Assembly: GCF_002979975.1 (NCBI RefSeq)
Contig: NZ_PCQD01000012.1
Location: 1-64,000 of the forward strand
Reading direction: 5' to 3'
DNA length: 64,000 nucleotides
From: Pseudomonas sp. MYb185
Lineage (GTDB): Bacteria; Pseudomonadota; Gammaproteobacteria; Pseudomonadales; Pseudomonadaceae
Numbering within the stretch: the stretch's first letter is position 1; each line of letters opens with the position of its first letter. The position numbers and the translations under genes are program-made. A model generated the notes under the pieces. The model searched no databases. It saw only the letters and a list, made by a program, of their open reading frames with translations, and had not been told where the DNA came from. Positions 1-64,000 of this stretch are shown in pieces.

Positions 1-421
1 CGACCCTCCATGGCCTTGAACGGGGATTCGAAGTCACCACCTGGAAGGCCGGGTTCCATCCCGGCCTGCGGTGTCTCGGGCCGCGCCGCTGGTCGAGATG
101 GAACTCGACCCTCCATGGTCTGAACGGGGATTCGAAGTCACCACCTGGAAGGCCGGGTTCCATCCCGGCCAGCGGTGTCTCCCGCCGCGCCGCTGGTCGA
201 GATGGAACTCGACCTTCCATGGCCTTGAACGGGATTCGAAGTTCCACCTGGAAGGCCGGGTTCCATCCCGGCCCGCGGTGTCTCCCGCCGCGCCGCTGGT
301 CGAGATGGAACTCGACCCTCCATGGTCTGAACGGGGATTCGAAGTTACCACCTGGAAGGCCGGGTTCCATCCCGGCCTGCGGTGTCTCCCGCCGCGCCGC
401 TGGTCGAGATGGAACTCGACC
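1..421. repeat. Tandem array of four ~104-bp units, each with two hairpins
   Basis: Four units start at about 1, 106, 210 and 313 (lengths 105, 104, 103, 104). Each has hairpin A, GGCCGGG-TTCCAT-CCCGGCC (47-66, 151-170, 254-273, 358-377), and hairpin B, GGTCGAG-ATGGAA-CTCGACC (91-110, 195-214, 298-317, 402-421). The eight hairpins are invariant while the DNA between them varies slightly. The A and B loops are reverse complements. The window opens inside a B-type element, so the array probably continues to the left. It lies 3' of the MFS gene, a usual place for REP/BIME-type elements. Open frames crossing it look like by-products of the repeats. No RAYT transposase is visible nearby. Confidence 0.9.
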
Positions 422-466
422 GGGTCGCGATCGCCCCTCCAATGGGTCAGTCAAGCCGGGGCCGTA

Positions 467-1618
467 CTATCCCTGACCATCCACCCGCACCGCATCGAAT
501 GCCCCACGCCGCAGCGCCAGCAGCAGAAACACCGCCGCCATGCCGGCCATCAGCAGCGGCAGTGCGTGACTGCTCAGCCAGCGGCTGGCCGCACCCGTGG
601 TCAGCGGGCCAAACAGGCAGCCAGCACCCCACAACAGGGCGATATGGGCATTGGCGCGCACCAGGGCATCATCCCGGAATCGTTGCCCGACCAGGATCAG
701 CGACAGGGTGTACAAACCACCGGCACTGGCGCCGAACAGCATCAGCACCGGCCAGATGAAGGGGCTGTGCAATAGCAATGGCATACTCAGGCTGCTAGCC
801 AGCAATACCAGTCCGCAGAGCCGAAACAGGGTGGTGCGCCGGACCTTGTCGGCCAACCAGCCGATCGGCAGTTGCAGTACCGCATCGCCCACCACCACGG
901 TGCTGACCATCAGCAGCGCCAGCGCCTGGGCGAACCCCTCGCGGATCAGATACACCGGCAGCAGGGTCAGCACCATGGCCTCGAAGCCGGCGAACAGAAT
1001 CACCGCCCAGGCCACCGCCGGCATCCGCCGGACGAAGGTCCCCACGCCACGACCCGACGCGTTCCCGGCATTCACCTGCGGCGCTCCATCGACCTGCCAC
1101 AGCACCACGGCGCCCAGCAGTAACAGCATGATGGAGAGCCAGAAGCCGGCATCGGTGGTGGTGCCGAGCAACCCCAGCAACAGCGGCCCGCACAGTTGAC
1201 TCACCGCAAAGGCACTGCCATAGACCGCCACCAGGCGACCGCGCAGGCGATCCTCGACCAGTTGGTTGATCCAGCTTTCACCAAGGATGAAGGTGATGGT
1301 CAGACTGCCACCGAGCAGCAGGCGCAGCACCAGCCACAGCCCGTAATGACTCCATACCGTCAGCAACCCCACCGAGACCGCACTGCTGACCAGCGCCAGC
1401 CGCATGCAGCGCTCCGAACCCAGATAGCCGGCCAGATGCCCGGCCAGCCGTGCGCCGAGCAGGATACCGATCGCCGGCATCGCCGCCATGATGCCGATGG
1501 CAAAGGCGTCATAGCCCCATTGATCCAGGCGCAGCGACACCAGTGGCAGGGTGATACCCATGGCCAGACCGACCACCACCACGGCTGCAGTGACTATCCA
1601 GTAGGTGCTCCAACGCAT
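467..1618 (-). CDS. MFS transporter
   Basis: A 383-residue protein made almost entirely of hydrophobic segments, consistent with about 12 transmembrane helices of the Major Facilitator Superfamily. The N-terminal half has the family layout: a first helix, then a short loop (LGARLAGHLAGYLG, around residues 54-67) in the place of the MFS loop 2-3 motif, and an Arg-rich cytoplasmic segment (EDRLRGRLVAVYGS) after helix 4. It resembles the YcaD-like MFS subgroup, but the substrate cannot be read from sequence. The start is supported by GGAGAAGG upstream of the ATG. It is transcribed away from fabY and ends just beside the hairpin array. Confidence 0.85.
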   Translation of the reverse strand: MRWSTYWIVTAAVVVVGLAMGITLPLVSLRLDQWGYDAFAIGIMAAMPAIGILLGARLAGHLAGYLGSERCMRLALVSSAVSVGLLTVWSHYGLWLVLRLLLGGSLTITFILGESWINQLVEDRLRGRLVAVYGSAFAVSQLCGPLLLGLLGTTTDAGFWLSIMLLLLGAVVLWQVDGAPQVNAGNASGRGVGTFVRRMPAVAWAVILFAGFEAMVLTLLPVYLIREGFAQALALLMVSTVVVGDAVLQLPIGWLADKVRRTTLFRLCGLVLLASSLSMPLLLHSPFIWPVLMLFGASAGGLYTLSLILVGQRFRDDALVRANAHIALLWGAGCLFGPLTTGAASRWLSSHALPLLMAGMAAVFLLLALRRGAFDAVRVDGQG

Positions 1619-1854
1619 CGACTGCCTTCTCCGACTACGTTAACAGGGCTGAAAACATACGCCCACGCCATGCTACATTCAATATATTTGACAGTCACCG
1701 GGACACAGCCATTACCCCCAACCGGGAATCTCCACCGCTGAGCACAGAGAAACACTGCCGCAGGCCATGGTTACCACTCACCTTCCCGTTTGTTTTATTT
1801 GACACAGACTAGGAACAAACAATACCCACTGTCCCGTTGCAGGAGGGTGTCACC

Positions 1855-2022
1855 ATGAACAACCCGCTCGCCGCACTTTCCACCTCGCCGACTGCAGGTT
1901 GGACGCGGACTGGGTTACCACGGCGGATGATGCTGCTGCGGGGCAGCCAGCCGCTGCGCACAAAAAAATCCGATACACCATGGTCTGGACGTGACCAAGC
2001 GGTTACATTCCTCGTCAGCTAA
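1855..2022 (+). CDS. Possible 55-aa small protein upstream of fabY
   Basis: A short frame starting MNNPLAALS with a strong ribosome-binding site (AGGAGGG, 7 nt before the ATG) and a possible -35 box TTGACA at 1799-1804. The product is basic in its middle (RTGLPRRMMLLRG) and has no domain I recognise. It lies in the 500-bp gap between the divergent MFS and fabY genes and would be transcribed toward fabY, about 100 bp upstream of it. It could be a real small protein, a leader ORF for fabY, or chance. Apart from it I see nothing gene-like in 1619-2121. Confidence 0.3.
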   Translation: MNNPLAALSTSPTAGWTRTGLPRRMMLLRGSQPLRTKKSDTPWSGRDQAVTFLVS

Positions 2023-2121
2023 TCTATTCGAATAACGCCCCGGCGGGCGAGATGTGCGCCCGTCTACTGACATGGTTGGTATGTATCACCACCATGCGGG
2101 CCCTGCGAGGAGTCTTGCGAG

Positions 2122-4029
2122 ATGTCGCGTTTGCCGGTCATAGTCGGCTTCGGTGGCTACAATGCCGCCGGCCGCAGTTCGTTCCACCATGCGTTTCGCC
2201 GTACCGTGATCGAATCACTGCCCCCTGCCGAGCGCCAGGAAACCCTGGCCGGACTGGCTGTACTGATGAAGCTGGTGCGAGTGGAGAACGATGCTTACCT
2301 GGACAGCACCGGGCAAGTACTGACGCCCGCTGATATCGAGCAGCGTTTCGCCGATCAGATTCTCGAGGGCACCCTGGTACGGCGCATAGAGAAGCGCCAC
2401 CTGGATGTGGATGCCGCGCACTGGCACAAGAGCCTGCCGGTCGGTGTCGATGCGGCACAGCCGCTGTCCTTCATCACCCTGGCCAAGCAGCTGCCGGAGC
2501 CGTTGCCGGCGGGCTGGAGCGTCGAGCCGCTGGCCGGTAACGAGGTGCGCGTCAGCATCGCCGCCGACTGCGAGCTGAAGGTCGACAGCTACCGCCCGCT
2601 GGCAGTCAAGTCCGCCGGCCAGTTGCCTACCGGCTTCGAGCCGGGTGAGCAGTACAATTCGCGCTTCCACCCCCGCGGTCTGCAGATGTCCATCGTCGCG
2701 GCAGCCGATGCGCTGCATTCCACCGGCCTGTCCTGGCAGCATATTCTCGAACAGGTCGAGCCCGACGAGGTGGCGGTCTTCGCCAGCAGCATCATGAGCC
2801 AGCTGGACGAGTTCAGCTTCGGCGGCATGATGCAGTCGCGCCTGAAGGGGCATCGGGTCAGCGCCAAGCAGTTGGCACTGGGCCTGAACAGCATGCCGGC
2901 GGACTTCATCAATGCCTATGTGCTGGGTAGCGTCGGCACCACCGGTGCCATCACTGGCGCCTGCGCCAGCTTCCTGTACAACCTGCAGAAAGGCATCGAG
3001 ATGATCGGCAACGGCCGCGCCCGCGTGGTGCTGGTCGGCAGCAGCGAGGCACCGATCACCCAGGAGTGCATCGAAGGTTATGGTGCCATGAGCGCGCTGG
3101 CCACCGAAGAGGGCCTGCGCAATATCGAAGGCCGCGACGATGTCGATTTCCGTCGCGCCAGCCGGCCGTTCAGCCACAACTGCGGCTTCACCCTGGCCGA
3201 ATCCGGGCAATTCTTCATGCTGATGGATGACGAGTTGGCACTGCAGCTGGGCGCCGATATCCACGGAGCTGTACCGGATGTGTTCGTCAGCGCCGACGGC
3301 TTCAAGAAGTCCATCTCCGCGCCCGGCCCGGGCAACTACCTGACCATGGCCAAGTCGGTATACAGCGCCATGCAGATCCTCGGTCCGGAGGCGGTACGCC
3401 AGCGCAGCTTCGTGCATGCCCACGGCTCCAGCACCCCAGCCAACCGCGTCACCGAGTCCCAACTACTCGACGAGGTGGCGGCCGCCTTCGGTATCGAGGA
3501 GCTGCCGGTGGCCGCGGTCAAGGCATTCGTCGGCCATTCCCTGGCCAGCGCCAGCGCCGATCAGCTGGCCTCAGCCCTGGGTACCTTCAAGTACCAGATC
3601 CTCCCCGGCATCAAGACCATCGACCATATCGCCCCCGATGTGCACCAGAAGCATCTGCGCTTCAGCACCAGCGATGTCGCGCGCAGCGACAATCCGCTGG
3701 AAGTGTGCTTCATCAACTCCAAGGGGTTTGGCGGCAACAACTCCAGCGCTGTGGTACTGGGCCCGCGCCCGGTGGAGCGCATGCTGCGCAAGCGCTACGG
3801 CGCAGAGCGTTTCGCCGACTACGAAATCCGCCGTGCCGAGACCCGCAAGGCAGCCGCCGCGTACGAGCAGCGGGCGCTCAAGGGCCAGCTGGATGTGATC
3901 TACAACTTCGGCAATGACATGATCGATGAGCGCGAGATCCAGATCAGCGCCGAACAGATGCGCATCCCCGGCTTCAGTCAGCCGCTGGTGTTCAAGAAGG
4001 ACGGACGCTTTTCCGACATGCTCGACTGA
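2122..4029 (+). CDS. fabY: Beta-ketoacyl-ACP synthase FabY (fatty acid synthesis initiation)
   Basis: A 635-residue ketoacyl synthase whose N-terminus (MSRLPVIVGFGGYNAAGRSS) and length match Pseudomonas aeruginosa FabY (PA5174). That enzyme replaces FabH as the main initiator, condensing acetyl-CoA with malonyl-ACP in the cytoplasm. The thiolase-fold catalytic residues are visible: Cys281 in ITGACASF, His434 in VHAHGSST and His472 in FVGHSLASAS, followed by the glycine-rich FINSKGFGGNNSS. About 200 extra N-terminal residues precede the core, as in the FabY class. A GAGGAG sequence lies about 9 nt before the ATG. A terminator hairpin follows the stop codon. Confidence 0.93.
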   Translation: MSRLPVIVGFGGYNAAGRSSFHHAFRRTVIESLPPAERQETLAGLAVLMKLVRVENDAYLDSTGQVLTPADIEQRFADQILEGTLVRRIEKRHLDVDAAHWHKSLPVGVDAAQPLSFITLAKQLPEPLPAGWSVEPLAGNEVRVSIAADCELKVDSYRPLAVKSAGQLPTGFEPGEQYNSRFHPRGLQMSIVAAADALHSTGLSWQHILEQVEPDEVAVFASSIMSQLDEFSFGGMMQSRLKGHRVSAKQLALGLNSMPADFINAYVLGSVGTTGAITGACASFLYNLQKGIEMIGNGRARVVLVGSSEAPITQECIEGYGAMSALATEEGLRNIEGRDDVDFRRASRPFSHNCGFTLAESGQFFMLMDDELALQLGADIHGAVPDVFVSADGFKKSISAPGPGNYLTMAKSVYSAMQILGPEAVRQRSFVHAHGSSTPANRVTESQLLDEVAAAFGIEELPVAAVKAFVGHSLASASADQLASALGTFKYQILPGIKTIDHIAPDVHQKHLRFSTSDVARSDNPLEVCFINSKGFGGNNSSAVVLGPRPVERMLRKRYGAERFADYEIRRAETRKAAAAYEQRALKGQLDVIYNFGNDMIDEREIQISAEQMRIPGFSQPLVFKKDGRFSDMLD

Positions 4030-4045
4030 GTCGCTCAGATGACAG

Positions 4046-4067
4046 GCCTCGTTGGAGCGAGGCTTTC
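4046..4067 (+). terminator. Terminator hairpin after fabY
   Basis: A stem GCCTCG/CGAGGC with a 6-nt loop, followed by TTTC, lies 17 nt after the fabY stop. The stem is short and the T-run modest, so it may be weak. Confidence 0.5.
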
Positions 4068-4126
4068 ATCAGATGTTGGTAACACCCCATTACGAGCAGG
4101 ACGTTGCAGCCCACGGGCTCGAACAA

Positions 4127-4220
4127 TGGATTGCCGCGCCCTTCGGGCTCGCAACGACGGATGCAAAAGCAGGCCCCCGCCCTCCCGTCATTGCGAACCG
4201 CTACGCGGTGAAGCAATCCA
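4127..4220. repeat. Inverted pair of dispersed-repeat arms (CCGTCATTGCGA type)
   Basis: The left arm (4127-4160, TGGATTGC...GCAACGACGG) and right arm (4185-4220, CCGTCATTGCGA...GCAATCCA) are inverted copies. Each has its own small hairpin: GCCC/GGGC in the left arm and ACCGC/GCGGT in the right. Arms of this form (CGTCATTGCGA...GCAATCCA) are a widespread intergenic repeat in bacteria. A partial third copy may lie at 4103-4130 (GCAGCCCACGGGCTCG). It occupies the gap between the convergent fabY and GST genes and explains why 4068-4265 has no gene. Confidence 0.7.
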
Positions 4221-4265
4221 CAGATCCCGGACTAGCCGGCACCTCCCCTGCGTTACCCGTATCCG

Positions 4266-4928
4266 TTACTTGCGCTGGCCGGCCATCGCGGCAATGAAAG
4301 CGGCCATCTCGGCGTTCTTGTCCGCTTCGATACGCTGCACATTGGGGTTCTGCCGGAGCTGTTCGAGCAGATCCCGCGCCTGCGGCCAATCGCCCAGCAG
4401 GTCGATACCGAACAGCTTCCGGCCAACCGCCTGGGCCAGATCGATGCTGAACAGGAACATGATGTCGGCGATGGTCATCTCGCTGCCGGCCACGTAAGGC
4501 GCAAAGCTGCCATGCCGACGCAAGGCGGCGACACCAGCCAGCAGGTCAGCCTTGGCCTTGTCCTTGACCGCCTGTTCCACCTTGCCGCCAAAGAACACTT
4601 CCGGATAGCAACTGCGCGCCGGCAGCTCGATATACAGCTCGATTTCCTTGGTCAACGCCCTGACCCGGGCACGGCCGAAGGGGTCGCTCGGCAGCAACGC
4701 CTTGCCACTCTGGGTCTCTTCGATATATTCCAGGATCACGTTGGTTTCACTGATGAAACCCTGCTCGGTTTCCAGGCACGGCACTTTGCCGCGTGGGCTC
4801 ATCGCCAGGAACTCGGGAGTCTGGCTGGCGTGGATGGTATTGATCTCGAAATCCACACCTTTTTCCAGCAGGGCCAGTTTGGCCATGTTGAAATAGTTGC
4901 TGACGGCAAAGCCATGAAGTCGCAGCAT
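4266..4928 (-). CDS. Glutathione S-transferase family protein
   Basis: A 220-residue protein with the GST layout. The N-terminal thioredoxin-like domain (1 to about 80) starts MLRLHGFAVSNYFNMAKLALLEKG and contains the cis-proline segment GKVPCLET and the glutathione-binding ETNVILEYIEE. An all-helical C-terminal domain (about 90-210) contains GSEMTIADIMFLFSI. It probably acts in the cytoplasm in detoxification or as a peroxidase or isomerase, and the subclass cannot be fixed. AAGGA precedes the ATG by 5 nt. It is a single-gene unit divergent from the small TIGR02647 gene. Confidence 0.88.
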   Translation of the reverse strand: MLRLHGFAVSNYFNMAKLALLEKGVDFEINTIHASQTPEFLAMSPRGKVPCLETEQGFISETNVILEYIEETQSGKALLPSDPFGRARVRALTKEIELYIELPARSCYPEVFFGGKVEQAVKDKAKADLLAGVAALRRHGSFAPYVAGSEMTIADIMFLFSIDLAQAVGRKLFGIDLLGDWPQARDLLEQLRQNPNVQRIEADKNAEMAAFIAAMAGQRK

Positions 4929-5099
4929 GGGGTCCTTCCTGTGTCTTGTTGTAGGAATGAGGGTCAGTTGTACTCGCGCCCGTGGCGAATTTCCAGTCCA
5001 TCACGCCGCTGAATACGACACCAGCATCCAGTTCACCACCGGCGTGCGTTTTGCGGCTAGACTGCGGGAGTAGATTACCCATTGGAAAAGGTGCTGCCC

Positions 5100-5336
5100 A
5101 TGTCTCTGACAACCGAAGAAGTTGACGACATCAATCTGCTGGCCCAATTCAACCTAGGCAATACCCTGGAGGGGCTGAAGGTACATCAACGCGAGGCCTC
5201 ACCCAACATCATCGCCGCCGCTGAGCGACTGCACCAGCGCGGCCTGATCACCATGGATGACGGCGGCTATCTGACCAGCCTGGGGCTGGAAGCCGCAGAG
5301 CAGGCGCAGCGCCTGCTGACCATTCTGCGGGCCTGA
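5100..5336 (+). CDS. TIGR02647 family small protein
   Basis: A 78-residue protein (MSLTTEEVDDINLLAQFNLGNTLEGLKVH...) matching the Pseudomonas-type TIGR02647 family, whose function is not established. I use the ATG at 5100 rather than the in-frame ATG at 5082, because AAAAGG lies about 8 nt before it and family members begin MSLT/MSFT. The middle (AAERLHQRGLITMDDGGYLTSLGLEAAEQAQRLL) looks like a small winged-helix fold, with a recognition-helix-like segment and a beta-wing, so a DNA-binding role is possible but unproven. Confidence 0.75.
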   Translation: MSLTTEEVDDINLLAQFNLGNTLEGLKVHQREASPNIIAAAERLHQRGLITMDDGGYLTSLGLEAAEQAQRLLTILRA

Positions 5337-5391
5337 CCGGTCCACCTCTGAGGGCATGAATGGCGCTGCTCTCGCAGCCCGCTTCATGCCC

Positions 5392-5727
5392 CTACTCGTC
5401 CAGCTCCAGTTCCAGCTCATCCCCGGTCAGTTCACCGATGACCTGGGCCAGCACGCTGCCGAGCGCTTCACCATCGCTGTCATGTGTCCAGCCCTGCTCC
5501 GGCTGATAGCCGAAATGCAGGGTACCATCGGGGGTGGCCAGCCACAGTTCCCGTGAGGCCGGCTGCCGGCCAATGACCAGCCGCGGGCCGCTCGCCAGCA
5601 TCAATATCAGTGAACCCTCGGTCTGCTCCATGTCCAGATCCAGCTCGGCAGCATCCAATGCCTGCTCGATCCGGTCCTGAATCAGGTCAACCTGATGATG
5701 GAACTCGCTTTCAGTCAAATCACTCAT
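5392..5727 (-). CDS. cyaY: CyaY, bacterial frataxin
   Basis: A 111-residue frataxin homolog with the acidic first helix (SEFHHQVDLIQDRIEQALDAAELDLDMEQTEGSLIL), where iron is bound on the D/E ridge, followed by the beta-sheet core (PRLVIGRQPASRELWLATPDGTLHFGY). Frataxins bind IscS and iron and tune Fe-S cluster assembly. The start is the ATG at 5727, with AAGGAAAGG just upstream; a longer frame to 5793 lacks this support. It is divergent from lptM-lysA, as in other pseudomonads. Confidence 0.93.
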   Translation of the reverse strand: MSDLTESEFHHQVDLIQDRIEQALDAAELDLDMEQTEGSLILMLASGPRLVIGRQPASRELWLATPDGTLHFGYQPEQGWTHDSDGEALGSVLAQVIGELTGDELELELDE

Positions 5728-5822
5728 TTGCCTTTCCTTATCCTGTTTCTGCGGCGGGTGCGTCGGACTCCCAGGCTCGGTATACTGCCGCATATTGTCC
5801 GTTTATCAACCAGGGTTCCATC

Positions 5823-5969
5823 ATGAAACGATCCATCGCGGCGTTCTTTGTACTCCTGTCACTTGCGGGCTGCGGCCAGAAAGGCCCCCTGTACATGCCC
5901 GAAGAGACTGCCGCCCAGCCGGTTGATCCGGCCCGGGAAGAACTGATCCAGCAACCTACGGAAAACTGA
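5823..5969 (+). CDS. lptM: LptM (YifL-type) small lipoprotein
   Basis: A 48-residue lipoprotein with the lipobox LAGC at residues 14-17 (lipidated Cys17), then the family signature CGQKGPLYMPEE. LptM in Enterobacteria helps oxidative maturation of the LptDE lipopolysaccharide translocon in the outer membrane; the same role is assumed here by homology. The gene begins the lysA operon, with 8 bp between its stop and the lysA start, the order found across Gammaproteobacteria. Confidence 0.9.
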   Translation: MKRSIAAFFVLLSLAGCGQKGPLYMPEETAAQPVDPAREELIQQPTEN

Positions 5970-5977
5970 AACATTTC

Positions 5978-7231
5978 ATGAGTGAATTTCAATACCGCAA
6001 TGGCGAACTGCATGCCGAAAACGTCGCCCTGTCCGCCGTCGCCGCGCAGTATGGTACACCCTGTTACGTCTATTCGCGCCGCGCTATCGAGCAGGCGTTC
6101 AACGCCTGGGATACGGCGCTGAATGGCATACCCCATCTGGTCTGCTTTGCCGTCAAGGCCAACTCCAACCTGGCGGTACTGAATGTGCTGGCCCGCCTGG
6201 GCTCCGGCTTCGATATCGTTTCCGGCGGTGAGCTGGAGCGGGTACTGGCCGCCGGTGGCGATCCGGCGCGGGTGGTGTTCTCCGGCCTGGGCAAGACCGA
6301 ACAGGAGATGCGCCGCGCGCTCGAGGTTGGCATCAAGTGCTTCAACATCGAGTCGGCCGCCGAGCTGGAGCGCCTGCAGCAGGTCGCTGCCGCGCTGGGC
6401 GTCAAGGCTCCAGTGTCGCTGCGGGTCAACCCCGATGTGGACGCCATGACCCACCCGTACATCTCCACCGGGCTCAAGGAAAACAAGTTCGGCATCGACA
6501 TCGCCCAGGCGCTGGCCATCTATCGCCGTGCGGCCGAGCTGCCGAACCTGGAAGTACAGGGCGCGGATTGCCACATCGGCTCGCAACTGACCGACGATAC
6601 CCCGCTGCTCGATGCGCTGGACCGCATGCTGATGCTGGTCGACCAACTGGCCGAGGAAGGCATTCACATCCGCCATCTGGATCTGGGCGGCGGCCTGGGC
6701 GTGACCTACCGGGACGAGGTTCCGCCGACCCCGGGCGAGTACCTGGGCAAGGTCAGGGACAAGGTCGCCGGGCGCAACCTGACCCTGTTGTTCGAGCCGG
6801 GCCGCTCGATCGCCGCCAATGCCGGCGTGCTGCTGACCCAGGTCAACCTGCTCAAGCCCACCGAACACAAGAACTTCGCCATCATCGATGCGGCCATGAA
6901 CGACCTGATCCGCCCGGCACTGTACAGCGCCTGGATGGGGATCGATGCGGTGCGGCCGCGCAGCGACATCGACGCCAAGGCCTGGGACATGGTCGGTCCG
7001 GTCTGCGAGACCGGCGACTTCCTCGGCAAGGACCGGGAGCTGGCATTGGCCGAAGGCGACCTGCTGGCGGTACGCTCGGCTGGTGCCTATGGTTTCGTCA
7101 TGAGTTCGAACTACAACTCTCGCCCCCGTGCTGCCGAGGTGATGGTGGATGGCGCAGCCAGCCACCTGGTGCGCCGCCGCGAAACCGTCAGCGAGCTGTT
7201 CGCCGGCGAGTCGCTGCTGCCCGAGGCCTGA
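5978..7231 (+). CDS. lysA: Diaminopimelate decarboxylase
   Basis: A 417-residue PLP enzyme of fold type III that decarboxylates meso-diaminopimelate to L-lysine, the last step of lysine synthesis. The PLP lysine lies in [12 protein letters not shown], the glycine-rich phosphate loop in [12 protein letters not shown] and [11 protein letters not shown], and the substrate cysteine in [14 protein letters not shown]. The length is normal. It is followed after one base by dapF, which makes its substrate, so the operon couples the last two enzymes of the branch. Confidence 0.96.
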
Positions 7232-7232
7232 C

Positions 7233-8063
7233 ATGCTGCTGCGCTTCACCAAGATGCATGGCCTGGGCAATGATTTCATGGTCATCGACCTGGTGACCCA
7301 GCATGCCCAGCTGTCGCCGAAGCTGATCCGCCAGTGGAGCGATCGCCACTTCGGCATCGGCTTCGACCAGTTGCTGGTGGTCGAGCCACCAGGCAGCCCG
7401 GACGTGGACTTTCGCTACCGCATCTTCAATGCCGATGGCAGCGAGGTGGAACAGTGCGGCAACGGCGCCCGCTGCTTTGCCCGCTTCGTGCAGGACAAGC
7501 GGTTGACCGCCAAGTCGGAGATTCAGGTAGAGACCGCCGGCGGCCGCATCACCCTGCAGGTCCGCCGTGACGGCCAGGTTACGGTGAACATGGGCGCGCC
7601 GCGCCTGGCGCCGCAGCAGGTGCCGTTCCAGGCGGACAGCGAAGCGATAAGTTATCCCCTGCAGGTCAATGACCTGACGCTGGAGGTATCGGCACTGTCC
7701 ATGGGCAATCCGCACTGCGTGACCCTGGTCGAGGACCTGGACAGCTACCCGGTAGCCGAGCTCGGTCCACTGATCGAACGGCACCCGCGCTTCCCGCAAC
7801 GGGTCAATGCCGGTTTCATGCAGGTGCTCGACCAGCACCACGCCCAGTTGCGCGTGCACGAGCGCGGTGCCGGCGAAACCCTGGCCTGCGGCACCGGCGC
7901 CTGCGCTGCCGCCGTCGCCGGTATCCGCCGTGGTCTGCTGCAATCCCCGGTAACCATCCGCCTGCCCGGCGGCAACCTGAAAATCGAATGGGCCGGCCCT
8001 GGCCAGCCGGTGATGATGACCGGACCAGCCAGCCGGGTCTACGAAGGACAGATACGCGTATGA
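7233..8063 (+). CDS. dapF: Diaminopimelate epimerase
   Basis: A 276-residue epimerase converting LL- to meso-diaminopimelate for peptidoglycan and lysine. Both catalytic cysteines are present: [11 protein letters not shown] in the first half and [14 protein letters not shown] in the second, with the typical start [15 protein letters not shown]. The ATG at 7233 is chosen because this start is invariant in the family and the gene then sits one base after the lysA stop. The stop overlaps the next start by ATGA. Confidence 0.96.
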
Positions 8064-8764
8064 GCGAAACCAGTCAGCCCACCCAGGAGCTGGACGCCGC
8101 CCAGGTAGCGGATTACCTGCGTCGGCACCCGGCATTCTTTGTCGAATATGATGAGTTGCTGCCCGAGCTGCTCATTCCGCATCAGGCCGGCCAGGCGGTA
8201 TCCCTGGTGGAGCGCCAGGTCAAGCTGCTGCGCGAGCGCAACATCGATGTGCGCCACCGCCTCAGCCAACTGATGGAGGTAGCCCGGGAGAATGACCGGC
8301 TGTTCGAGAAAAGCCGCCGGCTGATTCTCAACCTGCTGGAGTCCCAGGATGTGGAACAGGTGATCGCCAGCATCGAGGACAGTCTGCGCGATGACTTCCA
8401 GGTGCCCTTCGTCAGCCTGATCCTGTTCAGCGAAACCCAGCGCTTCTGCAACACCCGCTGCGTCAGCCACGGCGAGGCGCGGGAAGCCATCGGCCACCTG
8501 CTGGACAGCGGCAAGACCCTGAGCGGCGTGTTGCGCAGCCATGAACTGAGCTTCCTGTTCGGCGAACAGGGCAACGAGGTGGCATCCACTGCCCTGGCGC
8601 CGATCCAGCATCAGGGCCTGCATGGCGTACTGGCCCTGGGCAGCCGTGACCCGCAGCAGTACCGCAGTGCCACCGGCACCCTGTTCCTCAGCTACATAGC
8701 CGATGCCCTGGCAAGGGTGCTGCTACGCCAGCGTCCGCTGGCCGTCGAGCCACGGAGCCAGTAG
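8060..8764 (+). CDS. DUF484 family protein
   Basis: A 234-residue protein starting [27 protein letters not shown]. The family has an N-terminal helical segment followed by a GAF-like domain (from about residue 90, [21 protein letters not shown]). It is always found between dapF and xerC in Gammaproteobacteria, but its function is unknown. The ATGA overlap with dapF and the one-base overlap with xerC indicate translational coupling. Confidence 0.88.
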
Positions 8765-9672
8765 TGCCCAGCGCCCCGCTGCTACCGGCACTGGATGATT
8801 TCATCGGTCACCTGCGCAGCGAGCGGCAACTGTCCGCGCGCACCCTGGAGGCCTACGGCCGCGATCTGCACAGTTGTTGCCGGTTCCTTGGCGAACATCA
8901 GGTCGATGACTGGAATGGGCTGGATACCGCCCTGCTGCGCCGCTACGTGGCCAGCCGACACCAGGCGGGATTGTCCGGGCGCAGCCTGCAGCGCGAACTC
9001 AGCGCGGTGCGCAGCCTGTACCACTATCTGATCCGCGAGCGCCGCTGCCGGCATAACCCGGCCCTGGACCTGCGCGCGCCGAAAGCGCCCCGCAAACTGC
9101 CCAGGCTGCTGGACGCCGACCTGACCACGCAACTGCTCAACGACGATGGCGACGACGATTGGCTGGCACTACGCGACCATGCCATGCTCGAGCTGTTCTA
9201 CTCCTCCGGCCTGCGCCTGTCGGAACTGGCCGGACTGAACATCGACCAGCTCGACCTCAACGAAGGCGAGGTACGGGTGGTCGGCAAGGGCAACAAGACC
9301 CGCCTGCTGCCGGTCGGACGCATGGCCCGCGAGGCGCTGCGCCGCTGGCTCAAGGTACGTCCGGCAACCACAGATACCGCCCAGCCGGTATTCGTCGGCA
9401 TGCAGGGACGGCGCCTGACGCCCCGGGCGATCCAGTTGCGGGTACGGCGCTACGGCATCGAACACATCGGCCAGCATCTGCATCCGCACATGCTCCGCCA
9501 CTCCTTCGCCAGTCACCTGCTGGAGTCCTCGGGTGACCTGCGCGCGGTGCAGGAATTGCTCGGGCATGCCGATATCAGCACTACCCAGGTGTACACTCAT
9601 CTGAACTTCCAGCATCTGGCCGAGGTATATGATCGCGCCCACCCACGTGCCAGACGCAAGTCCGAAGACTGA
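8764..9672 (+). CDS. xerC: Tyrosine recombinase XerC
   Basis: A 302-residue recombinase that, with XerD, resolves chromosome dimers at dif during division. The N-terminal SAM-like DNA-binding domain (1 to about 90, [26 protein letters not shown]) precedes the catalytic domain. Its active-site residues are the Arg of [24 protein letters not shown], the GHADIS histidine and the nucleophile Tyr of TTQVYTHL. The start is a GTG overlapping the TAG of DUF484 by one base, the only start consistent with the family N-terminus. Confidence 0.95.
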
Positions 9673-9689
9673 TCCGCGAGCCTGCCGAG

Positions 9690-10388
9690 ATGATTCAATT
9701 ACTGACCTTCGATCTGGACAACACCCTGTGGGAAACCGAGACGGTGGTGATGGCCGCCGAGCAGACCTTGCTGCAATGGCTCGACCAGCATGCTCCGCGC
9801 TTCACCCAGCAACTGGATGGCGACACCCGCCGTGCACTGCGCCAGGAAGTGCTGGCGGCTGATCCGACCCTGCGCCACCGCGTCACCGCGCTGCGCATCG
9901 CGGTGCTGGAGCATGGCCTGCGCAAGGCCGGCTACACCCCCGAACAGGCTACCGAGCTGGCCCAGGCGGGATTCGAGGTATTTCTCGAGGCCCGCCATGC
10001 ACTGACCTTCTTTCCCCACTGCGAGCCGCTGCTGGAGGAGTTGGCCAGACACTACCAGTTGGCGACCATCTCCAATGGCAATGCCGACGTGCGTCGGCTG
10101 GGGCTGGAAAAGTACTTCAAGATCATCGTCTCCGCCGATGAGATCGGCCTGAGCAAGCCAGACCCGGCGCCTTTCCTCGCTGCCCTGGAACGGGCCGGCG
10201 TGGAGCCACAGCAGGCGCTGCATATCGGCGACCATCCGGTGGATGACATCCAGGGCGCACGCGGTGTCGGCCTGCACACCCTGTGGTTCAACCGGCTGGG
10301 GCTGGCCTGGTCGGGCGCCGAGCGTCCGCATGGCGAAGTGCGCTGCCTGAGCGAGATTCCCGACTGGTTGAAGAACTACCAGGGTTGA
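9690..10388 (+). CDS. HAD family hydrolase
   Basis: A 232-residue haloacid-dehalogenase-like phosphatase. Motif I is FDLDNTLWET (nucleophile Asp8 by pattern), motif II ISNGNAD, motif III Lys in LSKPDPAPF and motif IV HIGDHPVDDIQGAR, with a helical cap between I and II. It is the last gene of the lptM-lysA-dapF-DUF484-xerC operon, as in P. aeruginosa (PA5281 position). Small phosphorylated metabolites, including flavin precursors in the related YigB, are possible substrates. Confidence 0.88.
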   Translation: MIQLLTFDLDNTLWETETVVMAAEQTLLQWLDQHAPRFTQQLDGDTRRALRQEVLAADPTLRHRVTALRIAVLEHGLRKAGYTPEQATELAQAGFEVFLEARHALTFFPHCEPLLEELARHYQLATISNGNADVRRLGLEKYFKIIVSADEIGLSKPDPAPFLAALERAGVEPQQALHIGDHPVDDIQGARGVGLHTLWFNRLGLAWSGAERPHGEVRCLSEIPDWLKNYQG

Positions 10389-10402
10389 TCCAGCCAAACG
10401 CA

Positions 10403-10430
10403 ATGGGCCTGCCCCGTCGGGCAGGCCCAT
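10403..10430. terminator. Bidirectional hairpin between HAD gene and sutA
   Basis: A perfect 12-bp stem ATGGGCCTGCCC/GGGCAGGCCCAT with a 4-nt loop, placed between convergent stops at 10388 and 10446. No long T-run follows on either side, so termination may be partial. Confidence 0.6.
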
Positions 10431-10445
10431 GTCTACAGCGATACC

Positions 10446-10754
10446 TCAGATAGGTCGACTGCCGTATTTCCCTTCCGGCTTCTTCGGCGGGTCACTCAGG
10501 GCGTTGTTATCGACCTCCTGGACCTTGCCGCCACGGGCCAGGAATTCCTCCATCTGCCGCGCCAGCATTTCCCGCTCACGCGCCTTGGCTTCCAGGGATA
10601 CGCCGTCAAGGGCATCATCCTGGGCCGCCGCCGCTTTCTTGCGTGGCTTTACCGCCGGCTCATCATCGACTTCCATTTCATCGGCTTCGTCAACGACACT
10701 GTTATCTACCTCTTCTTCCTGCAAGTCATCATCTTCGATATCGTCTGCGCTCAT
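10446..10754 (-). CDS. sutA: SutA, RNA polymerase-binding slow-growth regulator
   Basis: A 102-residue protein with a highly acidic disordered N-terminus (ADDIEDDDLQEEEVDNSVVDEADEMEVDDE), a short central helix (EAKAREREMLARQMEEFLARGGKVQEV) and the diagnostic C-terminus KKPEGKYGSRPI. In P. aeruginosa SutA binds RNA polymerase and raises rRNA and housekeeping transcription in slow-growing cells. The ATG at 10754 has GGAGG 6 nt upstream; the longer frame has none. An AT-rich TATATATA element about 30 bp upstream probably belongs to its promoter. Confidence 0.88.
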   Translation of the reverse strand: MSADDIEDDDLQEEEVDNSVVDEADEMEVDDEPAVKPRKKAAAAQDDALDGVSLEAKAREREMLARQMEEFLARGGKVQEVDNNALSDPPKKPEGKYGSRPI

Positions 10755-10909
10755 GGCGTTCCTCCGCTTGAAAACTTGGCTATATATAGCGCAACAGAGC
10801 GATTTGAAAAGGGGGAAAGAGAAAATTTTACCGAGTGTCGCCCTGTCTCCACACCGGCAGAGGACGTTCCTTCCCAGTGCGGCTGGACGAATCGCAGGTA
10901 TGACAGGGC

Positions 10910-11365
10910 TCAGAGGTCGTACAGGCGGCCGCATTGTTCAGCCAGACGGCGCGTTTCGGCCTGCTCCATGGCCAGCACATTGCGCATCAGTTCGGCAGCC
11001 GCCGGGATAGCGGCGCGTCCGGTCATGGAAGTGTAGACTTCGATCAACTGGCCATGCAGCTCGAAGACCTGCTCGCTGATCTCATCGAACGATTTGCCGG
11101 CGAAGGTCAGCTCCCAGCGCGCCCTTGGCGGCACGTTTTCGCCAATGTGCTCGTACAACCAGGTCCTGCTTTCGGCCTCACCGGCGTGGGCACGGAATTG
11201 CTCCACGGTCCTGGCCATATCCCGCTCATGGCCGGCAATATACTCCATCAGCCAGCGGCTGCGCTGGTCGGTATCGGCAGTGATCGCCTGCTCCAGGCGA
11301 TCGGCAATGACGGCATGCGCCTCGCTGGTCCACTGCAACAGGTAATCGTAGGTCTCAGCCTGCAT
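10910..11365 (-). CDS. Conserved helical protein of unknown function
   Basis: A 151-residue, mostly alpha-helical and acidic protein with repeated His/Glu positions (EYIAGHERDMARTVEQFRAHAGE, FELHGQLIEVYTS) that resemble a ferritin- or hemerythrin-like bundle without clear metal ligands. It occupies the place of the PA5286-type conserved gene next to amtB in Pseudomonas. GGGAGA precedes the ATG. I do not assign a function. It reads in the same direction as amtB but is separated from it by a terminator hairpin. Confidence 0.7.
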   Translation of the reverse strand: MQAETYDYLLQWTSEAHAVIADRLEQAITADTDQRSRWLMEYIAGHERDMARTVEQFRAHAGEAESRTWLYEHIGENVPPRARWELTFAGKSFDEISEQVFELHGQLIEVYTSMTGRAAIPAAAELMRNVLAMEQAETRRLAEQCGRLYDL

Positions 11366-11460
11366 GAGAATCTCCCTGGTGATTGGCTCGGGTCCTGCTT
11401 TGGACTACAGGCAGCACCGCAAGTTTGCAGTTTCTCGCCAGACAGCGACCCGGAAATGCA

Positions 11461-11484
11461 AACAGGGCGCCGAAGCGCCCTGTT
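11461..11484 (-). terminator. Terminator after amtB
   Basis: A perfect 10-bp stem AACAGGGCGC/GCGCCCTGTT with a CGAA tetraloop, 17 bp after the amtB stop on the minus strand. The U-tract is weak. Confidence 0.65.
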
Positions 11485-11501
11485 GCAACCCGAACGAAGG
11501 G

Positions 11502-12749
11502 TTACTTCTTGCCGGCAGTGAACTCGGGATAGGCTTCCATCCCGCATTCGACCAGGTCTACCCCTACATACTCCTCTTCAGCAGTGATGCGAATACCCAT
11601 CACCGCCTTGAGAATGCCCCAGACCACCAGGCTGGCGAGGAACACCCAGCCGAAGATGGCGATCACACCCAGCAGCTGGCTGCCGAAGCTGGCATCAGCG
11701 TTGGTCAGCGGCACCGCCAGCACACCCCAGATACCGGCCGAGCCGTGGGCAGAGATGGCACCAGCCGGGTCATCGAGCTTCAGGCGATCCAGCGCCAGCA
11801 CACTGAACACCACGATCACCCCACCAACAGCACCGATCAGCATGGCAGACAGCGCGGAGGGCGACAGCGGGTCGGCGGTGATCGATACCAGGCCGGCCAG
11901 CGCACCGTTGAGTACCATGGTCAGGTCGGTCTTGCCGAACAGGATCCGCGAGGTGATCAGCGCTGCAATCAGGCCGCCGGCCGCCGCCAGGTTGGTGTTG
12001 ACCATTACCTGAGCCACGTTGTTGGCCGAGTCAATGTCGGAGATCTTCAGCTCGGAACCACCGTTGAAGCCGAACCACCCCATCCACAGGATGAAGATAC
12101 CCAGTGTCGACAGCGCCAGGTTGCTGCCGGGAATGGCATTGATCTGTCCGTTCGGACCATATTTGCCCTGACGTGCCCCCAGCAGAATCACCCCGGCCAA
12201 CGCAGCCGCGGCACCCGCCATGTGCACAATCCCGGAGCCGGCGTAATCGGAGTAGCCGATGCCGTCCAGCCAGCCGCCACCCCAGCTCCAGGCGCCCTGG
12301 ATCGGGTAGATGAAGCCGGTCATGACCACCGCGAAGGCGAGGAAGGCCCACAGGCGCATACGCTCGGCAACCGCCCCCGACACGATTGACATACAGGCTC
12401 CAGCGAACACGATCTGGAAGAAGAAGTCGGCACGATTGGAGTAATAGGGTGCATCATCTGCGCCTGTCATGGCGTCGGCGACACTGTTTTCACCACCGAT
12501 CAGAAAGCCCAGGCTCGGGAACACCGCGCCGTCGGACGAGTACATGATGTAGTAGCCAACCAGCAGGTACATCACCGAGGCAATGGCAAACAGTGCAATA
12601 TTCTTGGCGAGAATTTCAGTGGTACTCTTGGTGCGCACCAAACCGGCTTCCAGCATGGCAAAACCACAGGCCATCCACATCACCAGTACGGCACACACCA
12701 GAAAGTAGAACGTATCAAGTGCGTACTTGATCTGTACGATATCTTCCAT
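11502..12749 (-). CDS. amtB: Ammonium transporter AmtB
   Basis: A 415-residue Amt/MEP/Rh channel of the inner membrane with 11 predicted helices. The ammonium-specific features are visible: WMACGFAMLEAGLVR near the N-terminus, the GAWSWGGGWL segment, the central DYAGSGIVHMAGA with the first pore histidine, and ISAHGSAGIWG with the second. It lacks a long N-terminal signal sequence. It is cotranscribed behind glnK (51-bp gap), the standard pairing in which GlnK plugs the channel when nitrogen is plentiful. Confidence 0.95.
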   Translation of the reverse strand: MEDIVQIKYALDTFYFLVCAVLVMWMACGFAMLEAGLVRTKSTTEILAKNIALFAIASVMYLLVGYYIMYSSDGAVFPSLGFLIGGENSVADAMTGADDAPYYSNRADFFFQIVFAGACMSIVSGAVAERMRLWAFLAFAVVMTGFIYPIQGAWSWGGGWLDGIGYSDYAGSGIVHMAGAAAALAGVILLGARQGKYGPNGQINAIPGSNLALSTLGIFILWMGWFGFNGGSELKISDIDSANNVAQVMVNTNLAAAGGLIAALITSRILFGKTDLTMVLNGALAGLVSITADPLSPSALSAMLIGAVGGVIVVFSVLALDRLKLDDPAGAISAHGSAGIWGVLAVPLTNADASFGSQLLGVIAIFGWVFLASLVVWGILKAVMGIRITAEEEYVGVDLVECGMEAYPEFTAGKK

Positions 12750-12800
12750 TACTAAGCCCCCCAGATAGGCTTGGATTACTGCATGCGGTGCAACACGGCG

Positions 12801-13205
<405 letters not shown>

Positions 13206-13375
13206 TTAAAATCGGACTTTGCTCCTATCGCTCTGATAAACCGGCTATATCTCCGTCTGGTGGCTCCTCTCAGCGATCATCCGCTGCACCATTGCCGCTG
13301 CCGAGTGGCACCAGATCACAGTTTCAATACAGCGCGGCGGCGATCCCAGCCAGCGGATCAGCGCTATCCAGGCTT

Positions 13376-13391
13376 TGCAGAAAGCTTGCCA
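13376..13391 (-). promoter_or_regulatory. Sigma-54 promoter candidate for glnK-amtB
   Basis: Read on the minus strand the site is TGGCAAGCTTTCTGCA. This matches the -24/-12 consensus TGGCAC-N5-TTGCA at 14 of the defined spaced positions except C6 to A and T12 to C, with exact GG-to-GC spacing. It predicts a glnK leader of roughly 225 nt. Confidence 0.6.
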
Positions 13392-13468
13392 CATTTATAT
13401 TTTTCTTTTTATTTCAATAGGTTAATAAAAATCATGCACCTCCGGAGCGCATTCGCCACCAGCCCAAC

Positions 13469-13483
13469 GCACCATTTCGGTGC
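13469..13483. promoter_or_regulatory. NtrC-type enhancer box
   Basis: GCACCA-TTT-CGGTGC is a near-perfect dyad matching the NtrC consensus GCAC-N7-GTGC. It lies about 80 bp upstream of the sigma-54 site, the usual enhancer distance. The remaining sequence between glnK (13139) and ubiK (13622) holds no gene. Confidence 0.6.
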
Positions 13484-13621
13484 GGCCGCACGACAGTCGT
13501 GGGCTACTACAGGGCGCCGTGACCCGTTCTGCGGTTGGGGACATGGCTCTGCGGATGCTAGACTCGCCACAGCAAACCGGCCCCTGCCGGTTCATCAGCC
13601 ATCGGGAACGGAAGTACAGGC

Positions 13622-13864
13622 ATGCTGCACAAAGTCTTGATTGATACCGTAGGCAACCAGGCCGCGCGCCTGTTGAACAATGACCGTGGCCTGCCCGCCC
13701 CGGACATTGAGAAACAGCTCAAGGCCCTGCTCAACAGTGCCTTGGCCAAGCTCGATGTGGTCAGCCGGGAGGAGTTCGAGACCCAGCAGGCGGTCCTGCT
13801 GCGGACTCGGGAACGTCTGGAGGCACTGGAAAAGCGGGTGGCGGAGCTGGAAAGCAAACCCTAA
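13622..13864 (+). CDS. ubiK: UbiK, ubiquinone biosynthesis accessory factor
   Basis: An 80-residue protein with an amphipathic N-terminal helix (LHKVLIDTVGNQAARLL) and a C-terminal coiled coil (LRTRERLEALEKRVAELESK). This is the BMFP/YqiC fold, which forms a trimer and helps assemble the Ubi metabolon under aerobic conditions. It stands between glnK and the comM-type gene as in P. aeruginosa. A TAGACT-like -10 element lies about 65 bp upstream. Confidence 0.88.
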   Translation: MLHKVLIDTVGNQAARLLNNDRGLPAPDIEKQLKALLNSALAKLDVVSREEFETQQAVLLRTRERLEALEKRVAELESKP

Positions 13865-13901
13865 CCCCGCCTGCACCAGACAGGCGATCAAGGAGTGATC
13901 G

Positions 13902-15410
13902 ATGTCCCTGGCGATTGTCCACAGTCGCGCCAAGCTGGGTATCCAGGCGCCGCCTGTCACCGTTGAAGTGCATCTGGCCAACGGCATGCCCAACCTGACC
14001 CTGGTCGGGTTGCCGGAGACCGCCGTACGGGAAAGCAAGGACCGGGTACGCAGTGCCCTGCAGAACGCCCGCCTGGAGTTTCCCAGCCTCAAGCGCATCA
14101 CCATCAACCTGGCTCCCGCCGACCTGCCCAAGGAAGGTGGCCGCTTCGATCTGGCCATTGCCCTCGGACTGCTGGCGGCCAGCAACCAGATTCCCGCTGA
14201 CTGCCTGCAGCATTGTGAGGTGCTGGGTGAACTGGCATTGTCCGGCGAACTGCGCCCGGTGCAGGGCGTGCTGCCAGCCGCACTGGCCTGCCGTGACAAC
14301 CAGCGCACCCTGCTACTGCCCCTGGCCAATGCCGCCGAGGCGGCGCTGGTGCCTGGAGTGAATATCATCGCTGCCGAGCACCTGCTGCAGCTATGTGAGC
14401 ATCTGCGCGGCGAGCAATTGTTGCCGGCAGTGGAATCCGGCGTTTGTCCGCCGACCGACCAGCATGTGGCCGACCTGGCCGAGGTACAGGGTCAGGCCCA
14501 GGCAAAACGCGCGCTGATCGTGGCCGCGGCCGGCTCGCACAACCTGTTGCTGTTCGGCCCACCGGGCACCGGCAAGACGCTGCTGGCCAGCCGCCTGCCG
14601 GGTATCCTGCCGGCGCTGGCAGAAGACGAAGCGCTGGAAGTGGCGGCGATCCAATCGGTCTGCGGGCGTGAGCTGCTGGATCGCTGGCCGCAGCGACCAT
14701 TCCGCGCGCCCCACCATGGTGCCTCGGCCGCAGCGCTGGTCGGCGGCGGCAGCCAGCCCCGACCCGGGGAAATCAGCCAGGCCCATCATGGCGTGCTGTT
14801 TCTCGATGAATTGCCCGAGTTCGACCGCAAGGTGCTGGAGATGCTCCGCGAGCCGCTGGAGTCCGGGATGATCCATATCGCCCGCGCCCGCGAGCAACTG
14901 ACGTTCCCCGCTCGCTTCCTGCTGATCGCCGCGATGAATCCCTGCCCCTGCGGTTATCAGGGTGACCCCTCGGGCCGCTGCCGCTGTACTCCGGAACAGA
15001 TCCAGCGCTACCGCGGCAAACTCTCCGGCCCTCTGCTGGACCGCATCGACCTGCATCTGGCCATGCATAACGAGACCTTCAGTCTCACCGGCCAGAGCCA
15101 GGGCAAACCCGACAGCCGCGAAGCCGCCGCCCAGGTGGCCCGCGCACGGAATCATCAACTCAGCCGCCAGGGCTGCCTGAATGCGCATCTGGATCTGGCC
15201 GCGGTGCGTCAACATTGTGCACTGCAACAGGAGGATGCAGCCTGGCTGGAACAGGCGGTGGCGCGGCTGGGACTGTCGCGGCGGGCCGCTCACCGGGCGC
15301 TGAAGGTGGCGCGGACCCTGGCCGACCTGGAAGACAGCGCCCTGATCGGCCGCGCGCACCTGGCCGAAGCGCTGCAGTATCGGCAACTGGACAGGCAGCC
15401 GCTCAGCTGA
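13902..15410 (+). CDS. comM: YifB/ComM family Mg-chelatase-like AAA+ ATPase
   Basis: A 502-residue ATPase with an N-terminal Lon-S5-like ChlI domain (1 to about 170, VEVHLANGMPNLTLVGLPETAVRESKDRV), a Walker A GPPGTGKTLLASRLPG, a Walker B GVLFLDELPEF, a sensor 1 AAMNPCPCGY and a cysteine-rich insert (CGYQGDPSGRCRCT). ComM is a hexameric helicase promoting branch migration during natural transformation in Vibrio and Acinetobacter. Its role in non-competent pseudomonads is unclear. It overlaps the convergent c-di-GMP gene by 8 bp. Confidence 0.93.
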   Translation: MSLAIVHSRAKLGIQAPPVTVEVHLANGMPNLTLVGLPETAVRESKDRVRSALQNARLEFPSLKRITINLAPADLPKEGGRFDLAIALGLLAASNQIPADCLQHCEVLGELALSGELRPVQGVLPAALACRDNQRTLLLPLANAAEAALVPGVNIIAAEHLLQLCEHLRGEQLLPAVESGVCPPTDQHVADLAEVQGQAQAKRALIVAAAGSHNLLLFGPPGTGKTLLASRLPGILPALAEDEALEVAAIQSVCGRELLDRWPQRPFRAPHHGASAAALVGGGSQPRPGEISQAHHGVLFLDELPEFDRKVLEMLREPLESGMIHIARAREQLTFPARFLLIAAMNPCPCGYQGDPSGRCRCTPEQIQRYRGKLSGPLLDRIDLHLAMHNETFSLTGQSQGKPDSREAAAQVARARNHQLSRQGCLNAHLDLAAVRQHCALQQEDAAWLEQAVARLGLSRRAAHRALKVARTLADLEDSALIGRAHLAEALQYRQLDRQPLS

Positions 15411-17097
15411 TGCTGACCACCTTGGAGTTGGCGCTGAGTACATCCTCGCGCCCCATGCTGTAGGCATCGGCGAAGTAGCACAGCTCGGCGAACGGCAACG
15501 CCGGGCTGATGAAGAAGCCCTGGATCTGATCACAGCCGAGCCCGCGCAGGACTTCCATCTGCGCGCGCAGCTCGACGCCTTCGGCCACCACTTCCAGTCC
15601 CAGGCTGTGACCCATTTCGATCATCGCGCCCACCAGGCGCCGGTCCGTCGGACAATCGACGATACCGCGAACGAAGCTGCGGTCGAGTTTGAGCAGATTG
15701 ATCGGCAGACTGTGCAGATGCACGAAGGAGGAAAAGCCGGTACCGAAGTCATCCAGTGAAAAGCGCACGCCCAGTCCGGTCATGCCGGCCATGGCCATCT
15801 GCACCTGCTCGGGACGCTGCATGACAGCGGTCTCGGTCAATTCGAATTCGAGCATCCTCGGGTCGATGCCGGTTTTCTCCACCAGCCGCTCGATGGTGTC
15901 CAGCAGCCGGCTATCGAGAAACTGCCGGAACGACATGTTCACCGCCACGTTCAGATGCAGACCGCGGCGCTGCAGGGTACGCAGGTCATGGCAGGCGCGG
16001 GCGATCACCCAGTAGCCCATCGGCACGATCAGCCCGGTTTCCTCCGCCAGGGGAATGAACTCATTGGGCGCCAGCAGGCCGCGCTCGGGGTGGCGCCAAC
16101 GAATCAGCCCCTCGACCCCGACGATCTTGCCGCTGCGCAGGTCCACCCGCGGCTGGTAGTGCAACTCCAGCTCGTTGTTCCGCAACGCACGGCGCAACTG
16201 CACTTCGAATTCGATCTGACTGTGGGCCTGCAGGTTGATGCGTTCATCGTAGAAGTGATAACTGCACCCGGGCTGCCCCTTGGCCTGCTGCATCGCCAGA
16301 TTGGCATGCAGCAACAGGTTGTCGACCGTCTGCCCGCCTTCCGGGAACGTCGCGATACCGATGCTCGAACTCAGCAGCAGGCTGTCGCTGCCGGTATTGA
16401 ACGGCTCGGTCAGCTCGCCGACGACCTTCTTCACCACGTGCATCAGGTTGCCGGCGTTGGCGTAGTCCTCGATGATCATGGTGAACTCGTCACTGCCCAT
16501 CCGCCCGACCGTATCGGTGGTGCGCAGCACGCTGCGCAGACGATCGGCGACCTCGCGGATGATCGCATCCCCGGCGCTGTGACCTAGGCTGTCGTTTACA
16601 TGGCTGAAGTTGTCCAGATCCAGAGACAGTACCGCCAGCGGCTGGTTGCCACGCACGGCGCGTTGCATGCTGTGCTTGAGACGATCCTGCAGCATCTGCC
16701 GGTTGCAGCAGCCGGTCAGCGGGTCATCACTGGCAGCACGGGCCAGGGCATTGTGCAATTGCTGACGTTCACTGGCGTAGCGCAGGCAGCGGAGCAGTTC
16801 CGGCATGCTCGCCTGGCGACAAACGCTGTCCACCACGCTCAGCGGCAAGGTCGCGGCATCCGCATCCGGGGTCAGGCATACCACCGGCACGGTGCAAGTC
16901 GCCGGTACCGGCAGGAAGCCGTCCCCGATCAGCAGCACCGCACCCGGCTGGGTATTCAACAGCGCGCTCGCCTGCTCCCAGTCAGGCACCACATCCACGG
17001 GTGGGGCTCCGCCCGCTAACAGGCGAGTGGCGAGCTGCGCGGCCGCCGCGCCTTCATCCAGCAATACAATCCGTTGTAATGGCCTGTCAACGTACAA
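15403..17097 (-). CDS. GGDEF/EAL c-di-GMP enzyme, ProE-like
   Basis: A 564-residue protein with a degenerate receiver-like N-terminus (1 to about 105), a GGDEF domain (about 120-290) and an EAL domain (about 300-550). The cyclase motif is GSDEF (201-205), one change from GGDEF, and there is no RxxD inhibitory site at the usual place. The EAL signature reads E-G-L (329-331), but the metal-binding Glu, DDFGTG (449-454), LKLDRSF and EGVE are kept, so phosphodiesterase activity is expected. Length and position beside rep match P. aeruginosa PA5295 (ProE), a c-di-GMP phosphodiesterase. Confidence 0.88.
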   Translation of the reverse strand: MYVDRPLQRIVLLDEGAAAAQLATRLLAGGAPPVDVVPDWEQASALLNTQPGAVLLIGDGFLPVPATCTVPVVCLTPDADAATLPLSVVDSVCRQASMPELLRCLRYASERQQLHNALARAASDDPLTGCCNRQMLQDRLKHSMQRAVRGNQPLAVLSLDLDNFSHVNDSLGHSAGDAIIREVADRLRSVLRTTDTVGRMGSDEFTMIIEDYANAGNLMHVVKKVVGELTEPFNTGSDSLLLSSSIGIATFPEGGQTVDNLLLHANLAMQQAKGQPGCSYHFYDERINLQAHSQIEFEVQLRRALRNNELELHYQPRVDLRSGKIVGVEGLIRWRHPERGLLAPNEFIPLAEETGLIVPMGYWVIARACHDLRTLQRRGLHLNVAVNMSFRQFLDSRLLDTIERLVEKTGIDPRMLEFELTETAVMQRPEQVQMAMAGMTGLGVRFSLDDFGTGFSSFVHLHSLPINLLKLDRSFVRGIVDCPTDRRLVGAMIEMGHSLGLEVVAEGVELRAQMEVLRGLGCDQIQGFFISPALPFAELCYFADAYSMGREDVLSANSKVVSIS

Positions 17098-17238
17098 TGC
17101 TTACCCTCGCCTCAGGCATGATATTAAAGCGCGATATGTCCAGCGTAGTCTTTGGCCATAATGCTGTCGAGCGTTTCCGGCGCAGCGGCCAGCATACCCT
17201 ATGCTAGAATTGCGCGCCCAGCGTTGTGTGAGGTCAAT

Positions 17239-19245
17239 GTGTCGCAACTCAATCCCCGTCAACAGGAAGCAGTCCACTACATCAGTGGACCCCTGCTTGT
17301 GCTGGCAGGTGCCGGTAGCGGCAAGACCAGCGTCATCACCCGCAAGATCGCCTACCTGGTCAAGGAGTGCGGCATCCGCGCGCAGAATATCGTCGCGGTT
17401 ACCTTCACCAACAAGGCCGCGCGGGAAATGAAGGAGCGCGTCAGCTCCCTGCTGCGCGGCGCCGAAGGCCGCGGCCTGACCGTGTCGACCTTCCATAACC
17501 TCGGCCTGAACATCATCCGCAAGGAACATCAGCGCCTGGGCTACAAACCCGGCTTCTCGATCTTCGATCAGAATGATGCCCAGGCCCTGATCACCGACCT
17601 GATGCACAAGGACTACGGCGCCGATGATGGCGTCGAAGGCATCCAGGCGCAGATCTCGGCATGGAAGAACGACCTGATCACCCCCGATGAGGCACTCGCC
17701 CAGGCCAAGACACCCCAGCAACAGACCGCCGCCAGCGTGTACATACATTACAACCGCACGCTCAAGGCCTACAACGCGGTGGACTTCGACGACCTGATCC
17801 TGATCCCGGTGCTGCTGTTTCGCGACCACCCGGACGTACTGGAAAAGTGGCAGTTCCGTATCCGCTACATGCTGGTCGACGAGTACCAGGACACCAACGC
17901 CAGCCAGTACCTGCTGGTGAAGATGCTGGTCGGCAACCAGGCGCGCTTCACCGTGGTCGGTGATGACGACCAGTCGATCTACGCCTGGCGCGGCGCCCGT
18001 CCGGAAAACCTCGCCCTGCTGAAGGAAGACTTCCCCGCGCTCAAGGTGGTGATGCTGGAGCAGAACTACCGCTCCACCAGTCGCATCCTCAAGGCCGCCA
18101 ACACCCTGATCGCCAACAACCCGCATGTGTTCGAGAAGCAGCTGTGGAGCGAGCTGGGCTACGGTGACCCGATCCGGGTGATCCGGTGCCGCAACGAGGA
18201 TGCCGAAGCCGAGCGGGTGGCTACCGACATCCAGAACCTGCACCTCAAGCACCGGATTCCATGGAAGGATGTCGCCATCCTCTATCGCGGCAACCACCAG
18301 TCACGGCTGATCGAACTCAAGCTGCAGCACCACCAGATCCCCTATCACCTGTCGGGGGGCACCAGCTTCTTCAGCCGGCAGGAGGTCAAGGACCTGATGT
18401 CCTACTTCCGCCTGCTGGTGAACCCGGACGACGATAACGCCCTGCTGCGGGTGATCAACGTACCCCGCCGGGAAATCGGCCCGGCGACCCTGGAGAAGCT
18501 CGGTACCTATGCCAATCAGCGTGATGTCAGCCTGTTCGCCGCCTGCAGCGAGGTCGGGCTGGCCGAACACATGGAGCCACGCTACCACGAGCGCCTGCAG
18601 CGCTTCGCCAGCTGGCTGGGTAAAGTGCGGCAGCAATGCGCCCAGCACGAACCCATCGCCGCCCTGCGCAGCATGGTCATGGACTTGGACTATGAGAACT
18701 GGGTACGACAGAACTGCTCCAGCGACGAGATCGCCGCCAAGCGCATGGGCAACGTCTGGTTCCTGCTGGACTCGCTGAAAAACACCATGGACCGGGATGA
18801 AACCGGCGAAACCACCTTCGAGGATGCCATCGCCAAGCTGGTGCTGCGCGACATGCTCGAGCGCCAGGAAGAGGAAGAAGACGCCGATCGCGTGCAGCTG
18901 ATGACCATGCACGCCTCCAAGGGTCTGGAATACCCGCACGTGTACGTACTGGGCATGGAGGAAGAAATCCTCCCGCACCGTTCCAGCATCGAAGCCGACA
19001 GCGTCGATGAAGAACGCCGCCTGGCCTACGTGGCCATCACCCGCGCCAAGCGCAACCTGACCTTCACCTTCGCCGCCCGCCGTCGCCAGTTCGGCGAAAT
19101 CATCGACTGCCTGCCCAGCCGCTTCCTCGACGAACTGCCCAGCGACGACCTGGAATGGGAAGGCACCGAGGACGTGCCGGTGGAGCAGAAGCAGGCCCGC
19201 GGCAATACCGCATTGGCGGATATCCGCAACCTGCTGGGTCGTTAA
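17239..19245 (+). CDS. rep: ATP-dependent DNA helicase Rep
   Basis: A 668-residue superfamily 1 helicase that clears proteins ahead of replication forks. Motif I is GAGSGKTSVI, Ia FTNKAAREMKER, II VDEYQDTN, III VVGDDDQSIYAWRGA, IV LEQNYRS, V TMHASKGLEYPHV and VI VAITRAKRNL. The GTG at 17239 is chosen because the product then begins VSQLNPRQQEAV like other Rep proteins and has TGAGGT upstream. An ATG at 17152 would add 29 residues over the promoter, where a TATGCTAGAAT -10 element is visible. A strong terminator follows. Confidence 0.95.
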   Translation: MSQLNPRQQEAVHYISGPLLVLAGAGSGKTSVITRKIAYLVKECGIRAQNIVAVTFTNKAAREMKERVSSLLRGAEGRGLTVSTFHNLGLNIIRKEHQRLGYKPGFSIFDQNDAQALITDLMHKDYGADDGVEGIQAQISAWKNDLITPDEALAQAKTPQQQTAASVYIHYNRTLKAYNAVDFDDLILIPVLLFRDHPDVLEKWQFRIRYMLVDEYQDTNASQYLLVKMLVGNQARFTVVGDDDQSIYAWRGARPENLALLKEDFPALKVVMLEQNYRSTSRILKAANTLIANNPHVFEKQLWSELGYGDPIRVIRCRNEDAEAERVATDIQNLHLKHRIPWKDVAILYRGNHQSRLIELKLQHHQIPYHLSGGTSFFSRQEVKDLMSYFRLLVNPDDDNALLRVINVPRREIGPATLEKLGTYANQRDVSLFAACSEVGLAEHMEPRYHERLQRFASWLGKVRQQCAQHEPIAALRSMVMDLDYENWVRQNCSSDEIAAKRMGNVWFLLDSLKNTMDRDETGETTFEDAIAKLVLRDMLERQEEEEDADRVQLMTMHASKGLEYPHVYVLGMEEEILPHRSSIEADSVDEERRLAYVAITRAKRNLTFTFAARRRQFGEIIDCLPSRFLDELPSDDLEWEGTEDVPVEQKQARGNTALADIRNLLGR

Positions 19246-19258
19246 CCCCTTACCTCAA

Positions 19259-19290
19259 CGAAAAAGCCACCCCGCAGGGTGGCTTTTTCG
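19259..19290. terminator. Bidirectional rho-independent terminator
   Basis: A perfect stem AAAAAGCCACCC/GGGTGGCTTTTT with a CGCA loop, giving a T-run on both strands between the convergent rep and cytochrome c5 genes. Confidence 0.93.
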
Positions 19291-19305
19291 TATATCGGAC
19301 CGGTA

Positions 19306-19740
19306 TCAGAGTCCGGACATATGCTGAATGGCTGCGAGGATCTCGTCATCCGAGCAGTCGCCGCAGGTGCCCTTGGGCGGCATGGCGCCCTTGCCGGCAA
19401 TCGCGGACTGCACCAGGGCATCCATATCGCCAACCGCGGCAAGATGTTCTTCCCAGGCAGCGGTATCGCCAGTCTTCGGCGCGTTCAGCAGACCGGTGCT
19501 GTGGCAGGCAGTGCAGTACTGACCATATACCGCTTCACCACTGCGCCCCGCACCAGCAGCGGCAGCATCGCCAGCCGGCGCCGCAGCAACGGCATTGGCA
19601 CATTCTTCACCGGCCAGGCAGACAGTACCGTAGGGCTTGATGCGCTCGGCAATAGCCTCGTCCGTAGTTGCAAAGGAGCTACCGGCAATAAGGGCAAGCG
19701 CGGCGGCAGAGGCAGCCAGCAATTTTTTCACAATCGTCAC
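19306..19740 (-). CDS. Cytochrome c5-type c-type cytochrome
   Basis: A 144-residue exported cytochrome with a signal peptide (VKKLLAASAAALALIAGSSFA), a low-complexity Ala/Gly linker (about 50-68), the haem site YCTACHSTG, the axial-Met segment GKGAMPPKG and the extra cysteine pair GTCGDCSDDE that marks the c5 family. It carries electrons in the periplasm. The start is GTG with GAGG 8 nt upstream; a second GTG three codons on is the alternative. Its position after rep matches cycB (PA5300) in P. aeruginosa. Confidence 0.9.
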   Translation of the reverse strand: MTIVKKLLAASAAALALIAGSSFATTDEAIAERIKPYGTVCLAGEECANAVAAAPAGDAAAAGAGRSGEAVYGQYCTACHSTGLLNAPKTGDTAAWEEHLAAVGDMDALVQSAIAGKGAMPPKGTCGDCSDDEILAAIQHMSGL

Positions 19741-19947
19741 TTATACATCCTCATCATGGCTATAGGTATGAGCCCAAGTACAGTGCCCGGACAATTGCGC
19801 GAGTATACCGGTAAACCCATATACGGCAAAACAGCAACCTTCCTCAGCGACAAGGCGTCGCACCCCCGGGCAGCCAGGCGACAGGCCGCCGTATTGTAGC
19901 GAAAGCATGGACGAATGCCTCATCTATGGGTATCATGCCGCGCTTAC

Positions 19948-20024
19948 GCACCCGTAGCTCAGCTGGATAGAGTACTGCCCTCCGAAGGCAGGGGTCACAG
20001 GTTCGAATCCTGTCGGGTGCGCCA
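19948..20024 (+). tRNA. tRNA-Arg (anticodon CCG)
   Basis: A 77-nt cloverleaf with acceptor GCACCCG/CGGGTGC, D-arm GCTC-AGCTGGATA-GAGT, anticodon stem CTGCC/GGCAG with loop CTCCGAA (anticodon CCG), T-arm ACAGG-TTCGAAT-CCTGT and an encoded CCA end. It decodes CGG. No second copy of its 3' end was seen in the window, and no integrase gene is adjacent. Confidence 0.97.
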
Positions 20025-20287
20025 TTTTCCACGCCACACTCTTTGTGCCTAAGTCGGCGGGCACAGAAAACAGTACTCATTATCTATAGCTGCAACCGTC
20101 TCGCTCCATGACCTCCGCCCTCCCGCACTAAAAAACACTGAAAATGCCGTGTCCCCCTGATCGTAGCCACGTTGCTGTCAGATTTGAAACCGGTTGCATT
20201 GATACCCCGCCCACCTTGCTCCTTCATGTACATACCCCTCAGAATCAGGGCCAAACGCCCCCCATTTCAAGCGCTGAGATAATTCAA

Positions 20288-21355
20288 ATGCACAGTTTCG
20301 TTTACCAGGGCATGCCGTCCCGCGTCGTTTTCGGGGCCGGCAAGCTCTATAGCCTGGCTGATGAAATCGAACGTCTTGGCGCCCGCCGGGCGCTCATCCT
20401 GACCACGCCGCAACAGCAGGCGTTGGGACAACGTATTGCCGACCTGCTTGGAGAGCGTTCTGCCGGCATCTATCCAAAAGCAGTGATGCATGTGCCAATC
20501 GAGGTGGCCCAGGCCGCGAGGGCCGAGGCTGCCCGGCTGAATGCCGACTGCTGTGTGGCTATTGGTGGCGGCTCTACCATTGGCCTGGGCAAGGCAATTG
20601 CCATGGATTCGGGTTTACCGATCCTGGCCATTCCCACTACCTATGCCGGCTCAGAAATGACCACCATCTACGGTCTCACGGAAAACCGACTGAAGAAGAC
20701 CGGACACGATCCCAGGGTCCTGCCCAAGACGGTAATCTATGATCCGGAGCTCATTGTCAGCCTGCCAGCGGGCATTTCCGCTGCATCCGGCATGAACGCC
20801 ATGGCTCACGCAGTGGAGGCGCTCTACGCAAAGGACGCCAATCCCGTCATCAGCCTGATGGCCGAGGAGTCGATCCGAGCGCTGGCGGGATCACTCCCTG
20901 AGGTGGTCAGAACTCCACAGGATGTGCAGGCACGGGGGCGTTCCCTGTATGGTGCCTGGTTGGCCGGTATCTGTCTGGGCTCGGTAGGCATGGCTATCCA
21001 TCACAAGCTTTGCCATACCCTCGGTGGCACCTTCAACCTGCCCCACGCCCAAGCTCACGCCGCAGTGCTGCCACATGCAGCTCATTACAACCACAAGGCC
21101 GCTGCCGAGCCCCTGGCCCGTGCCGCTCGTGCCTTGGGTGGGCAGCATGCCGAAGAAGTGGGTTCACTGCTGTTCGAACTCAACCATCAGCTGGGTATCG
21201 AGCAGGCTCTGTCTGCCATCGGCCTGCCTGACGACGGTCCAGCGGAGACAGCGCGCATTGCCTGCGCAAGCCCCTACTACAACCCCCGACCATTCGAGCA
21301 GGAGGCCATCGAGTCCATGTTGACCCGCGCCCTGCACGGTCATCCTCCGGCCTGA
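20288..21355 (+). CDS. Maleylacetate reductase (iron-alcohol dehydrogenase family)
   Basis: A 355-residue protein of the Fe-ADH superfamily, closest in pattern to maleylacetate reductases. It has the NAD(P)-binding AIGGGSTIGLGKAIA, IPTTYAGSEMT, the helix SGMNAMAHAVEALYA and HHKLCHTLGGTFNLPHAQAHAAVLPHA. Maleylacetate reductase feeds (chloro)catechol- and hydroxyquinol-derived maleylacetate into 3-oxoadipate. The start at 20288 gives the family N-terminus MHSFVYQGMPSRVVFGAGK; an upstream ATG would add 48 unlikely residues. No hydroxyquinol or catechol dioxygenase lies nearby, so the pathway is uncertain. The 260 bp between the tRNA and this gene hold nothing I recognise. Confidence 0.85.
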   Translation: MHSFVYQGMPSRVVFGAGKLYSLADEIERLGARRALILTTPQQQALGQRIADLLGERSAGIYPKAVMHVPIEVAQAARAEAARLNADCCVAIGGGSTIGLGKAIAMDSGLPILAIPTTYAGSEMTTIYGLTENRLKKTGHDPRVLPKTVIYDPELIVSLPAGISAASGMNAMAHAVEALYAKDANPVISLMAEESIRALAGSLPEVVRTPQDVQARGRSLYGAWLAGICLGSVGMAIHHKLCHTLGGTFNLPHAQAHAAVLPHAAHYNHKAAAEPLARAARALGGQHAEEVGSLLFELNHQLGIEQALSAIGLPDDGPAETARIACASPYYNPRPFEQEAIESMLTRALHGHPPA

Positions 21356-21523
21356 TCTCTGGACAATCGGGGCCTCCCGGCCCCTCACGTTGCGCCAGCA
21401 GCCTCGCGCCCGTTGAAAACCGTAATGAAACCATCTGCAAATTCGATAGTAACCAGCAGTATTTAACTGTTCATTCGATATGCCTTAAAGGAGATAATCC
21501 GTCACTTTCCAAACAGGAGGCGC

Positions 21524-22069
21524 ATGATGGCCAGGTCAGGAAGTTACACCGCTACCGCAAAATGGCTGCATTGGGGCATGGCCTTGATCTGGATTGCCGC
21601 CTGGTTTATCGGCATCCTGGCGACCCACTGGCGGGACGAGCTGAACCCGGGACATGGCCTGACGATCCTGCACAAAGCAATTGCCAGCACCCTGCTCTTT
21701 CTGATTATCATCCGTGTGGCCTGGCGCCTGACCCACCCCACCCCTGCGATGCCCGACACCATGAGTCCACTTATGCAGCGAGGCGCTGTACTCGGCCATG
21801 TTCTGCTATACGCCGTAGCCCTGATCGGGTTACCACTGACCGGCTGGTTCTGGAGCTCGGTAGCCGACAAGCCCATCATGGTCGCCGGTCTGTTTGCGCT
21901 GCCGCCAATGGTCGGGCCAGACGAAAACCTGTATGACCTGGCAAAGGCTACCCACACTTATATGTCATGGTTCTGTGGGGCGCTGGTTGGTGGGCATATT
22001 CTGGTGGCGTTGAAACACCACTTTGTCGACCGGGATGATGTACTCAAGGGCATGTTGCCTGAACGGTAG
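21524..22069 (+). CDS. Cytochrome b561 family protein
   Basis: A 181-residue membrane protein with four predicted helices and histidines placed as in bacterial b561 (KWLHWGMALIWIAAW, GLTILHKAIASTLL, ATHTYMSWFCGALVGGHILVALKHHFVDRDDVLKGML). It probably passes electrons between quinol and periplasmic acceptors such as superoxide. AGGAGG lies 3 nt before the first ATG and 6 nt before the second (21527), so the second may be the true start. Confidence 0.9.
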   Translation: MMARSGSYTATAKWLHWGMALIWIAAWFIGILATHWRDELNPGHGLTILHKAIASTLLFLIIIRVAWRLTHPTPAMPDTMSPLMQRGAVLGHVLLYAVALIGLPLTGWFWSSVADKPIMVAGLFALPPMVGPDENLYDLAKATHTYMSWFCGALVGGHILVALKHHFVDRDDVLKGMLPER

Positions 22070-22360
22070 GGTACCCGCTGTATGGGAAAGTCCATCCCGC
22101 CCAATGCGGTAGCTGTCCCGGAGCGTATGCGTACCCTCACCGGCATTGTTTTCGACGAAGACCCGAGGCGACATCCCCTTTCATTCTGATCACTCGTGGC
22201 ATCCCTCAGCGGCACCGCAGCTTAGAGCCGCTTAATACCATTCAGAACCAGCTTCAGTCGCTGTACCAGATTGACCTCCGAAGGCGCCACTTTCCTTAGA
22301 GTCAATTGCTTGCGTTACTTCGAAGCAGACGGCGAAGGCAGCAAAGCTAGCGCTGGCCAA
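22070..22360. other. Intergenic region without a recognised feature
   Basis: 290 bp between the b561 gene and the convergent end of the catabolic operon. It has an imperfect inverted repeat GGGTACCCGC...GCGTACCC (around 22068-22135) but no terminator with a T-run, no tRNA and no frame that resembles a protein I know. Confidence 0.5.
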
Positions 22361-23305
22361 TCAGGACGTAAATGACCTGCGCAATGCCTGAGCTTCGACA
22401 GCAATCAGATCACGTACCACCTCCGCCAGTTCGCAAAAGCGCAACACACCATGGATAAGGCCTGGCGAGACCGTTAGCTGCGACTCCACGCCGGAATCCA
22501 GCAGTTTCTGGTGCAACTTCAGGTTCTCGTCCAGCAGCGGATCCAGATCGCCTACCACCAGCCTGGTAGGGGGCAGCCCCGCCAGCTCCGCCTGTAGGGG
22601 CTGAGCCCGCCAGTCGGCCTCGTTCTGTTGCAGATAGCTGGCCCAGTACTGGCGCATCGAATCGGCAGACAGTGCATGGCCGGCGTAGCCGCTCAAACGC
22701 TGCCATGAATCGGATTCCGTGTCGGTGGAAAACACCCCGTAAAACAGCAGCAGGTGCTGCAGACTCCGTACGCCGCGCTGCCGTAACGCGACAGCCGCGC
22801 CCAACGCCAAATTGGCACCGGCGGAATCGCCACCAAGAGCAAAGCGAGTAACCGCAAAGTCACCCAGTGCGCCCTCGGCAATCACCTGCTGGGTGATCGA
22901 ACACACCTCGTCAAAAGCGATGGGGAACGGCGCTTCGGGTGCCAGGGCGTATTCTATGGAGAGCACTGCTACACCGCTGTCACGCACCAGTTGCCTGAGC
23001 GGTGCATCCCAGCCCGACAAACTGCCGTGGCGGAAGCCGCCACCATGGCAATAGAACAGTAGCCCTGGCGCAGACCCGCTATCCGGCCAGTAGAGTTTGC
23101 AAGGCACACTGCGGCCGCCCGCGGGAAAATGGAGCAGGCGCTCCTCCAGCAGTGGTGTGCTGGACGCAGAAACGAATTCCGTCAAGCGTTCAAGATACTC
23201 CCGCACGCTCTGAAGACTCCCGGCGACCGGCGGGGTTAGCCCGGTGCCGTGGAGGCGCGAGGCGACCCGGGTCACATCGGGATGCACTTGCGGCAAAGGG
23301 ATCAT
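22361..23305 (-). CDS. Alpha/beta hydrolase, hormone-sensitive-lipase family
   Basis: A 314-residue esterase or lipase of the HSL (family IV) type: oxyanion-hole HGGGF, nucleophile elbow GGDSAGAN, acidic residue in VVGDLDPLLDEN and histidine in GLIHGVLRF. It probably hydrolyses small acyl esters or lactones in the cytoplasm. The start is uncertain. The in-frame ATG at 23305 gives the usual family length, while the frame stays open to 23410 and overlaps prpD; the ATG overlapping the prpD stop is out of frame. It is the last gene of the carboxylate operon, so its substrate may be a lactone or ester of the pathway. Confidence 0.8.
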   Translation of the reverse strand: MIPLPQVHPDVTRVASRLHGTGLTPPVAGSLQSVREYLERLTEFVSASSTPLLEERLLHFPAGGRSVPCKLYWPDSGSAPGLLFYCHGGGFRHGSLSGWDAPLRQLVRDSGVAVLSIEYALAPEAPFPIAFDEVCSITQQVIAEGALGDFAVTRFALGGDSAGANLALGAAVALRQRGVRSLQHLLLFYGVFSTDTESDSWQRLSGYAGHALSADSMRQYWASYLQQNEADWRAQPLQAELAGLPPTRLVVGDLDPLLDENLKLHQKLLDSGVESQLTVSPGLIHGVLRFCELAEVVRDLIAVEAQALRRSFTS

Positions 23306-23342
23306 GCTGCGCAGTTCGCCAAGCCTGTCGGTGTCGGGCTTC

Positions 23343-24725
23343 TCATGAGGGCTCTCCTTCGCTGCGCTCCATGGCGGTAAAAAGCGACTCGTAGTCAGAC
23401 CGCTGTTCAAGCGTCGCTACAAAATCCAGCACTTGATCCTGGGCGTGTGCAGACAAGTGCGGTGTCGCCATCTTGCGGAATTTGCGTTCGAATTCCACTG
23501 TGGTCATCGGCGTCTCTACAGAGCCGGGTCCGGTAATGGCTTCACTGACGAGTTTCTCCCCGGACGCCAGCAGGACGGTGACCCGGTTTGCCAGATGCTT
23601 CGGAAACAGCTTTGTCAGCGCTGAATCTTCGACGACCGACGTTCTTTCCATGAGTGCAACAACCAGCGGATCGGTAATCTTTTTCAACGAGTAGGAATCG
23701 ACCGAAATATCGCCATCAATTAGAGCCCGGGCCACGTTATAGGGCAGGCTATGATCCGCCGTTTCTCTGGTCTCTGGGCACCACTTGGACCCATCTGCCA
23801 ACACGCGCTTGTTAAACTCGGAGGTTTCGATACAGATGGATTGAATATCAAGAATATTCCCGACCTTGTTTTTCAGCTCGATAGCTGCCCATACGGCGGT
23901 GTGAAGTTCACCGTTAGTGGGAAAGGTCTTTGTCAGCGAGCGCTTGATCGCGTAATTGCCATCCCCTGCGGTTCCAAAGCCAGCCACATCCAGATCGAAG
24001 GGCCCCGTTACCTGATTGTAGAAGCCCATTTCACCCTCGAATATGGGTGCCGGGCCGGTCATTCCGTGGCGCGCCAGTTGGGCGGAAAAGATGGCGTTGC
24101 GCACGGCATTGGCAGCGGAGCAGCCCTTCCAGTCTGACAGGGTGCCGGAGCGAACCTGTCGCATGGCCAGATGACCGCTCAGAGCAATGTTGATCGCCTG
24201 CTCCGTCTGCTCTTCACTCAGTTTCATCAACTTGGCTGCCGCAGCGGCCATGGATACATTGAGATAATTCACGTGATCCCAGCCACGCTTGTTCAAGCTT
24301 GCCGCATCCTGCAGCCGCATCTGGATTTCGTAAGCGAGCAGAATTGCCGAGATCAGTTCCAGTCCGCTCGCCTTCTCCACTTGCGCTACCGCCAGGCAGC
24401 CGGGAATATTGTCGCTCGGGTGTCCCGGCTCCATCCCCATGTAGCCGTCGTTGTAATCCAGAAAACGAACCATGATGCCATTGGCAAATGCGGCGCTTTC
24501 CGGCGAAGTCTTGTAACGCGTGCCAAAAACACTGGCACTGCCCGGAATCGAGGAGGCATAAGCCACACTGGCCTCCACCGGCCCGGCCCCATAAGCCCCC
24601 AACACGCAGGCCAGACTGTCCAGGACCCGGCTTTGCACCAAGGCAACGAGGTCCCCAGCATGGTCTGCCGTAGGAAACGCATGTACATATCGGGCGAGCC
24701 TGCTTGCTAATGTTGCTTGTGTCAT
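23343..24725 (-). CDS. MmgE/PrpD family protein
   Basis: A 460-residue member of the MmgE/PrpD family, which includes 2-methylcitrate dehydratase (PrpD) and cis-aconitate decarboxylases. The N-terminal helical domain has DSLACVLGAYGAGPVEA and MVRFLDYNDGYMGMEPGHPSDNIPG, with the family Asp/His cluster. The C-terminal domain starts near residue 270 (KTFPTNGELHTAVWAAIELK). The ATG at 24725 is preferred because GGAGG is 5 nt upstream. Without prpB or prpC beside it, methylcitrate is not the obvious substrate; dehydration, isomerisation or decarboxylation of another tricarboxylate is possible. Confidence 0.85.
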   Translation of the reverse strand: MTQATLASRLARYVHAFPTADHAGDLVALVQSRVLDSLACVLGAYGAGPVEASVAYASSIPGSASVFGTRYKTSPESAAFANGIMVRFLDYNDGYMGMEPGHPSDNIPGCLAVAQVEKASGLELISAILLAYEIQMRLQDAASLNKRGWDHVNYLNVSMAAAAAKLMKLSEEQTEQAINIALSGHLAMRQVRSGTLSDWKGCSAANAVRNAIFSAQLARHGMTGPAPIFEGEMGFYNQVTGPFDLDVAGFGTAGDGNYAIKRSLTKTFPTNGELHTAVWAAIELKNKVGNILDIQSICIETSEFNKRVLADGSKWCPETRETADHSLPYNVARALIDGDISVDSYSLKKITDPLVVALMERTSVVEDSALTKLFPKHLANRVTVLLASGEKLVSEAITGPGSVETPMTTVEFERKFRKMATPHLSAHAQDQVLDFVATLEQRSDYESLFTAMERSEGEPS

Positions 24726-24800
24726 CATGTCCTCCATTAGGATAAAGCTGGCGTTGAAGCTCCTGGAAAAGCCCTTGGGCTTACAAGGGCTTGCTGACTA

Positions 24801-25109
24801 TCAACCTACGGATACATTCGACAGGCGCACATATTGCTGACCGGCATGCATATCCCGTTCAATGATGCCGCCTTGCGGCGTCGATCTTGGGTAAGAAATC
24901 TTTATCATCTCGAGCTGGGGCACAGGTATACGCTTGACCAAAGCAGGATCCGCCCCGTAAAGCTTTGCGAAGGACTCTACGGATAAGGCTTCGTCATCGT
25001 GATAACGGTCAAAACTCTCGCGACTGTCGAAATAGATATCGAAGGTGATCCAGAAGGGGCCCGCCTGCTTGGATCTGATATAGCGACATACGTCTTTCAA
25101 CTTAGGCAT
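24801..25109 (-). CDS. DUF4387 domain protein
   Basis: A 102-residue DUF4387 protein (MPKLKDVCRYIRSKQAGPFWITFDIYFDSRESF...). The domain is found either fused to or immediately after AtuA/DUF1446 proteins, and here its ATG overlaps the atuA-type stop by 8 bp (ATGCCTAA). This suggests a stoichiometric two-subunit complex. AAGGAG precedes the ATG at 25109, so the longer frame to 25142 is rejected. The biochemical function is unknown. Confidence 0.85.
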   Translation of the reverse strand: MPKLKDVCRYIRSKQAGPFWITFDIYFDSRESFDRYHDDEALSVESFAKLYGADPALVKRIPVPQLEMIKISYPRSTPQGGIIERDMHAGQQYVRLSNVSVG

Positions 25110-26517
25110 TGCTCTTCTCCTTACCAGTGCCTGTTTCGGCAAGATCCAGCCATTCGATACTGATCAATTCAAAGGGGTCTTCCATTTTCACCACGTGGTT
25201 CAACTTGAACTCATAAACCTGACCACGGGGGATATCGGCAGGAGAGAAGGCGAACCCGTATGAGGGCAGCTCCTTGCCCATGATGCTCGGGTAGTGGAAG
25301 AAGTAGGGGTTACAGGCGTGCGCTATGGCATTGGCCAGCTCCTGGGTTGCGGCCGTCGACACGAACAGCATGCCAACTTCCGGAGGCGTGGCCGTGCCCG
25401 GCGCTGGCCTCACCTCAGTGACCGCGTTCCAGCCGTACATGCGCAGGGAGATGTGAAACTCGCCCAGCTCCTCGGCCGGGATACACTGGCGCGTACGCTC
25501 ATAAAGAGCTTCCAGCAGGCGGTCATGGAAGCCATCGATATCCGCCAACACATCAGGGTCCTGAATGCCGACCAGCATGATGGTCTGATACAGCCCGGCG
25601 GCAGCGCCCTCAAGCTTCATGGTGTAGGGTTTGGGCTCCCAGGCAGACCCGGTCACCCGTACTGCTCGCTCGCGCACCATTTTGTATTCGGCATTACTGA
25701 CATCCAGCACACCACCGGGCTCGGTCAGCCGGAAAGGATCACTGTTTTCGTACAGCATATGCCCGGACACGCTATTGGGCGTACAGCGATTGTGAGTAGT
25801 CAGCGGCTCCACTTCAAAGCCGTCCTGGTCGACGGTCAACAGAACGCCTGATCCGGCGGTAGGGTTTTCTGCACATTGCAACCCGCATTCGGCCGTCTTC
25901 CCGGCATGCCAGGACGGCCCCCACGGAGCCCCTTTCCAGATCGGGAAGGCAGCAATTACCGCCGTGTCGGTTGCTCTACCGGCAAGAATGATGTCTGCAC
26001 CCGCTTCCAGCGCGGCTACAAACGGCTCCACCCCCAAAGCAGCGACGATATGCACGCAGGAATCTACCGTGGCGTCATCCAGCTCCGAAGATGGTGCCAG
26101 CGGGCTGATGCGCCCTTCGGCGTTGAGCTTCTTGATCGTCTCACGCTCCTGCTCGCAATGGATCAGAGCGACCTTCGGCGCCATATTCAGCTCACCAGCG
26201 ACCTCAAGTACGATATCACGCGTCCACGCCAGGTTGAGGTCGCCACCGGCCTGCCCGGCGGTGCCGACGATGATGGGTACGCCACTTGCTGCTTGTGCCT
26301 TCATCAGAATGGTCAGGTCGCGTTTGACCGCCCCGCGGTTGTTCTTGGACTTGCCCAGGGCCAAATAGGCTGCGCCGCTGTCGGTCGAACCCGCGTCCGT
26401 GGCAATGGCCTGCGCGCCCAGCTGCAGCCCATAGGCAATCTCCTCCTCTACAACCCCGGCACCCAAAGAGCCGCAGGGCACAATGACCTTGATAGCACCA
26501 TCAAAATTCGTCTTCAT
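25102..26517 (-). CDS. Acyclic terpene utilisation AtuA family (DUF1446) protein
   Basis: A 471-residue protein of the AtuA/DUF1446 family, starting IKVIVPCGSLGAGVVEEEIAYGLQLGAQAIATDAGSTD, with the motifs VGTAGQAGGDLNLAWTRD and ILAGRATDTAVIAAFP. The family is named from the atu acyclic terpene cluster of P. aeruginosa, where AtuA has no settled reaction. No other atu genes (geranyl-CoA carboxylase, acyl-CoA dehydrogenases) are present here, so terpene catabolism is not supported. Together with DUF4387, PrpD and a tricarboxylate carrier it points to carboxylic acid metabolism. Confidence 0.85.
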   Translation of the reverse strand: MKTNFDGAIKVIVPCGSLGAGVVEEEIAYGLQLGAQAIATDAGSTDSGAAYLALGKSKNNRGAVKRDLTILMKAQAASGVPIIVGTAGQAGGDLNLAWTRDIVLEVAGELNMAPKVALIHCEQERETIKKLNAEGRISPLAPSSELDDATVDSCVHIVAALGVEPFVAALEAGADIILAGRATDTAVIAAFPIWKGAPWGPSWHAGKTAECGLQCAENPTAGSGVLLTVDQDGFEVEPLTTHNRCTPNSVSGHMLYENSDPFRLTEPGGVLDVSNAEYKMVRERAVRVTGSAWEPKPYTMKLEGAAAGLYQTIMLVGIQDPDVLADIDGFHDRLLEALYERTRQCIPAEELGEFHISLRMYGWNAVTEVRPAPGTATPPEVGMLFVSTAATQELANAIAHACNPYFFHYPSIMGKELPSYGFAFSPADIPRGQVYEFKLNHVVKMEDPFELISIEWLDLAETGTGKEKSNA

Positions 26518-26582
26518 ATCCGTCCCGTCTTATAGCTTGAAATGTCAAAGATGTTCCTATTGAACCTAGAGTCAGTTGCTGG

Positions 26583-27593
26583 CTAGGGCCGCACTGCCGC
26601 TCCGTCCACAATCAGGCAACCCGGCGGTGGCTGGTGGCCATCAAGCACGGCGCTGACACAGCGCGCCGCGACAGCATTGGCGCGCTGCAGCCCTTCATGT
26701 GTGGAAGCCCCCGAGTGCGGAGTGGCCACCACGTTCGGTAGGCGTACCAGTTCCTTGGTCACGTCGGCGAGCCGGGCGTCCAGCTCGCTTTCAAATACAT
26801 CCAACCCTGCTCCGCCAAGCCGCCCATCCTTCAGCGCAGCCAGAAGCGCCCGATCATCGACCAGGCCACCACGCGCCGTGTTGATCAGAAACGCTGTGCT
26901 TTTCATCTGGGCCAGCCGATCTGCATTGATGAGATGCTGGGTCTCAGGCATGAAAGGTGCGTGAATGGACACGAAGTCACTACGCTGCAGAAGCGTCTCA
27001 AGATCGACGTATTCGATACCCATCGACTGCCCATGATCGGAAGAAGGCCGTGGGGTATTTACCAGGATGGTGGTATCGAAGCCTTTCAGCCGCTTTACGA
27101 CATTCCTGGCGATGCGGCCCAGACCAATCACGCCCACTGTTTTGGCATACAGATCACTTCCCAGCAGGATGGCGCCTGGCCCATCTATGAGCTGCTCTTG
27201 CGATTCGCGAATGCGATGCGCAGCGCTGAGCATCAGAGCCAGAGTGCGATCCGCTACGCTTTCTTCGTTACCACCCGCAGCAATGGTCACTACCTTCTCG
27301 GTTTCGATTGCCGCGCTCAGGTCAATTTTTTCGTAGCCCACTCCGCGGCGGGCAATGACCTTGAGCCTCGGCAGCGCCTGGAGCAGACCCAGCGTGATCC
27401 GGGCATGGCCGACGATCCAGGCATCGGCCTCCGACAGCAGTGCAATCAGCTCGGCTTCCGTCGCGTTGGCATCGTTCTTCCCCTCCGGGAAGCGCGCTAC
27501 CGTTACGGAACAGCCATGCCCTTCCAGAAAGCCGATCGTCGCCTCATCGATAAACCTTGGGGTAATAACGACCGATTTGTTTTTGCTCACCAT
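26583..27593 (-). CDS. D-2-hydroxyacid dehydrogenase (NAD-dependent)
   Basis: A 336-residue dehydrogenase of the D-isomer-specific family. It has the Rossmann motif VGVIGLGRIARNVVKRLKGF, the catalytic Arg in LINTARGGLVDDRAL, Glu in GLDVFESE and His in ATPHSGASTHEG. The reaction would be reversible oxidation of a D-2-hydroxyacid to a 2-oxoacid in the cytoplasm. The ATG at 27593 gives the normal N-terminus; a GTG at 27632 is too close to its GGAGGG. It sits in the middle of the carboxylate operon, between the porin and atuA-type genes. Confidence 0.86.
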   Translation of the reverse strand: MVSKNKSVVITPRFIDEATIGFLEGHGCSVTVARFPEGKNDANATEAELIALLSEADAWIVGHARITLGLLQALPRLKVIARRGVGYEKIDLSAAIETEKVVTIAAGGNEESVADRTLALMLSAAHRIRESQEQLIDGPGAILLGSDLYAKTVGVIGLGRIARNVVKRLKGFDTTILVNTPRPSSDHGQSMGIEYVDLETLLQRSDFVSIHAPFMPETQHLINADRLAQMKSTAFLINTARGGLVDDRALLAALKDGRLGGAGLDVFESELDARLADVTKELVRLPNVVATPHSGASTHEGLQRANAVAARCVSAVLDGHQPPPGCLIVDGAAVRP

Positions 27594-27643
27594 ATCCAGC
27601 CCACCGTTTGACGTTGTTTTGCGTACTGACACCCCTCCGGCTG

Positions 27644-29044
27644 CTAGAACGCGTAATCCATGTACACTCGTAATTCTTTACCGTTAACCACGTTGTTGGG
27701 TTGCGCCGACACCAGAGCGACAAAGTCCTCATTGATCCAATAACGTGTGTAGATAACTCCGACTGAGAGGCCCTGATAATCCTTTTCTTCAAAGCGATAG
27801 TTCAGGCGATACTCGGCCTGGCTTTCCTGAATGCTGGTACTTGTTCTGGTGAAAGGATTGGTGGCATCGAACTCGCCGCGCTTGAACAGCGCCATGACGT
27901 TGAAGCCATCCAGAGATAAGCCTCCCAGCGATGCGTTCTTGAAGTCATACTTGCCCGCCACCTGCCAGGTTTCTTCACCATCGTTGTTGAAATCATTACC
28001 CGAGCGGGTCCATGCATCCATGCGACCATCCACATTGTCGCCGTGGTCGAAGTAGGCGTAGCCCAGCTGGCCGTTGGTCAGTTCCGCTTTGGTTTTGGAG
28101 TAGGAAAGCCCCAGGCTCCAGCTATCCACCTGCAGCCCCAGGTTGAGGTTCAGCCAGGTGGCCTTATCGTCGAATCCGGCATCGCCTACCGCCCAGTCAC
28201 GCTGCCACACGTCACCATCGCTGCGCATGTCGTAGTAGATGCTTTCGAAAATGGCCCCCCCGCGTTTGCCGATGGGCGCTCGCAATGTCACGCCGTAACT
28301 GGTGTTCTTGTTGAAATCGGCGGCGACTCCGCGTGCATATCTCAGGGCGAAGAGCTTGGCGTCATAACCGATACCGAAGGTCTTGATATCGTCGATCTGT
28401 TCTCCACTGTTGCTGAGAATCTTCTCGAAATCCTCACGGTCACGCGGCGACACGCGATTGAAATAGGCGCCATCGATATTCAGTACGCCGGGCAGCGGCC
28501 CGATATCCAGTCCATCTATCGCCAACTGCGCACGGGCGCCCTGCAGACTCCCCGGCACCGCCCGGGTATCCAGAGTGCTGACGGTACCGGCGTCGAATCG
28601 CCCGCGTCCGGTTTGAAGGACGGCGGTCCAGTTTTCGCCACCACGGCGGAACTTCAAGTTGGCCTGACCCAGTTTTGCAAAGCCTTTGTTCGTACCTGAG
28701 GTGTCGTCGAAGAGATCCCGGTCTTCCGGCCGTGCGTCGATTTTCGCTACGCCATAAAACGATGCATCAAACCCGATGCTGTCTCGCCAGTATCCCGAGT
28801 TGTAGTCCGCCACCAGACCCAGAGCAGTGCCACCGAGGCGATCGCCAAAGGGGAAACCACCAAAATTGTCCTCTATCAGTTCGTTTTCAATGCGCGTATC
28901 GATATGAACGGTCCGCAGATACACGTTGAACTTGCCGGAATTATTGGTCCTGTCGTAATCGTGAATGGTCGACGCCAAAGCAGGTAGCTGAGCACCAAGC
29001 ACAGCTGTGGCAAGAACTGCACATGTCACGTTTCTGGTTGTCAT
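27644..29044 (-). CDS. OprD family outer-membrane porin
   Basis: A 466-residue porin with a signal peptide (TTRNVTCAVLATAVLGAQLPALA), alternating amphipathic beta strands, an early strand SGKFNVYLRTVHIDTR and a C-terminal strand LRVYMDYAF ending in Phe. The pattern GLVADYNSGYWRDSIGFDASFYGVAK is typical of OprD-type specific channels, which take up amino acids or carboxylates. AAAGGA precedes the ATG at 29044. It is second in the operon behind the CitMHS carrier, so it likely admits the same substrate. Confidence 0.88.
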   Translation of the reverse strand: MTTRNVTCAVLATAVLGAQLPALASTIHDYDRTNNSGKFNVYLRTVHIDTRIENELIEDNFGGFPFGDRLGGTALGLVADYNSGYWRDSIGFDASFYGVAKIDARPEDRDLFDDTSGTNKGFAKLGQANLKFRRGGENWTAVLQTGRGRFDAGTVSTLDTRAVPGSLQGARAQLAIDGLDIGPLPGVLNIDGAYFNRVSPRDREDFEKILSNSGEQIDDIKTFGIGYDAKLFALRYARGVAADFNKNTSYGVTLRAPIGKRGGAIFESIYYDMRSDGDVWQRDWAVGDAGFDDKATWLNLNLGLQVDSWSLGLSYSKTKAELTNGQLGYAYFDHGDNVDGRMDAWTRSGNDFNNDGEETWQVAGKYDFKNASLGGLSLDGFNVMALFKRGEFDATNPFTRTSTSIQESQAEYRLNYRFEEKDYQGLSVGVIYTRYWINEDFVALVSAQPNNVVNGKELRVYMDYAF

Positions 29045-29133
29045 CTGAGTGTCCTTTATATTTATTTTGGCAACAGAATCCCTTAGCCACCGCACTAGCG
29101 CTGGCGGCTAACTTCGAGATGTGTTTTTTAGTG

Positions 29134-30429
29134 TTAGGAAATAGCGCCGGTCAGTACCGCACCCGCAATAAACACCAGCGAGGCACCTATCGCCGGCAAT
29201 AGAGCAAACTTCTGAAGATCTCCCACTTCTTTATTAAGAAGTCCGGCGATGACATAAATGGCCGCAATCAAGGGGCTGAGTGCGTGTACCGGCTGGCCCA
29301 GCATGGAAGCACGGGCAATGTGCATCGGATCGACGCCATATTCCGCTCCGGCGGCAGCCAATATCGGCACAATGCCGAAAAAGTAAGCGTCGTTGGACAT
29401 GAAGAAGGTGAAAGGCAGTGAGGAGAAGGCGGTAATCAACGCCATATGACTGCCTGCCGACTCCGGGATCACGGCTACAAAGGACTCGGACATGGCATCC
29501 ACCATCCCCGAACCGGTCAGTATCCCGGTGAACACACCCGCAGCGAAGATCAGCATCGCTACAGTGATGGCGTTCTCCGCATGGGCTGCGATGCGCTTCT
29601 TTTGCTCAGCCAGTCGCGGATAGTTGATGAGCAGTGCCAGAGCAAAGGTCACCACCATCACCACCGGCAACGGCGCCACGCCAGTCCCCATGGCACCCGC
29701 CATGCCAAGCATCAGAACCAGATTGACCCAGACCAGCTTCGGGCGCTGATGGCTACGATCAATCTCGGGCACCTTTACTCCCCCCGCCTCTGACAACAAC
29801 ATATCCTTGCCGGGCTCCCAGCCCAGACGCTTGCGCTCCCGCAGGCCCAGCCACCAGGCTACGCCTGTTGCGTACACCAGGCCCAGGAGCGCCGCCGGGA
29901 TCAGGCCGGCAAACACTTCCATCACATCCAGGTTCAGCGCACTGGCTACTCGCGCAGTAGGGCCGCCCCAGGGGATGATATTGATCATGGTATTAGTCAG
30001 CAGGATGAGCAGCGCGATGATCAGCGGGTTCATGCCTATGCGCAGATAGACCGGCAGAAAGGCGGTGACCACGATCAACACTGTGCTGGTGCCGTCGCCG
30101 TCCAGGGAGGTCACGGCGCCGAGAAAGGCCGTGGCCAGGGCTATGCGTAAAGGGTCGTGGCCGGCAAAGCGCGTAATGGTCTTGACCAGCGGCTCGAATA
30201 AGCCGGCGTCATACATGATCGAGAATAGCAATATCGCGAAAATCAACATGATCGCTACCGGGGCGACCTGCCGCATGCCACCCATGATCATCCCGCCCAT
30301 TTCACCGCCCAAACCGGCAGCCAGACCAAAAACAACGGGCACGAGAATCAAAGCTACTACCGCTGATAACCGCTTGGTCATGATGAGCACCATGAAGGTG
30401 ATCACCATACCGAATCCAATCCAAGCCAT
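29134..30429 (-). CDS. CitMHS family citrate/carboxylate symporter
   Basis: A 431-residue inner-membrane carrier with about 12 helices and the CitMHS signatures: early MRQVAPVAIMLIFAILLFSIMYDAGLF, the conserved TSLDGDGTSTVLIVVTAFLPVY, WGGPTARVA, and MSNDAYFFGIVPILAAAGAEYG near the C-terminus. Characterised members (Bacillus CitM/CitH) import metal-citrate with protons. AAGGAAAAGAC precedes the ATG, and AATAAGAA in the leader resembles a Crc/Hfq CA motif. First gene of a seven-gene operon, divergent from the HTH-citrate-synthase gene. Confidence 0.92.
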   Translation of the reverse strand: MAWIGFGMVITFMVLIMTKRLSAVVALILVPVVFGLAAGLGGEMGGMIMGGMRQVAPVAIMLIFAILLFSIMYDAGLFEPLVKTITRFAGHDPLRIALATAFLGAVTSLDGDGTSTVLIVVTAFLPVYLRIGMNPLIIALLILLTNTMINIIPWGGPTARVASALNLDVMEVFAGLIPAALLGLVYATGVAWWLGLRERKRLGWEPGKDMLLSEAGGVKVPEIDRSHQRPKLVWVNLVLMLGMAGAMGTGVAPLPVVMVVTFALALLINYPRLAEQKKRIAAHAENAITVAMLIFAAGVFTGILTGSGMVDAMSESFVAVIPESAGSHMALITAFSSLPFTFFMSNDAYFFGIVPILAAAGAEYGVDPMHIARASMLGQPVHALSPLIAAIYVIAGLLNKEVGDLQKFALLPAIGASLVFIAGAVLTGAIS

Positions 30430-30509
30430 TTGTCTTTTCCTTCTTATTTTAAGCTACGCGAACCACCCTGTTGGTGATTAGGATGGGACAGTACACATTG
30501 ATTTTTGAT

Positions 30510-30554
30510 GTGTAAATCTTGATTTTATACATGCATATTTACATTAATAATGCA
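30510..30554. promoter_or_regulatory. Two AT-rich dyads between the carboxylate operon and its divergent regulator
   Basis: Dyad 1 is TGTGTAAA-TCTTGAT-TTTATACA (30510-30532, one mismatch between 8-bp arms). Dyad 2 is TGCATATTA-CAT-TAATAATGCA (30533-30554, one 1-nt bulge). They lie side by side in a 196-bp divergent intergenic region, which is much richer in A+T than the flanking genes. They are the obvious operator candidates for the HTH protein encoded next door. Confidence 0.5.
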
Positions 30555-30625
30555 TACATGCTCTAATCAGCGTGCTGCGCCAACAGCGCTCAACCACGTT
30601 CACTTATTCACTAGGGCGATTGCTT

Positions 30626-31813
30626 GTGAGCGACGATCATCTTTACCTATCGGCCGAGGAAGCTGCAGGCATTCTGGGCGTCAATCTTCCGACTCTCTAT
30701 GCTTACGTAAGCCGAAAAAATATTCGTTCGGTCAAGGTGGAGGGCTCCCGCAAGCGGCGCTATTGGGCCGCAGATATCGAGAGGCTGACCAAGGGTAACA
30801 AGCGACCCGGCACGGCCGAGCAGCCGATGCTGGGCTTGGGCAATCAGAGCAGCGCCATTACCCTGCTGACCGATAACGGCGTTTATTACCGCGGCGTCAG
30901 CGCTACCGAGTTGGCCGACGCCGCATCGGTAGAGGAGGCGGCGGAGCTCATCTGGCAATCCTCTGGCGCCTTTTCCGAAGCATTGCCAACCATGCCAGCA
31001 TGCACCAAGACTCTGCTGGACCTTTACAGCGACATGAGCGTATCGGAGAAAGCCATTGCGTTGTTTCCGCTGGTTGAGCGGGAAAACCCACGAGCTTTCG
31101 ATCTGTCACCCGATGCCTACGCCAGAACGGGCGCGGATGTGGTGCGCATCCTTGCCTCACTTATAGCCGGCCGCGGCGCGCCAAGCACACAGCCGTTGCA
31201 TGAGTTCATGACCAGCGAACTGAAGGTCGACCCCGCCTACAAGGACCTGATCAGGCGCCTGATGGTGCTGTTCATTGACCATGAGTTTGACCATTGCACC
31301 TATAGCGTCAGGGCCGCCGCGCGCACCGGGGTCACACCCTACTACGCCGCGATTGCCGGGCTGACGACCTACCAGGGCAGACGCACGGCCTACAGTCGGC
31401 ACCAGGCAGCCAATCGGCTGCTTACCGAAATATGCGTGGCAAAGGACCCGACCCCAGCGATACTGCAGTACTTCAGCCAGAGCGGCGAGATACCGGGGTT
31501 CAACCACTCCACGCACAAGCTCGAAGATCCACGCGTAGCGAACCTGCTGACCGCTCTCACACAGCTGTTCGAGTCCGATCAGGAGTTCCAGAACCTGATG
31601 AAAGCGGTGGAAGTGGCCAATGAGCTGGTGCGCAAGCCACCGGAATTTGTCCTACTGGCCAGTTTCGTCGGACGCAAATGCAACCTTGTCGGCCAGGAGC
31701 TGGCCCTGGCTGGTATCGCCCGGACCATTGGCTGGATTGCTCACGCCAGCGAACAGTGTCAACTGCCCATATCTCGCCAGCGCGCCAACTACGTCGGCAA
31801 GCTTCCGCTGTAG
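30626..31813 (+). CDS. HTH protein fused to a citrate-synthase-like domain
   Basis: A 395-residue protein with an N-terminal MerR/excisionase-type helix-turn-helix (about 6-55: YLSAEEAAGILGVNLPTLYAYV, then RKRRYWAADIERL) and a citrate-synthase-fold domain (about 70-375). The large-domain landmark GFNHSTHKLEDPR keeps the GxxH histidine (His294), and RTIGWIAHASEQ matches the C-terminal helix. The segment that carries the oxaloacetate-binding LHGG histidine in true enzymes reads YQGRRTAY (249-256), so activity is doubtful. I infer a ligand-sensing regulator of the divergent operon. The GTG start at 30626 gives VSDDHLYLSAEEAA; an upstream frame is open to 30572. Confidence 0.85.
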   Translation: MSDDHLYLSAEEAAGILGVNLPTLYAYVSRKNIRSVKVEGSRKRRYWAADIERLTKGNKRPGTAEQPMLGLGNQSSAITLLTDNGVYYRGVSATELADAASVEEAAELIWQSSGAFSEALPTMPACTKTLLDLYSDMSVSEKAIALFPLVERENPRAFDLSPDAYARTGADVVRILASLIAGRGAPSTQPLHEFMTSELKVDPAYKDLIRRLMVLFIDHEFDHCTYSVRAAARTGVTPYYAAIAGLTTYQGRRTAYSRHQAANRLLTEICVAKDPTPAILQYFSQSGEIPGFNHSTHKLEDPRVANLLTALTQLFESDQEFQNLMKAVEVANELVRKPPEFVLLASFVGRKCNLVGQELALAGIARTIGWIAHASEQCQLPISRQRANYVGKLPL

Positions 31814-31858
31814 CGTCCGTCCAGCCGGTTCCAATCGGGTCCGGCTGGCCCCTGGTTT

Positions 31859-32467
31859 TCATTCCAGCCAGGGATTGGCGGCAAAGTGCCCCGCCTCAAA
31901 CTGCTCTATCGCCTCGCTCAGCGTCAGGGTACTGCCTATCGCATCAAGGCCGGAGATCAGCGCCTCTTTGCGCAGGCCATCTATCGCGAATTGCACACTG
32001 GTGCCATCCGCCAGCCTGATCTGCTGGGCGGGCAGGTCTACTTCCAGTTCGGCGCCGCTTGCCTGCGAGACAGTACGACCGATGGCACTGACCTGCTCCT
32101 TGTCGAGCTCGATCAGCAAAACACCATTGCGCTTGCAGTTGTCGAAGAAAATTCCGGCAAAGCTGCTGCCGATCAATGCTCGGATACCAAGTTGGCGCAG
32201 CCCCCATACGGCATGTTCGCGACTTGAGCCGCAGCCGAAGTTGGGGCCTACCACCAGGAATTGCGCCTTACTCCAGGGCGGCTGATTCAGAATGAAATCA
32301 GGATTGAGCAAGCCGTCGGCGAGAAACCGCAAATCGTGAAACAGGCCCCGGTCGAGGCCTGAACGGTCTATCCCCTTCAGGAACTGCTTCGGCATTATCA
32401 CATCTGTATCAATATTGGCCGCCAGCATGGGGGCGGCCACACCCTGCACCTTGGTAAAGGTTTCCAT
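31859..32467 (-). CDS. LeuD-type hydro-lyase small subunit
   Basis: A 202-residue aconitase-swivel subunit: PMLAANIDTDVIMPKQFLKGI at the N-terminus and FGCGSSREHAVWGLRQLGIRALIGSSFAGIFFDNCKRNGVLL, which forms the substrate-binding swivel. It works with the adjacent LeuC-type subunit, whose stop it overlaps by one base. It looks like isopropylmalate isomerase, but no leuA or leuB is present, and it sits in a carboxylate locus, so citramalate-, malate- or homocitrate-like substrates are equally possible. Confidence 0.87.
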   Translation of the reverse strand: METFTKVQGVAAPMLAANIDTDVIMPKQFLKGIDRSGLDRGLFHDLRFLADGLLNPDFILNQPPWSKAQFLVVGPNFGCGSSREHAVWGLRQLGIRALIGSSFAGIFFDNCKRNGVLLIELDKEQVSAIGRTVSQASGAELEVDLPAQQIRLADGTSVQFAIDGLRKEALISGLDAIGSTLTLSEAIEQFEAGHFAANPWLE

Positions 32468-33891
32468 TAGTCCTCCTGCTCGGCGAAAAGGTCTCTGACA
32501 TCCGCCAGCTTTCCGGCTATAGCGGCAGCCACCACCATCACGGGGCTCATAAGGTGCGTTCGCGAACCAGCCCCCTGCCTGCCTTCAAAGTTGCGATTGG
32601 TGCTTGATGCACAACGATCGCCAGGCTCCAGCACGTCATCATTCATTGCCAGGCACATCGAACAGCCCGATTGCCGCCACTCGAAGCCTGCGTCAATGAA
32701 CTGCTGCGCCAGGCCTTCGGCCTCCGCCTGGTGCTTGACCATGGTCGAACCCGGCACAATGATCGCGCGCACCCCGCTGGCCACCCGACGCCCGCGCAAT
32801 ATCGTCGCGGCCATACGCAGATCTTCGATGCGCGAGTTGGTGCACGAACCTATGAAGGCATGGCTAATGGGTATCTCGCTGAACGGTGTGCCGGGCTGCA
32901 GATCCATATAGCGCAGCGCTCGTTGCATATCCATGCGCTTAAGCAGATCGGGCTCGGACTCCGGGTCCGGTATCTGGCCATCGATGCTCTGCACCTGATC
33001 TGGACTGGTGCCCCAGGTCACCATAGGTTTTAGCGTATCGGCGTCCAGCTCAACCTCCAGGTCAAAATGGGCGTCAGGATCACTGTATAACTCGCCCCAG
33101 CGGGCCAGAGCTGCATCCCAAAGCGCACCCCTGGGTGCCCTGGGTTTGCCAGCCAGGTACGCAAAGACCTTGTCGTCCGGCGCCATGAAGGCACCTCTTG
33201 CTCCCGCCTCAACCGCCATATTGCAGATGGTCATCCGCGCCTCCACCGACATGGCGTCGATTACGGGCCCCTGGAACTCGATGGCGTACCCGGAGGCGCC
33301 CGAGGCACCAATTTGACCGATCAACGCCATGATCACATCCTTGGACGTCACCTGCGTACCCAACGCCCCCCGCACCAGAACACGCATGGACTTGAGCTTC
33401 TTGTACACCAGGGTCTGAGTGGCAAGCAGGTGCTCGATTTCCGAGGTGCCTATACCGAAGCCGAATGCGCCCAGCGCACCATAAGTGGTGGTATGGCTGT
33501 CGCCGGCCGCTATCACCATGCCCGGCAGAATGTAGCCCTGCTCAGGGGCCACCACGTGCTCGATGCCTTGCCGCTCGTCCAGGATGTCGAACAGTTCTAT
33601 GCCGAACTCCTCGCAGTTCTCGCCGAAATAGGAGACCTGACGCGCACCACCGGCATCGGCAACCTCCGCCGTACGCACGGCGGAAGTCGGGTTTACATGG
33701 TCCACCACCCCTAGGGTCGCAGAAGGCCGCCACACCCTGCGCCCTGCCTCACGCAGCCCGCTGAAAGCCTGCGGGCTGGTGTACTCATTGGCGACCTGGC
33801 GGTCGATGTAGAGCAACACATGTCCCTGATCGTCGAGCTTGCAGATGGTGTGGGAATCAATGTGTTTGTCGTAGAGGGTTTTCGGCTGCAT
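32467..33891 (-). CDS. LeuC-type hydro-lyase large subunit (4Fe-4S)
   Basis: A 474-residue aconitase-superfamily large subunit, starting MQPKTLYDKHIDSHTI. The three cluster ligands are Cys350 (FIGSCTNSR), Cys410 and Cys413 (SGCSMC). AAGDSHTTTYGALGAFGFGIGTSEIEHLLATQ is the usual active-site helix. GGAG precedes the ATG at 33891; the frame extends to 34053 without support. It is divergent from an AbrB-family gene across an AT-rich region with a perfect dyad. The reaction is a dehydration/rehydration of a hydroxy-di- or tricarboxylate. Confidence 0.9.
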   Translation of the reverse strand: MQPKTLYDKHIDSHTICKLDDQGHVLLYIDRQVANEYTSPQAFSGLREAGRRVWRPSATLGVVDHVNPTSAVRTAEVADAGGARQVSYFGENCEEFGIELFDILDERQGIEHVVAPEQGYILPGMVIAAGDSHTTTYGALGAFGFGIGTSEIEHLLATQTLVYKKLKSMRVLVRGALGTQVTSKDVIMALIGQIGASGASGYAIEFQGPVIDAMSVEARMTICNMAVEAGARGAFMAPDDKVFAYLAGKPRAPRGALWDAALARWGELYSDPDAHFDLEVELDADTLKPMVTWGTSPDQVQSIDGQIPDPESEPDLLKRMDMQRALRYMDLQPGTPFSEIPISHAFIGSCTNSRIEDLRMAATILRGRRVASGVRAIIVPGSTMVKHQAEAEGLAQQFIDAGFEWRQSGCSMCLAMNDDVLEPGDRCASSTNRNFEGRQGAGSRTHLMSPVMVVAAAIAGKLADVRDLFAEQED

Positions 33892-33996
33892 GGCTGCTCC
33901 AGATAATTCCACCGGTAACTCGAAATCTGCGCGCGCTCTGCTCGTCAAAGGACGAGCAGTAAGATTGGGAATGGAGGATACGCATGCACAAATTCG

Positions 33997-34028
33997 ATGT
34001 AAATGTGTACTTAATTTGTACACTACAT
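33997..34028. promoter_or_regulatory. Dyad operator candidate between leuC-type and AbrB genes
   Basis: A perfect inverted repeat GTGTAC-TTAATTT-GTACAC (34005-34023) is flanked by ATGTA (33997-34001) and TACAT (34024-34028). Like dyad 1 at 30510-30532, it has TGTGTA arms around a 7-nt AT-rich spacer in a divergent promoter region. The same regulator may bind both. Confidence 0.5.
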
Positions 34029-34149
34029 ATTTATACGCATGGATAATTTTCATACAGATTTACGAAAAACTATCAACAGTATATTTTCTCCATCTTCAGT
34101 AGGGCGCAGCGAGATGCTGCATGGATTTCACATCAACAAGGCCCCGATA

Positions 34150-35217
34150 ATGAACAACGGCAAACGCAGAGTGGGCTTATGGCTGGTACTGGCATTACTG
34201 TCTGTGGCGGCCGCCACCTTGATGTATCGGCTGCAACTGCCAGGTGCTTTCATGCTTGGCCCGATGCTGGCGGCGGTAGTGTTCGCCATCAGCGGCGCCG
34301 GACTACGGGTGCATCGGCAGTTCTCCATCGGGGCTTTAAGCATCATGGGCTGCCTGATAGCAGGCTTCATCACGCCCAGCCTGCTGACGGTATACCGCGA
34401 CCACTGGCTGGCGCTCAGCGCAGCCAATATCGCCACCCTGCTGCTCATCATTGCCGTGGCGACCTTGATCACCCGGCGCAAATGGCTGCCCGACAGCACG
34501 GCAGTCTGGGGACTCTTCCCCGGTGCGGCTTCGGCAATGGTGCTGCTGGCGGACAGCCAGGGCTCTGACGCACGCATTGTGGCGATGATGCAGTACACCC
34601 GAATTGTCATGGTCTCGGTTGCGTCCATTGCCATGGCGGCGCTGCTTGATCAGGGGCAGGAGGGTGTCGGCGACTCGGGACCGCTGGGGCTGGTCTGGTC
34701 CGCGCCGGCAGACTACAGCCCTTTGCTTGCGGGACTGGCGCTGGCGCTATCCGGGTATATCGCAGCCAGACTGAGCGGCATCAATTCGCTCGCGCTCTTT
34801 CTTCCGGCATTCGGGGGGGCAGCGCTGCAGGGTGCAGGCCTCGTGAGGTTTGAAATTCCGTCCTTTATCTTTATCCCGGCCTTTGCCGTGACCGGCTGGT
34901 ACGTAGGCCTGATGTTTACTCGTAGCACCATAAGGTACTGCCTTGGCCTGTTGCCAATCATGCTGGCGGCCATTGTGCTGGTGGTCTTCGTTTGCGGGCT
35001 GGTAGCCTTGGTGCTGGCGCGAATGGTGCTGGACACAGATATTCTCACCGCCTACCTTGCAATGAGTCCGGGCGGTATCGAAACCATCGTCATCATTGCA
35101 CGGGACACCAATGTGTATCTGCCGCTGATACTGGCTTCGCAGTTCCTGCGTCTGCTGATTATGCTATCGATCGGTCCCAGTGTCGCCAGGGCCGTCGTGG
35201 GTTGGCAGAGTCGATAG
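34150..35217 (+). CDS. AbrB family membrane protein (putative transporter)
   Basis: A 355-residue polytopic protein of the AbrB/AidB-regulator family (PF05145 type), with two repeated halves of about five helices. Each half has a glycine-proline segment (LPGAFMLGPMLAAVVFA; SLALFLPAFGGAALQGAGLV). Annotations as ammonia monooxygenase are misleading; a transport role is more likely. The ATG at 34150 has AAGG 8 nt upstream, whereas the frame extends back to 34039 through the operator-like region. It may be a second carrier for the carboxylate system. Confidence 0.8.
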   Translation: MNNGKRRVGLWLVLALLSVAAATLMYRLQLPGAFMLGPMLAAVVFAISGAGLRVHRQFSIGALSIMGCLIAGFITPSLLTVYRDHWLALSAANIATLLLIIAVATLITRRKWLPDSTAVWGLFPGAASAMVLLADSQGSDARIVAMMQYTRIVMVSVASIAMAALLDQGQEGVGDSGPLGLVWSAPADYSPLLAGLALALSGYIAARLSGINSLALFLPAFGGAALQGAGLVRFEIPSFIFIPAFAVTGWYVGLMFTRSTIRYCLGLLPIMLAAIVLVVFVCGLVALVLARMVLDTDILTAYLAMSPGGIETIVIIARDTNVYLPLILASQFLRLLIMLSIGPSVARAVVGWQSR

Positions 35218-35323
35218 TAGGCCGAATTTACAGGGAGCTTTGTGTCAAAATTCATATCCGTACATTTGCCTACCTTGACGATCGACCACTTGAATGCATC
35301 GCCCTCGCCATCACCGGTAGATA

Positions 35324-36220
35324 TCAACCAAGCAGATCCATTAGCGCTTCCTCCAGCATGGCATGGCGAAACTCGAAGCCCAGTGCCTGCAGGCGTTCCG
35401 GCTGCAGATGCTGGCCACCCAGCAACATGCCGGACAGCTCGCCCAGCATCGCCTGTAACGCAAAGGCCGGCAGCGGCAGCAATGCCGGCCGGTGCAGAAC
35501 CCTGGCCAGGCAGCGGGTAAACTCGATGTTGCGCACCGCTCCGGGTGCACAGGCGTTATAGGCGCCGCGGGCATCGGAATGACGCAGCAGAAAGTCAATC
35601 GCTGCCACCTCGTCCTGCAGGTGAATCCAGGGCATCCATTGCTGACCGCTACCGATGCGTCCACCCAGCCCCAGGCGGAACAGTGGCAGCAGCCGGGCCA
35701 GGAAACCCTTGCCGTCCGCCAGCACCGGTGCCGTGCGCACCAGCACGACGCGCACACCCAGCGCCTCGGCGCGCAGTGCACTTTGCTCCCAGTCCATACA
35801 CAACTGGCTGGCAAAATCCCTGCTGGCCGGCGGACCGTCTTCATGCAGCAGTTGCTCACCGCCATCGCCGTACCAACCGGTGGCAGAGCCGGAAACCAAT
35901 GTGGCTGGCGGTTGTGACAGCGTACCCATCCAGCGGACCAGCCGGTCGGTCAGATGGATGCGACTAGCTCGCAGTTCTGCCTTGCGTTTGCTGGTCCAAC
36001 GTCGGTCGGCAATGGGCGCACCGGCGAGATTGATGATCGCATCCAGCCGGATGCCGCCCAGCTCCTCCAGCGTAGCCACGCCACGTACTCCGCTGCCGCA
36101 CAGCCGGGCGACCTGTTGCGGGCGGCGACTGTAGACGATCAGTTCATGGCCCTGCTTCAGCCAGAGCTGGCACAGCGCCTGGCCAATCAATCCGGTGCCG
36201 CCGGTCAGTAAAATACGCAT
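35324..36220 (-). CDS. TIGR01777 family epimerase (YfcH-like)
   Basis: A 298-residue short-chain dehydrogenase/epimerase with the Rossmann motif MRILLTGGTGLIGQALCQLW, INLAGAPIADRRWTSKRKAELRASR (family signature) and VSGSATGWYGDGGEQ. It ends with the C-terminal DUF1731 domain (LPLPAFALQAMLGELSGMLLGGQHLQPERLQALGFEF). The reaction is unknown; YfcH-type proteins are assumed to act on nucleotide-bound substrates. GGAGG lies 4 nt before the ATG at 36220. A 100-bp gap separates it from the AbrB gene. Confidence 0.9.
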   Translation of the reverse strand: MRILLTGGTGLIGQALCQLWLKQGHELIVYSRRPQQVARLCGSGVRGVATLEELGGIRLDAIINLAGAPIADRRWTSKRKAELRASRIHLTDRLVRWMGTLSQPPATLVSGSATGWYGDGGEQLLHEDGPPASRDFASQLCMDWEQSALRAEALGVRVVLVRTAPVLADGKGFLARLLPLFRLGLGGRIGSGQQWMPWIHLQDEVAAIDFLLRHSDARGAYNACAPGAVRNIEFTRCLARVLHRPALLPLPAFALQAMLGELSGMLLGGQHLQPERLQALGFEFRHAMLEEALMDLLG

Positions 36221-36404
36221 ACAGCCTCCTCCGGTTGCGGTCAGTGGCAAGATACGGGTCAGCCCTTGCTGCTCGATTATCACCAGCAACTGCGGCTTAC
36301 TATGATGCTAGTATTGCGTTGGCCGATGTCCATTATGTGCAAATCGCAGCGGCGCATTGCGGGGAGTCGATGCCCCTTTGAGCTCTTTCCAAGTGGATGG
36401 CCAG

Positions 36405-36458
36405 TCAGCACTTTTCCCAGAACTTGTCCATGTGGTTACGGATCTTGCCTGCCAGCAT
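36405..36458 (-). pseudogene. Possible remnant of a type I restriction HsdM gene
   Basis: A 17-codon frame reading MLAGKIRNHMDKFWEKC before a stop. It resembles the first residues of HsdM subunits, which begin with a helix of the form MLxxxLRxxVDxLW. It starts inside the end of the DUF1016 gene remnant (stop at 36436), the operon-like overlap expected for genes that travel with type I R-M systems. The match is short, so this is tentative. 36221-36404 shows nothing else. Confidence 0.3.
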
Positions 36459-37374
36459 GAGTCATTCCGGTGTCCTGTTGCCGAGCGTCTGATTGGTATC
36501 GGGCTGCGGCTTCCTGAATGCGTAGCACTCTGTCGCGCTCGCGCTCCAGTTCCCGCTCCAGCTCTTCTTCGCTGGGTAGCTCGGTGAGGTATCTTGAGGC
36601 GAACAGCTGCTTGCCTTCACTCAGTACCGAGTATTTGGCGACGGTGTTGCTGCGCTCGCTGCACAGAATCAGGCCGATGGTCGGGTTGTCGTCGGCGCGG
36701 CGCCTCTGTTCTTCGTACATGCGTACATACATGTCCATTTGCCCAGTTCCAGCAGGAACTGCTGCAGATTGCTGATGACGGCCTGCTCCAGATCGGTTTC
36801 CTGGTAGGTCCTGTCCTGCAGGTTGAGAAAGTCGAGGATGTAGGGATCGCGCAGAAACTCCCTGGGGTCTTCCAGCAGGGAGGCGGTTTTCTGCTGTGCT
36901 TCCTGCTCAACGGCGACCTTGTCTTTGCTGGCCAGCAGGCGCTCGTAATAGAGTACGCCGATCTGGCGCTCCAGGGCGCGCACGCTCCAGTTTTGCTGTG
37001 CGGCTTCCTCTGCGTACCATTGCCTGGCACGAGCGTTTTCAATACGCATCAAACAGCGGTAATGCGACCAGCTCAATTCGAGACACAGTGTGTCTCGAAT
37101 TGGAAAGGTCAGATAAACTGACGCATTTTCCTCAGGTTGGTAGCATCAAAGCCCTTGCCAAACTCGTCTTGCAAGCGCCTGGCCAGCGTCTCCAGTTGCC
37201 GCTTTCCATACTCCGCCCGCTCCCGCCCCCGCTGTTCTTCTTCAACAATCAGACGGCCAATATATAGGCTTGTACCATTTGCTGATTGACCACCTGACGG
37301 AGCTGATGTCGCGCCTGCTGGATAACATCGGCAATGGAAGTGTACAGGGTGTCTGCCAGGTTCTGATTACTCAT
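36436..37374 (-). pseudogene. Decayed DUF1016 (YhcG-type PDDEXK nuclease) gene
   Basis: Read from the ATG at 37374 (MSNQNLADTLYTSIADVIQQARHQLRQ), the family sequence is recovered only by changing frame. There is a 4-base loss near 37262 (QAYI then a stop; GRLIVEEEQRGRERAEYGK continues in another frame). A one-base loss near 37111 follows RQF, and LTFPIRDTLCLELSWSHYR resumes in a third frame. A deletion near 36740 joins LELGK directly to MDMYVRMYEEQ and removes about 40 residues that include the nuclease core. The intact family partners restriction systems. Three independent lesions mean the gene is dead. Confidence 0.85.
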
Positions 37375-37417
37375 GAATGACCTCCTGTCTCATGAAAGAT
37401 TTGGGCACCGCCAACAC

Positions 37418-38251
37418 TCAGCCGCTGACCAATACCTGCATCAACTCGACTCGCAACTGTGCACCATTCTGGTCATTGACGCGGTGCCCAGTATTGGCGA
37501 CTTTGCCCACCGCCGGGATATCGATGCCGGCATAACGTGCGTAGCGGCCCTTCTGCGTACCGTAATGCAGCAGATTGGCGGCGATCACCAGGTCCACGTA
37601 GTCGGGCTGTGGATTACCGGTCTCGCGCAGGATGGACTCATGCCAGCGAGCCATTTGCACCAGCTCGTCGGACATCTGCCAGTGACGCAGCAGCATGGCA
37701 CCCACATGGGGATGCAGCATCAACTCGAATTGCAGCCGTTCCAGCGAGCTCAACTCCGGCTGGCGTTGCAAGAGCTCGCGCAATGGCAGCTTGCCGATAT
37801 CGTGCAGCAGTCCACCCAGGGCAGCCAGTTCAGCATCAAGATGAGGAAAGGGCTCTGCCAGGCAGTGGCACAGAGCGCTGATATGCACACCCCCAGCCAC
37901 AAATCCCCGCAGCCGCTCCCTATTACCACCCGCGCTCTGCATGGTCTGCAGTACCGCCAATTGCGTAACCAGGGAGCGCACCAGGTTCATCCCCAGACAG
38001 GCGACCGCCTGCTTCAGGGAGGCGATGGGTACACCTCGCCGTAGCAATGAGCTATTTGCCACCTTCATCACGCGTGCAGCAATACCTGCATCCCGCGCGA
38101 TCTCCCGCTCCAGCTCGGCAAAGGTGGTACTGTCCATGGTGGTGAGCGTGCGCACCCGTAATGCCACCTCCGGCAGGGAAGGCAGAATCAACCTATTGGC
38201 CGCGACCTCCGACTCCAGCAGCCTGAAGATATGCCTGGCACGCTCTTTCAC
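37418..38251 (-). CDS. HDOD domain protein
   Basis: A 277-residue HDOD protein (MKERARHIFRLLESEVAANRLILPSLPEVALRVRTL). The HD-like core keeps GGLLHDIGKLPL and a downstream HPHVGAMLLRHW, but the HDOD domain usually lacks phosphodiesterase activity and acts in signal transduction, often with c-di-GMP or stress pathways. The family pattern SSLLRRGVPIASLKQAVACLGMNLVRSLV is clear. It is a stand-alone gene. Confidence 0.88.
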   Translation of the reverse strand: MKERARHIFRLLESEVAANRLILPSLPEVALRVRTLTTMDSTTFAELEREIARDAGIAARVMKVANSSLLRRGVPIASLKQAVACLGMNLVRSLVTQLAVLQTMQSAGGNRERLRGFVAGGVHISALCHCLAEPFPHLDAELAALGGLLHDIGKLPLRELLQRQPELSSLERLQFELMLHPHVGAMLLRHWQMSDELVQMARWHESILRETGNPQPDYVDLVIAANLLHYGTQKGRYARYAGIDIPAVGKVANTGHRVNDQNGAQLRVELMQVLVSG

Positions 38252-38347
38252 CTTGAACTGTCCTTTTCATTGTTCAGAGCTCCAGGTTGGCACTCTGCGG
38301 AACGCAATGGCCCGCGGCCTATCATTGCACCACGCCTGCTCGTGCGA

Positions 38348-38563
38348 CTATCGCAATAGGCGCTGGGTCAGACGATGGGCCACCGGCCCAAAGGCGAAGG
38401 CGACCAGGGCTGCCACTGGCCAGGCGGTGATGAAGGCATGCATCCATTGCAGGAAATAGTCATCCTGCCATCCCAGGTTGGTCCATGTCACCCAGGCGGT
38501 CATCAGGAAACACAGCAAGAGCGACATGATGAGCGCAAACACACAGCGGTAACGTGCGTTCAT
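38348..38563 (-). CDS. DUF2798 small membrane protein
   Basis: A 71-residue protein with two predicted membrane helices (YRCVFALIMSLLLCFLMTAWVTW and FLQWMHAFITAWPVAALVAFAFGPVAHRL), matching DUF2798. GGAACT precedes its ATG, which overlaps the stop of the monooxygenase gene by ATGA, so the two are translationally coupled. The function is unknown. Confidence 0.8.
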   Translation of the reverse strand: MNARYRCVFALIMSLLLCFLMTAWVTWTNLGWQDDYFLQWMHAFITAWPVAALVAFAFGPVAHRLTQRLLR

Positions 38564-38859
38564 AGTTCCTTTCTCAGCAGGGCCGTCAACTCGGTGATTT
38601 CGACAACCTCGGTCAGTTCCTGCGCGAGATACTCCCGGGTATGCCTGTAGGCGTGATGCGCTTCCAGCCCGGCCTTTCCTTCCCAGCACTCCCACAGGAT
38701 GAAGTCACCGCTACGCTGACTATCCTCGAATGCGCTGAACAGATGGCAAGCAGGCTCCTTGCGGGTTACGGTTGCCAGCTCTGCCAGTTTTCGCCTTGTC
38801 TCATCCAGACGCTGGGTATCGGTTGCCCGGATCCGGGCACTCAAGTAGTACACGCTCAT
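38560..38859 (-). CDS. Antibiotic biosynthesis monooxygenase (ABM/YgiN-like)
   Basis: A 99-residue ferredoxin-fold protein (SVYYLSARIRATDTQRLDETRRKLAELATVTRKEPACHLFSAFED...FILWECWEGKAGLEAHHAYRHTREYL). This is the ABM pattern, typical of small quinol monooxygenases and related enzymes. It is divergent from a LysR gene across 91 bp and coupled to the DUF2798 gene; the LysR protein is its likely regulator. Confidence 0.87.
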   Translation of the reverse strand: MSVYYLSARIRATDTQRLDETRRKLAELATVTRKEPACHLFSAFEDSQRSGDFILWECWEGKAGLEAHHAYRHTREYLAQELTEVVEITELTALLRKEL

Positions 38860-38950
38860 GGTTATCTCCTTTTGGAAGCAGACAGGCTACCAATAAGATA
38901 AATTTGCAAGTAGAGTCATTTTTCGAATCTTATTTCTCGTATATGCAAAC

Positions 38951-39865
38951 ATGCTCGATGCTCTACATCTGTTCATTGCGGCCGTGGAAGAAGGTAGTGT
39001 GACCGCTGCCGCCCAACGCACCGGGCTGACGATTGCAACGGCATCGCGCCGTCTGAACGCCCTGGAACAACAACTGGGCTGCCGTCTTCTGCATCGTTCG
39101 AGCCGCGGCCTGACACTCACTCGGGAAGGCCGTGCCTATTTCGATGAGTGCAGCGGGCACGTGCGCGCACTCAACCATAGGCTCGACAACCTCAGCGCCG
39201 CACTACACAGCCTTGCCGGACCGCTTAAGATATTGGCACCCACCAATTTCGCCACCGGCCCACTGGATAGTTTCTGGTCAGACTTCATTGCACGCTACCC
39301 AGACATCGAACTCACCGTTGAGATGAACAACGATGTTGACGATCTGCTGCACGCCCAGGCCGATCTGGCCATTCGCATCGGCCCGCAGCCGGACTCAGCA
39401 CTGGTTCAGCGCTATCTGGGGGCCATTCCCACCGTGCTGGTTGCCAGTCCCTCCTTGCCTGACCTTGCTACCTTGCAGACACCTGGGGACATCCAGCGCC
39501 ATACCACGGTGACCAGTCGCGCCATCGCAGATTGGCACCTAACCAGCAACGCGAATGAGCAGGCGACGATACGCATACAGCATAAATATGTGGTCAATGA
39601 TCTGGCGCTGGTGGCCACCTTGGTACGGGCTGGCGCCGGGTTGGCATTACTGCCGTTAAGTCAGATCTGGGACGACCTGACCACCGGGAAACTGATCAGG
39701 GTTCTACCGCAATGGGCTGGACAACGTCGCGACATCTACCTGATACGCCCACATCGCTTGTCGTCATCGGCACGGGCACAGGTATTCATGGAGTGTTTAG
39801 CCGCTTTTCTACCGGCCCAGCCGTGGTTTGAAAATACTTCTCAGGCTAGCCGCCACCCGAGATAG
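38951..39865 (+). CDS. LysR family transcriptional regulator
   Basis: A 304-residue LysR-type regulator with the N-terminal winged HTH (LDALHLFIAAVEEGSVTAAAQRTGLTIATASRRLNALEQQLGCRLLHRSSRGLTLTREG) and a periplasmic-binding-like effector domain (about 90-290). No clear Shine-Dalgarno sequence precedes the ATG. It is divergent from the ABM-DUF2798 pair, the normal arrangement for a LysR target. The AT-rich intergenic region (38860-38950) carries both promoters. Confidence 0.92.
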   Translation: MLDALHLFIAAVEEGSVTAAAQRTGLTIATASRRLNALEQQLGCRLLHRSSRGLTLTREGRAYFDECSGHVRALNHRLDNLSAALHSLAGPLKILAPTNFATGPLDSFWSDFIARYPDIELTVEMNNDVDDLLHAQADLAIRIGPQPDSALVQRYLGAIPTVLVASPSLPDLATLQTPGDIQRHTTVTSRAIADWHLTSNANEQATIRIQHKYVVNDLALVATLVRAGAGLALLPLSQIWDDLTTGKLIRVLPQWAGQRRDIYLIRPHRLSSSARAQVFMECLAAFLPAQPWFENTSQASRHPR

Positions 39866-39885
39866 GCCTCGTTGGCGGCGGCTGA

Positions 39886-40647
39886 TCATCGACCGTCTGC
39901 ACTACCGTGACGTCTGAGCAGCCCCGGTGTGCTGCCCCAGTGACGGCGGAAGGCATGGGTCAGTGCGCTCTGGCTGGAGAAGCCGACCTGTTCCGCAATG
40001 CAGCCCAGACCCAGGCGGGTATGCAGTAACAGTTCACGGGCACGTTCCAGACGGGCCTGTAGCACATAGTTCGCAGGTGTCCTGCCCGTCGCCTGGCGGA
40101 ATATCTGATGAAAGTGACCGGTACTGACACAGGCCACCTGTGCCAACTCCGCCACCGTCAATGGCGCAGCAAGATGCTGCTGGATATAGGTCTCCAGCTG
40201 AACCAGGTCCAGTCGCTGCCTGGGCGAGGGAAGGCGCTGCACTTGATGAAACAGGCGTTGATACAGGCTGGAAACAATAACCTGCGCCATGCCCTCTGCC
40301 GCCAATGCAGACTCCTGCCACAGGTTTTCTTCCTGATCGACAAAGCTCAGCAACAGGCGCAGGCTGGCATCGGCAGTAAAGTAGCGCGGTCGATCAAACA
40401 ACCGCTCCAGCTCCGGCATGGAAGGATTGTAATGGTCAAGCACCACATGGCGATTGTCCCCCTTGCCTTCATAGAAGTGCACTTCACCCGCCGGCACCAG
40501 ACAGCCATGCATGGCATCCACCCGGCCACCGTGACCGGCAATCTCGAACTCGGCCTGACCGGACAGGGCAATCACCATCTGATGCCAGGGGTGGTCATGG
40601 TGCATGCCGCTGGTCGGCAGCGTGCAGTGACGGATTCTGGCCTGCAT
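39886..40647 (-). CDS. pruR: AraC family regulator of proline catabolism (PruR-like)
   Basis: A 253-residue AraC-type activator: an N-terminal cupin sensor (1 to about 130, MHHDHPWHQMVIALSGQAEFEIAGHGG) and two C-terminal HTH motifs (TVAELAQVACVSTGHFHQIFRQATGRTPANYV and GCIAEQVGFSSQSALTHAFRRHWGSTPG). It is divergent from putA, as pruR (PA0780) is in P. aeruginosa, where it activates putAP in response to proline. AAGGAG lies 6 nt before the ATG at 40647; the longer frame to 40668 contains that SD sequence and is rejected. Confidence 0.85.
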   Translation of the reverse strand: MQARIRHCTLPTSGMHHDHPWHQMVIALSGQAEFEIAGHGGRVDAMHGCLVPAGEVHFYEGKGDNRHVVLDHYNPSMPELERLFDRPRYFTADASLRLLLSFVDQEENLWQESALAAEGMAQVIVSSLYQRLFHQVQRLPSPRQRLDLVQLETYIQQHLAAPLTVAELAQVACVSTGHFHQIFRQATGRTPANYVLQARLERARELLLHTRLGLGCIAEQVGFSSQSALTHAFRRHWGSTPGLLRRHGSADGR

Positions 40648-40753
40648 ACCCAGCTCCTTTTCCCCCAAAGTCTGTAACGGTCAACTATAGTGAGATATGA
40701 CACATTTTGACACCATCAACCCCAGTGAGGCGCTCCGAGGTTTCCGAGCCTGA

Positions 40754-40765
40754 AACAAAAACAAC
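40754..40765 (+). promoter_or_regulatory. CA-rich motif in the putA leader
   Basis: AACAAAAACAAC fits the AANAANAA repeat bound by Hfq/Crc in Pseudomonas carbon catabolite repression. It is about 75 nt upstream of the putA start, farther than usual, and lies in the pruR-putA divergent region, so it may instead be ordinary promoter DNA. Confidence 0.35.
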
Positions 40766-40839
40766 TGAGCTCTGATCAAGACAGCGTTTGCCTCTTCCCG
40801 CCACACTGCTGATCAAAATCAAAAATGCCAAGGTGCACC

Positions 40840-43800
40840 ATGCCTCTACCTCACCCGCTGCATGATCAGAACAGGCAACAACACGGCGCAGCTGACGACC
40901 TGCTGCATCCCGATCTGGAACACCAGAGCCTGCAGCAACTGGCTCGGCAGATCAGCCAGCATTACATGGTGGATGAAAACACCTTGATGCCTGAGCTCAT
41001 CCAGTTGCTGGATCACCAGCCAGAGCATATTCAACGGCTGCATGAGCGCACCGCAGAGCTTGTTGAGCGGGTACGCAGCCAGGGCGATGCCATAGACAGC
41101 CTGGATCAACTGTTGCAGCAGTACAGTCTCGACACCCAGGAAGGCGTGCTGTTGATGTGCCTGGCGGAAGCACTGCTGCGTGTTCCTGATTCCCGCACCG
41201 CGGAAGCCCTGATTCGCGACAAGTTGTCCGTCGCTGACTGGAAAAGCCACCTGGGACAAAGTGATTCGCTGTTGGTCAACGCCTCTACCTGGGGGCTGAT
41301 ACTGACCAAGCGGGTGGTGAAGATGGACCCGCGCCATGATCAGCCTGTCCCCGTATTCAATCGTTTGATCAGCCGTCTGGGCGAGCCGGTCGTGCGTCAG
41401 GTGATGTCCCACGCGATGAAACTGATGGGACATCAGTTCGTGCTCGGTCGCACCCTGCCGGAAGCCCTCGCCAATGGCAAACCCCTGTTCAAGCAGGGCT
41501 ACACCTATTCCTTCGATATGCTCGGCGAAGCGGCATGCACCCACCAGGATGCCCAACGTTATTTCTCCGCCTACCTGGATGCCATCGAGCGTGTTGGCCA
41601 GGCCGGCACCAAGGTCACGGCTGCGGCCCCTGCGCCCTCCATTTCGATCAAGCTGTCGGCCTTGCACCCACGCTACGAGCGCAGCCAGCGTGACAGGGTA
41701 CTCAAGGAGCTCGGCAACACGCTGGGCCTGCTTGTGACCCGTGCCCGAGAGCTGGATGTAGCGATCACCCTGGATGCCGAAGAGGCGGATCGGCTTGAAC
41801 TCTCGCTGGAGGTGCTGGAGCAGGTCTATCGTCAGCAGGCCAAGGGCTGGGGCAAGCTGGGCCTGGTGGTACAGGCCTACTCCAAGCGTGCACTGCCGGT
41901 ATTGCATTGGCTGACCCGCCTGGCAACCGAACAGGGTGACGAGATTCCCGTTCGCCTGGTCAAGGGTGCCTACTGGGATACTGAGATCAAGCAGGCGCAG
42001 ATAGAAGGGCTCGCCGACTACCCGGTTTATACACGCAAAGCCAACACCGATATTGCCTATCTCGCCTGCGCTCGCTATCTGCTCTCGGACCTCACCCGTG
42101 GCCGACTGTTTCCCCAGTTTGCGACCCACAATGCCCACACGCTGGTCTGCCTGCTGGACATGGCAGGAGACAGGCCCATCGAGTTCCAGCGGCTGCATGG
42201 CATGGGTGAAGCCTTGTACAAGCAGGCCTTGCAGCTTGCCCCGGCGGGCAGCTACTGCCGCATCTATGCACCGGTAGGGGCGCACAAGGACTTGTTGCCC
42301 TACCTGGTACGCCGCCTGCTGGAAAACGGAGCCAACTCTTCATTTGTACATCAACTGGTCGATGAGCGCGTTCCCGTGGCGCAACTCTGTCGCCACCCTC
42401 TGGAAGTCCTCAGCGGCAAGGCGGCCTATCGCAACACCAGCATCCCGCTGCCCCATGACCTCTACGGACCGGAACGGCCGAACTCCAAAGGGGTGAACCT
42501 GCTGATCAATAGCCAGCTTGATCCTCTGCTCCAGGCCATGCGGTCCTGGGATCAACATCAGTGGCAAGGCCGGCCCCTGCTGGCTCAGGCGGCTGATACC
42601 GACGCGGGGCCAAGCCGGAGCGTAATCAGCCCCTTTGATCGCCGCCAGCAGGTTGGGCAGATCGAATGGACCACGGCCGAGCAGGTGCAACGTGCGCTGG
42701 ACGCCGCCGCGCTCGCCTTCCCGCGCTGGAATGCCGTTGCGGTGACGGAGCGCGCCGCCAAACTACGGCGCCTGGCTGACCTGCTGGAAATGCACTTTGC
42801 CGAGTTGATGGCATTGTGTGCCCGTGAAGCTGGCAAGCAGCTCTCCGATGGCGTTGCCGAAATCCGCGAGGCCGTGGATTTCTGCCGCTATTACGCCCAT
42901 CAGGCCGAGCAGAAGATGGGACAACCAATCCAACTGCCAGGCCCCACCGGTGAATCCAATGAACTCTATCTCACCGGTAGAGGCGTGTTCGTTGCCATCA
43001 GCCCGTGGAACTTCCCGGTCGCCATTTTCCTGGGCCAGGTGGCTGCCGCTGTGGTTACAGGCAATACGGTACTGGCAAAACCCGCCGAGCAGACATCACT
43101 GGTGGCCCATCGTTGCATCGAGCTGATGTATGAAGCCGGCATCGAGCGGGATGTCGTGCAGCTCCTGCCCGGCTCCGGCAAGGAGCTTGGCCCCTTGCTC
43201 ACCAGTGATCCTCGCGTTGTCGGCGTGGTCTTTACCGGTTCAACCGCGACCGCCTGGCAGATCAATCTCAACCTCGCCCAGCGTCAAGGCGCCCCTCTGG
43301 CGGCACTGATTGCCGAAACCGGCGGTCAGAATGCCATGATTGTCGACTCCACCGCCCTGCCCGAGCAGGTCGTTGCCGATGTTGTGGAGTCCGCTTTTGC
43401 CAGCGCGGGACAACGCTGTTCCGCCTTGCGGGTGCTGTTCCTGCAGGAGGATATCGCTGACAAGGTGGAAGAACTGCTTGCCGGTGCCATGCAGGAATTG
43501 CAATTGGGTGATCCACGCGCTCTGGCCACCGATGTCGGCCCGGTGATCGATGCCCAGGCCAGACAGAAACTGCAGGCGCATATCGAGCAATGCCGCCAGC
43601 AGGACCGGGTACTGGCCGAAACCTCTGTACCCGACGCATGGCGAGCGAATGGCGAATTCGTGGCTCCGGTGGCCCTCAGGCTGGACCGCATTGATCAGCT
43701 GGAAGCCGAGCACTTTGGTCCGGTCCTGCACATCATTCGCTACCGCGCGACAGAAATAGACCAGGTTATCGAGAGCATCAACCGCTGCGGCTATGGCCTG

Positions 43801-44061
43801 ACGTTTGGCATCCAGAGCCGTAATGAAGGACTCGCCGCTGACATCGAACGACGAGTTCGCATAGGTAATGTGTATATCAATCGTAATATGATAGGCGCTG
43901 TTGTGGGCGTTCAGCCCTTTGGCGGTATGGGGCTCTCCGGTACAGGCCCCAAGGCTGGCGGGCCGCATTATCTGCTGCGCTTTGTCACTGAAAAAACCCG
44001 TACCATCAATACCGCGGCAATAGGCGGTAATGCCAGCCTGCTGGCGCAGGGAGATGACTGA
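40840..44061 (+). CDS. putA: PutA, proline dehydrogenase / P5C dehydrogenase
   Basis: A 1073-residue bifunctional enzyme oxidising proline to glutamate. The FAD-dependent proline dehydrogenase barrel covers about residues 80-520 (AYSKRALPVLHW, VRLVKGAYWDTEIKQAQ, ATHNAHT). The aldehyde dehydrogenase domain follows (ISPWNFPVAIFLGQ, VFTGSTATAWQIN, AETGGQNAMIVDS, catalytic Cys860 in GQRCSALRVLF). There is no N-terminal ribbon-helix-helix domain, so it does not repress itself; regulation passes to PruR. The ATG at 40840 follows AAGGTG by 4 nt; another ATG lies at 40825. Confidence 0.95.
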   Translation: MPLPHPLHDQNRQQHGAADDLLHPDLEHQSLQQLARQISQHYMVDENTLMPELIQLLDHQPEHIQRLHERTAELVERVRSQGDAIDSLDQLLQQYSLDTQEGVLLMCLAEALLRVPDSRTAEALIRDKLSVADWKSHLGQSDSLLVNASTWGLILTKRVVKMDPRHDQPVPVFNRLISRLGEPVVRQVMSHAMKLMGHQFVLGRTLPEALANGKPLFKQGYTYSFDMLGEAACTHQDAQRYFSAYLDAIERVGQAGTKVTAAAPAPSISIKLSALHPRYERSQRDRVLKELGNTLGLLVTRARELDVAITLDAEEADRLELSLEVLEQVYRQQAKGWGKLGLVVQAYSKRALPVLHWLTRLATEQGDEIPVRLVKGAYWDTEIKQAQIEGLADYPVYTRKANTDIAYLACARYLLSDLTRGRLFPQFATHNAHTLVCLLDMAGDRPIEFQRLHGMGEALYKQALQLAPAGSYCRIYAPVGAHKDLLPYLVRRLLENGANSSFVHQLVDERVPVAQLCRHPLEVLSGKAAYRNTSIPLPHDLYGPERPNSKGVNLLINSQLDPLLQAMRSWDQHQWQGRPLLAQAADTDAGPSRSVISPFDRRQQVGQIEWTTAEQVQRALDAAALAFPRWNAVAVTERAAKLRRLADLLEMHFAELMALCAREAGKQLSDGVAEIREAVDFCRYYAHQAEQKMGQPIQLPGPTGESNELYLTGRGVFVAISPWNFPVAIFLGQVAAAVVTGNTVLAKPAEQTSLVAHRCIELMYEAGIERDVVQLLPGSGKELGPLLTSDPRVVGVVFTGSTATAWQINLNLAQRQGAPLAALIAETGGQNAMIVDSTALPEQVVADVVESAFASAGQRCSALRVLFLQEDIADKVEELLAGAMQELQLGDPRALATDVGPVIDAQARQKLQAHIEQCRQQDRVLAETSVPDAWRANGEFVAPVALRLDRIDQLEAEHFGPVLHIIRYRATEIDQVIESINRCGYGLTFGIQSRNEGLAADIERRVRIGNVYINRNMIGAVVGVQPFGGMGLSGTGPKAGGPHYLLRFVTEKTRTINTAAIGGNASLLAQGDD

Positions 44062-44092
44062 TTACCTCCCCTTCCTACAAGGAGTTGTTTCA

Positions 44093-44161
44093 ATGCTGAA
44101 TAACAACAATAGCCACTGCCCCGCCTGCGGGGCTTCCCCAGAGCAGAGGGCATTCCCATGA
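44093..44161 (+). CDS. 22-aa leader ORF translationally coupled to putP
   Basis: A 22-codon frame (MLNNNNSHCPACGASPEQRAFP) with AAGGAG 8 nt before its ATG, ending in a TGA that overlaps the putP ATG as ATGA. The stretch AATAACAACAAT (44099-44110), immediately after the start, is a textbook CA motif (AANAANAA) for Hfq/Crc binding. A GCCCC/GGGGC hairpin (44118-44133) follows within the frame. Binding at the CA motif would block leader translation and, through coupling, putP. The peptide has a CPAC pair but no family that I know. Confidence 0.55.
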   Translation: MLNNNNSHCPACGASPEQRAFP

Positions 44162-45660
44162 CAGACCAGACCTATCAGTTGATCGCCATCGGCCTGTACT
44201 TCCTGACGATGCTGGGCATCGGTTACTACGCCTATTTCAAGACCACCGACCTGGACGACTACATGCTCGCCGGGCGCAAACTCTCGCCGGGCGTCGCCGC
44301 GCTGTCTGCCGGTGCGTCGGACATGTCCGGCTGGCTGCTGATGGGTCTGCCGGGAGCCATTTACGCATCGGGCCTGGTGGAAGCCTGGATCGCCATCGGC
44401 CTGACCATCGGCGCGTATCTCAACTGGCGTTTCGTGGCACCCCGGCTGCGCTCCTACACCGAGGTGTCCAACAATTCGATCACCCTGCCGAGCTTCTTCG
44501 AAAACCGTTTCAAGGACAACACCCGCCTGCTGCGGATCGCCTCCGGCATCATCATCCTGGTGTTCTTCACCTTCTATGTATCCTCCGGCATGGTCGCTGG
44601 CGGGGTATTCTTCGAAGCCTCGTTCAATACCCACTACCTGTTCGGCATGCTGCTGGTGGCCGGTATCACCCTGACCTATACCCTGTTCGGCGGTTTTCTG
44701 GGGGCCTCCCTGACCGATGTGGTGCAGGGCCTGCTGATGCTGGCTGCGCTGATCCTTGTTCCCTTGATCACCATTGTCAGCATGGGGGGTCTGGGTGAGA
44801 CGATTGACGCCATCCATGCCGCTGACGCCGCCCACAACCTGGCCAACCCGGATGATGAGCTGCGTCGCACCTCATTGCTGTTCGGCGGCAGCCTGCTGGC
44901 CATCATCTCGGCCGCGTCCTGGGGGCTTGGTTACTTCGGCCAGCCGCATATCATCGTACGCTTCATGGCCCTGCGTTCATCGGCAGATGCCAAGGCCGGC
45001 CGCCGGATCGGCATTGGCTGGATGGTCCTGGTCGCCAGCGGTGCGGTCTTCACCGGCCTGATCGGTGTTGGCTATTTCCACGCCAGCGGGCAAACCCTGG
45101 CCAACCCGGAAACCGTCTTCCTGCTGCTATCGCAGATCCTGTTCCATCCGCTTATCGCCGGCATGGTATTGGCGGCCGTGCTGGCCGCCATCATGTCCAC
45201 GGTTTCCTCCCAGTTGATCGTCTGCTCGTCAGCGCTGGTCGAAGATTTGTACAAGATCTTTGGCAAGGATCTGTCGGCGCTGCAGCAGGTCCGCCTGGGA
45301 CGTCTGGGTGTACTGGTAGTCGCGGTGGTAGCCGCCCTGCTGGCCATCGATCCGCGCTCCAATATCCTCGGGCTGGTCGCCTTTGCCTGGGCGGGATTCG
45401 GCGCCGCCTTCGGCCCGATCATCCTGCTGTCGCTGTTCTGGCGCAAGCTCACCGCGATGGGGGCTCTGGCCGGGATGATCGCAGGTGCGGTGGTCGTGGG
45501 TTTCTGGGGCTATATTCCCAGCCTGCAGGCGCTGATGTACGAGATCGTGCCCGGTTTCCTGGCCTGCGCCCTGGTCGCCGTGGTCGTTTCCCTGCTGATG
45601 GGGCACCGCCACAACGAAGAGGTCCAGCAGGAGTTCAGCACCATGGAATCGCATCACTGA
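44158..45660 (+). CDS. putP: Sodium/proline symporter PutP
   Basis: A 500-residue SSS-family symporter with about 13 helices. The N-terminal segment DYMLAGRKLSPGVAALSAGASDMSGWLLMGLPGAIYASG contains the Na+-site residues, and TLFGGFLGASLTDVVQGLLM and GYFGQPHIIVRFMALRS are family signatures. It supplies proline to PutA, whose gene is 96 bp upstream. The region between the two carries the coupled leader ORF. The start overlaps the leader stop. Confidence 0.95.
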   Translation: MTDQTYQLIAIGLYFLTMLGIGYYAYFKTTDLDDYMLAGRKLSPGVAALSAGASDMSGWLLMGLPGAIYASGLVEAWIAIGLTIGAYLNWRFVAPRLRSYTEVSNNSITLPSFFENRFKDNTRLLRIASGIIILVFFTFYVSSGMVAGGVFFEASFNTHYLFGMLLVAGITLTYTLFGGFLGASLTDVVQGLLMLAALILVPLITIVSMGGLGETIDAIHAADAAHNLANPDDELRRTSLLFGGSLLAIISAASWGLGYFGQPHIIVRFMALRSSADAKAGRRIGIGWMVLVASGAVFTGLIGVGYFHASGQTLANPETVFLLLSQILFHPLIAGMVLAAVLAAIMSTVSSQLIVCSSALVEDLYKIFGKDLSALQQVRLGRLGVLVVAVVAALLAIDPRSNILGLVAFAWAGFGAAFGPIILLSLFWRKLTAMGALAGMIAGAVVVGFWGYIPSLQALMYEIVPGFLACALVAVVVSLLMGHRHNEEVQQEFSTMESHH

Positions 45661-45684
45661 CACACCAGCTACCTTCGCAAACGG

Positions 45685-45704
45685 CGGCACCCAGGCGGGT
45701 GCCG
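45685..45704. terminator. Hairpin between putP and EamA genes
   Basis: An 8-bp stem CGGCACCC/GGGTGCCG with an AGGC loop lies between convergent stops. There is no T-run, so it may act as a boundary element rather than a strong terminator. Confidence 0.5.
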
Positions 45705-46655
45705 TCACAGCTCTTCAGCGCTTGTTGACGAGGCTTTTATAGCCGCCCCTCGCCTGTCCGCAGGCAGTCGCATGGTCTGCAACAGCAGGCTCAGCATGAT
45801 CAGCGGTATGCCCATCCAGCCTGCCGCCGACAGCCATTCTCCGACGATCAATACCGCCAGCAGCACGGCGACCACCGGCTCAAGGAGCGTGATCAGGGTA
45901 GCCGTGCTGGCCGCGATATATCTCAAGCCGTAGCTGAAGCACAGGTAACCGACGAACATCGGAATGCAGGCCATGTATAGCGCCACGCTCGTGTGGGTTG
46001 CCGTAGCAAACAGGTTGTGCCCGGTGACCGCCAGCGTTGGTAGCAGCAGCATGGCGGCAATCCCGAACAGGCTGGCCATGGCCGACTTCGAATCCACACC
46101 CTGCTCGATCATGTGCCTGGCCACCCACGAGTAGGCCGCATAGCTCAGCCCGGCCACCAGTCCCAGCCCCACACCCAGATAAGACAGCAGGGAAGAGGTC
46201 ACGGTTGTCGCTACCGGGCGTTGGCCCAGCGCCAGCAACACGATTCCCGCAGCCCCGAGCACAAAACTGAGGCCCCAGCGCATGGATATCCGCCTCCTGC
46301 TGATAAGACACTCCAGCATGACCGTGAACAGCGGAGCGCTGGCAATGGAGATCACCGTGCCGATGGCGACACCGGACAGCCGCATGGAGCTGTAGAAGGC
46401 CAGCGGATAGATGGCGACCGACAAGCCGCCAAGCAGCAGGCTGCGACGGTGACCAAGCAACAGCGCCTTGTCCCGTAGCAGTTCGCCAAGCGCGTTGATG
46501 ACCAGCAGAACGCCACCCACCCCCATGGCAAACGCGCCTATGGCCAGGGCGCTGACCTCGGGAGCAAAACTGGCGGCGGTACCCGTGGTACCCCATATGA
46601 CACTGGCAGCGATGATGGCGATCACGCCACGGGAATAGGGTTCTAGTCGACGCAT
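45705..46655 (-). CDS. EamA family (DMT) transporter
   Basis: A 316-residue protein with ten predicted helices in two EamA repeats (VIAIIAASVIWGTTGTAASFAPE at the start; GLVAGLSYAAYSWVARHMIEQGV in the second half, with ITLLEPVVAVLLAVLIVGE near the end). Such carriers export amino acids or other metabolites. An AraC gene lies 101 bp upstream in the same orientation and may regulate it. The substrate is unknown. Confidence 0.87.
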   Translation of the reverse strand: MRRLEPYSRGVIAIIAASVIWGTTGTAASFAPEVSALAIGAFAMGVGGVLLVINALGELLRDKALLLGHRRSLLLGGLSVAIYPLAFYSSMRLSGVAIGTVISIASAPLFTVMLECLISRRRISMRWGLSFVLGAAGIVLLALGQRPVATTVTSSLLSYLGVGLGLVAGLSYAAYSWVARHMIEQGVDSKSAMASLFGIAAMLLLPTLAVTGHNLFATATHTSVALYMACIPMFVGYLCFSYGLRYIAASTATLITLLEPVVAVLLAVLIVGEWLSAAGWMGIPLIMLSLLLQTMRLPADRRGAAIKASSTSAEEL

Positions 46656-46756
46656 GTTGTACCTGGCAAAGCGGTCGTTCGCGATACCCGCATTGTATTG
46701 GTCGGAACAGTCGGGCTTTGTGCTGAAAGGACGCTATTTGCTGCTGATCAGACGGA

Positions 46757-47464
46757 TCAGCGGGCGAACCGGGTTGGCGACAGCCCAAAATGGGCAGAGA
46801 AACGCCGGCTGAATGCGGACACATCGGTGTAGCCGACCTGCTCGGCGATCACTTGGACCGGGTAGTCGGTGTGCTGCAGCAACGCCTTGGCCTTGTCCAT
46901 GCGTACCTGGGTCAGGTACTGCATCACCGTAAGCCCCACCTGCTCGCGGAACAGTTTCTTGCATTGTGTTTCACTGAGGCAGGCGATGCTTGCCAGTTGG
47001 TGAATGCCCAGCCTTTCTCCCAGCCGCTCATCGATATAACCCAGCAGCCGACGAATCCTCTGGTCGACCTGGGGCATCAGTCGCTGCTCGGCCAGCAGCA
47101 GTGCAAAGACCTGGAACATCGACTGCTCCAGCCCCGGATTGAGCTGATGCTCCAGCTGCGCTTCGATGAAGTCGAGATAGCGCATCAGCGGTGGGCTGAT
47201 CGAAAACACCGCCGGGCTACTGCCCGCCAGGTTGTCCGGCAGGGTATCCATGTCAGCGACAACGAACCTGGCCTCGGTGTCCGCCGTGAAGTGATGCATT
47301 TGCCCACGTCTGATCAGTACACATTCGCCGGGGGCGACATTGCCGCTATAGGCATCGAATTCGATCTCGATCACACCCCGCAGCGGCAGCACCAGTTGGT
47401 GGAAGTCATGTGCATGGCCATGGCGCTGGCGGCTGTAGGATCGTATGGACAGGTGGTTGGCCAT
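46757..47464 (-). CDS. AraC family transcriptional regulator with cupin sensor
   Basis: A 235-residue regulator: N-terminal cupin (SRQRHGHAHDFHQLVLPLRGVIEIEF) and C-terminal double HTH (GIHQLASIACLSETQCKKLFREQVGLTVMQYLTQVRMDKAKALLQHTDYPVQVIAEQVGYTDVSAFSRRFSAHFGLSPTRF). The start at ATG 47464 gives a compact cupin domain. It points in the same direction as the EamA gene, which it may control, and away from cstA. Confidence 0.87.
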   Translation of the reverse strand: MANHLSIRSYSRQRHGHAHDFHQLVLPLRGVIEIEFDAYSGNVAPGECVLIRRGQMHHFTADTEARFVVADMDTLPDNLAGSSPAVFSISPPLMRYLDFIEAQLEHQLNPGLEQSMFQVFALLLAEQRLMPQVDQRIRRLLGYIDERLGERLGIHQLASIACLSETQCKKLFREQVGLTVMQYLTQVRMDKAKALLQHTDYPVQVIAEQVGYTDVSAFSRRFSAHFGLSPTRFAR

Positions 47465-47713
47465 CGGTGCGTCACTCGCAGGGCGTCCGCGGCATTATAT
47501 ACCCGTCGCCAGCCGCGAACGTCCTCCAGCCCCTCCAACCGCCCAGCACATCATTACGGAAATACCCCCTTTTCCAATCAGTGCACTGCCTGGTCTGCGA
47601 CCATAGGCTAGTATTCAGGGGGCTCGTCCCTTGCTAACGTGACATCTTTTAGCATAACCCCCCATAAAATAGAGCGCTTGACGGGTCTTCACCCATGACA
47701 ACGAGGTTAATAA

Positions 47714-49192
47714 ATGCTCATTTTCTTTGCCAGCCTTGCCATTCTTCTTCTTGGCTACAAGTTCTACAGCCCCTTTGTTGAGAGACAAGCATGTATAGAT
47801 CCTGAAGCCACAACCCCTCAGCAGCGCTTGCATGATGGCGTCGACTACGTACCCATCAGCCCGGTACGGGCGTTTTTGATTCAGTTCCTGAACATTGCCG
47901 GCATCGGTCCCATTTTCGGTCCCATTCTGGGCGCCCTGTATGGCCCGATAGCCCTGGTCTGGATCGTCATCGGCAACGTGGTTGGCGGTGCGGTGCATGA
48001 CTATTTCTCTGGCGTCATGAGTCTCAAGGAAGATGGCAAGAGCCTGCCTGAGATCGCTGGCAACTATTACAACGTGATCTTCAAGGGTTTCATGCTGGTC
48101 TTCACCTGCATGCTGCTGTTCTTTGTCGGCGTGGTTTTCATCATGAGCCCGGCCGGGCTGCTGAGTAACCTTTCCTATTTCGAAGGTACCTTCCTGTCAG
48201 GCAATACCTTCTGGGTACTGGTAATCCTGGCGTACTATTTCTTCGCAACCCTGCTGCCCATCGACAAGATCATTACCAAGCTGTACCCGGCGTTTGGTTT
48301 ACTGATGATCGTCATGACCACCCTGGTTGCCGGGGCGATATTGCTCGAAGCACCCCATCTGCCGCAATTCGGTGATGTGTTTGCCTTTTTCGACGGCCAT
48401 CATGACCATGACTTCCTGGCTCCCAACCCTGATGGACTGCCCATATGGCCGTTGCTGTTCCTGACCATTACCTGTGGCGCCATCAGTGGTTTTCACTCCA
48501 CACAGTCGCCCATGATTGCCCGCTGCCTTACCAATGAGAAATATGCCCGCCCGGTATTCTATGGCGCGATGATGTGCGAAGGCATCGTGGCCTGCGTCTG
48601 GGCTACCGCCGGTATTGCCGCTTTCCCTGGCGGCTATGCCGAACTGAAAGGCATGCTGGACATGGGTGGGCCGGGCCTGGTGGTCAATCATATCGCGACC
48701 AGTTATCTGGGTGTTTTCGGTGGGGTCATGGCCATTCTGGCAGTAGCCATCTTCCCGATCACCTCGGGCGACACGGCCTTCCGCTCACTGCGCCTGACGA
48801 TCACCGATGCGTTCAATATCCCCCAGTCCGCCATGCGCAGGCTGGCGCTGGCAGCACCGATACTCGGCGTGGCCTATCTGATGACCTTCCTGGACTTCTC
48901 GTTGATCTGGCGCTACTTCGCGTTTTCCAACATGCTGCTGTCGACCAGCGTATTGTGGCTGGCAACCAAGTACCTGCTGGATAGAGGTACCTTCCACTGG
49001 ATTGCCAGCATCCCAGCGGTGATCGGTACTGCCATTACCGTGTCCTATATCGCCACAGCCGGCATTGGTCTCAACCTGCCTGAGGAATACAGCAAACCGA
49101 TAGGCATCATGATCGCCGTAGTGTGCTTTATCGGATTGGTCATTCAACACAATAAGCGCAATGCCAATGCCTACGCTGGACCGGGCGCCTGA
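47714..49192 (+). CDS. CstA family peptide/pyruvate transporter
   Basis: A 492-residue carbon-starvation (CstA) family membrane protein, with signatures GPIFGPILGALYGPIALVWIVIGNVVGGAVHDYFSG, SGFHSTQSPMIARCL and TSGDTAFRSLRL. E. coli CstA and BtsT (YjiY) import pyruvate and possibly peptides; this shorter form lacks the long C-terminal extension of the 700-residue CstA. GAGG precedes the ATG by 8 nt. A strong terminator follows. The 250 bp upstream hold its promoter and nothing else I recognise. Confidence 0.88.
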   Translation: MLIFFASLAILLLGYKFYSPFVERQACIDPEATTPQQRLHDGVDYVPISPVRAFLIQFLNIAGIGPIFGPILGALYGPIALVWIVIGNVVGGAVHDYFSGVMSLKEDGKSLPEIAGNYYNVIFKGFMLVFTCMLLFFVGVVFIMSPAGLLSNLSYFEGTFLSGNTFWVLVILAYYFFATLLPIDKIITKLYPAFGLLMIVMTTLVAGAILLEAPHLPQFGDVFAFFDGHHDHDFLAPNPDGLPIWPLLFLTITCGAISGFHSTQSPMIARCLTNEKYARPVFYGAMMCEGIVACVWATAGIAAFPGGYAELKGMLDMGGPGLVVNHIATSYLGVFGGVMAILAVAIFPITSGDTAFRSLRLTITDAFNIPQSAMRRLALAAPILGVAYLMTFLDFSLIWRYFAFSNMLLSTSVLWLATKYLLDRGTFHWIASIPAVIGTAITVSYIATAGIGLNLPEEYSKPIGIMIAVVCFIGLVIQHNKRNANAYAGPGA

Positions 49193-49227
49193 TTGATGGC
49201 GCTCCATCGGCAGTCATAACCAGACAC

Positions 49228-49259
49228 GCGGGGCCCCTCAGTGGGCCCCGCCGTGTTTT
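49228..49259 (+). terminator. Rho-independent terminator after cstA-type gene
   Basis: A 9-bp stem GCGGGGCCC/GGGCCCCGC with a CTCAGT loop, followed by CGTGTTTT, 35 bp after the stop. Confidence 0.85.
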
Positions 49260-49291
49260 CCGAGAGTGCCTGTCTCAGGAACCCGACGCTC

Positions 49292-50206
49292 TCAGGACAC
49301 CCCAACGGCTTTCCGCTCCACCGCCCCCGCCTGCCCCACCAACCACTCCAGCGCCTCATCCCAGAACGGCTGCGCCTCGCTGCGGAAATACCCCATATGC
49401 CCTATCGGCGCCTTGCCCTTGGCCGGCTCGATATCGTAGATGGTCTGCGGCGCATTGCGGTAGCCCCTGGCGAAGGCATCCCGTGATTGGGGCGGGGCCC
49501 AGGGGTCGTCGCGGGAGGTAATGAAGGCGCAGGGGGTGCGTACGGCAGCGTAGCGGTCATGCACCTGGGGCATGCTCGGGTCGTCGAAATAGTAGTGGGG
49601 AAACTTGCACCAGCGCTTCCAGTCACGGTAGACACCCCGCGGCAGGTCGTCGCCCATGCCCAGCAGGCTCCAGGCCATGTAGCCTTTCCAGGCAACGATC
49701 GCCGGCATGATGACGTTCCAGAACAGGCGGATCTTGAATGCTTCACTCCTGGGCATCCAGCCGGCCCAGCCAGCGCCAGTGCCAAAGCAGAAGCAGGCGG
49801 TGATCTTGTCATGGTTGGGCAGCATGCCAATGGCGTGACCGCCGAAGGAGTGGCCGATCCAGTACAGCGGCAACGGGTCCTGGCTGAGCAGGTCCACCGC
49901 TGCCGGCAGGTCTTTCTCCGACCAGTCCAGGTAGTCCATCTCGAAGCCTTTCAGCGAAGCGGGCCTGGATTCGCCGGTGCCCCGGTAATCGATGGTCAAT
50001 ACATTGAAGCCCTGCTGCGCCGCGTATTCGGCGAAGCGGCGGTAGAAGCGCTGCGGTACGCCGGTGCCGCCGGCGACCAGCAGGTTACCTTTGGCCTGCC
50101 CATTGGCATGGAAGCGCGTGGCGCCCAGACGGTAACCATCGCGGGCAGTGATGCTGATCTTTTCGGAGCGGATATCTGCCTGGGCAGCGCTTGAGGGGGT
50201 ACTCAT
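49292..50206 (-). CDS. Alpha/beta hydrolase
   Basis: A 304-residue serine hydrolase: nucleophile elbow GHSFGGHAIG, acid in ITSRDDPWAPP and His in IGHMGYFRSE. The N-terminal pattern GYRLGATRFHANGQAKGNLLVAGGTGVPQRFYRRFAEYAAQQGFNVLTIDYRGTGES matches YheT/lysophospholipase-like hydrolases. The ATG at 50206 follows AGGTC; the frame runs to 50266 without an SD. The substrate is unknown. It ends near the cstA terminator in convergent orientation. Confidence 0.85.
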   Translation of the reverse strand: MSTPSSAAQADIRSEKISITARDGYRLGATRFHANGQAKGNLLVAGGTGVPQRFYRRFAEYAAQQGFNVLTIDYRGTGESRPASLKGFEMDYLDWSEKDLPAAVDLLSQDPLPLYWIGHSFGGHAIGMLPNHDKITACFCFGTGAGWAGWMPRSEAFKIRLFWNVIMPAIVAWKGYMAWSLLGMGDDLPRGVYRDWKRWCKFPHYYFDDPSMPQVHDRYAAVRTPCAFITSRDDPWAPPQSRDAFARGYRNAPQTIYDIEPAKGKAPIGHMGYFRSEAQPFWDEALEWLVGQAGAVERKAVGVS

Positions 50207-50315
50207 GACCTGGTTCCGTTTTCTACTGTTGTTGTCGGAGCGCTCGGCCTGCCAGCGGGCCGGCATCTCAAACGATCGTTTGATTCCCCTAAGCTAGAGT
50301 ATCCTTCCATTGCCG

Positions 50316-51686
50316 TCAAACCGGGCAGGCAGGCTCGCCCTCCATAAACAGCACAAATAACGCGTTCGCTCGCCCCGCAACGAAGCCGACCTGCCCACCC
50401 GCGTTCTCCACAATGCCCCGTACGATAGCCAACCCCAGACCAGTCCCGGTGCTGCCCTGACGCCCCTTGCGAAAGCGCTGGAACATGGCCTCCTGCTGTG
50501 CCGCCGGCACCCCCGGGCCCTGATCGGCCACCTCCAGTCGAATGCCATCGGCGCTCCGGCATAGACTGACCTGCACCCTGCCACTGCCGTGCACCAGGGC
50601 ATTGTCCAGCAGGTTGACCAGGACCTCGCGCAACTCATCGGCATTGCCCCGGCACAGCATGCCATCCTCGATACGGGCCCCGATGTCCCGCCCCTGCGCC
50701 TCGAACAACGGCAACAGCGACACCGTGACTTCGCGAGTCAGCCGCGACAGATTGGTGTGTTGTGTCGGCCCGCCACGCTCGGCAGCGCCCTCCTGGCGCG
50801 CCAGCTCCAGCAACTGGCCGACCAGCCGGCGCAGCTGACGCATCTCCGCTTCCAGCACCGGCCAGTCCAGCTCACCGCTGCGGCGGGCATCCTGCAAGCG
50901 CAAATCGAGTACGGTCAGCGGTGTGCGCAGTTCATGGGCGGCATCGGCGATAAAGCGCCGTTCGGCCTCATAGGCATGCGCCAGGCGATCCAGTGCACAG
51001 TTGGCGGCCGCGGCCAGCGGGTGGAACTCACCGGGCAGGCCCTGCAAGGGTATGCGCCGTGTCGGTGCCGCCGGGCCGATACCCTGCGCCAGCCGGGCGG
51101 CACGGCGTACCGGGCGCAGTGTCCAGTTGAGCAACAGCAGGATCAGCAGAATGCACAACAACCCCAGGGGCAGCATCAGCACCAGACTGTGGCGCAGCCG
51201 GTCGAGCAGCAGCTCATCGAGCATGGCGCGCTCGGCCTGGTCATTGCGCGAGACCATCAGGATCGCGCCATCCGGCAGTCGTACCGGGGCATTGATGCTC
51301 GCACCGCCGTAAGGGCTCCAGCGCCACCAGGATGACTCGCGCGACAACAGCGCGGTGCGCAGGCGCCGGGGACGGCTCATGTAATCGGAATAGCCAAGTA
51401 GCTGGCCATCTGGCGCATACAAGGTGTATTCCATCTCGCCGCCGGCGTGATAGCGCGGCAGCCCTTCCAGAGCCTGATCGCTGGTGAAGCCCTCACTGAC
51501 CGCCCTCGCCTGGATCAGCAATACGGCGCGGCGCAGCTCATCCCGCGTGCCGTATATGTGCATGGCGGAAATCCCGAAGCCCAGCACGAATACCAACGAC
51601 AGGGCAATCAAGGTGCGCGCGCGCAGGCTGCGCCCAAGCAGGGACATCACCCTGCCCGTCAGGTTGCTGTCAGCTAGTGATGGCAT
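50316..51686 (-). CDS. Sensor histidine kinase (PfeS/PirS-like)
   Basis: A 456-residue kinase: two membrane helices (about 24-45 and 165-190) around a periplasmic domain of about 120 residues, a HAMP segment (LRPVRRAARLAQG), the H-box FIADAAHELRTPLTVLD, the N-box ELREVLVNLLDNALVHG, and G-boxes VADQGPGVP and GTGLGLAIVRG. All catalytic motifs are intact. It is divergent from the TonB receptor at 51753 and shares its Fur-like box. Its likely partner regulator is encoded beyond that receptor, at 53734-54426. The Met at 51647 is an alternative start. Confidence 0.9.
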   Translation of the reverse strand: MPSLADSNLTGRVMSLLGRSLRARTLIALSLVFVLGFGISAMHIYGTRDELRRAVLLIQARAVSEGFTSDQALEGLPRYHAGGEMEYTLYAPDGQLLGYSDYMSRPRRLRTALLSRESSWWRWSPYGGASINAPVRLPDGAILMVSRNDQAERAMLDELLLDRLRHSLVLMLPLGLLCILLILLLLNWTLRPVRRAARLAQGIGPAAPTRRIPLQGLPGEFHPLAAAANCALDRLAHAYEAERRFIADAAHELRTPLTVLDLRLQDARRSGELDWPVLEAEMRQLRRLVGQLLELARQEGAAERGGPTQHTNLSRLTREVTVSLLPLFEAQGRDIGARIEDGMLCRGNADELREVLVNLLDNALVHGSGRVQVSLCRSADGIRLEVADQGPGVPAAQQEAMFQRFRKGRQGSTGTGLGLAIVRGIVENAGGQVGFVAGRANALFVLFMEGEPACPV

Positions 51687-51704
51687 ATTCGCCGCCGATC
51701 AAAG

Positions 51705-51719
51705 TGAGAATACCTATCA
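51705..51719. promoter_or_regulatory. Fur box candidate upstream of the first TonB receptor
   Basis: TGAGAAT-A-CCTATCA fits the 7-1-7 Fur consensus TGATAAT-N-ATTATCA at 11 of 14 positions. It sits between the divergent kinase (51686) and receptor (51753) starts and could repress both when iron is sufficient. Confidence 0.55.
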
Positions 51720-51752
51720 TTTGTATTTCTTCTTACAGGGAATGACTTGCGC

Positions 51753-53744
51753 ATGCCAGCACAAACCAACTACAGCCACAAGATCTTTTCACCTGCCGCC
51801 CTCGCCCTGGCAATTGCCGCAACGTCGGCGCAGGGTGCCGAACCGAGCGAGGTCGAGACCGTCCAGCTCAGCAATATGGTGGTGACCGCCGCCGGCTACG
51901 AGCAGCAGTTGATCGACGCTCCGGCCTCGATCACGGTGATCGGCAAGGAAGACCTGGAAGGCAAGTACTACCGCGACGTCACCGATGCGCTGCAGGATAT
52001 TCCCGGCGTTTCCATTGAAGGTGGGGCTGGCGGAAAACTGGAAAGCACCAGTATCAATATCCGCGGACTGGGCGAGTCCTATACCCTGTTCCTGATCAAC
52101 GGCAAGCCGCTGGGGGCCTCCACCGAGGCCTACTACAACGGGTTTGGTTCGGCCACGCAGGTCGGCTGGCTGCCGCCGCTGGCGGCGATCGAGCGCATCG
52201 AGGTGATTCGCGGGCCAATGTCCTCGCTGTATGGCTCCAGCGCGCTGGCCGGGGTGATCAATATCATCACCAAGGACGTGGGTGACAAGTGGAGCGGCCG
52301 CCTCAGCTACGACAGGCTGTTCCACGAGGACAGCGACGCCGGCGGCTCACACCAGGCCAACTTCTATCTCAGCGGCCCGTTGGTCGAGGATCGTCTGGGC
52401 CTGACCTTGTTCGGTTCGCAGTACCAGCGCGACGAGGACAGGATCCAGGGCGGCTACACCGACAAGGAACGCATCGACGGCACCGCCAAGCTCAACCTGG
52501 TGCTCAACCAGGCCAACAGCATCGAGCTGGAAGCCGGTCGCGCCGAGCATGACAACGAGCGCACGGAAAAATCCGGCGCGCCCGGCGAGATGAACAATAT
52601 CCGCACCCATTATGGCCTGACCCACAAGCTGGATTGGGGCGACAACGTCGAGACCCGCAGTTTCGCCATCAATGAGAAGGTCGAGATCGAGAACGGCAGC
52701 GTCGAGTCGCAGTACAGCAGCACCCTGGTCAACACCAAGACGGTGCTGCCACTGAGCAACCAGACCCTGACCCTGGGTGCCGAGTACAAATGGGAAACCA
52801 CCGACCACGATGCCAGCCGCTTCTATGGTCGCGCCAACAATCTGGAACTGGAGCGCTGGCAGCGCGCGCTGTTCATCGAGAACGAGTACTACGTCACCGA
52901 TAACCTGTCGATCACCGGTGGGTTGCGTTACGACGAGAACGAACATTATGGCGAGGAGTTGATCCCCCGCCTCTACGGTGTGTATCGCATCACCGACGAG
53001 TGGGTAGTCAAAGGTGGCGTGAGCGGTGGCTACAAGGCACCGACGCTGAAGCAGTCCGATCCCAATATCGTCGAGAACGCTGCCCGCAGCCGCGCCTTCG
53101 ACATGGGCAACGCCGATCTCAAGCCCGAGAGCAGCATCAACTATGAAGCCGGGCTGATGTGGGATGCGGCCAATGGCATCAACTCCGGCGTGACCGTCTA
53201 TTACACCGAGTTCGAGGACCAGATCGGCAAGCGCGTCATCTGCGACACCCGCGATGGCTCCGACCCGGTGTGCGATGTCAATGGCGTTACCCGCGAGTAC
53301 ATCAGCCAGTACATCAACCACGACTCGGCCGAACTGCGTGGGGTCGAGGTGTTCTTCAACGTGCCCCTCGGCCCGGTGCAGCTGAAGACCAACTACACCT
53401 ACTCGGACAGCGAAATCACCGACTCGCAGGACTCGCCGGAAAGCGTCGGCCAGCCATTCAACAACCTGCCCAGGCACATGTTCAACGTCGGCCTGGACTG
53501 GGCGGCTACCGACGCGCTGGGGCTCTGGGCCAAGGCTCGCTACAAGAGCAAGACAGTGGAAGACAGCGAAAGCCGGATCCCGTCCTACACCCTGGTGGAC
53601 ATCGGAGGACTGTACCGGGTCAGCGACAGCTTCGACGTCTATGCCGGCCTGTACAACCTGTTCGACAAGGAAGTCACCGCCGAGGACTACGGCAAGACAC
53701 TGGATGGCAGGCGCCTGAATGTCGGGGTGGCGTTCAATTTCTGA
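51753..53744 (+). CDS. TonB-dependent catecholate siderophore receptor
   Basis: A 663-residue outer-membrane receptor with a signal peptide, a TonB-box region (ETVQLSNMVVTA), a plug domain (about 45-170: DAPASITVIGKEDLEGKYYRDVTDALQDIPGVSIEGG, NIRGLGESYTLFLINGKP, IERIEVIRGPMSSLYGSSALAGVINIITK) and a 22-strand barrel ending in VGVAFNF. The pattern is FepA/CirA-like. The ATG at 51753 has AGGG 12 nt away; a TTG at 51747 has better spacing. Its 3' end overlaps the convergent regulator gene by 11 bp. Confidence 0.92.
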   Translation: MPAQTNYSHKIFSPAALALAIAATSAQGAEPSEVETVQLSNMVVTAAGYEQQLIDAPASITVIGKEDLEGKYYRDVTDALQDIPGVSIEGGAGGKLESTSINIRGLGESYTLFLINGKPLGASTEAYYNGFGSATQVGWLPPLAAIERIEVIRGPMSSLYGSSALAGVINIITKDVGDKWSGRLSYDRLFHEDSDAGGSHQANFYLSGPLVEDRLGLTLFGSQYQRDEDRIQGGYTDKERIDGTAKLNLVLNQANSIELEAGRAEHDNERTEKSGAPGEMNNIRTHYGLTHKLDWGDNVETRSFAINEKVEIENGSVESQYSSTLVNTKTVLPLSNQTLTLGAEYKWETTDHDASRFYGRANNLELERWQRALFIENEYYVTDNLSITGGLRYDENEHYGEELIPRLYGVYRITDEWVVKGGVSGGYKAPTLKQSDPNIVENAARSRAFDMGNADLKPESSINYEAGLMWDAANGINSGVTVYYTEFEDQIGKRVICDTRDGSDPVCDVNGVTREYISQYINHDSAELRGVEVFFNVPLGPVQLKTNYTYSDSEITDSQDSPESVGQPFNNLPRHMFNVGLDWAATDALGLWAKARYKSKTVEDSESRIPSYTLVDIGGLYRVSDSFDVYAGLYNLFDKEVTAEDYGKTLDGRRLNVGVAFNF

Positions 53745-54426
53745 GTGCCTGGGCCGGGCCCGCCAGCCGGTAGCCCAGCCCTCGCAGGGTCTCGATGCCG
53801 CTATCGGCACCGGCTGCCGCCAGTTTGCGCCGCAGCCGCGAGACCAGCGCTTCGATGGCGTTGGGCGTCACGGCCTCACTCAATGAATACAGGCGATCCT
53901 CCAGATGATCCTTGACCACCACCCGGGGCGCGTGGCGCAGCAGTTCCTCCAGCAGCGCCAGCTCGCGCTTGGACAACAGCATCGGGCGCGTGCCGACCAG
54001 CACGTCGCGGCTTTCCCGGAAGAACGACAGGTTGCCCAACTGCAGGCATTTCTCGCTGCGTGGACCGGCGCGGCGCAGTACCGCCCGCAGGCGCGCCTCC
54101 AGCTCGGGCATGGCGAAGGGCTTGAGCAGGTAGTCATCGGCACCGGCATCCAGGCCGGCGACGCGATGGTCCAGGGAATCGTAGGCCGTGAGGATGATGC
54201 AGGGCAGGTCGCTGTTACGCGTCGAGTTACGCGCGGCCAGCACCGACAGCCCGTCCATGTCGGGCAAGCCGAGATCGAGCAGCATGGCGTCGTAGCGACT
54301 CAACCGGAGCATGGCCATGGCCTGCTGGCCGTGTTCGGCCACATCCACCACAAAGCCGCCCCGCTGCAGATGCTTCGACAACAGGTCACGTAACGACGGA
54401 TGGTCTTCAACAACAAGCAACTTCAT
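53734..54426 (-). CDS. OmpR family response regulator (PfeR/PirR-like)
   Basis: A 230-residue regulator: receiver domain (1 to about 115) with the acidic pair VVEDHPS, phosphorylation Asp in MLLDLGLPDMDG, and Lys in LLKPFAMPELEARLRAVLRR, followed by a winged HTH (AVTPNAIEALVSRLRRKLAAAGADSGIETLRGLGYRL). The ATG at 54426 is preferred over a GTG nine bases earlier. It is separated from its presumed kinase by the receptor gene on the opposite strand, and its promoter region contains a Fur-like box shared with the DUF3649 operon. Confidence 0.92.
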   Translation of the reverse strand: MKLLVVEDHPSLRDLLSKHLQRGGFVVDVAEHGQQAMAMLRLSRYDAMLLDLGLPDMDGLSVLAARNSTRNSDLPCIILTAYDSLDHRVAGLDAGADDYLLKPFAMPELEARLRAVLRRAGPRSEKCLQLGNLSFFRESRDVLVGTRPMLLSKRELALLEELLRHAPRVVVKDHLEDRLYSLSEAVTPNAIEALVSRLRRKLAAAGADSGIETLRGLGYRLAGPAQALRN

Positions 54427-54508
54427 GAATTTCACGCGGCCGGGGCCCTGTCAGGCTCCGGTCAGTTGGAACTGGAATAGTCAGATGTAAAGAATGTAAC
54501 AAAATGCA

Positions 54509-54527
54509 TATGATTAGTATTCTTATT
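54509..54527. promoter_or_regulatory. Fur box candidate, regulator / DUF3649 divergent region
   Basis: On the minus strand AATAAGAATACTAATCATA matches the 19-bp Fur consensus GATAATGATAATCATTATC at 13 positions. It lies between the divergent regulator (54426) and DUF3649 (54611) starts. Confidence 0.5.
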
Positions 54528-54610
54528 TGTATATTAGGCAGCTTTGTCGCAACCGCTGAGCATTCAGCTGCAAGCCCGTCCATTGAGTGAAGCCCAGGAA
54601 AAACCCTTCC

Positions 54611-54925
54611 ATGCTCATGTCATACCGCTTTCTTACTGACCTGTCGTCGACCGCGCGCTACCGGCTCGTCATCCTGTCACGGACCCTGCTCGCGATCGTC
54701 GGTGGTTATCTGTTCACCGCCCTGAGCACCGCCAGCCTGGCTCTTGCCCTGCCGCTGCCCCGGACACAGGCGGTGCTGACCGCAACCCAGCTGTCCTTTG
54801 CCCTGTACTGCGCCCTGATCATCTGGGCCTATGCCGCCTCCACTGCCCGTCGCGCCTGGCTGGTCACGGCGGTACTCTGCGCAGTACCGGCCGCCCATCT
54901 GCTGCTCAGCGGAGCCCTGTCATGA
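54611..54925 (+). CDS. DUF3649 membrane protein (iron-uptake associated)
   Basis: A 104-residue protein with three predicted membrane helices (VILSRTLLAIVGGYLFTALSTASLALALPLP, LSFALYCALIIWAYAAST, AWLVTAVLCAVPAAHLLLSG), matching DUF3649. This family accompanies PepSY-domain reductases in siderophore loci. AGGAAAA precedes the ATG at 54611; other starts are at 54587 (GTG) and 54617. Its stop overlaps the next start by ATGA. Confidence 0.82.
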   Translation: MLMSYRFLTDLSSTARYRLVILSRTLLAIVGGYLFTALSTASLALALPLPRTQAVLTATQLSFALYCALIIWAYAASTARRAWLVTAVLCAVPAAHLLLSGALS

Positions 54926-56529
54926 AACAGCTCGGCTTTCGCCAGACCAATGCCTGGCTGCATACCTGGACCGGCCTGCTGCTCGGCTGGTTGCTGTACG
55001 CGGTGTTTCTCACCGGGACCCTGAGTTTCTTCCAGCAGGAAATCGGCTTCTGGATGAAGCCCGAGCTGCATGGCTCGGTCCCGGACGGCAGCTCCGCCGT
55101 GCGTGCGATCGAGCGCCTGCAGCAAGTGGCGCCCAATGCGGCGCAGTGGAACATCAATCTGCCCAGCGAGCGCAACCCGGCCCTGGAGATCCAGTGGGCT
55201 GCCCAGGGCGAGCGCATTGGCAGGGGCAGCGGCCAGCGCCTGACGCTGGATGCCGCCACCGGCGAGCCGCTGACCGTGCGCGAAACCCGCGGCGGCGGCT
55301 TCCTCTATCGCTTCCACTTCGAACTCTATGGCATGCCCCGGGTAACCGCACGCTGGATCGTCGCTATCGCCACCATGGTGATGCTGGTCGCCATCGTCAG
55401 CGGCGTGGTTACCCACAAGAAGATCTTCAAGGACTTCTTCACCTTCCGACCGCGCAAGGGCCAGCGCTCCTGGCTGGATGCGCACAACGCCACTGCCGTG
55501 TTGGCGCTGCCCTTCCATTTCATGATCACCTACAGCGGCCTGCTGCTGTTCATGTACATGCTCATGCCCTGGGGCGTGAGCAGCGCCTACCAGGGTGATA
55601 TGCAGGCCTATTTCAGCGAAGCCGGCAATCGCCGGGGCGCCCCCGAGCGCGGGGTCCAGCGGCCCACTGGCGAGTCGCTGGCGGCGGAGCTGACAGCCCT
55701 CGCGCCGCTGCTGGCCCAGGCGCAGCAGCAATGGCCACGCGGTGCAGCCAGCATCCAGATCAGCAATCCGAATACCGAGCGGGCGCAGATCGAACTGCGC
55801 GAGCGTGGCGGTGACAGCCTGATCGAACGCGGTGGCAGCAGACAGCTGCGCTTCAACGGGGTGACCGGCGCCGCGCTGGCAACACCGGCCGCCGCAGCGA
55901 TACCGGGCGCCAATGCCGTGTACAACGTGTTCAGCAGCCTGCATTTGATCCGTTTCGCCGGTCCGCCGCTGCGCTGGCTGTTCTTTCTCAGCGGCCTGCT
56001 GGGTACGGCAATGATCGCCACCGGGCTGGTGTTGTGGGTGGTCAAGCGCCTGCCCGAACGCAGAAAGCTGGGCCGTACGCCCTTCGGTCATCGCCTGGTC
56101 GAGGTGCTGAATGTCGGCACCGTCGCCGGCCTGCCAGTGGCGATTGCCGTGTACTTCTGGGCCAACCGCCTGCTACCGGCCGGATTGACACAACGCAGCG
56201 ACTGGGAGATTCGCAGCTTCCTCATCGCCTGGCTGCTGTGCCTGCTGCATCCATTGCTGCGCTCGCACAAGCGCGCCTGGCAGGAGCAGTTGCTGGCCGC
56301 CGCCGTACTGTTCGCCGGTCTGCCGCTGTTTGGCCTCAGCCTGCCTTACAGTGGTCTGCCCAGCACTCTGGCCGCCGGCAACTGGCTGCTGGCGAGCATG
56401 GACCTGACGCTATTGGCCAGTGCCGCGCTGCTGGCCTACGCCGCCTTTGCCCTGAGCCGCCACCAACCCGCCCGCAGTCCACAACGCCAGCCACGCAAGG
56501 CGCCAGTGCATACGGAGGTGTCGGCATGA
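54922..56529 (+). CDS. PepSY-domain inner-membrane protein (siderophore reductase type)
   Basis: A 535-residue PepSY_TM protein: helix 1 at about 13-33 (WLHTWTGLLLGWLLYAVFLTGTLSFFQQEI), a large periplasmic part, then RWIVAIATMVMLVAIVSGVVTHKKIFKDFFTFRPRKGQRSWLDAHNATAVLALPFHFMITYSG with the family histidines, and several C-terminal helices. Related proteins such as FoxB and PiuB release iron from imported siderophores, probably by reduction using haem. It is the central gene of a three-gene coupled operon next to the receptor module. Confidence 0.9.
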   Translation: MKQLGFRQTNAWLHTWTGLLLGWLLYAVFLTGTLSFFQQEIGFWMKPELHGSVPDGSSAVRAIERLQQVAPNAAQWNINLPSERNPALEIQWAAQGERIGRGSGQRLTLDAATGEPLTVRETRGGGFLYRFHFELYGMPRVTARWIVAIATMVMLVAIVSGVVTHKKIFKDFFTFRPRKGQRSWLDAHNATAVLALPFHFMITYSGLLLFMYMLMPWGVSSAYQGDMQAYFSEAGNRRGAPERGVQRPTGESLAAELTALAPLLAQAQQQWPRGAASIQISNPNTERAQIELRERGGDSLIERGGSRQLRFNGVTGAALATPAAAAIPGANAVYNVFSSLHLIRFAGPPLRWLFFLSGLLGTAMIATGLVLWVVKRLPERRKLGRTPFGHRLVEVLNVGTVAGLPVAIAVYFWANRLLPAGLTQRSDWEIRSFLIAWLLCLLHPLLRSHKRAWQEQLLAAAVLFAGLPLFGLSLPYSGLPSTLAAGNWLLASMDLTLLASAALLAYAAFALSRHQPARSPQRQPRKAPVHTEVSA

Positions 56530-56849
56530 TCAGTCTGAGTCTGGCGCTGTGCGTCAGCGCCTTCGGCAGCCTGTGCCTGGGCATGCCGCGGCATTTCGAG
56601 CAGGTGTTCAAGCGCAAGCCGCAGCCACTGGCCCAACGCGCCCTGCGCTGGCTCGGCTGGCTGCTGCTGGGGCTGGCAATCCTGCCCGCGGTCCAGGCCC
56701 TCGGCCCCTCCGTAGGGCTGGCACTCTGGGCCTCGGCACTGACCATTGCCGCGGCCGGGCAGGCACTGCTGTTGAGCTATCAGCCGCGCCTGGTGGTACC
56801 GGTCAGCCTGCTGGCACCGCTAGTGGTACTGCCCTTGCTCGCCGCATGA
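56526..56849 (+). CDS. DUF3325 membrane protein
   Basis: A 107-residue protein with three predicted helices (MISLSLALCVSAFGSLCLGMPRHFEQVFKRK, LGWLLLGLAILPAVQALG, LVVPVSLLAPLVVLPLLAA), matching DUF3325. It is the usual third member of DUF3649-PepSY-DUF3325 iron operons. Its ATG overlaps the PepSY gene stop (ATGA). Function as a subunit of the reductase complex is an inference from this constant linkage. Confidence 0.85.
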   Translation: MISLSLALCVSAFGSLCLGMPRHFEQVFKRKPQPLAQRALRWLGWLLLGLAILPAVQALGPSVGLALWASALTIAAAGQALLLSYQPRLVVPVSLLAPLVVLPLLAA

Positions 56850-56976
56850 CCCAGCGACCGTCTGCTGCGGCCACCTCGGGTCCTTTTCACTGAAACAATG
56901 ACTGATCTGTGGGTCACACTCAGTGGGCCCGGGCGGCCGCTCGCCAGCCCAGCGCAAATGACGGTCAGAGGTAAGG

Positions 56977-58740
56977 ATGAAGAGGATGCATGCGCTTGTT
57001 TGCCGGCTGGCAGTGATGATATCGCTGGCAGTCGCCGGCGCCGCCATGGCCGCCGAGCCGCTGCGGATCACCCAACTGCAGCGCTGCGGCGACCTGCTGG
57101 ATAGTCGCCAACCGACCTTCTGCCTGCAGACCAGTGGCCTGCAGCAGGGCCAGTGGCAGGTGTACGTCAATGGGGCGGTGCTGGATGCGAAGCGGATCAG
57201 CAGACGCCAGGGTCAACTGCGCCTGCAGATCGATGCCACCGAAGCCCAGAGCGGCCCGCTATGGCTGCAACAGCAGGGTCAGTTCAGCAATCCGGTATGG
57301 ATGAGCCTGGGCAGCAGCCATATCCTGGCCGCCGACAAGAAGGCGGTGACGAAGAACCGGGAAGGCCTGAGCACCTATGTCGATCTGGTCAGTGTGATCA
57401 TCGAAGAGAGCCATGACGGCGCGGAGCAAGCCCAGCGCCTGGCTGACAAATACGATGCCAAGGTGGTCGGTGCGATACCGCCACTCAACACCTACCAGCT
57501 GCGCCTGCCCGCCCGCAACCTGGACCAGCGTGACGCGACGGTGCTGCGCCTGGGTGCCGAGGTGAGCGTGGATGCGGTGGTGATCGAGGAGTCCGGCGCC
57601 GAAGAGTCCATCGAACAGGACGCCAGCGACCCGCCAGCGCGGGAGAGCCAGGAATGGGCTGCCAATCGCTTTCTGGATGCGGTGAATTTCTACCAGCGCC
57701 GGCTGCAGAAGGAGCAGGACATCGACACCCGGCCGGTGCGTATCGGCGTGATCGAACGGGACGTGGACTTCGACAATCCGGATTTCGCCGACTACGCAGG
57801 CGACTGCCGCCGTGATGCCAGCCGCGTCTGCGTGTACGCCCGGGATGCGGCCAAGGCCGGAGGGCATGGCACCACGGTTGCCGGTATCCTCGCTGCGGCC
57901 TGGGACAACGGTGGCAACAGTGGTTTTCTGCGAGCGCTGGACAAGGTCGGGCCGGGCTTCGATGTGATTGTCGATCGCGGCTCGGATGCCGGGATCACTG
58001 CCAACATCGCCGCCTCGGTCAATCTGGTCGAGGACGGCGCCAGGGTACTGAACTGGAGCTGGGGTATCCACCGCACCGGCGCCATCGATGTCGATGGCGC
58101 CCCGGTAGACTCGCTGGTCCGCTCCGGGATCGCCATGAGTGGCTATGAAGAGCTGCTGGAGGAGTTCTTCCTGTGGCTGCGCCGCGAGCATCCCGACGTG
58201 GTGGTGGTGAACTCGGCCGGCAACGGTGCGTCATTCTCCGGCCGGGATGAATACCGTCTGCCCTCCTCGTTCATCACCGATCAGTTGTTCGTGGTTGGCG
58301 GCCATCAGCGCAGCGACAAGAAGGTCGACATCGACGATCCCCGGTACGCGACCCGACGCAAGACATCCAACGTCGATATGCGTGTCGATATCACCGCCGC
58401 GGCCTGCGTCCACGGTTCGATGACGGAAGCCGATGCAACTGGCGCAGTGCATTGCGGCACTTCCTATGCCACGCCGCTGGTCGCCGGGCTGTTGGCGGCG
58501 ATGCTGTCCATCAACCCTGAGCTGGAACCGGATCAACTGCGCATGTTGCTACGCCGCAGCGCCATGACCATTGGCGAGGAGAACGATTTCGAGCCCATGG
58601 AAGCGGATGACCTGACCGCACCGATCCTGCCCTCAGAACGGAATAACGAACTCAATCATCCCGATGTCGGCCGCTCGGCCAGGCTGGATATGTACCGGGC
58701 GCTGGAATTGGCGGTGCAGAGTCTGGACAGCGTACGTTGA
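56977..58740 (+). CDS. S8 family serine peptidase (subtilase)
   Basis: A 587-residue exported subtilase with a signal peptide (VCRLAVMISLAVAGAAMA), an N-terminal region of about 230 residues and a catalytic domain (about 250-530). The His (GGHGTTVAGI, His297), oxyanion Asn (NSAGNGAS) and Ser (CGTSYATPLVAG, Ser496) are in place. Where the catalytic Asp is expected (VIDTGVD), the protein reads VIERDVDFDNPDF with Glu260. Either the Asp role moved to a neighbouring residue or activity is reduced. GAGG precedes the ATG. It may act in envelope protein turnover; its place among iron genes is unexplained. Confidence 0.85.
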   Translation: MKRMHALVCRLAVMISLAVAGAAMAAEPLRITQLQRCGDLLDSRQPTFCLQTSGLQQGQWQVYVNGAVLDAKRISRRQGQLRLQIDATEAQSGPLWLQQQGQFSNPVWMSLGSSHILAADKKAVTKNREGLSTYVDLVSVIIEESHDGAEQAQRLADKYDAKVVGAIPPLNTYQLRLPARNLDQRDATVLRLGAEVSVDAVVIEESGAEESIEQDASDPPARESQEWAANRFLDAVNFYQRRLQKEQDIDTRPVRIGVIERDVDFDNPDFADYAGDCRRDASRVCVYARDAAKAGGHGTTVAGILAAAWDNGGNSGFLRALDKVGPGFDVIVDRGSDAGITANIAASVNLVEDGARVLNWSWGIHRTGAIDVDGAPVDSLVRSGIAMSGYEELLEEFFLWLRREHPDVVVVNSAGNGASFSGRDEYRLPSSFITDQLFVVGGHQRSDKKVDIDDPRYATRRKTSNVDMRVDITAAACVHGSMTEADATGAVHCGTSYATPLVAGLLAAMLSINPELEPDQLRMLLRRSAMTIGEENDFEPMEADDLTAPILPSERNNELNHPDVGRSARLDMYRALELAVQSLDSVR

Positions 58741-58757
58741 AGAGGAGCAGCCGGGGT

Positions 58758-59178
58758 GTAGCCCAGGTCCGCGTTCGGGCGCTACGCCTGCAAAGGTAGA
58801 GTCCGTGCGCATCCGTCGTCGAGCAGGCGCTCGACAACCCCGGGGGAGCGCGCCTGCGCTACGCCTGCGGAGGTGAAGTCCGTGCGCATCCGTCGTCGAG
58901 CAGGCGCTCGACAACCCCGGGGTGTAGCGCGCCTGCGCTACGCCTGCGGAGGTGACGTCCGTGCACATCCGTCGTCGAGCAGGCGCTCGACAACCCCGGG
59001 GTGTAGCGCGCCTGCGCTACGCCTGCGGAGGTGACGTCCGTGCACATCCGTCGTCGAGCAGGCGCTCGACAACCCGGGGTGTAGCGCGCCTGCGCTACGC
59101 CTGCGGGGGTGAAGTCCGTGCACATCTGTCGTCGAGCAGGCGCTCGACAACCCGGGGGGAGCGCCCCTGCGCTATACC
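58758..59178. repeat. Tandem array of ~78-bp units, each with two hairpins
   Basis: Five units carry hairpin C, GTCGAGC-AGGC-GCTCGAC, at 58818-58835, 58895-58912, 58974-58991, 59053-59070 and 59131-59148 (periods 77, 79, 79, 78). Between them lies hairpin D, GTAGCGC-GCCT-GCGCTAC, at 58924-58941, 59003-59020 and 59081-59098, with diverged copies at 58758-58785 and 58845-58862 and a decayed one at the right end. The C and D loops are reverse complements. The array fills the gap between two convergent stops, as REP/BIME arrays do, and each D begins with the REP-like GTAG. Confidence 0.9.
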
Positions 59179-59184
59179 CTACAG

Positions 59185-60114
59185 TTAATGAGCCGGCTCG
59201 GTGGCCCAGCGCAGGGCCGGGAGGATCGAGCCATCCAGCATGGGGCCGTGGCCCAGCCCGGCAAGCTCCCGGTACTCGACCTCCAGGCCCGGGTGCGAGG
59301 CCAGCCGGGCCGCCATCTGCTGCGCTGCATCGGCGGGCACTACCGCCATGGCGCGGCGGCGCTCGTCTGGCTGGGCGTGCGCCGCACGTGGCCCCGCTTC
59401 ATCGCTGCCGCGCAGGATCAGCAACTGCGCCCGGGCCGAGGCCGGCAGGTCCTGTTCCGTGCGCAGCAGCAGGCCGGACTTCCACCACAGCGACGGGCTG
59501 GCGGCGATGTAACGCTGGAATGCCTGCGGTTGGGTGAACAATGTATTGAGTACGAAGGCACCCCCATAGGAATGCCCCCACAGGGCCTGGCGCCGGGTAT
59601 CGAGCGGGTAGTGCTCCGCCACCTGCGGCTTGATGCGCGTCTCGATCAGTTCGAGAAACTCCGCCGCACCGCCGGCCGGGCGCCGCCGGGTATCATCCTC
59701 CAGCAGCGGCTGGCCCGGTTGCAGAGCCGGTGTGTAGTCATAGACCCGGGAATCGACATCCAGCCGCAGGTCAGTGGCATAACCGATCATCACCAGCAGC
59801 GCGGGACCGCGCTCATCCTGCTCCGCCAGCCACTCCTCGCGCAATGCACCCAGCGCCGCGTTGCCATCCAGCAGGTAGAGCACCGGGTAGCCGGCTGGCG
59901 GTGCGTCACGCCGGGGAATGGCCAGGTGGATGCGGTAGCGGCGCTGGCCATCGGCGGAATCCAGCTCGAAGCGGTCGAAGCGGTAGTACTGCGATCCACT
60001 ATCGGCCAGGGTCGGGCCGAGCTTCTGCTCGAAGCTGGGCCGGGCCAGGGTCCCCAGCGACACCAGGCCGAGCCCCAGCAGCAGCCCCAGCGTGATCAGA
60101 CGACGAAAAGGCAT
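59185..60114 (-). CDS. Periplasmic siderophore esterase, PfeE/IroE-like
   Basis: A 309-residue esterase-D-fold hydrolase with a signal peptide (RRLITLGLLLGLGLVSLGTLA), the core YPVLYLLDGNAALGAL, the nucleophile elbow WGHSYGGAFVL and a C-terminal His in LAGLGHGPMLDG. IroE and PfeE hydrolyse ferric-enterobactin or salmochelin in the periplasm after TonB-dependent uptake. GGAGATC precedes the ATG at 60114; earlier in-frame starts overlap the methyltransferase gene. Its place downstream of a catecholate receptor supports this role. Confidence 0.85.
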   Translation of the reverse strand: MPFRRLITLGLLLGLGLVSLGTLARPSFEQKLGPTLADSGSQYYRFDRFELDSADGQRRYRIHLAIPRRDAPPAGYPVLYLLDGNAALGALREEWLAEQDERGPALLVMIGYATDLRLDVDSRVYDYTPALQPGQPLLEDDTRRRPAGGAAEFLELIETRIKPQVAEHYPLDTRRQALWGHSYGGAFVLNTLFTQPQAFQRYIAASPSLWWKSGLLLRTEQDLPASARAQLLILRGSDEAGPRAAHAQPDERRRAMAVVPADAAQQMAARLASHPGLEVEYRELAGLGHGPMLDGSILPALRWATEPAH

Positions 60115-60172
60115 GGTGATCTCCATGATCCAGATGGTGACTCGTCTGGGCGCGCGGCCCAGGGTGCGTTGC

Positions 60173-61471
60173 TCACATCTTGTCGGGCAGTTGATAGGTC
60201 GCCGTTCCGCAGTCCTCGACAACCTGCAGATTGAGCTGCTGCTGCACAATCCATTCTTTCAGCCTGCCCACCGGCTCCGGGTTGGTCAGTTGCCCCTGAC
60301 GCAACGGATGGGCATAGCCACGCCACATGAGCATCTGCAGCGACTGCGAGAGCAAACCGACACTGTTGGCAAAAGCCGGCAACTGCCGCAGCCCGGCGAA
60401 ACTGGCCGGGCGCGCCGCCAGCGCCTGCAGCAAGGGCGAGAATATCTCCTCCGGGCCCTGGATCGCACCTATGGGCGTGGCAAAGTGCACGGCGCCCGAG
60501 CGGGGAGCCTCCGGCAACAGCCGGAAGCGTATCGCATCCACCTGCTGCAGATGCTGCTGCGCCGACAGGCGCTCGGGGGCACGCTGGAACAGGTCCCTGC
60601 GCTGGTGCTGGTTTCGCGCCAGGTCCTTTACCGTTTCCCGTACCGCCGGGGAAGTGATGCTCGCCAGCACCGGTTGCAGGTTACCGGGGATGGACAAGCC
60701 CTCCAGATTGTCGAAGGTATCGGCGCTGCCCAGGTAGGTCACACCGGCCTGTGCCGCCAGCCGGTGCACGTCCACCGAGTGTTGCGGACGCCAGTAGTCG
60801 GTGAGGAAGTCATGGGCCAGATAGGCTGTCCCCTTTCCTGGCAAGCCCTGTACGCTGGCGCTCAAACGGGGCTGGTCGACAAAAGCCCCAGCACCATCCA
60901 ACCGCCCGAGCAACTCGAGCCCGGCCTGGATATTCTGCTCGGCGGTCCCTGCCCGGTGGTGCGCCAGCTCATTGAGCAGTTTCTGCACCGGTATCATCTG
61001 GGTCGCGCCGGGATGACACATGTAGTGCAGGTAGAACAGCCCCTTGGGTTTCAGGAACTTCTGCACCAGTTGCAACATGCTCTGCTGATGGTTGGGCGCG
61101 ATCCATGACCAGACGCCATGGCTCACGATGAAGTCGAAGAACAGATTGTTGTCCTGGGCGAACCGGGCGAAGTCCGCCTGGATGAAGCGGATATTGTCCA
61201 GCCCGATAGAGCGCGCCGCATCCCGGGCAACGGCCAGGTGCCGCTCGTTGAAGTCGACGCCAACGAACTGTCCCAGTGGATTGGTCGCTGCGGCCACCAG
61301 CAGGTTGATGCCAACACCACAACCCAGCTCGCAATAGGAGTAGGGCTTGCTGATATCCGGTGCCACTGTACCGAGAAAGTGCGTCAGGCTGCTCAGCCAG
61401 ACAGGCTGGATTTCCTTATGGAAATGGGCCGGATAGGACACATCCAGAACATAGCCAGCTTCCTTCTTCAT
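60173..61471 (-). CDS. Class I SAM-dependent methyltransferase with regulatory domain
   Basis: A 432-residue protein: N-terminal Rossmann methyltransferase (about 40-200) with motif I YCELGCGVGINLLVAAA, FVGVDFNERHLAVARDAA and DFIVSHGVWSWI, followed by a methyltransferase regulatory domain (PF10119 type, about 215-300) and a C-terminal region (to 432). Family members in Rickettsia methylate outer-membrane protein lysines; the target here is unknown. It lies between the second receptor and the esterase on the same strand, after a terminator, so read-through or its own promoter would drive it. Confidence 0.85.
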   Translation of the reverse strand: MKKEAGYVLDVSYPAHFHKEIQPVWLSSLTHFLGTVAPDISKPYSYCELGCGVGINLLVAAATNPLGQFVGVDFNERHLAVARDAARSIGLDNIRFIQADFARFAQDNNLFFDFIVSHGVWSWIAPNHQQSMLQLVQKFLKPKGLFYLHYMCHPGATQMIPVQKLLNELAHHRAGTAEQNIQAGLELLGRLDGAGAFVDQPRLSASVQGLPGKGTAYLAHDFLTDYWRPQHSVDVHRLAAQAGVTYLGSADTFDNLEGLSIPGNLQPVLASITSPAVRETVKDLARNQHQRRDLFQRAPERLSAQQHLQQVDAIRFRLLPEAPRSGAVHFATPIGAIQGPEEIFSPLLQALAARPASFAGLRQLPAFANSVGLLSQSLQMLMWRGYAHPLRQGQLTNPEPVGRLKEWIVQQQLNLQVVEDCGTATYQLPDKM

Positions 61472-61512
61472 GTGCTTGCACCTTCAAATCGTCTGCACTG
61501 TTCAAAGTGAAA

Positions 61513-61541
61513 AGCCCCTCTGGCTATTAACCAGAGGGGCT
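61513..61541 (-). terminator. Rho-independent terminator after the second TonB receptor
   Basis: A perfect 11-bp stem AGCCCCTCTGG/CCAGAGGGGCT with a 7-nt loop. On the minus strand it is followed by TTTTCAC, 20 bp past the receptor stop. Confidence 0.9.
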
Positions 61542-61561
61542 GGGGGCTTCAGGGGCCGGGA

Positions 61562-63643
61562 TCAGAAGCTCTTGGTCAGGGCGAAGATCAGCCTGCGGCC
61601 ATCCAGGTTGTAGGCATAGTTGCCATCGGTGGTCACCTTCTTGTTGGTGAGGTTGTAGATACCCGCCTTCAGGCTCAAGTCATCCTGAGGGCGGAACATC
61701 ACACCTGCATCGGCAAAGGTATAGGACGGATACTTGATGCCGTTGGTATTCGAGCCACTGGTGCCGGTCTGCCACCGACCAGAGGTCTTGCCACGGTAGT
61801 TACCCTGGACCCACAGGTTGACCCGTTGTGTGGCCTGCCAGTCCAGCGAAGCGTTGAACATATGTTTGGCCACATCGTTCAGCGGCTCGCCCTTGTACTC
61901 GCCGGATTTCTGCTCGGTCTCAGTGTAGGTGTAGCTGTGGCGGTAAGTCAGGTTATCCAGGATGTCATAGTCCAGGGTGAACTCGATACCACGCAGCTCG
62001 GCCTTGTCAACGTTCTCGTAGGCGGTATAGCCGTATTGGTGCGGCGGGTAGTAGGTACCGTTGTAGTAACACTCCTCATTCGCTTCGCAGACCCGCCCGG
62101 TGCGGTTGATCTTGTCTTTGTATTCGGTCACATAAGCAGTTACCGAGCCGGCCAGACCAATGTCGAAATTCTCGTAATGGAGAGCGATCTCACGGTTCAG
62201 ACTGGTTTCCGGAGTCAGATCCGGGTTGCCGATGATCACTCCCCCCATCGAAGTGGAACCAAAATCGGTGGCGGAAGAGCGCAGGTCAGGGGCTTTGTAG
62301 CCAGAGGTGACACCACCCTTGAGGGTGAAGTTATCGTTCATGTGCCAGACTGCGTAGACCTTGGGACTGAATTCACTACCAAAAGCCTGGTTGTCATCCA
62401 GACGACCGCTCAGGGTCAGGATCAAATCGTCGGTCAGGCTCCAGTTATCTTCCAGGAAAATGGAGTTCTGATAGCGGTTCATCTTGACTACCGCATCGGC
62501 ATCGGGCACCACCGGTTCGCGCAGACCGTTGCTGCCATGTTCCAGGTTTTCGTATTTATGGGTAAGACCACCGGTCAGGGTATGTGCGCCCAGGAACCAA
62601 CTCGCCTGGGTGTTGGCGGTGATCACCTCGAACTCGATACCCTTGCCAGTATTGGCGTTGAGAGTAGTCGCGTTTTCCGAATGGTCATAGTTGATATAGG
62701 AGTTGGTAAAGACGTTACCGTACTTACCCTCGTGGGCCAGGAAGTAGTTCTTCTTGATCGACTCCGCGTAGGTAGGGTTATCCTCCTCGGCAATACTTCT
62801 GCCGGGATTCTTCCAGCGCTCCTGCTTGGTATAGCTGTGCCCGAAGGTCAGCAGATTCTGCTCATTGAGGTTCCACGACAGCTTGCCGCCGGCGTTTCTC
62901 TTCTTGTATTCGGGGTCGGTGGCAGCGCTGTCGCTGAGACCCACCAGGTTGCTTTCATCCTGGTTCTGGAAGGCGCCGGTCAGTTGCAGGCCCAGCACAT
63001 CCTCGATCAGCGGCATGTTCAGGAAAGCACTGGTCTGGAAGCCGTCTTCGTTCACATCGTTACCGCTGCCAGCCATGGCATATTCGGCAGTGATGCTGCC
63101 GGTCAGCTCCTTGCCGACTTTCTTGGTGATGATATTGATCACACCGCCCATGGCGTCGGAGCCGTACAGCGCCGATGCCGGGCCACGGATGACCTCGATG
63201 CGCTCGATGGCCTCCAGCGGCGGCAGGAAATTGATCGGGGTACCGGCTTGGGAGCCGCGTTCACTGAAAGCATCGTTACCCTGCGCAGGGCGACCATCGA
63301 TCAGGAACAGGGTATAGGCGGAGGTCATGCCACGCATCATGATCGACTGCTCGACGCCACCACCGGAAATCTGCACACCGGCGACGTTCTTCAGCGCGTC
63401 GGTGATATCGGTATAGGATTTCTTCTTCAGCTCTTCCTGGGAGATGACCGTGATGGCTGCCGGCGCGTCCCGAAGATTCTGTTCAAAGCCGGACGCGGTC
63501 ACTACCGTCTGCCCCAGGTCCAGCGCTTCCTGTGACTGTTGCGCAACAGCCGAACAGGCCACCGAGGCCATGGTTACCGCCAACAGCGTTTTCTTGAACT
63601 GTGGCTGTGAAGTCCTAGCAAAGGGACGCTTACTGCGTGACAT
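61562..63643 (-). CDS. TonB-dependent catecholate siderophore receptor (second)
   Basis: A 693-residue receptor with a signal peptide (FKKTLLAVTMASVACSAVAQ), TonB-box LGQTVVTASG, a plug (about 55-175: DAPAAITVISQEELKKKSYTDITDALKNVAGVQISGGG, MRGMTSAYTLFLIDGRP, IERIEVIRGPASALYGSDAMGGVINIITKK) and a barrel ending LIFALTKSF. It resembles CirA/IrgA-type receptors for enterobactin, its breakdown products or vibriobactin. GGAGAAAG precedes the ATG. A Fur-like box and the end of a kinase gene lie upstream, and the esterase gene downstream, the pfeS-pfeA-pfeE order. Confidence 0.93.
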   Translation of the reverse strand: MSRSKRPFARTSQPQFKKTLLAVTMASVACSAVAQQSQEALDLGQTVVTASGFEQNLRDAPAAITVISQEELKKKSYTDITDALKNVAGVQISGGGVEQSIMMRGMTSAYTLFLIDGRPAQGNDAFSERGSQAGTPINFLPPLEAIERIEVIRGPASALYGSDAMGGVINIITKKVGKELTGSITAEYAMAGSGNDVNEDGFQTSAFLNMPLIEDVLGLQLTGAFQNQDESNLVGLSDSAATDPEYKKRNAGGKLSWNLNEQNLLTFGHSYTKQERWKNPGRSIAEEDNPTYAESIKKNYFLAHEGKYGNVFTNSYINYDHSENATTLNANTGKGIEFEVITANTQASWFLGAHTLTGGLTHKYENLEHGSNGLREPVVPDADAVVKMNRYQNSIFLEDNWSLTDDLILTLSGRLDDNQAFGSEFSPKVYAVWHMNDNFTLKGGVTSGYKAPDLRSSATDFGSTSMGGVIIGNPDLTPETSLNREIALHYENFDIGLAGSVTAYVTEYKDKINRTGRVCEANEECYYNGTYYPPHQYGYTAYENVDKAELRGIEFTLDYDILDNLTYRHSYTYTETEQKSGEYKGEPLNDVAKHMFNASLDWQATQRVNLWVQGNYRGKTSGRWQTGTSGSNTNGIKYPSYTFADAGVMFRPQDDLSLKAGIYNLTNKKVTTDGNYAYNLDGRRLIFALTKSF

Positions 63644-63751
63644 GCTTCTTTCTCCAGAAGTAAGAAATGATTTGAGCAGTTGGCTATATTTTTTATGCTG
63701 TAACCGGGCCGGAAGAGCAGAGACAGCGCCTCACGGCTTTCGCAGGTCGAC

Positions 63752-63770
63752 GCAAATGATATACATTGCC
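63752..63770. promoter_or_regulatory. Fur box candidate upstream of the second TonB receptor
   Basis: GCAAATGATATACATTGCC matches the 19-bp Fur consensus at 13 positions, including the central AATGATA and CATT. It is about 110 bp upstream of the receptor start. Confidence 0.55.
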
Positions 63771-63796
63771 ATTTGCGAGTAAATGTAATTTACAAT

Positions 63797-64000
63797 CTAT
63801 ACACTTTGCATGCGCAGATTCAGGCGCAGACCCGGAGCGCGATTCTCCGCCCATAGCTCTGCACCCTGCAGACGCAGCGTGCTACGCGCGATGGCCAGCC
63901 CCAATCCGAAGCCATCGCCACCCGGGCGCGCCGCGTTGAGCCGGGCGAAGGGTTGGAAGATGCGTTCCAGTTCGCCCGCCTCGACCCCCGGCCCCTGATC
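63797..64000 (-). CDS. C-terminal end of a sensor histidine kinase (partial)
   Basis: The last 67 codons of a kinase that runs off the window: DQGPGVEAGELERIFQPFARLNAARPGGDGFGLGLAIARSTLRLQGAELWAENR carries the G1 and G2 boxes of the ATP-binding domain. It reads toward the second receptor, with 153 bp between, which suggests a second PfeS-type kinase controlling that receptor. The N-terminal sensor and H-box are outside the window. Confidence 0.88.
   Translation of the reverse strand, partial: DQGPGVEAGELERIFQPFARLNAARPGGDGFGLGLAIARSTLRLQGAELWAENRAPGLRLNLRMQSV

Follow-up and report, generated by a model that had tools for sequence, protein, structure and literature searches.

A helix-turn-helix protein with a catalytically dead citrate synthase domain: a likely one-component regulator at a tricarboxylate gene cluster of Pseudomonas sp. 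MYb185

Introduction

Enzyme-derived one-component regulators include the MocR proteins (aminotransferase fold) and the ROK repressors (sugar kinase fold), in which an enzyme fold has come to serve a transcription factor as its ligand-sensing domain, as we propose here for HTH-CS, a protein combining a helix-turn-helix (HTH) domain with a citrate synthase (CS) fold. PutA, the classic enzyme-repressor, likewise couples a metabolic enzyme fold to a DNA-binding domain at a catabolic operon; it stays catalytic and carries a different DNA-binding domain. Citrate-responsive control of citrate metabolism is exerted by CcpC, a LysR-type citrate sensor (PMC8514465), which has a LysR effector-binding domain in place of the citrate synthase fold of HTH-CS. 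The methylcitrate pathway is controlled by PrpR regulators (PMC3420887); they resemble the system discussed here in the local control of citrate-homologue metabolism, and at two loci HTH-CS is found opposite a pair of prpB-like and PrpC-like genes. BldC, an HTH protein of 68 residues that lacks a sensor domain, recognizes 9-bp direct repeats (PMC5859096). It shares with HTH-CS a MerR-like HTH without a coiled-coil dimer and repeats spaced along one strand, and differs in that the HTH-CS half-sites lie 19-21 bp apart and the CS domain would supply dimerisation.

The HTH-CS gene studied here lies in a 64,000-nucleotide stretch of Pseudomonas sp. MYb185 DNA, called the window below. With GltA and PrpC (PF00285) the protein has in common the fold and the residues H229, R314, R387 and R407, along with H305 in the window's subclade; it differs from them in lacking H264 and D362, in its N-terminal HTH and in a conserved predicted operator at its own promoter. 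Compared with PutA, the window protein appears to have lost catalysis, and its catalytically intact relatives would be the closer analogue. A sequence-only reading of the locus had proposed a sensor of citrate, oxaloacetate or acyl-CoA with no described function. A search of the open-access full-text literature found no description of a citrate synthase-based regulator. The name "PrpQ" was considered for HTH-CS, and the same literature gave no support for it. Enzyme-derived sensors are a known kind, and what appears new is the CS fold as sensor, together with the split into intact and dead members within one fused family.

Results and Discussion

Architecture of HTH-CS and its gene cluster

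Fusion of an HTH to a citrate synthase, as claimed earlier, is borne out by Pfam, with HTH_17 (28.8 bits) and Citrate_synt (100 bits) both above the cut-off of 27 in one open reading frame. The longest reading frame (30572-31813, plus strand, 413 aa) opens at GTG 30572. Translation probably begins instead at GTG 30626 (VSDDHLYL), from where the orthologues align. The motifs listed in the sequence-only reading, GFNH, RTIGWIAHASEQ and the degenerate YQGRRTAY, are all present. Among curated CS families the best NCBIfam score is 53.8, far below the cut-off of 421.3, and the MerR HTH family (MerR_1, PF13411) falls just short at 20.4 against 21.6. A PADLOC match to mad1 (18 bits) covers the HTH only and was discarded.

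The AlphaFold model, built from a diverse 60-row alignment, reaches a mean pLDDT of 87.6, compared with 39.7 when only 18 close orthologues were supplied. All 50 PDB matches listed for the model are citrate or 2-methylcitrate synthases. As modelled, a helix at residues 48-58 is followed by a low-confidence linker (59-73) and then by the strands of the CS domain, and the model contains no long dimerising coiled coil after the HTH.

The position of the gene opposite a CitMHS operon also held up: HTH-CS on the plus strand faces the CitMHS carrier on the minus strand (Table 1). The chemistry encoded around it (carrier, MmgE/PrpD-type dehydratase, LeuCD-type hydro-lyase, 2-hydroxyacid dehydrogenase) would parallel the sequence from citrate through aconitate and isocitrate to oxidation. 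Apart from HTH-CS, the stretch from 22.3 to 35.2 kb of the window has no identified transcription factor; the nearest one identified is a LysR protein at 38951. The identified genes of the operon include no CoA-ligase or CoA-transferase. Taken at their longest, the LeuC-like and AbrB reading frames overlap in their 5' parts; the likely starts leave an intergenic region with two predicted operators. A PutA with a DNA-binding domain is encoded at 40825-44061, 9 kb from HTH-CS.

Table 1. Features of the HTH-CS locus. Positions are those of the window; active-site residues are numbered as in E. coli CS and were placed by alignment with canonical citrate synthase.
Feature	Position	Strand	Basis or detail
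Alpha/beta hydrolase	22361..23410	-	PF07859; same position in L004, L006, L007
MmgE/PrpD-family dehydratase-like protein	23343..24737	-	PF03972/PF19305
DUF4387 protein	24801..25142	-	PF14330
AtuA-family protein	25102..26517	-	PF07287
D-2-hydroxyacid dehydrogenase	26583..27632	-	PF02826/PF00389
OprD-family porin	27644..29095	-	PF03573
CitMHS citrate:proton symporter, first gene of divergent operon	29134..30429	-	TIGR00784, 483.6 bits
Predicted operator 1, CitMHS/HTH-CS promoter	30491..30537	+	GTACACA 30491-30497, GTAAATCT 30512-30519, third element ATGCATA 30531-30537
HTH-citrate synthase (HTH-CS), putative regulator gene	30626..31813	+	ORF, Pfam, start alignment, model
HTH_17 (MerR/excisionase-like) N-terminal DNA-binding domain	30644..30790	+	PF12728, residues 25-73 of ORF
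Citrate synthase-fold domain, putative sensor	30848..31759	+	PF00285 Citrate_synt, residues 93-396 of ORF
H229 position (oxaloacetate ligand): His, kept	31280..31282	+	Alignment
H264 position (catalytic): Thr, lost	31385..31387	+	Alignment; within YQGRRTAY
H305 position: His, kept in window subclade only	31505..31507	+	Alignment
R314 position (substrate carboxylate): Arg, kept	31532..31534	+	Kept in 33/33 dead members
D362 position (catalytic): Val, lost	31649..31651	+	Alignment; within PEFVLL
R387 position (substrate carboxylate): Arg, kept	31721..31723	+	Kept in 33/33 dead members
R407 position (substrate carboxylate, partner subunit): Arg, kept	31775..31777	+	Kept in 33/33 dead members
LeuD-like small subunit (aconitase superfamily)	31859..32467	-	TIGR00171
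LeuC-like large subunit	32467..33891	-	TIGR00170; likely start ATG 33891, where conserved match begins; ORF opens 34053
Predicted operator 2, leuC-like/AbrB divergent promoter region	33978..34006	+	1 mismatch to TAHACA-N14-GTAAATST (28-base genome pattern)
Predicted operator 3, leuC-like/AbrB intergenic region	34056..34084	-	1 mismatch in both pattern scans
AbrB-duplication membrane protein	34150..35217	+	PF05145, TIGR03082; likely start ATG 34150, ORF opens 34039

Predicted operators

Upstream of HTH-CS, GTAAATCT is found in all 18 loci compared. A perfect or near-perfect NTAHACA-like element begins 21 bp ahead of it, and a third element follows near +19. What is conserved at the window promoter is a set of GTAAA-like half-sites in one orientation, 21 and 19 bp apart (-21, 0, +19). 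The sequence-only reading had instead described two tight AT-rich dyads. Inverted repeats do exist between CitMHS and HTH-CS, but TACACAT/ATGTGTA (30492/30508) is not conserved, and TGTAAAT/ATTTACA (30511/30537) keeps its GTAAAT..ATTTAC core in the window subclade only.

With up to one mismatch, NTAHACA-N14-GTAAATCT has 38 sites in 17 of the 18 loci, compared with 0-2 for each of 30 shuffled patterns; predicted operator 2 departs from this stricter form at two positions. For the 28-base pattern TAHACA-N14-GTAAATST, the organism's own 4.1-Mb genome has exactly three matches with at most one mismatch (30492, 33979 and 34056), all at the HTH-CS cluster, where those at the leuCD/AbrB promoters lie 3.5 kb from the one shared by CitMHS and HTH-CS. 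At two mismatches the same genome gives 21 matches against 17 for a reversed control, which is background, so only matches with at most one mismatch were used. Operator 1 is the sole perfect match across this genome and 36 congeners; the congeners, all without an HTH-CS gene, contain none. In nine carrier genomes every perfect match (15 of 15) adjoins HTH-CS. Two Pseudomonadaceae carriers lack a perfect match, which counts against HTH-CS as a regulator. The motif was derived from some of the loci later counted; that it is missing elsewhere in each genome does not depend on this derivation. A further copy of the operator is found in the Pseudomonas subclade ahead of a DUF1302-DUF1329 operon (L009:9452-12600 and equivalents), which we take to be of the outer-membrane export/uptake type; this placement suggests a hydrophobic or esterified substrate.

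Distant HTH-CS loci carry a different element, TCAATMTTGAT-N6/7-ATCAAY. Its N7 form has 16 matches in 15 genomes and no control matches. Fourteen of the 16 sit at an HTH-CS start, and the other two, both in one genome (G728, contig C3, near 430000), are some 2.9 kb away from its second HTH-CS gene. The N6 form has three matches in the 15 genomes, and the one remaining genome has this form at its HTH-CS start. The distant operators lie within a few tens of bases of the HTH-CS start, and most share the core AATCTTGAT with the window's site. Their symmetry differs, being a TTGATT-N5-AATCAA dyad rather than spaced half-sites in one orientation, and this too counts against the regulator reading. 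The dyad would suit a CS dimer bearing two HTH domains. By co-occurrence, such locus-specific operators are the strongest evidence pointing to HTH-CS proteins as DNA-binding regulators.

At the window promoter, the predicted operator (30491-30537) overlies a weak -35/-10 pair for CitMHS on the minus strand (TTTACA-N17-TACTGT), read by eye and not reported by the promoter scan. HTH-CS is probably a repressor, since its predicted operator overlies the apparent -35/-10 pair of this one promoter and, at distant loci, the operators are near the start of the HTH-CS gene itself. The protein might instead be a MerR-type activator or a direct-repeat binder like BldC, and no repressor. The narrowly missed MerR_1 cut-off hints in this direction, as do half-sites 21 and 19 bp apart along one strand, BldC being a head-to-tail binder of direct repeats (PMC5859096). 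Against this stand the low-confidence linker that the model shows in place of a long coiled coil after the HTH, and family-wide operators a few tens of bases from the gene's own start, as is typical of autorepression. MerR-type promoters moreover typically have spacers of 19-20 bp, compared with 17 bp, as read by eye, at the apparent CitMHS promoter. On balance we consider an activator or direct-repeat binder unlikely, at roughly one chance in four, and continue with HTH-CS as a probable repressor.

Active site and ligand

The active site was read by alignment with canonical citrate synthase, in E. coli numbering and with the functional roles known for that enzyme. The statement that a catalytic motif is lacking was right but understated, as besides H264 also D362 is lost (V/I). 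In the window's subclade H305 is kept, and the ligand residues H229, R314, R387 and R407 are all in place. Across 68 HTH-CS proteins the two catalytic residues behave in an all-or-none manner, both kept in 35 and both lost in 33. R314, R387 and R407 are all present in each of the 33 proteins without H264 and D362, a count that overstates independence because many of these are close relatives. The same three arginines are nevertheless retained by L118, L103_2528 and L119, proteins that are either distant from the window's clade or divergent members of it. H229 is present in 31 of the 33, and H226 is absent from all 68, the catalytically intact ones included. The simplest reading is that the dead proteins gave up catalysis and retained the binding of a carboxylate ligand. 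Much of the Pseudomonas subclade has lost H305; there the adjoining loop has an insertion in some members and the alignment is uncertain. A six-residue insertion (e.g. AHTAHH), in the loop that bears H305 in citrate synthase, occurs in HTH-CS of L010, L011 and L014-L019 and is absent from other Pseudomonas orthologues. Loss of H305 together with the loop insertion means an altered ligand pocket in this subclade, which counts against the regulator reading.

Taken together, the joint loss of H264 and D362 with retention of the three arginines, the conserved divergent placement, the confinement of the predicted operator to this locus genome-wide, the different and equally locus-specific operator at distant homologues and the lack of another identified transcription factor in the cluster all favour the earlier proposal of an enzyme fold recruited as a one-component regulator. 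We consider it likely, with good if not full confidence, that HTH-CS acts as a one-component regulator of transcription and senses its ligand through a catalytically dead citrate synthase.

As to the ligands named in the sequence-only reading, a citrate- or oxaloacetate-like carboxylate is favoured and acyl-CoA is not, the retained positions being the substrate-carboxylate arginines. We favour a citrate-like, perhaps alkylated, tricarboxylate, because the operon chemistry would parallel the route from citrate to isocitrate oxidation. A regulator responding to an acyl-CoA or CoA ester, with no free carboxylate, seems improbable to us. Citrate synthase does bind CoA, and a family III CoA-transferase gene lies opposite HTH-CS at four distant loci. 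However, the invariant positions are those for substrate carboxylates, D362, which activates acetyl-CoA, is lost, and the GFxH loop, located by the CoA site of citrate synthase, has diverged or contains an insertion; the window's operon, moreover, pairs a carboxylate carrier with no identified CoA-ligase or CoA-transferase.

It is very hard to sustain that HTH-CS works as a (methyl)citrate or alkylcitrate synthase beside the pathway it feeds, its HTH being mere decoration: fold and substrate arginines are kept, as are H264 and D362 in 35 relatives, but both catalytic residues are gone in all of the window's clade (33/33 dead members), the genome already has two further, full-scoring citrate synthases (on C25 and C26), and the HTH-CS promoter carries a conserved predicted operator.

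For HTH-CS as a repressor, the following mechanism can be envisaged. The citrate-synthase dimer would place two HTH domains on the operator. The old oxaloacetate/citrate site of the CS domain would take up the ligand, either a citrate-like tricarboxylate brought in by CitMHS or the first product of its breakdown. Citrate synthase closes around oxaloacetate or citrate, and the same open-to-closed domain movement would alter DNA affinity and so couple ligand to DNA. Repression of CitMHS would be relieved by the ligand and the HTH-CS gene would be autoregulated. The targets would comprise the CitMHS-porin-dehydrogenase-AtuA-DUF4387-MmgE/PrpD operon, HTH-CS itself, the leuCD-like genes and the gene for the AbrB-type membrane protein.

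Gene neighbourhoods, phylogeny and origin of the family

CitMHS lies upstream of HTH-CS on the opposite strand in 17 of 17 orthologous loci, with a MipA-type gene between the two in several Pseudomonas loci (e.g. L009); in L150 and L151 the neighbour of HTH-CS is AtuA. Neighbours of 27 distant HTH-CS genes, picked from the best matches so that the counts do not describe a random sample, are more varied: 15 are divergent from a gene for a plain citrate synthase, four from one for a family III CoA-transferase, two from one for a cation-efflux protein, one each from genes for TctC, AtuA, a porin or a methyltransferase, and two from a prpB-like gene followed by a citrate synthase gene. The suggestion that the operator belongs to another regulator and HTH-CS is a passenger draws on the assignment of operator to protein by co-occurrence, and we give it almost no weight, as perfect matches in carriers lie only beside HTH-CS genes, congeners without HTH-CS lack the site, a motif specific to their own locus occupies the same place at distant HTH-CS genes, whose neighbours are quite different, and the cluster contains no other identified transcription factor.

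Several of these neighbourhoods have features of their own. All 15 plain citrate synthases divergent from an intact HTH-CS (L104-L107, L109, L110, L113, L116, L117, L121, L123, L124, L126-L128) have Glu in place of the catalytic Asp362 (NVEF/NVEY), and their reaction may differ from that of ordinary citrate synthase. At L114:7447-9712 and L122:7489-10903, HTH-CS is divergent from a prpB-like PEP-mutase/ICL gene and then a citrate synthase gene; the HTH-CS of these two loci is a candidate non-PrpR regulator of the methylcitrate pathway, PrpR proteins having an architecture unrelated to HTH-CS. The cation-efflux (CDF) genes face HTH-CS at L118 and L125, and the HTH-CS of L118 is dead, with H229 and H305 also gone and all three arginines retained. 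On a plasmid of Cupriavidus oxalaticus (L103), two HTH-CS paralogues about 5 kb apart face a porin-MFS pair and an AtuA-DUF4387-tricarboxylate transporter operon.

Searches with the N-terminus spanning HTH and CS gave matches in 14 of 299 genomes at family level and in 35 of 369 at class level. At phylum level 73 of 399 genomes had matches, strong ones in about 55; matches spanning the HTH at E < 1e-14 were found in only five of the 369 class-level genomes, the window's own included. Plasmids with matches occur in Agrobacterium, Burkholderia, Cupriavidus and others. This family-wide scope, which takes in catalytically intact HTH-CS proteins, had been overlooked in the earlier reading.

On a tree of the CS domain only, the HTH-CS proteins of Pseudomonadota form one clade of 42 members against plain CS (SH-aLRT 99), and a careful tree leaving out the long branch L119 separates plain CS from HTH-CS with support of 100/100. 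The window's dead clade, including both Cupriavidus oxalaticus paralogues, is likewise supported at 100/100, and L118 and L099 form a second dead pair separate from it; L119 resembles a third loss on a branch too long to place. The HTH fusion would accordingly have arisen once within the sample, catalysis appears to have been lost in at least two well-supported separate lineages, and fusion first with catalytic loss later is the simplest order.

The gene is absent from all 36 sampled congeners, while copies 82-86% identical occur with the same cluster in Stutzerimonas, Pseudomonas and Alloalcanivorax; HTH-CS of MYb185 was therefore probably gained by horizontal acquisition.

Conclusions

Extending the proposal from MYb185 to the whole clade, we lean slightly towards a widespread, apparently undescribed transcription-factor family of Pseudomonadota, in which intact members would be (methyl)citrate synthases and also repressors reading their own substrate or product, and in which repeated loss of catalysis would have produced members that only sense tricarboxylates, HTH-CS of MYb185 among them. 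The family offers intact and dead versions for direct comparison, and operators are predicted in many genomes, making binding testable at once. HTH-CS also gives a handle on the unassigned CitMHS/AtuA/DUF4387/MmgE/LeuCD pathway. If the proposal is true, the "citrate synthase family protein" annotations in these genomes would need to be changed to regulators, and the fold of citrate synthase, an enzyme of central metabolism whose ligand-driven domain closure is well studied, would join the few enzyme folds that have been turned into sensors for transcription.
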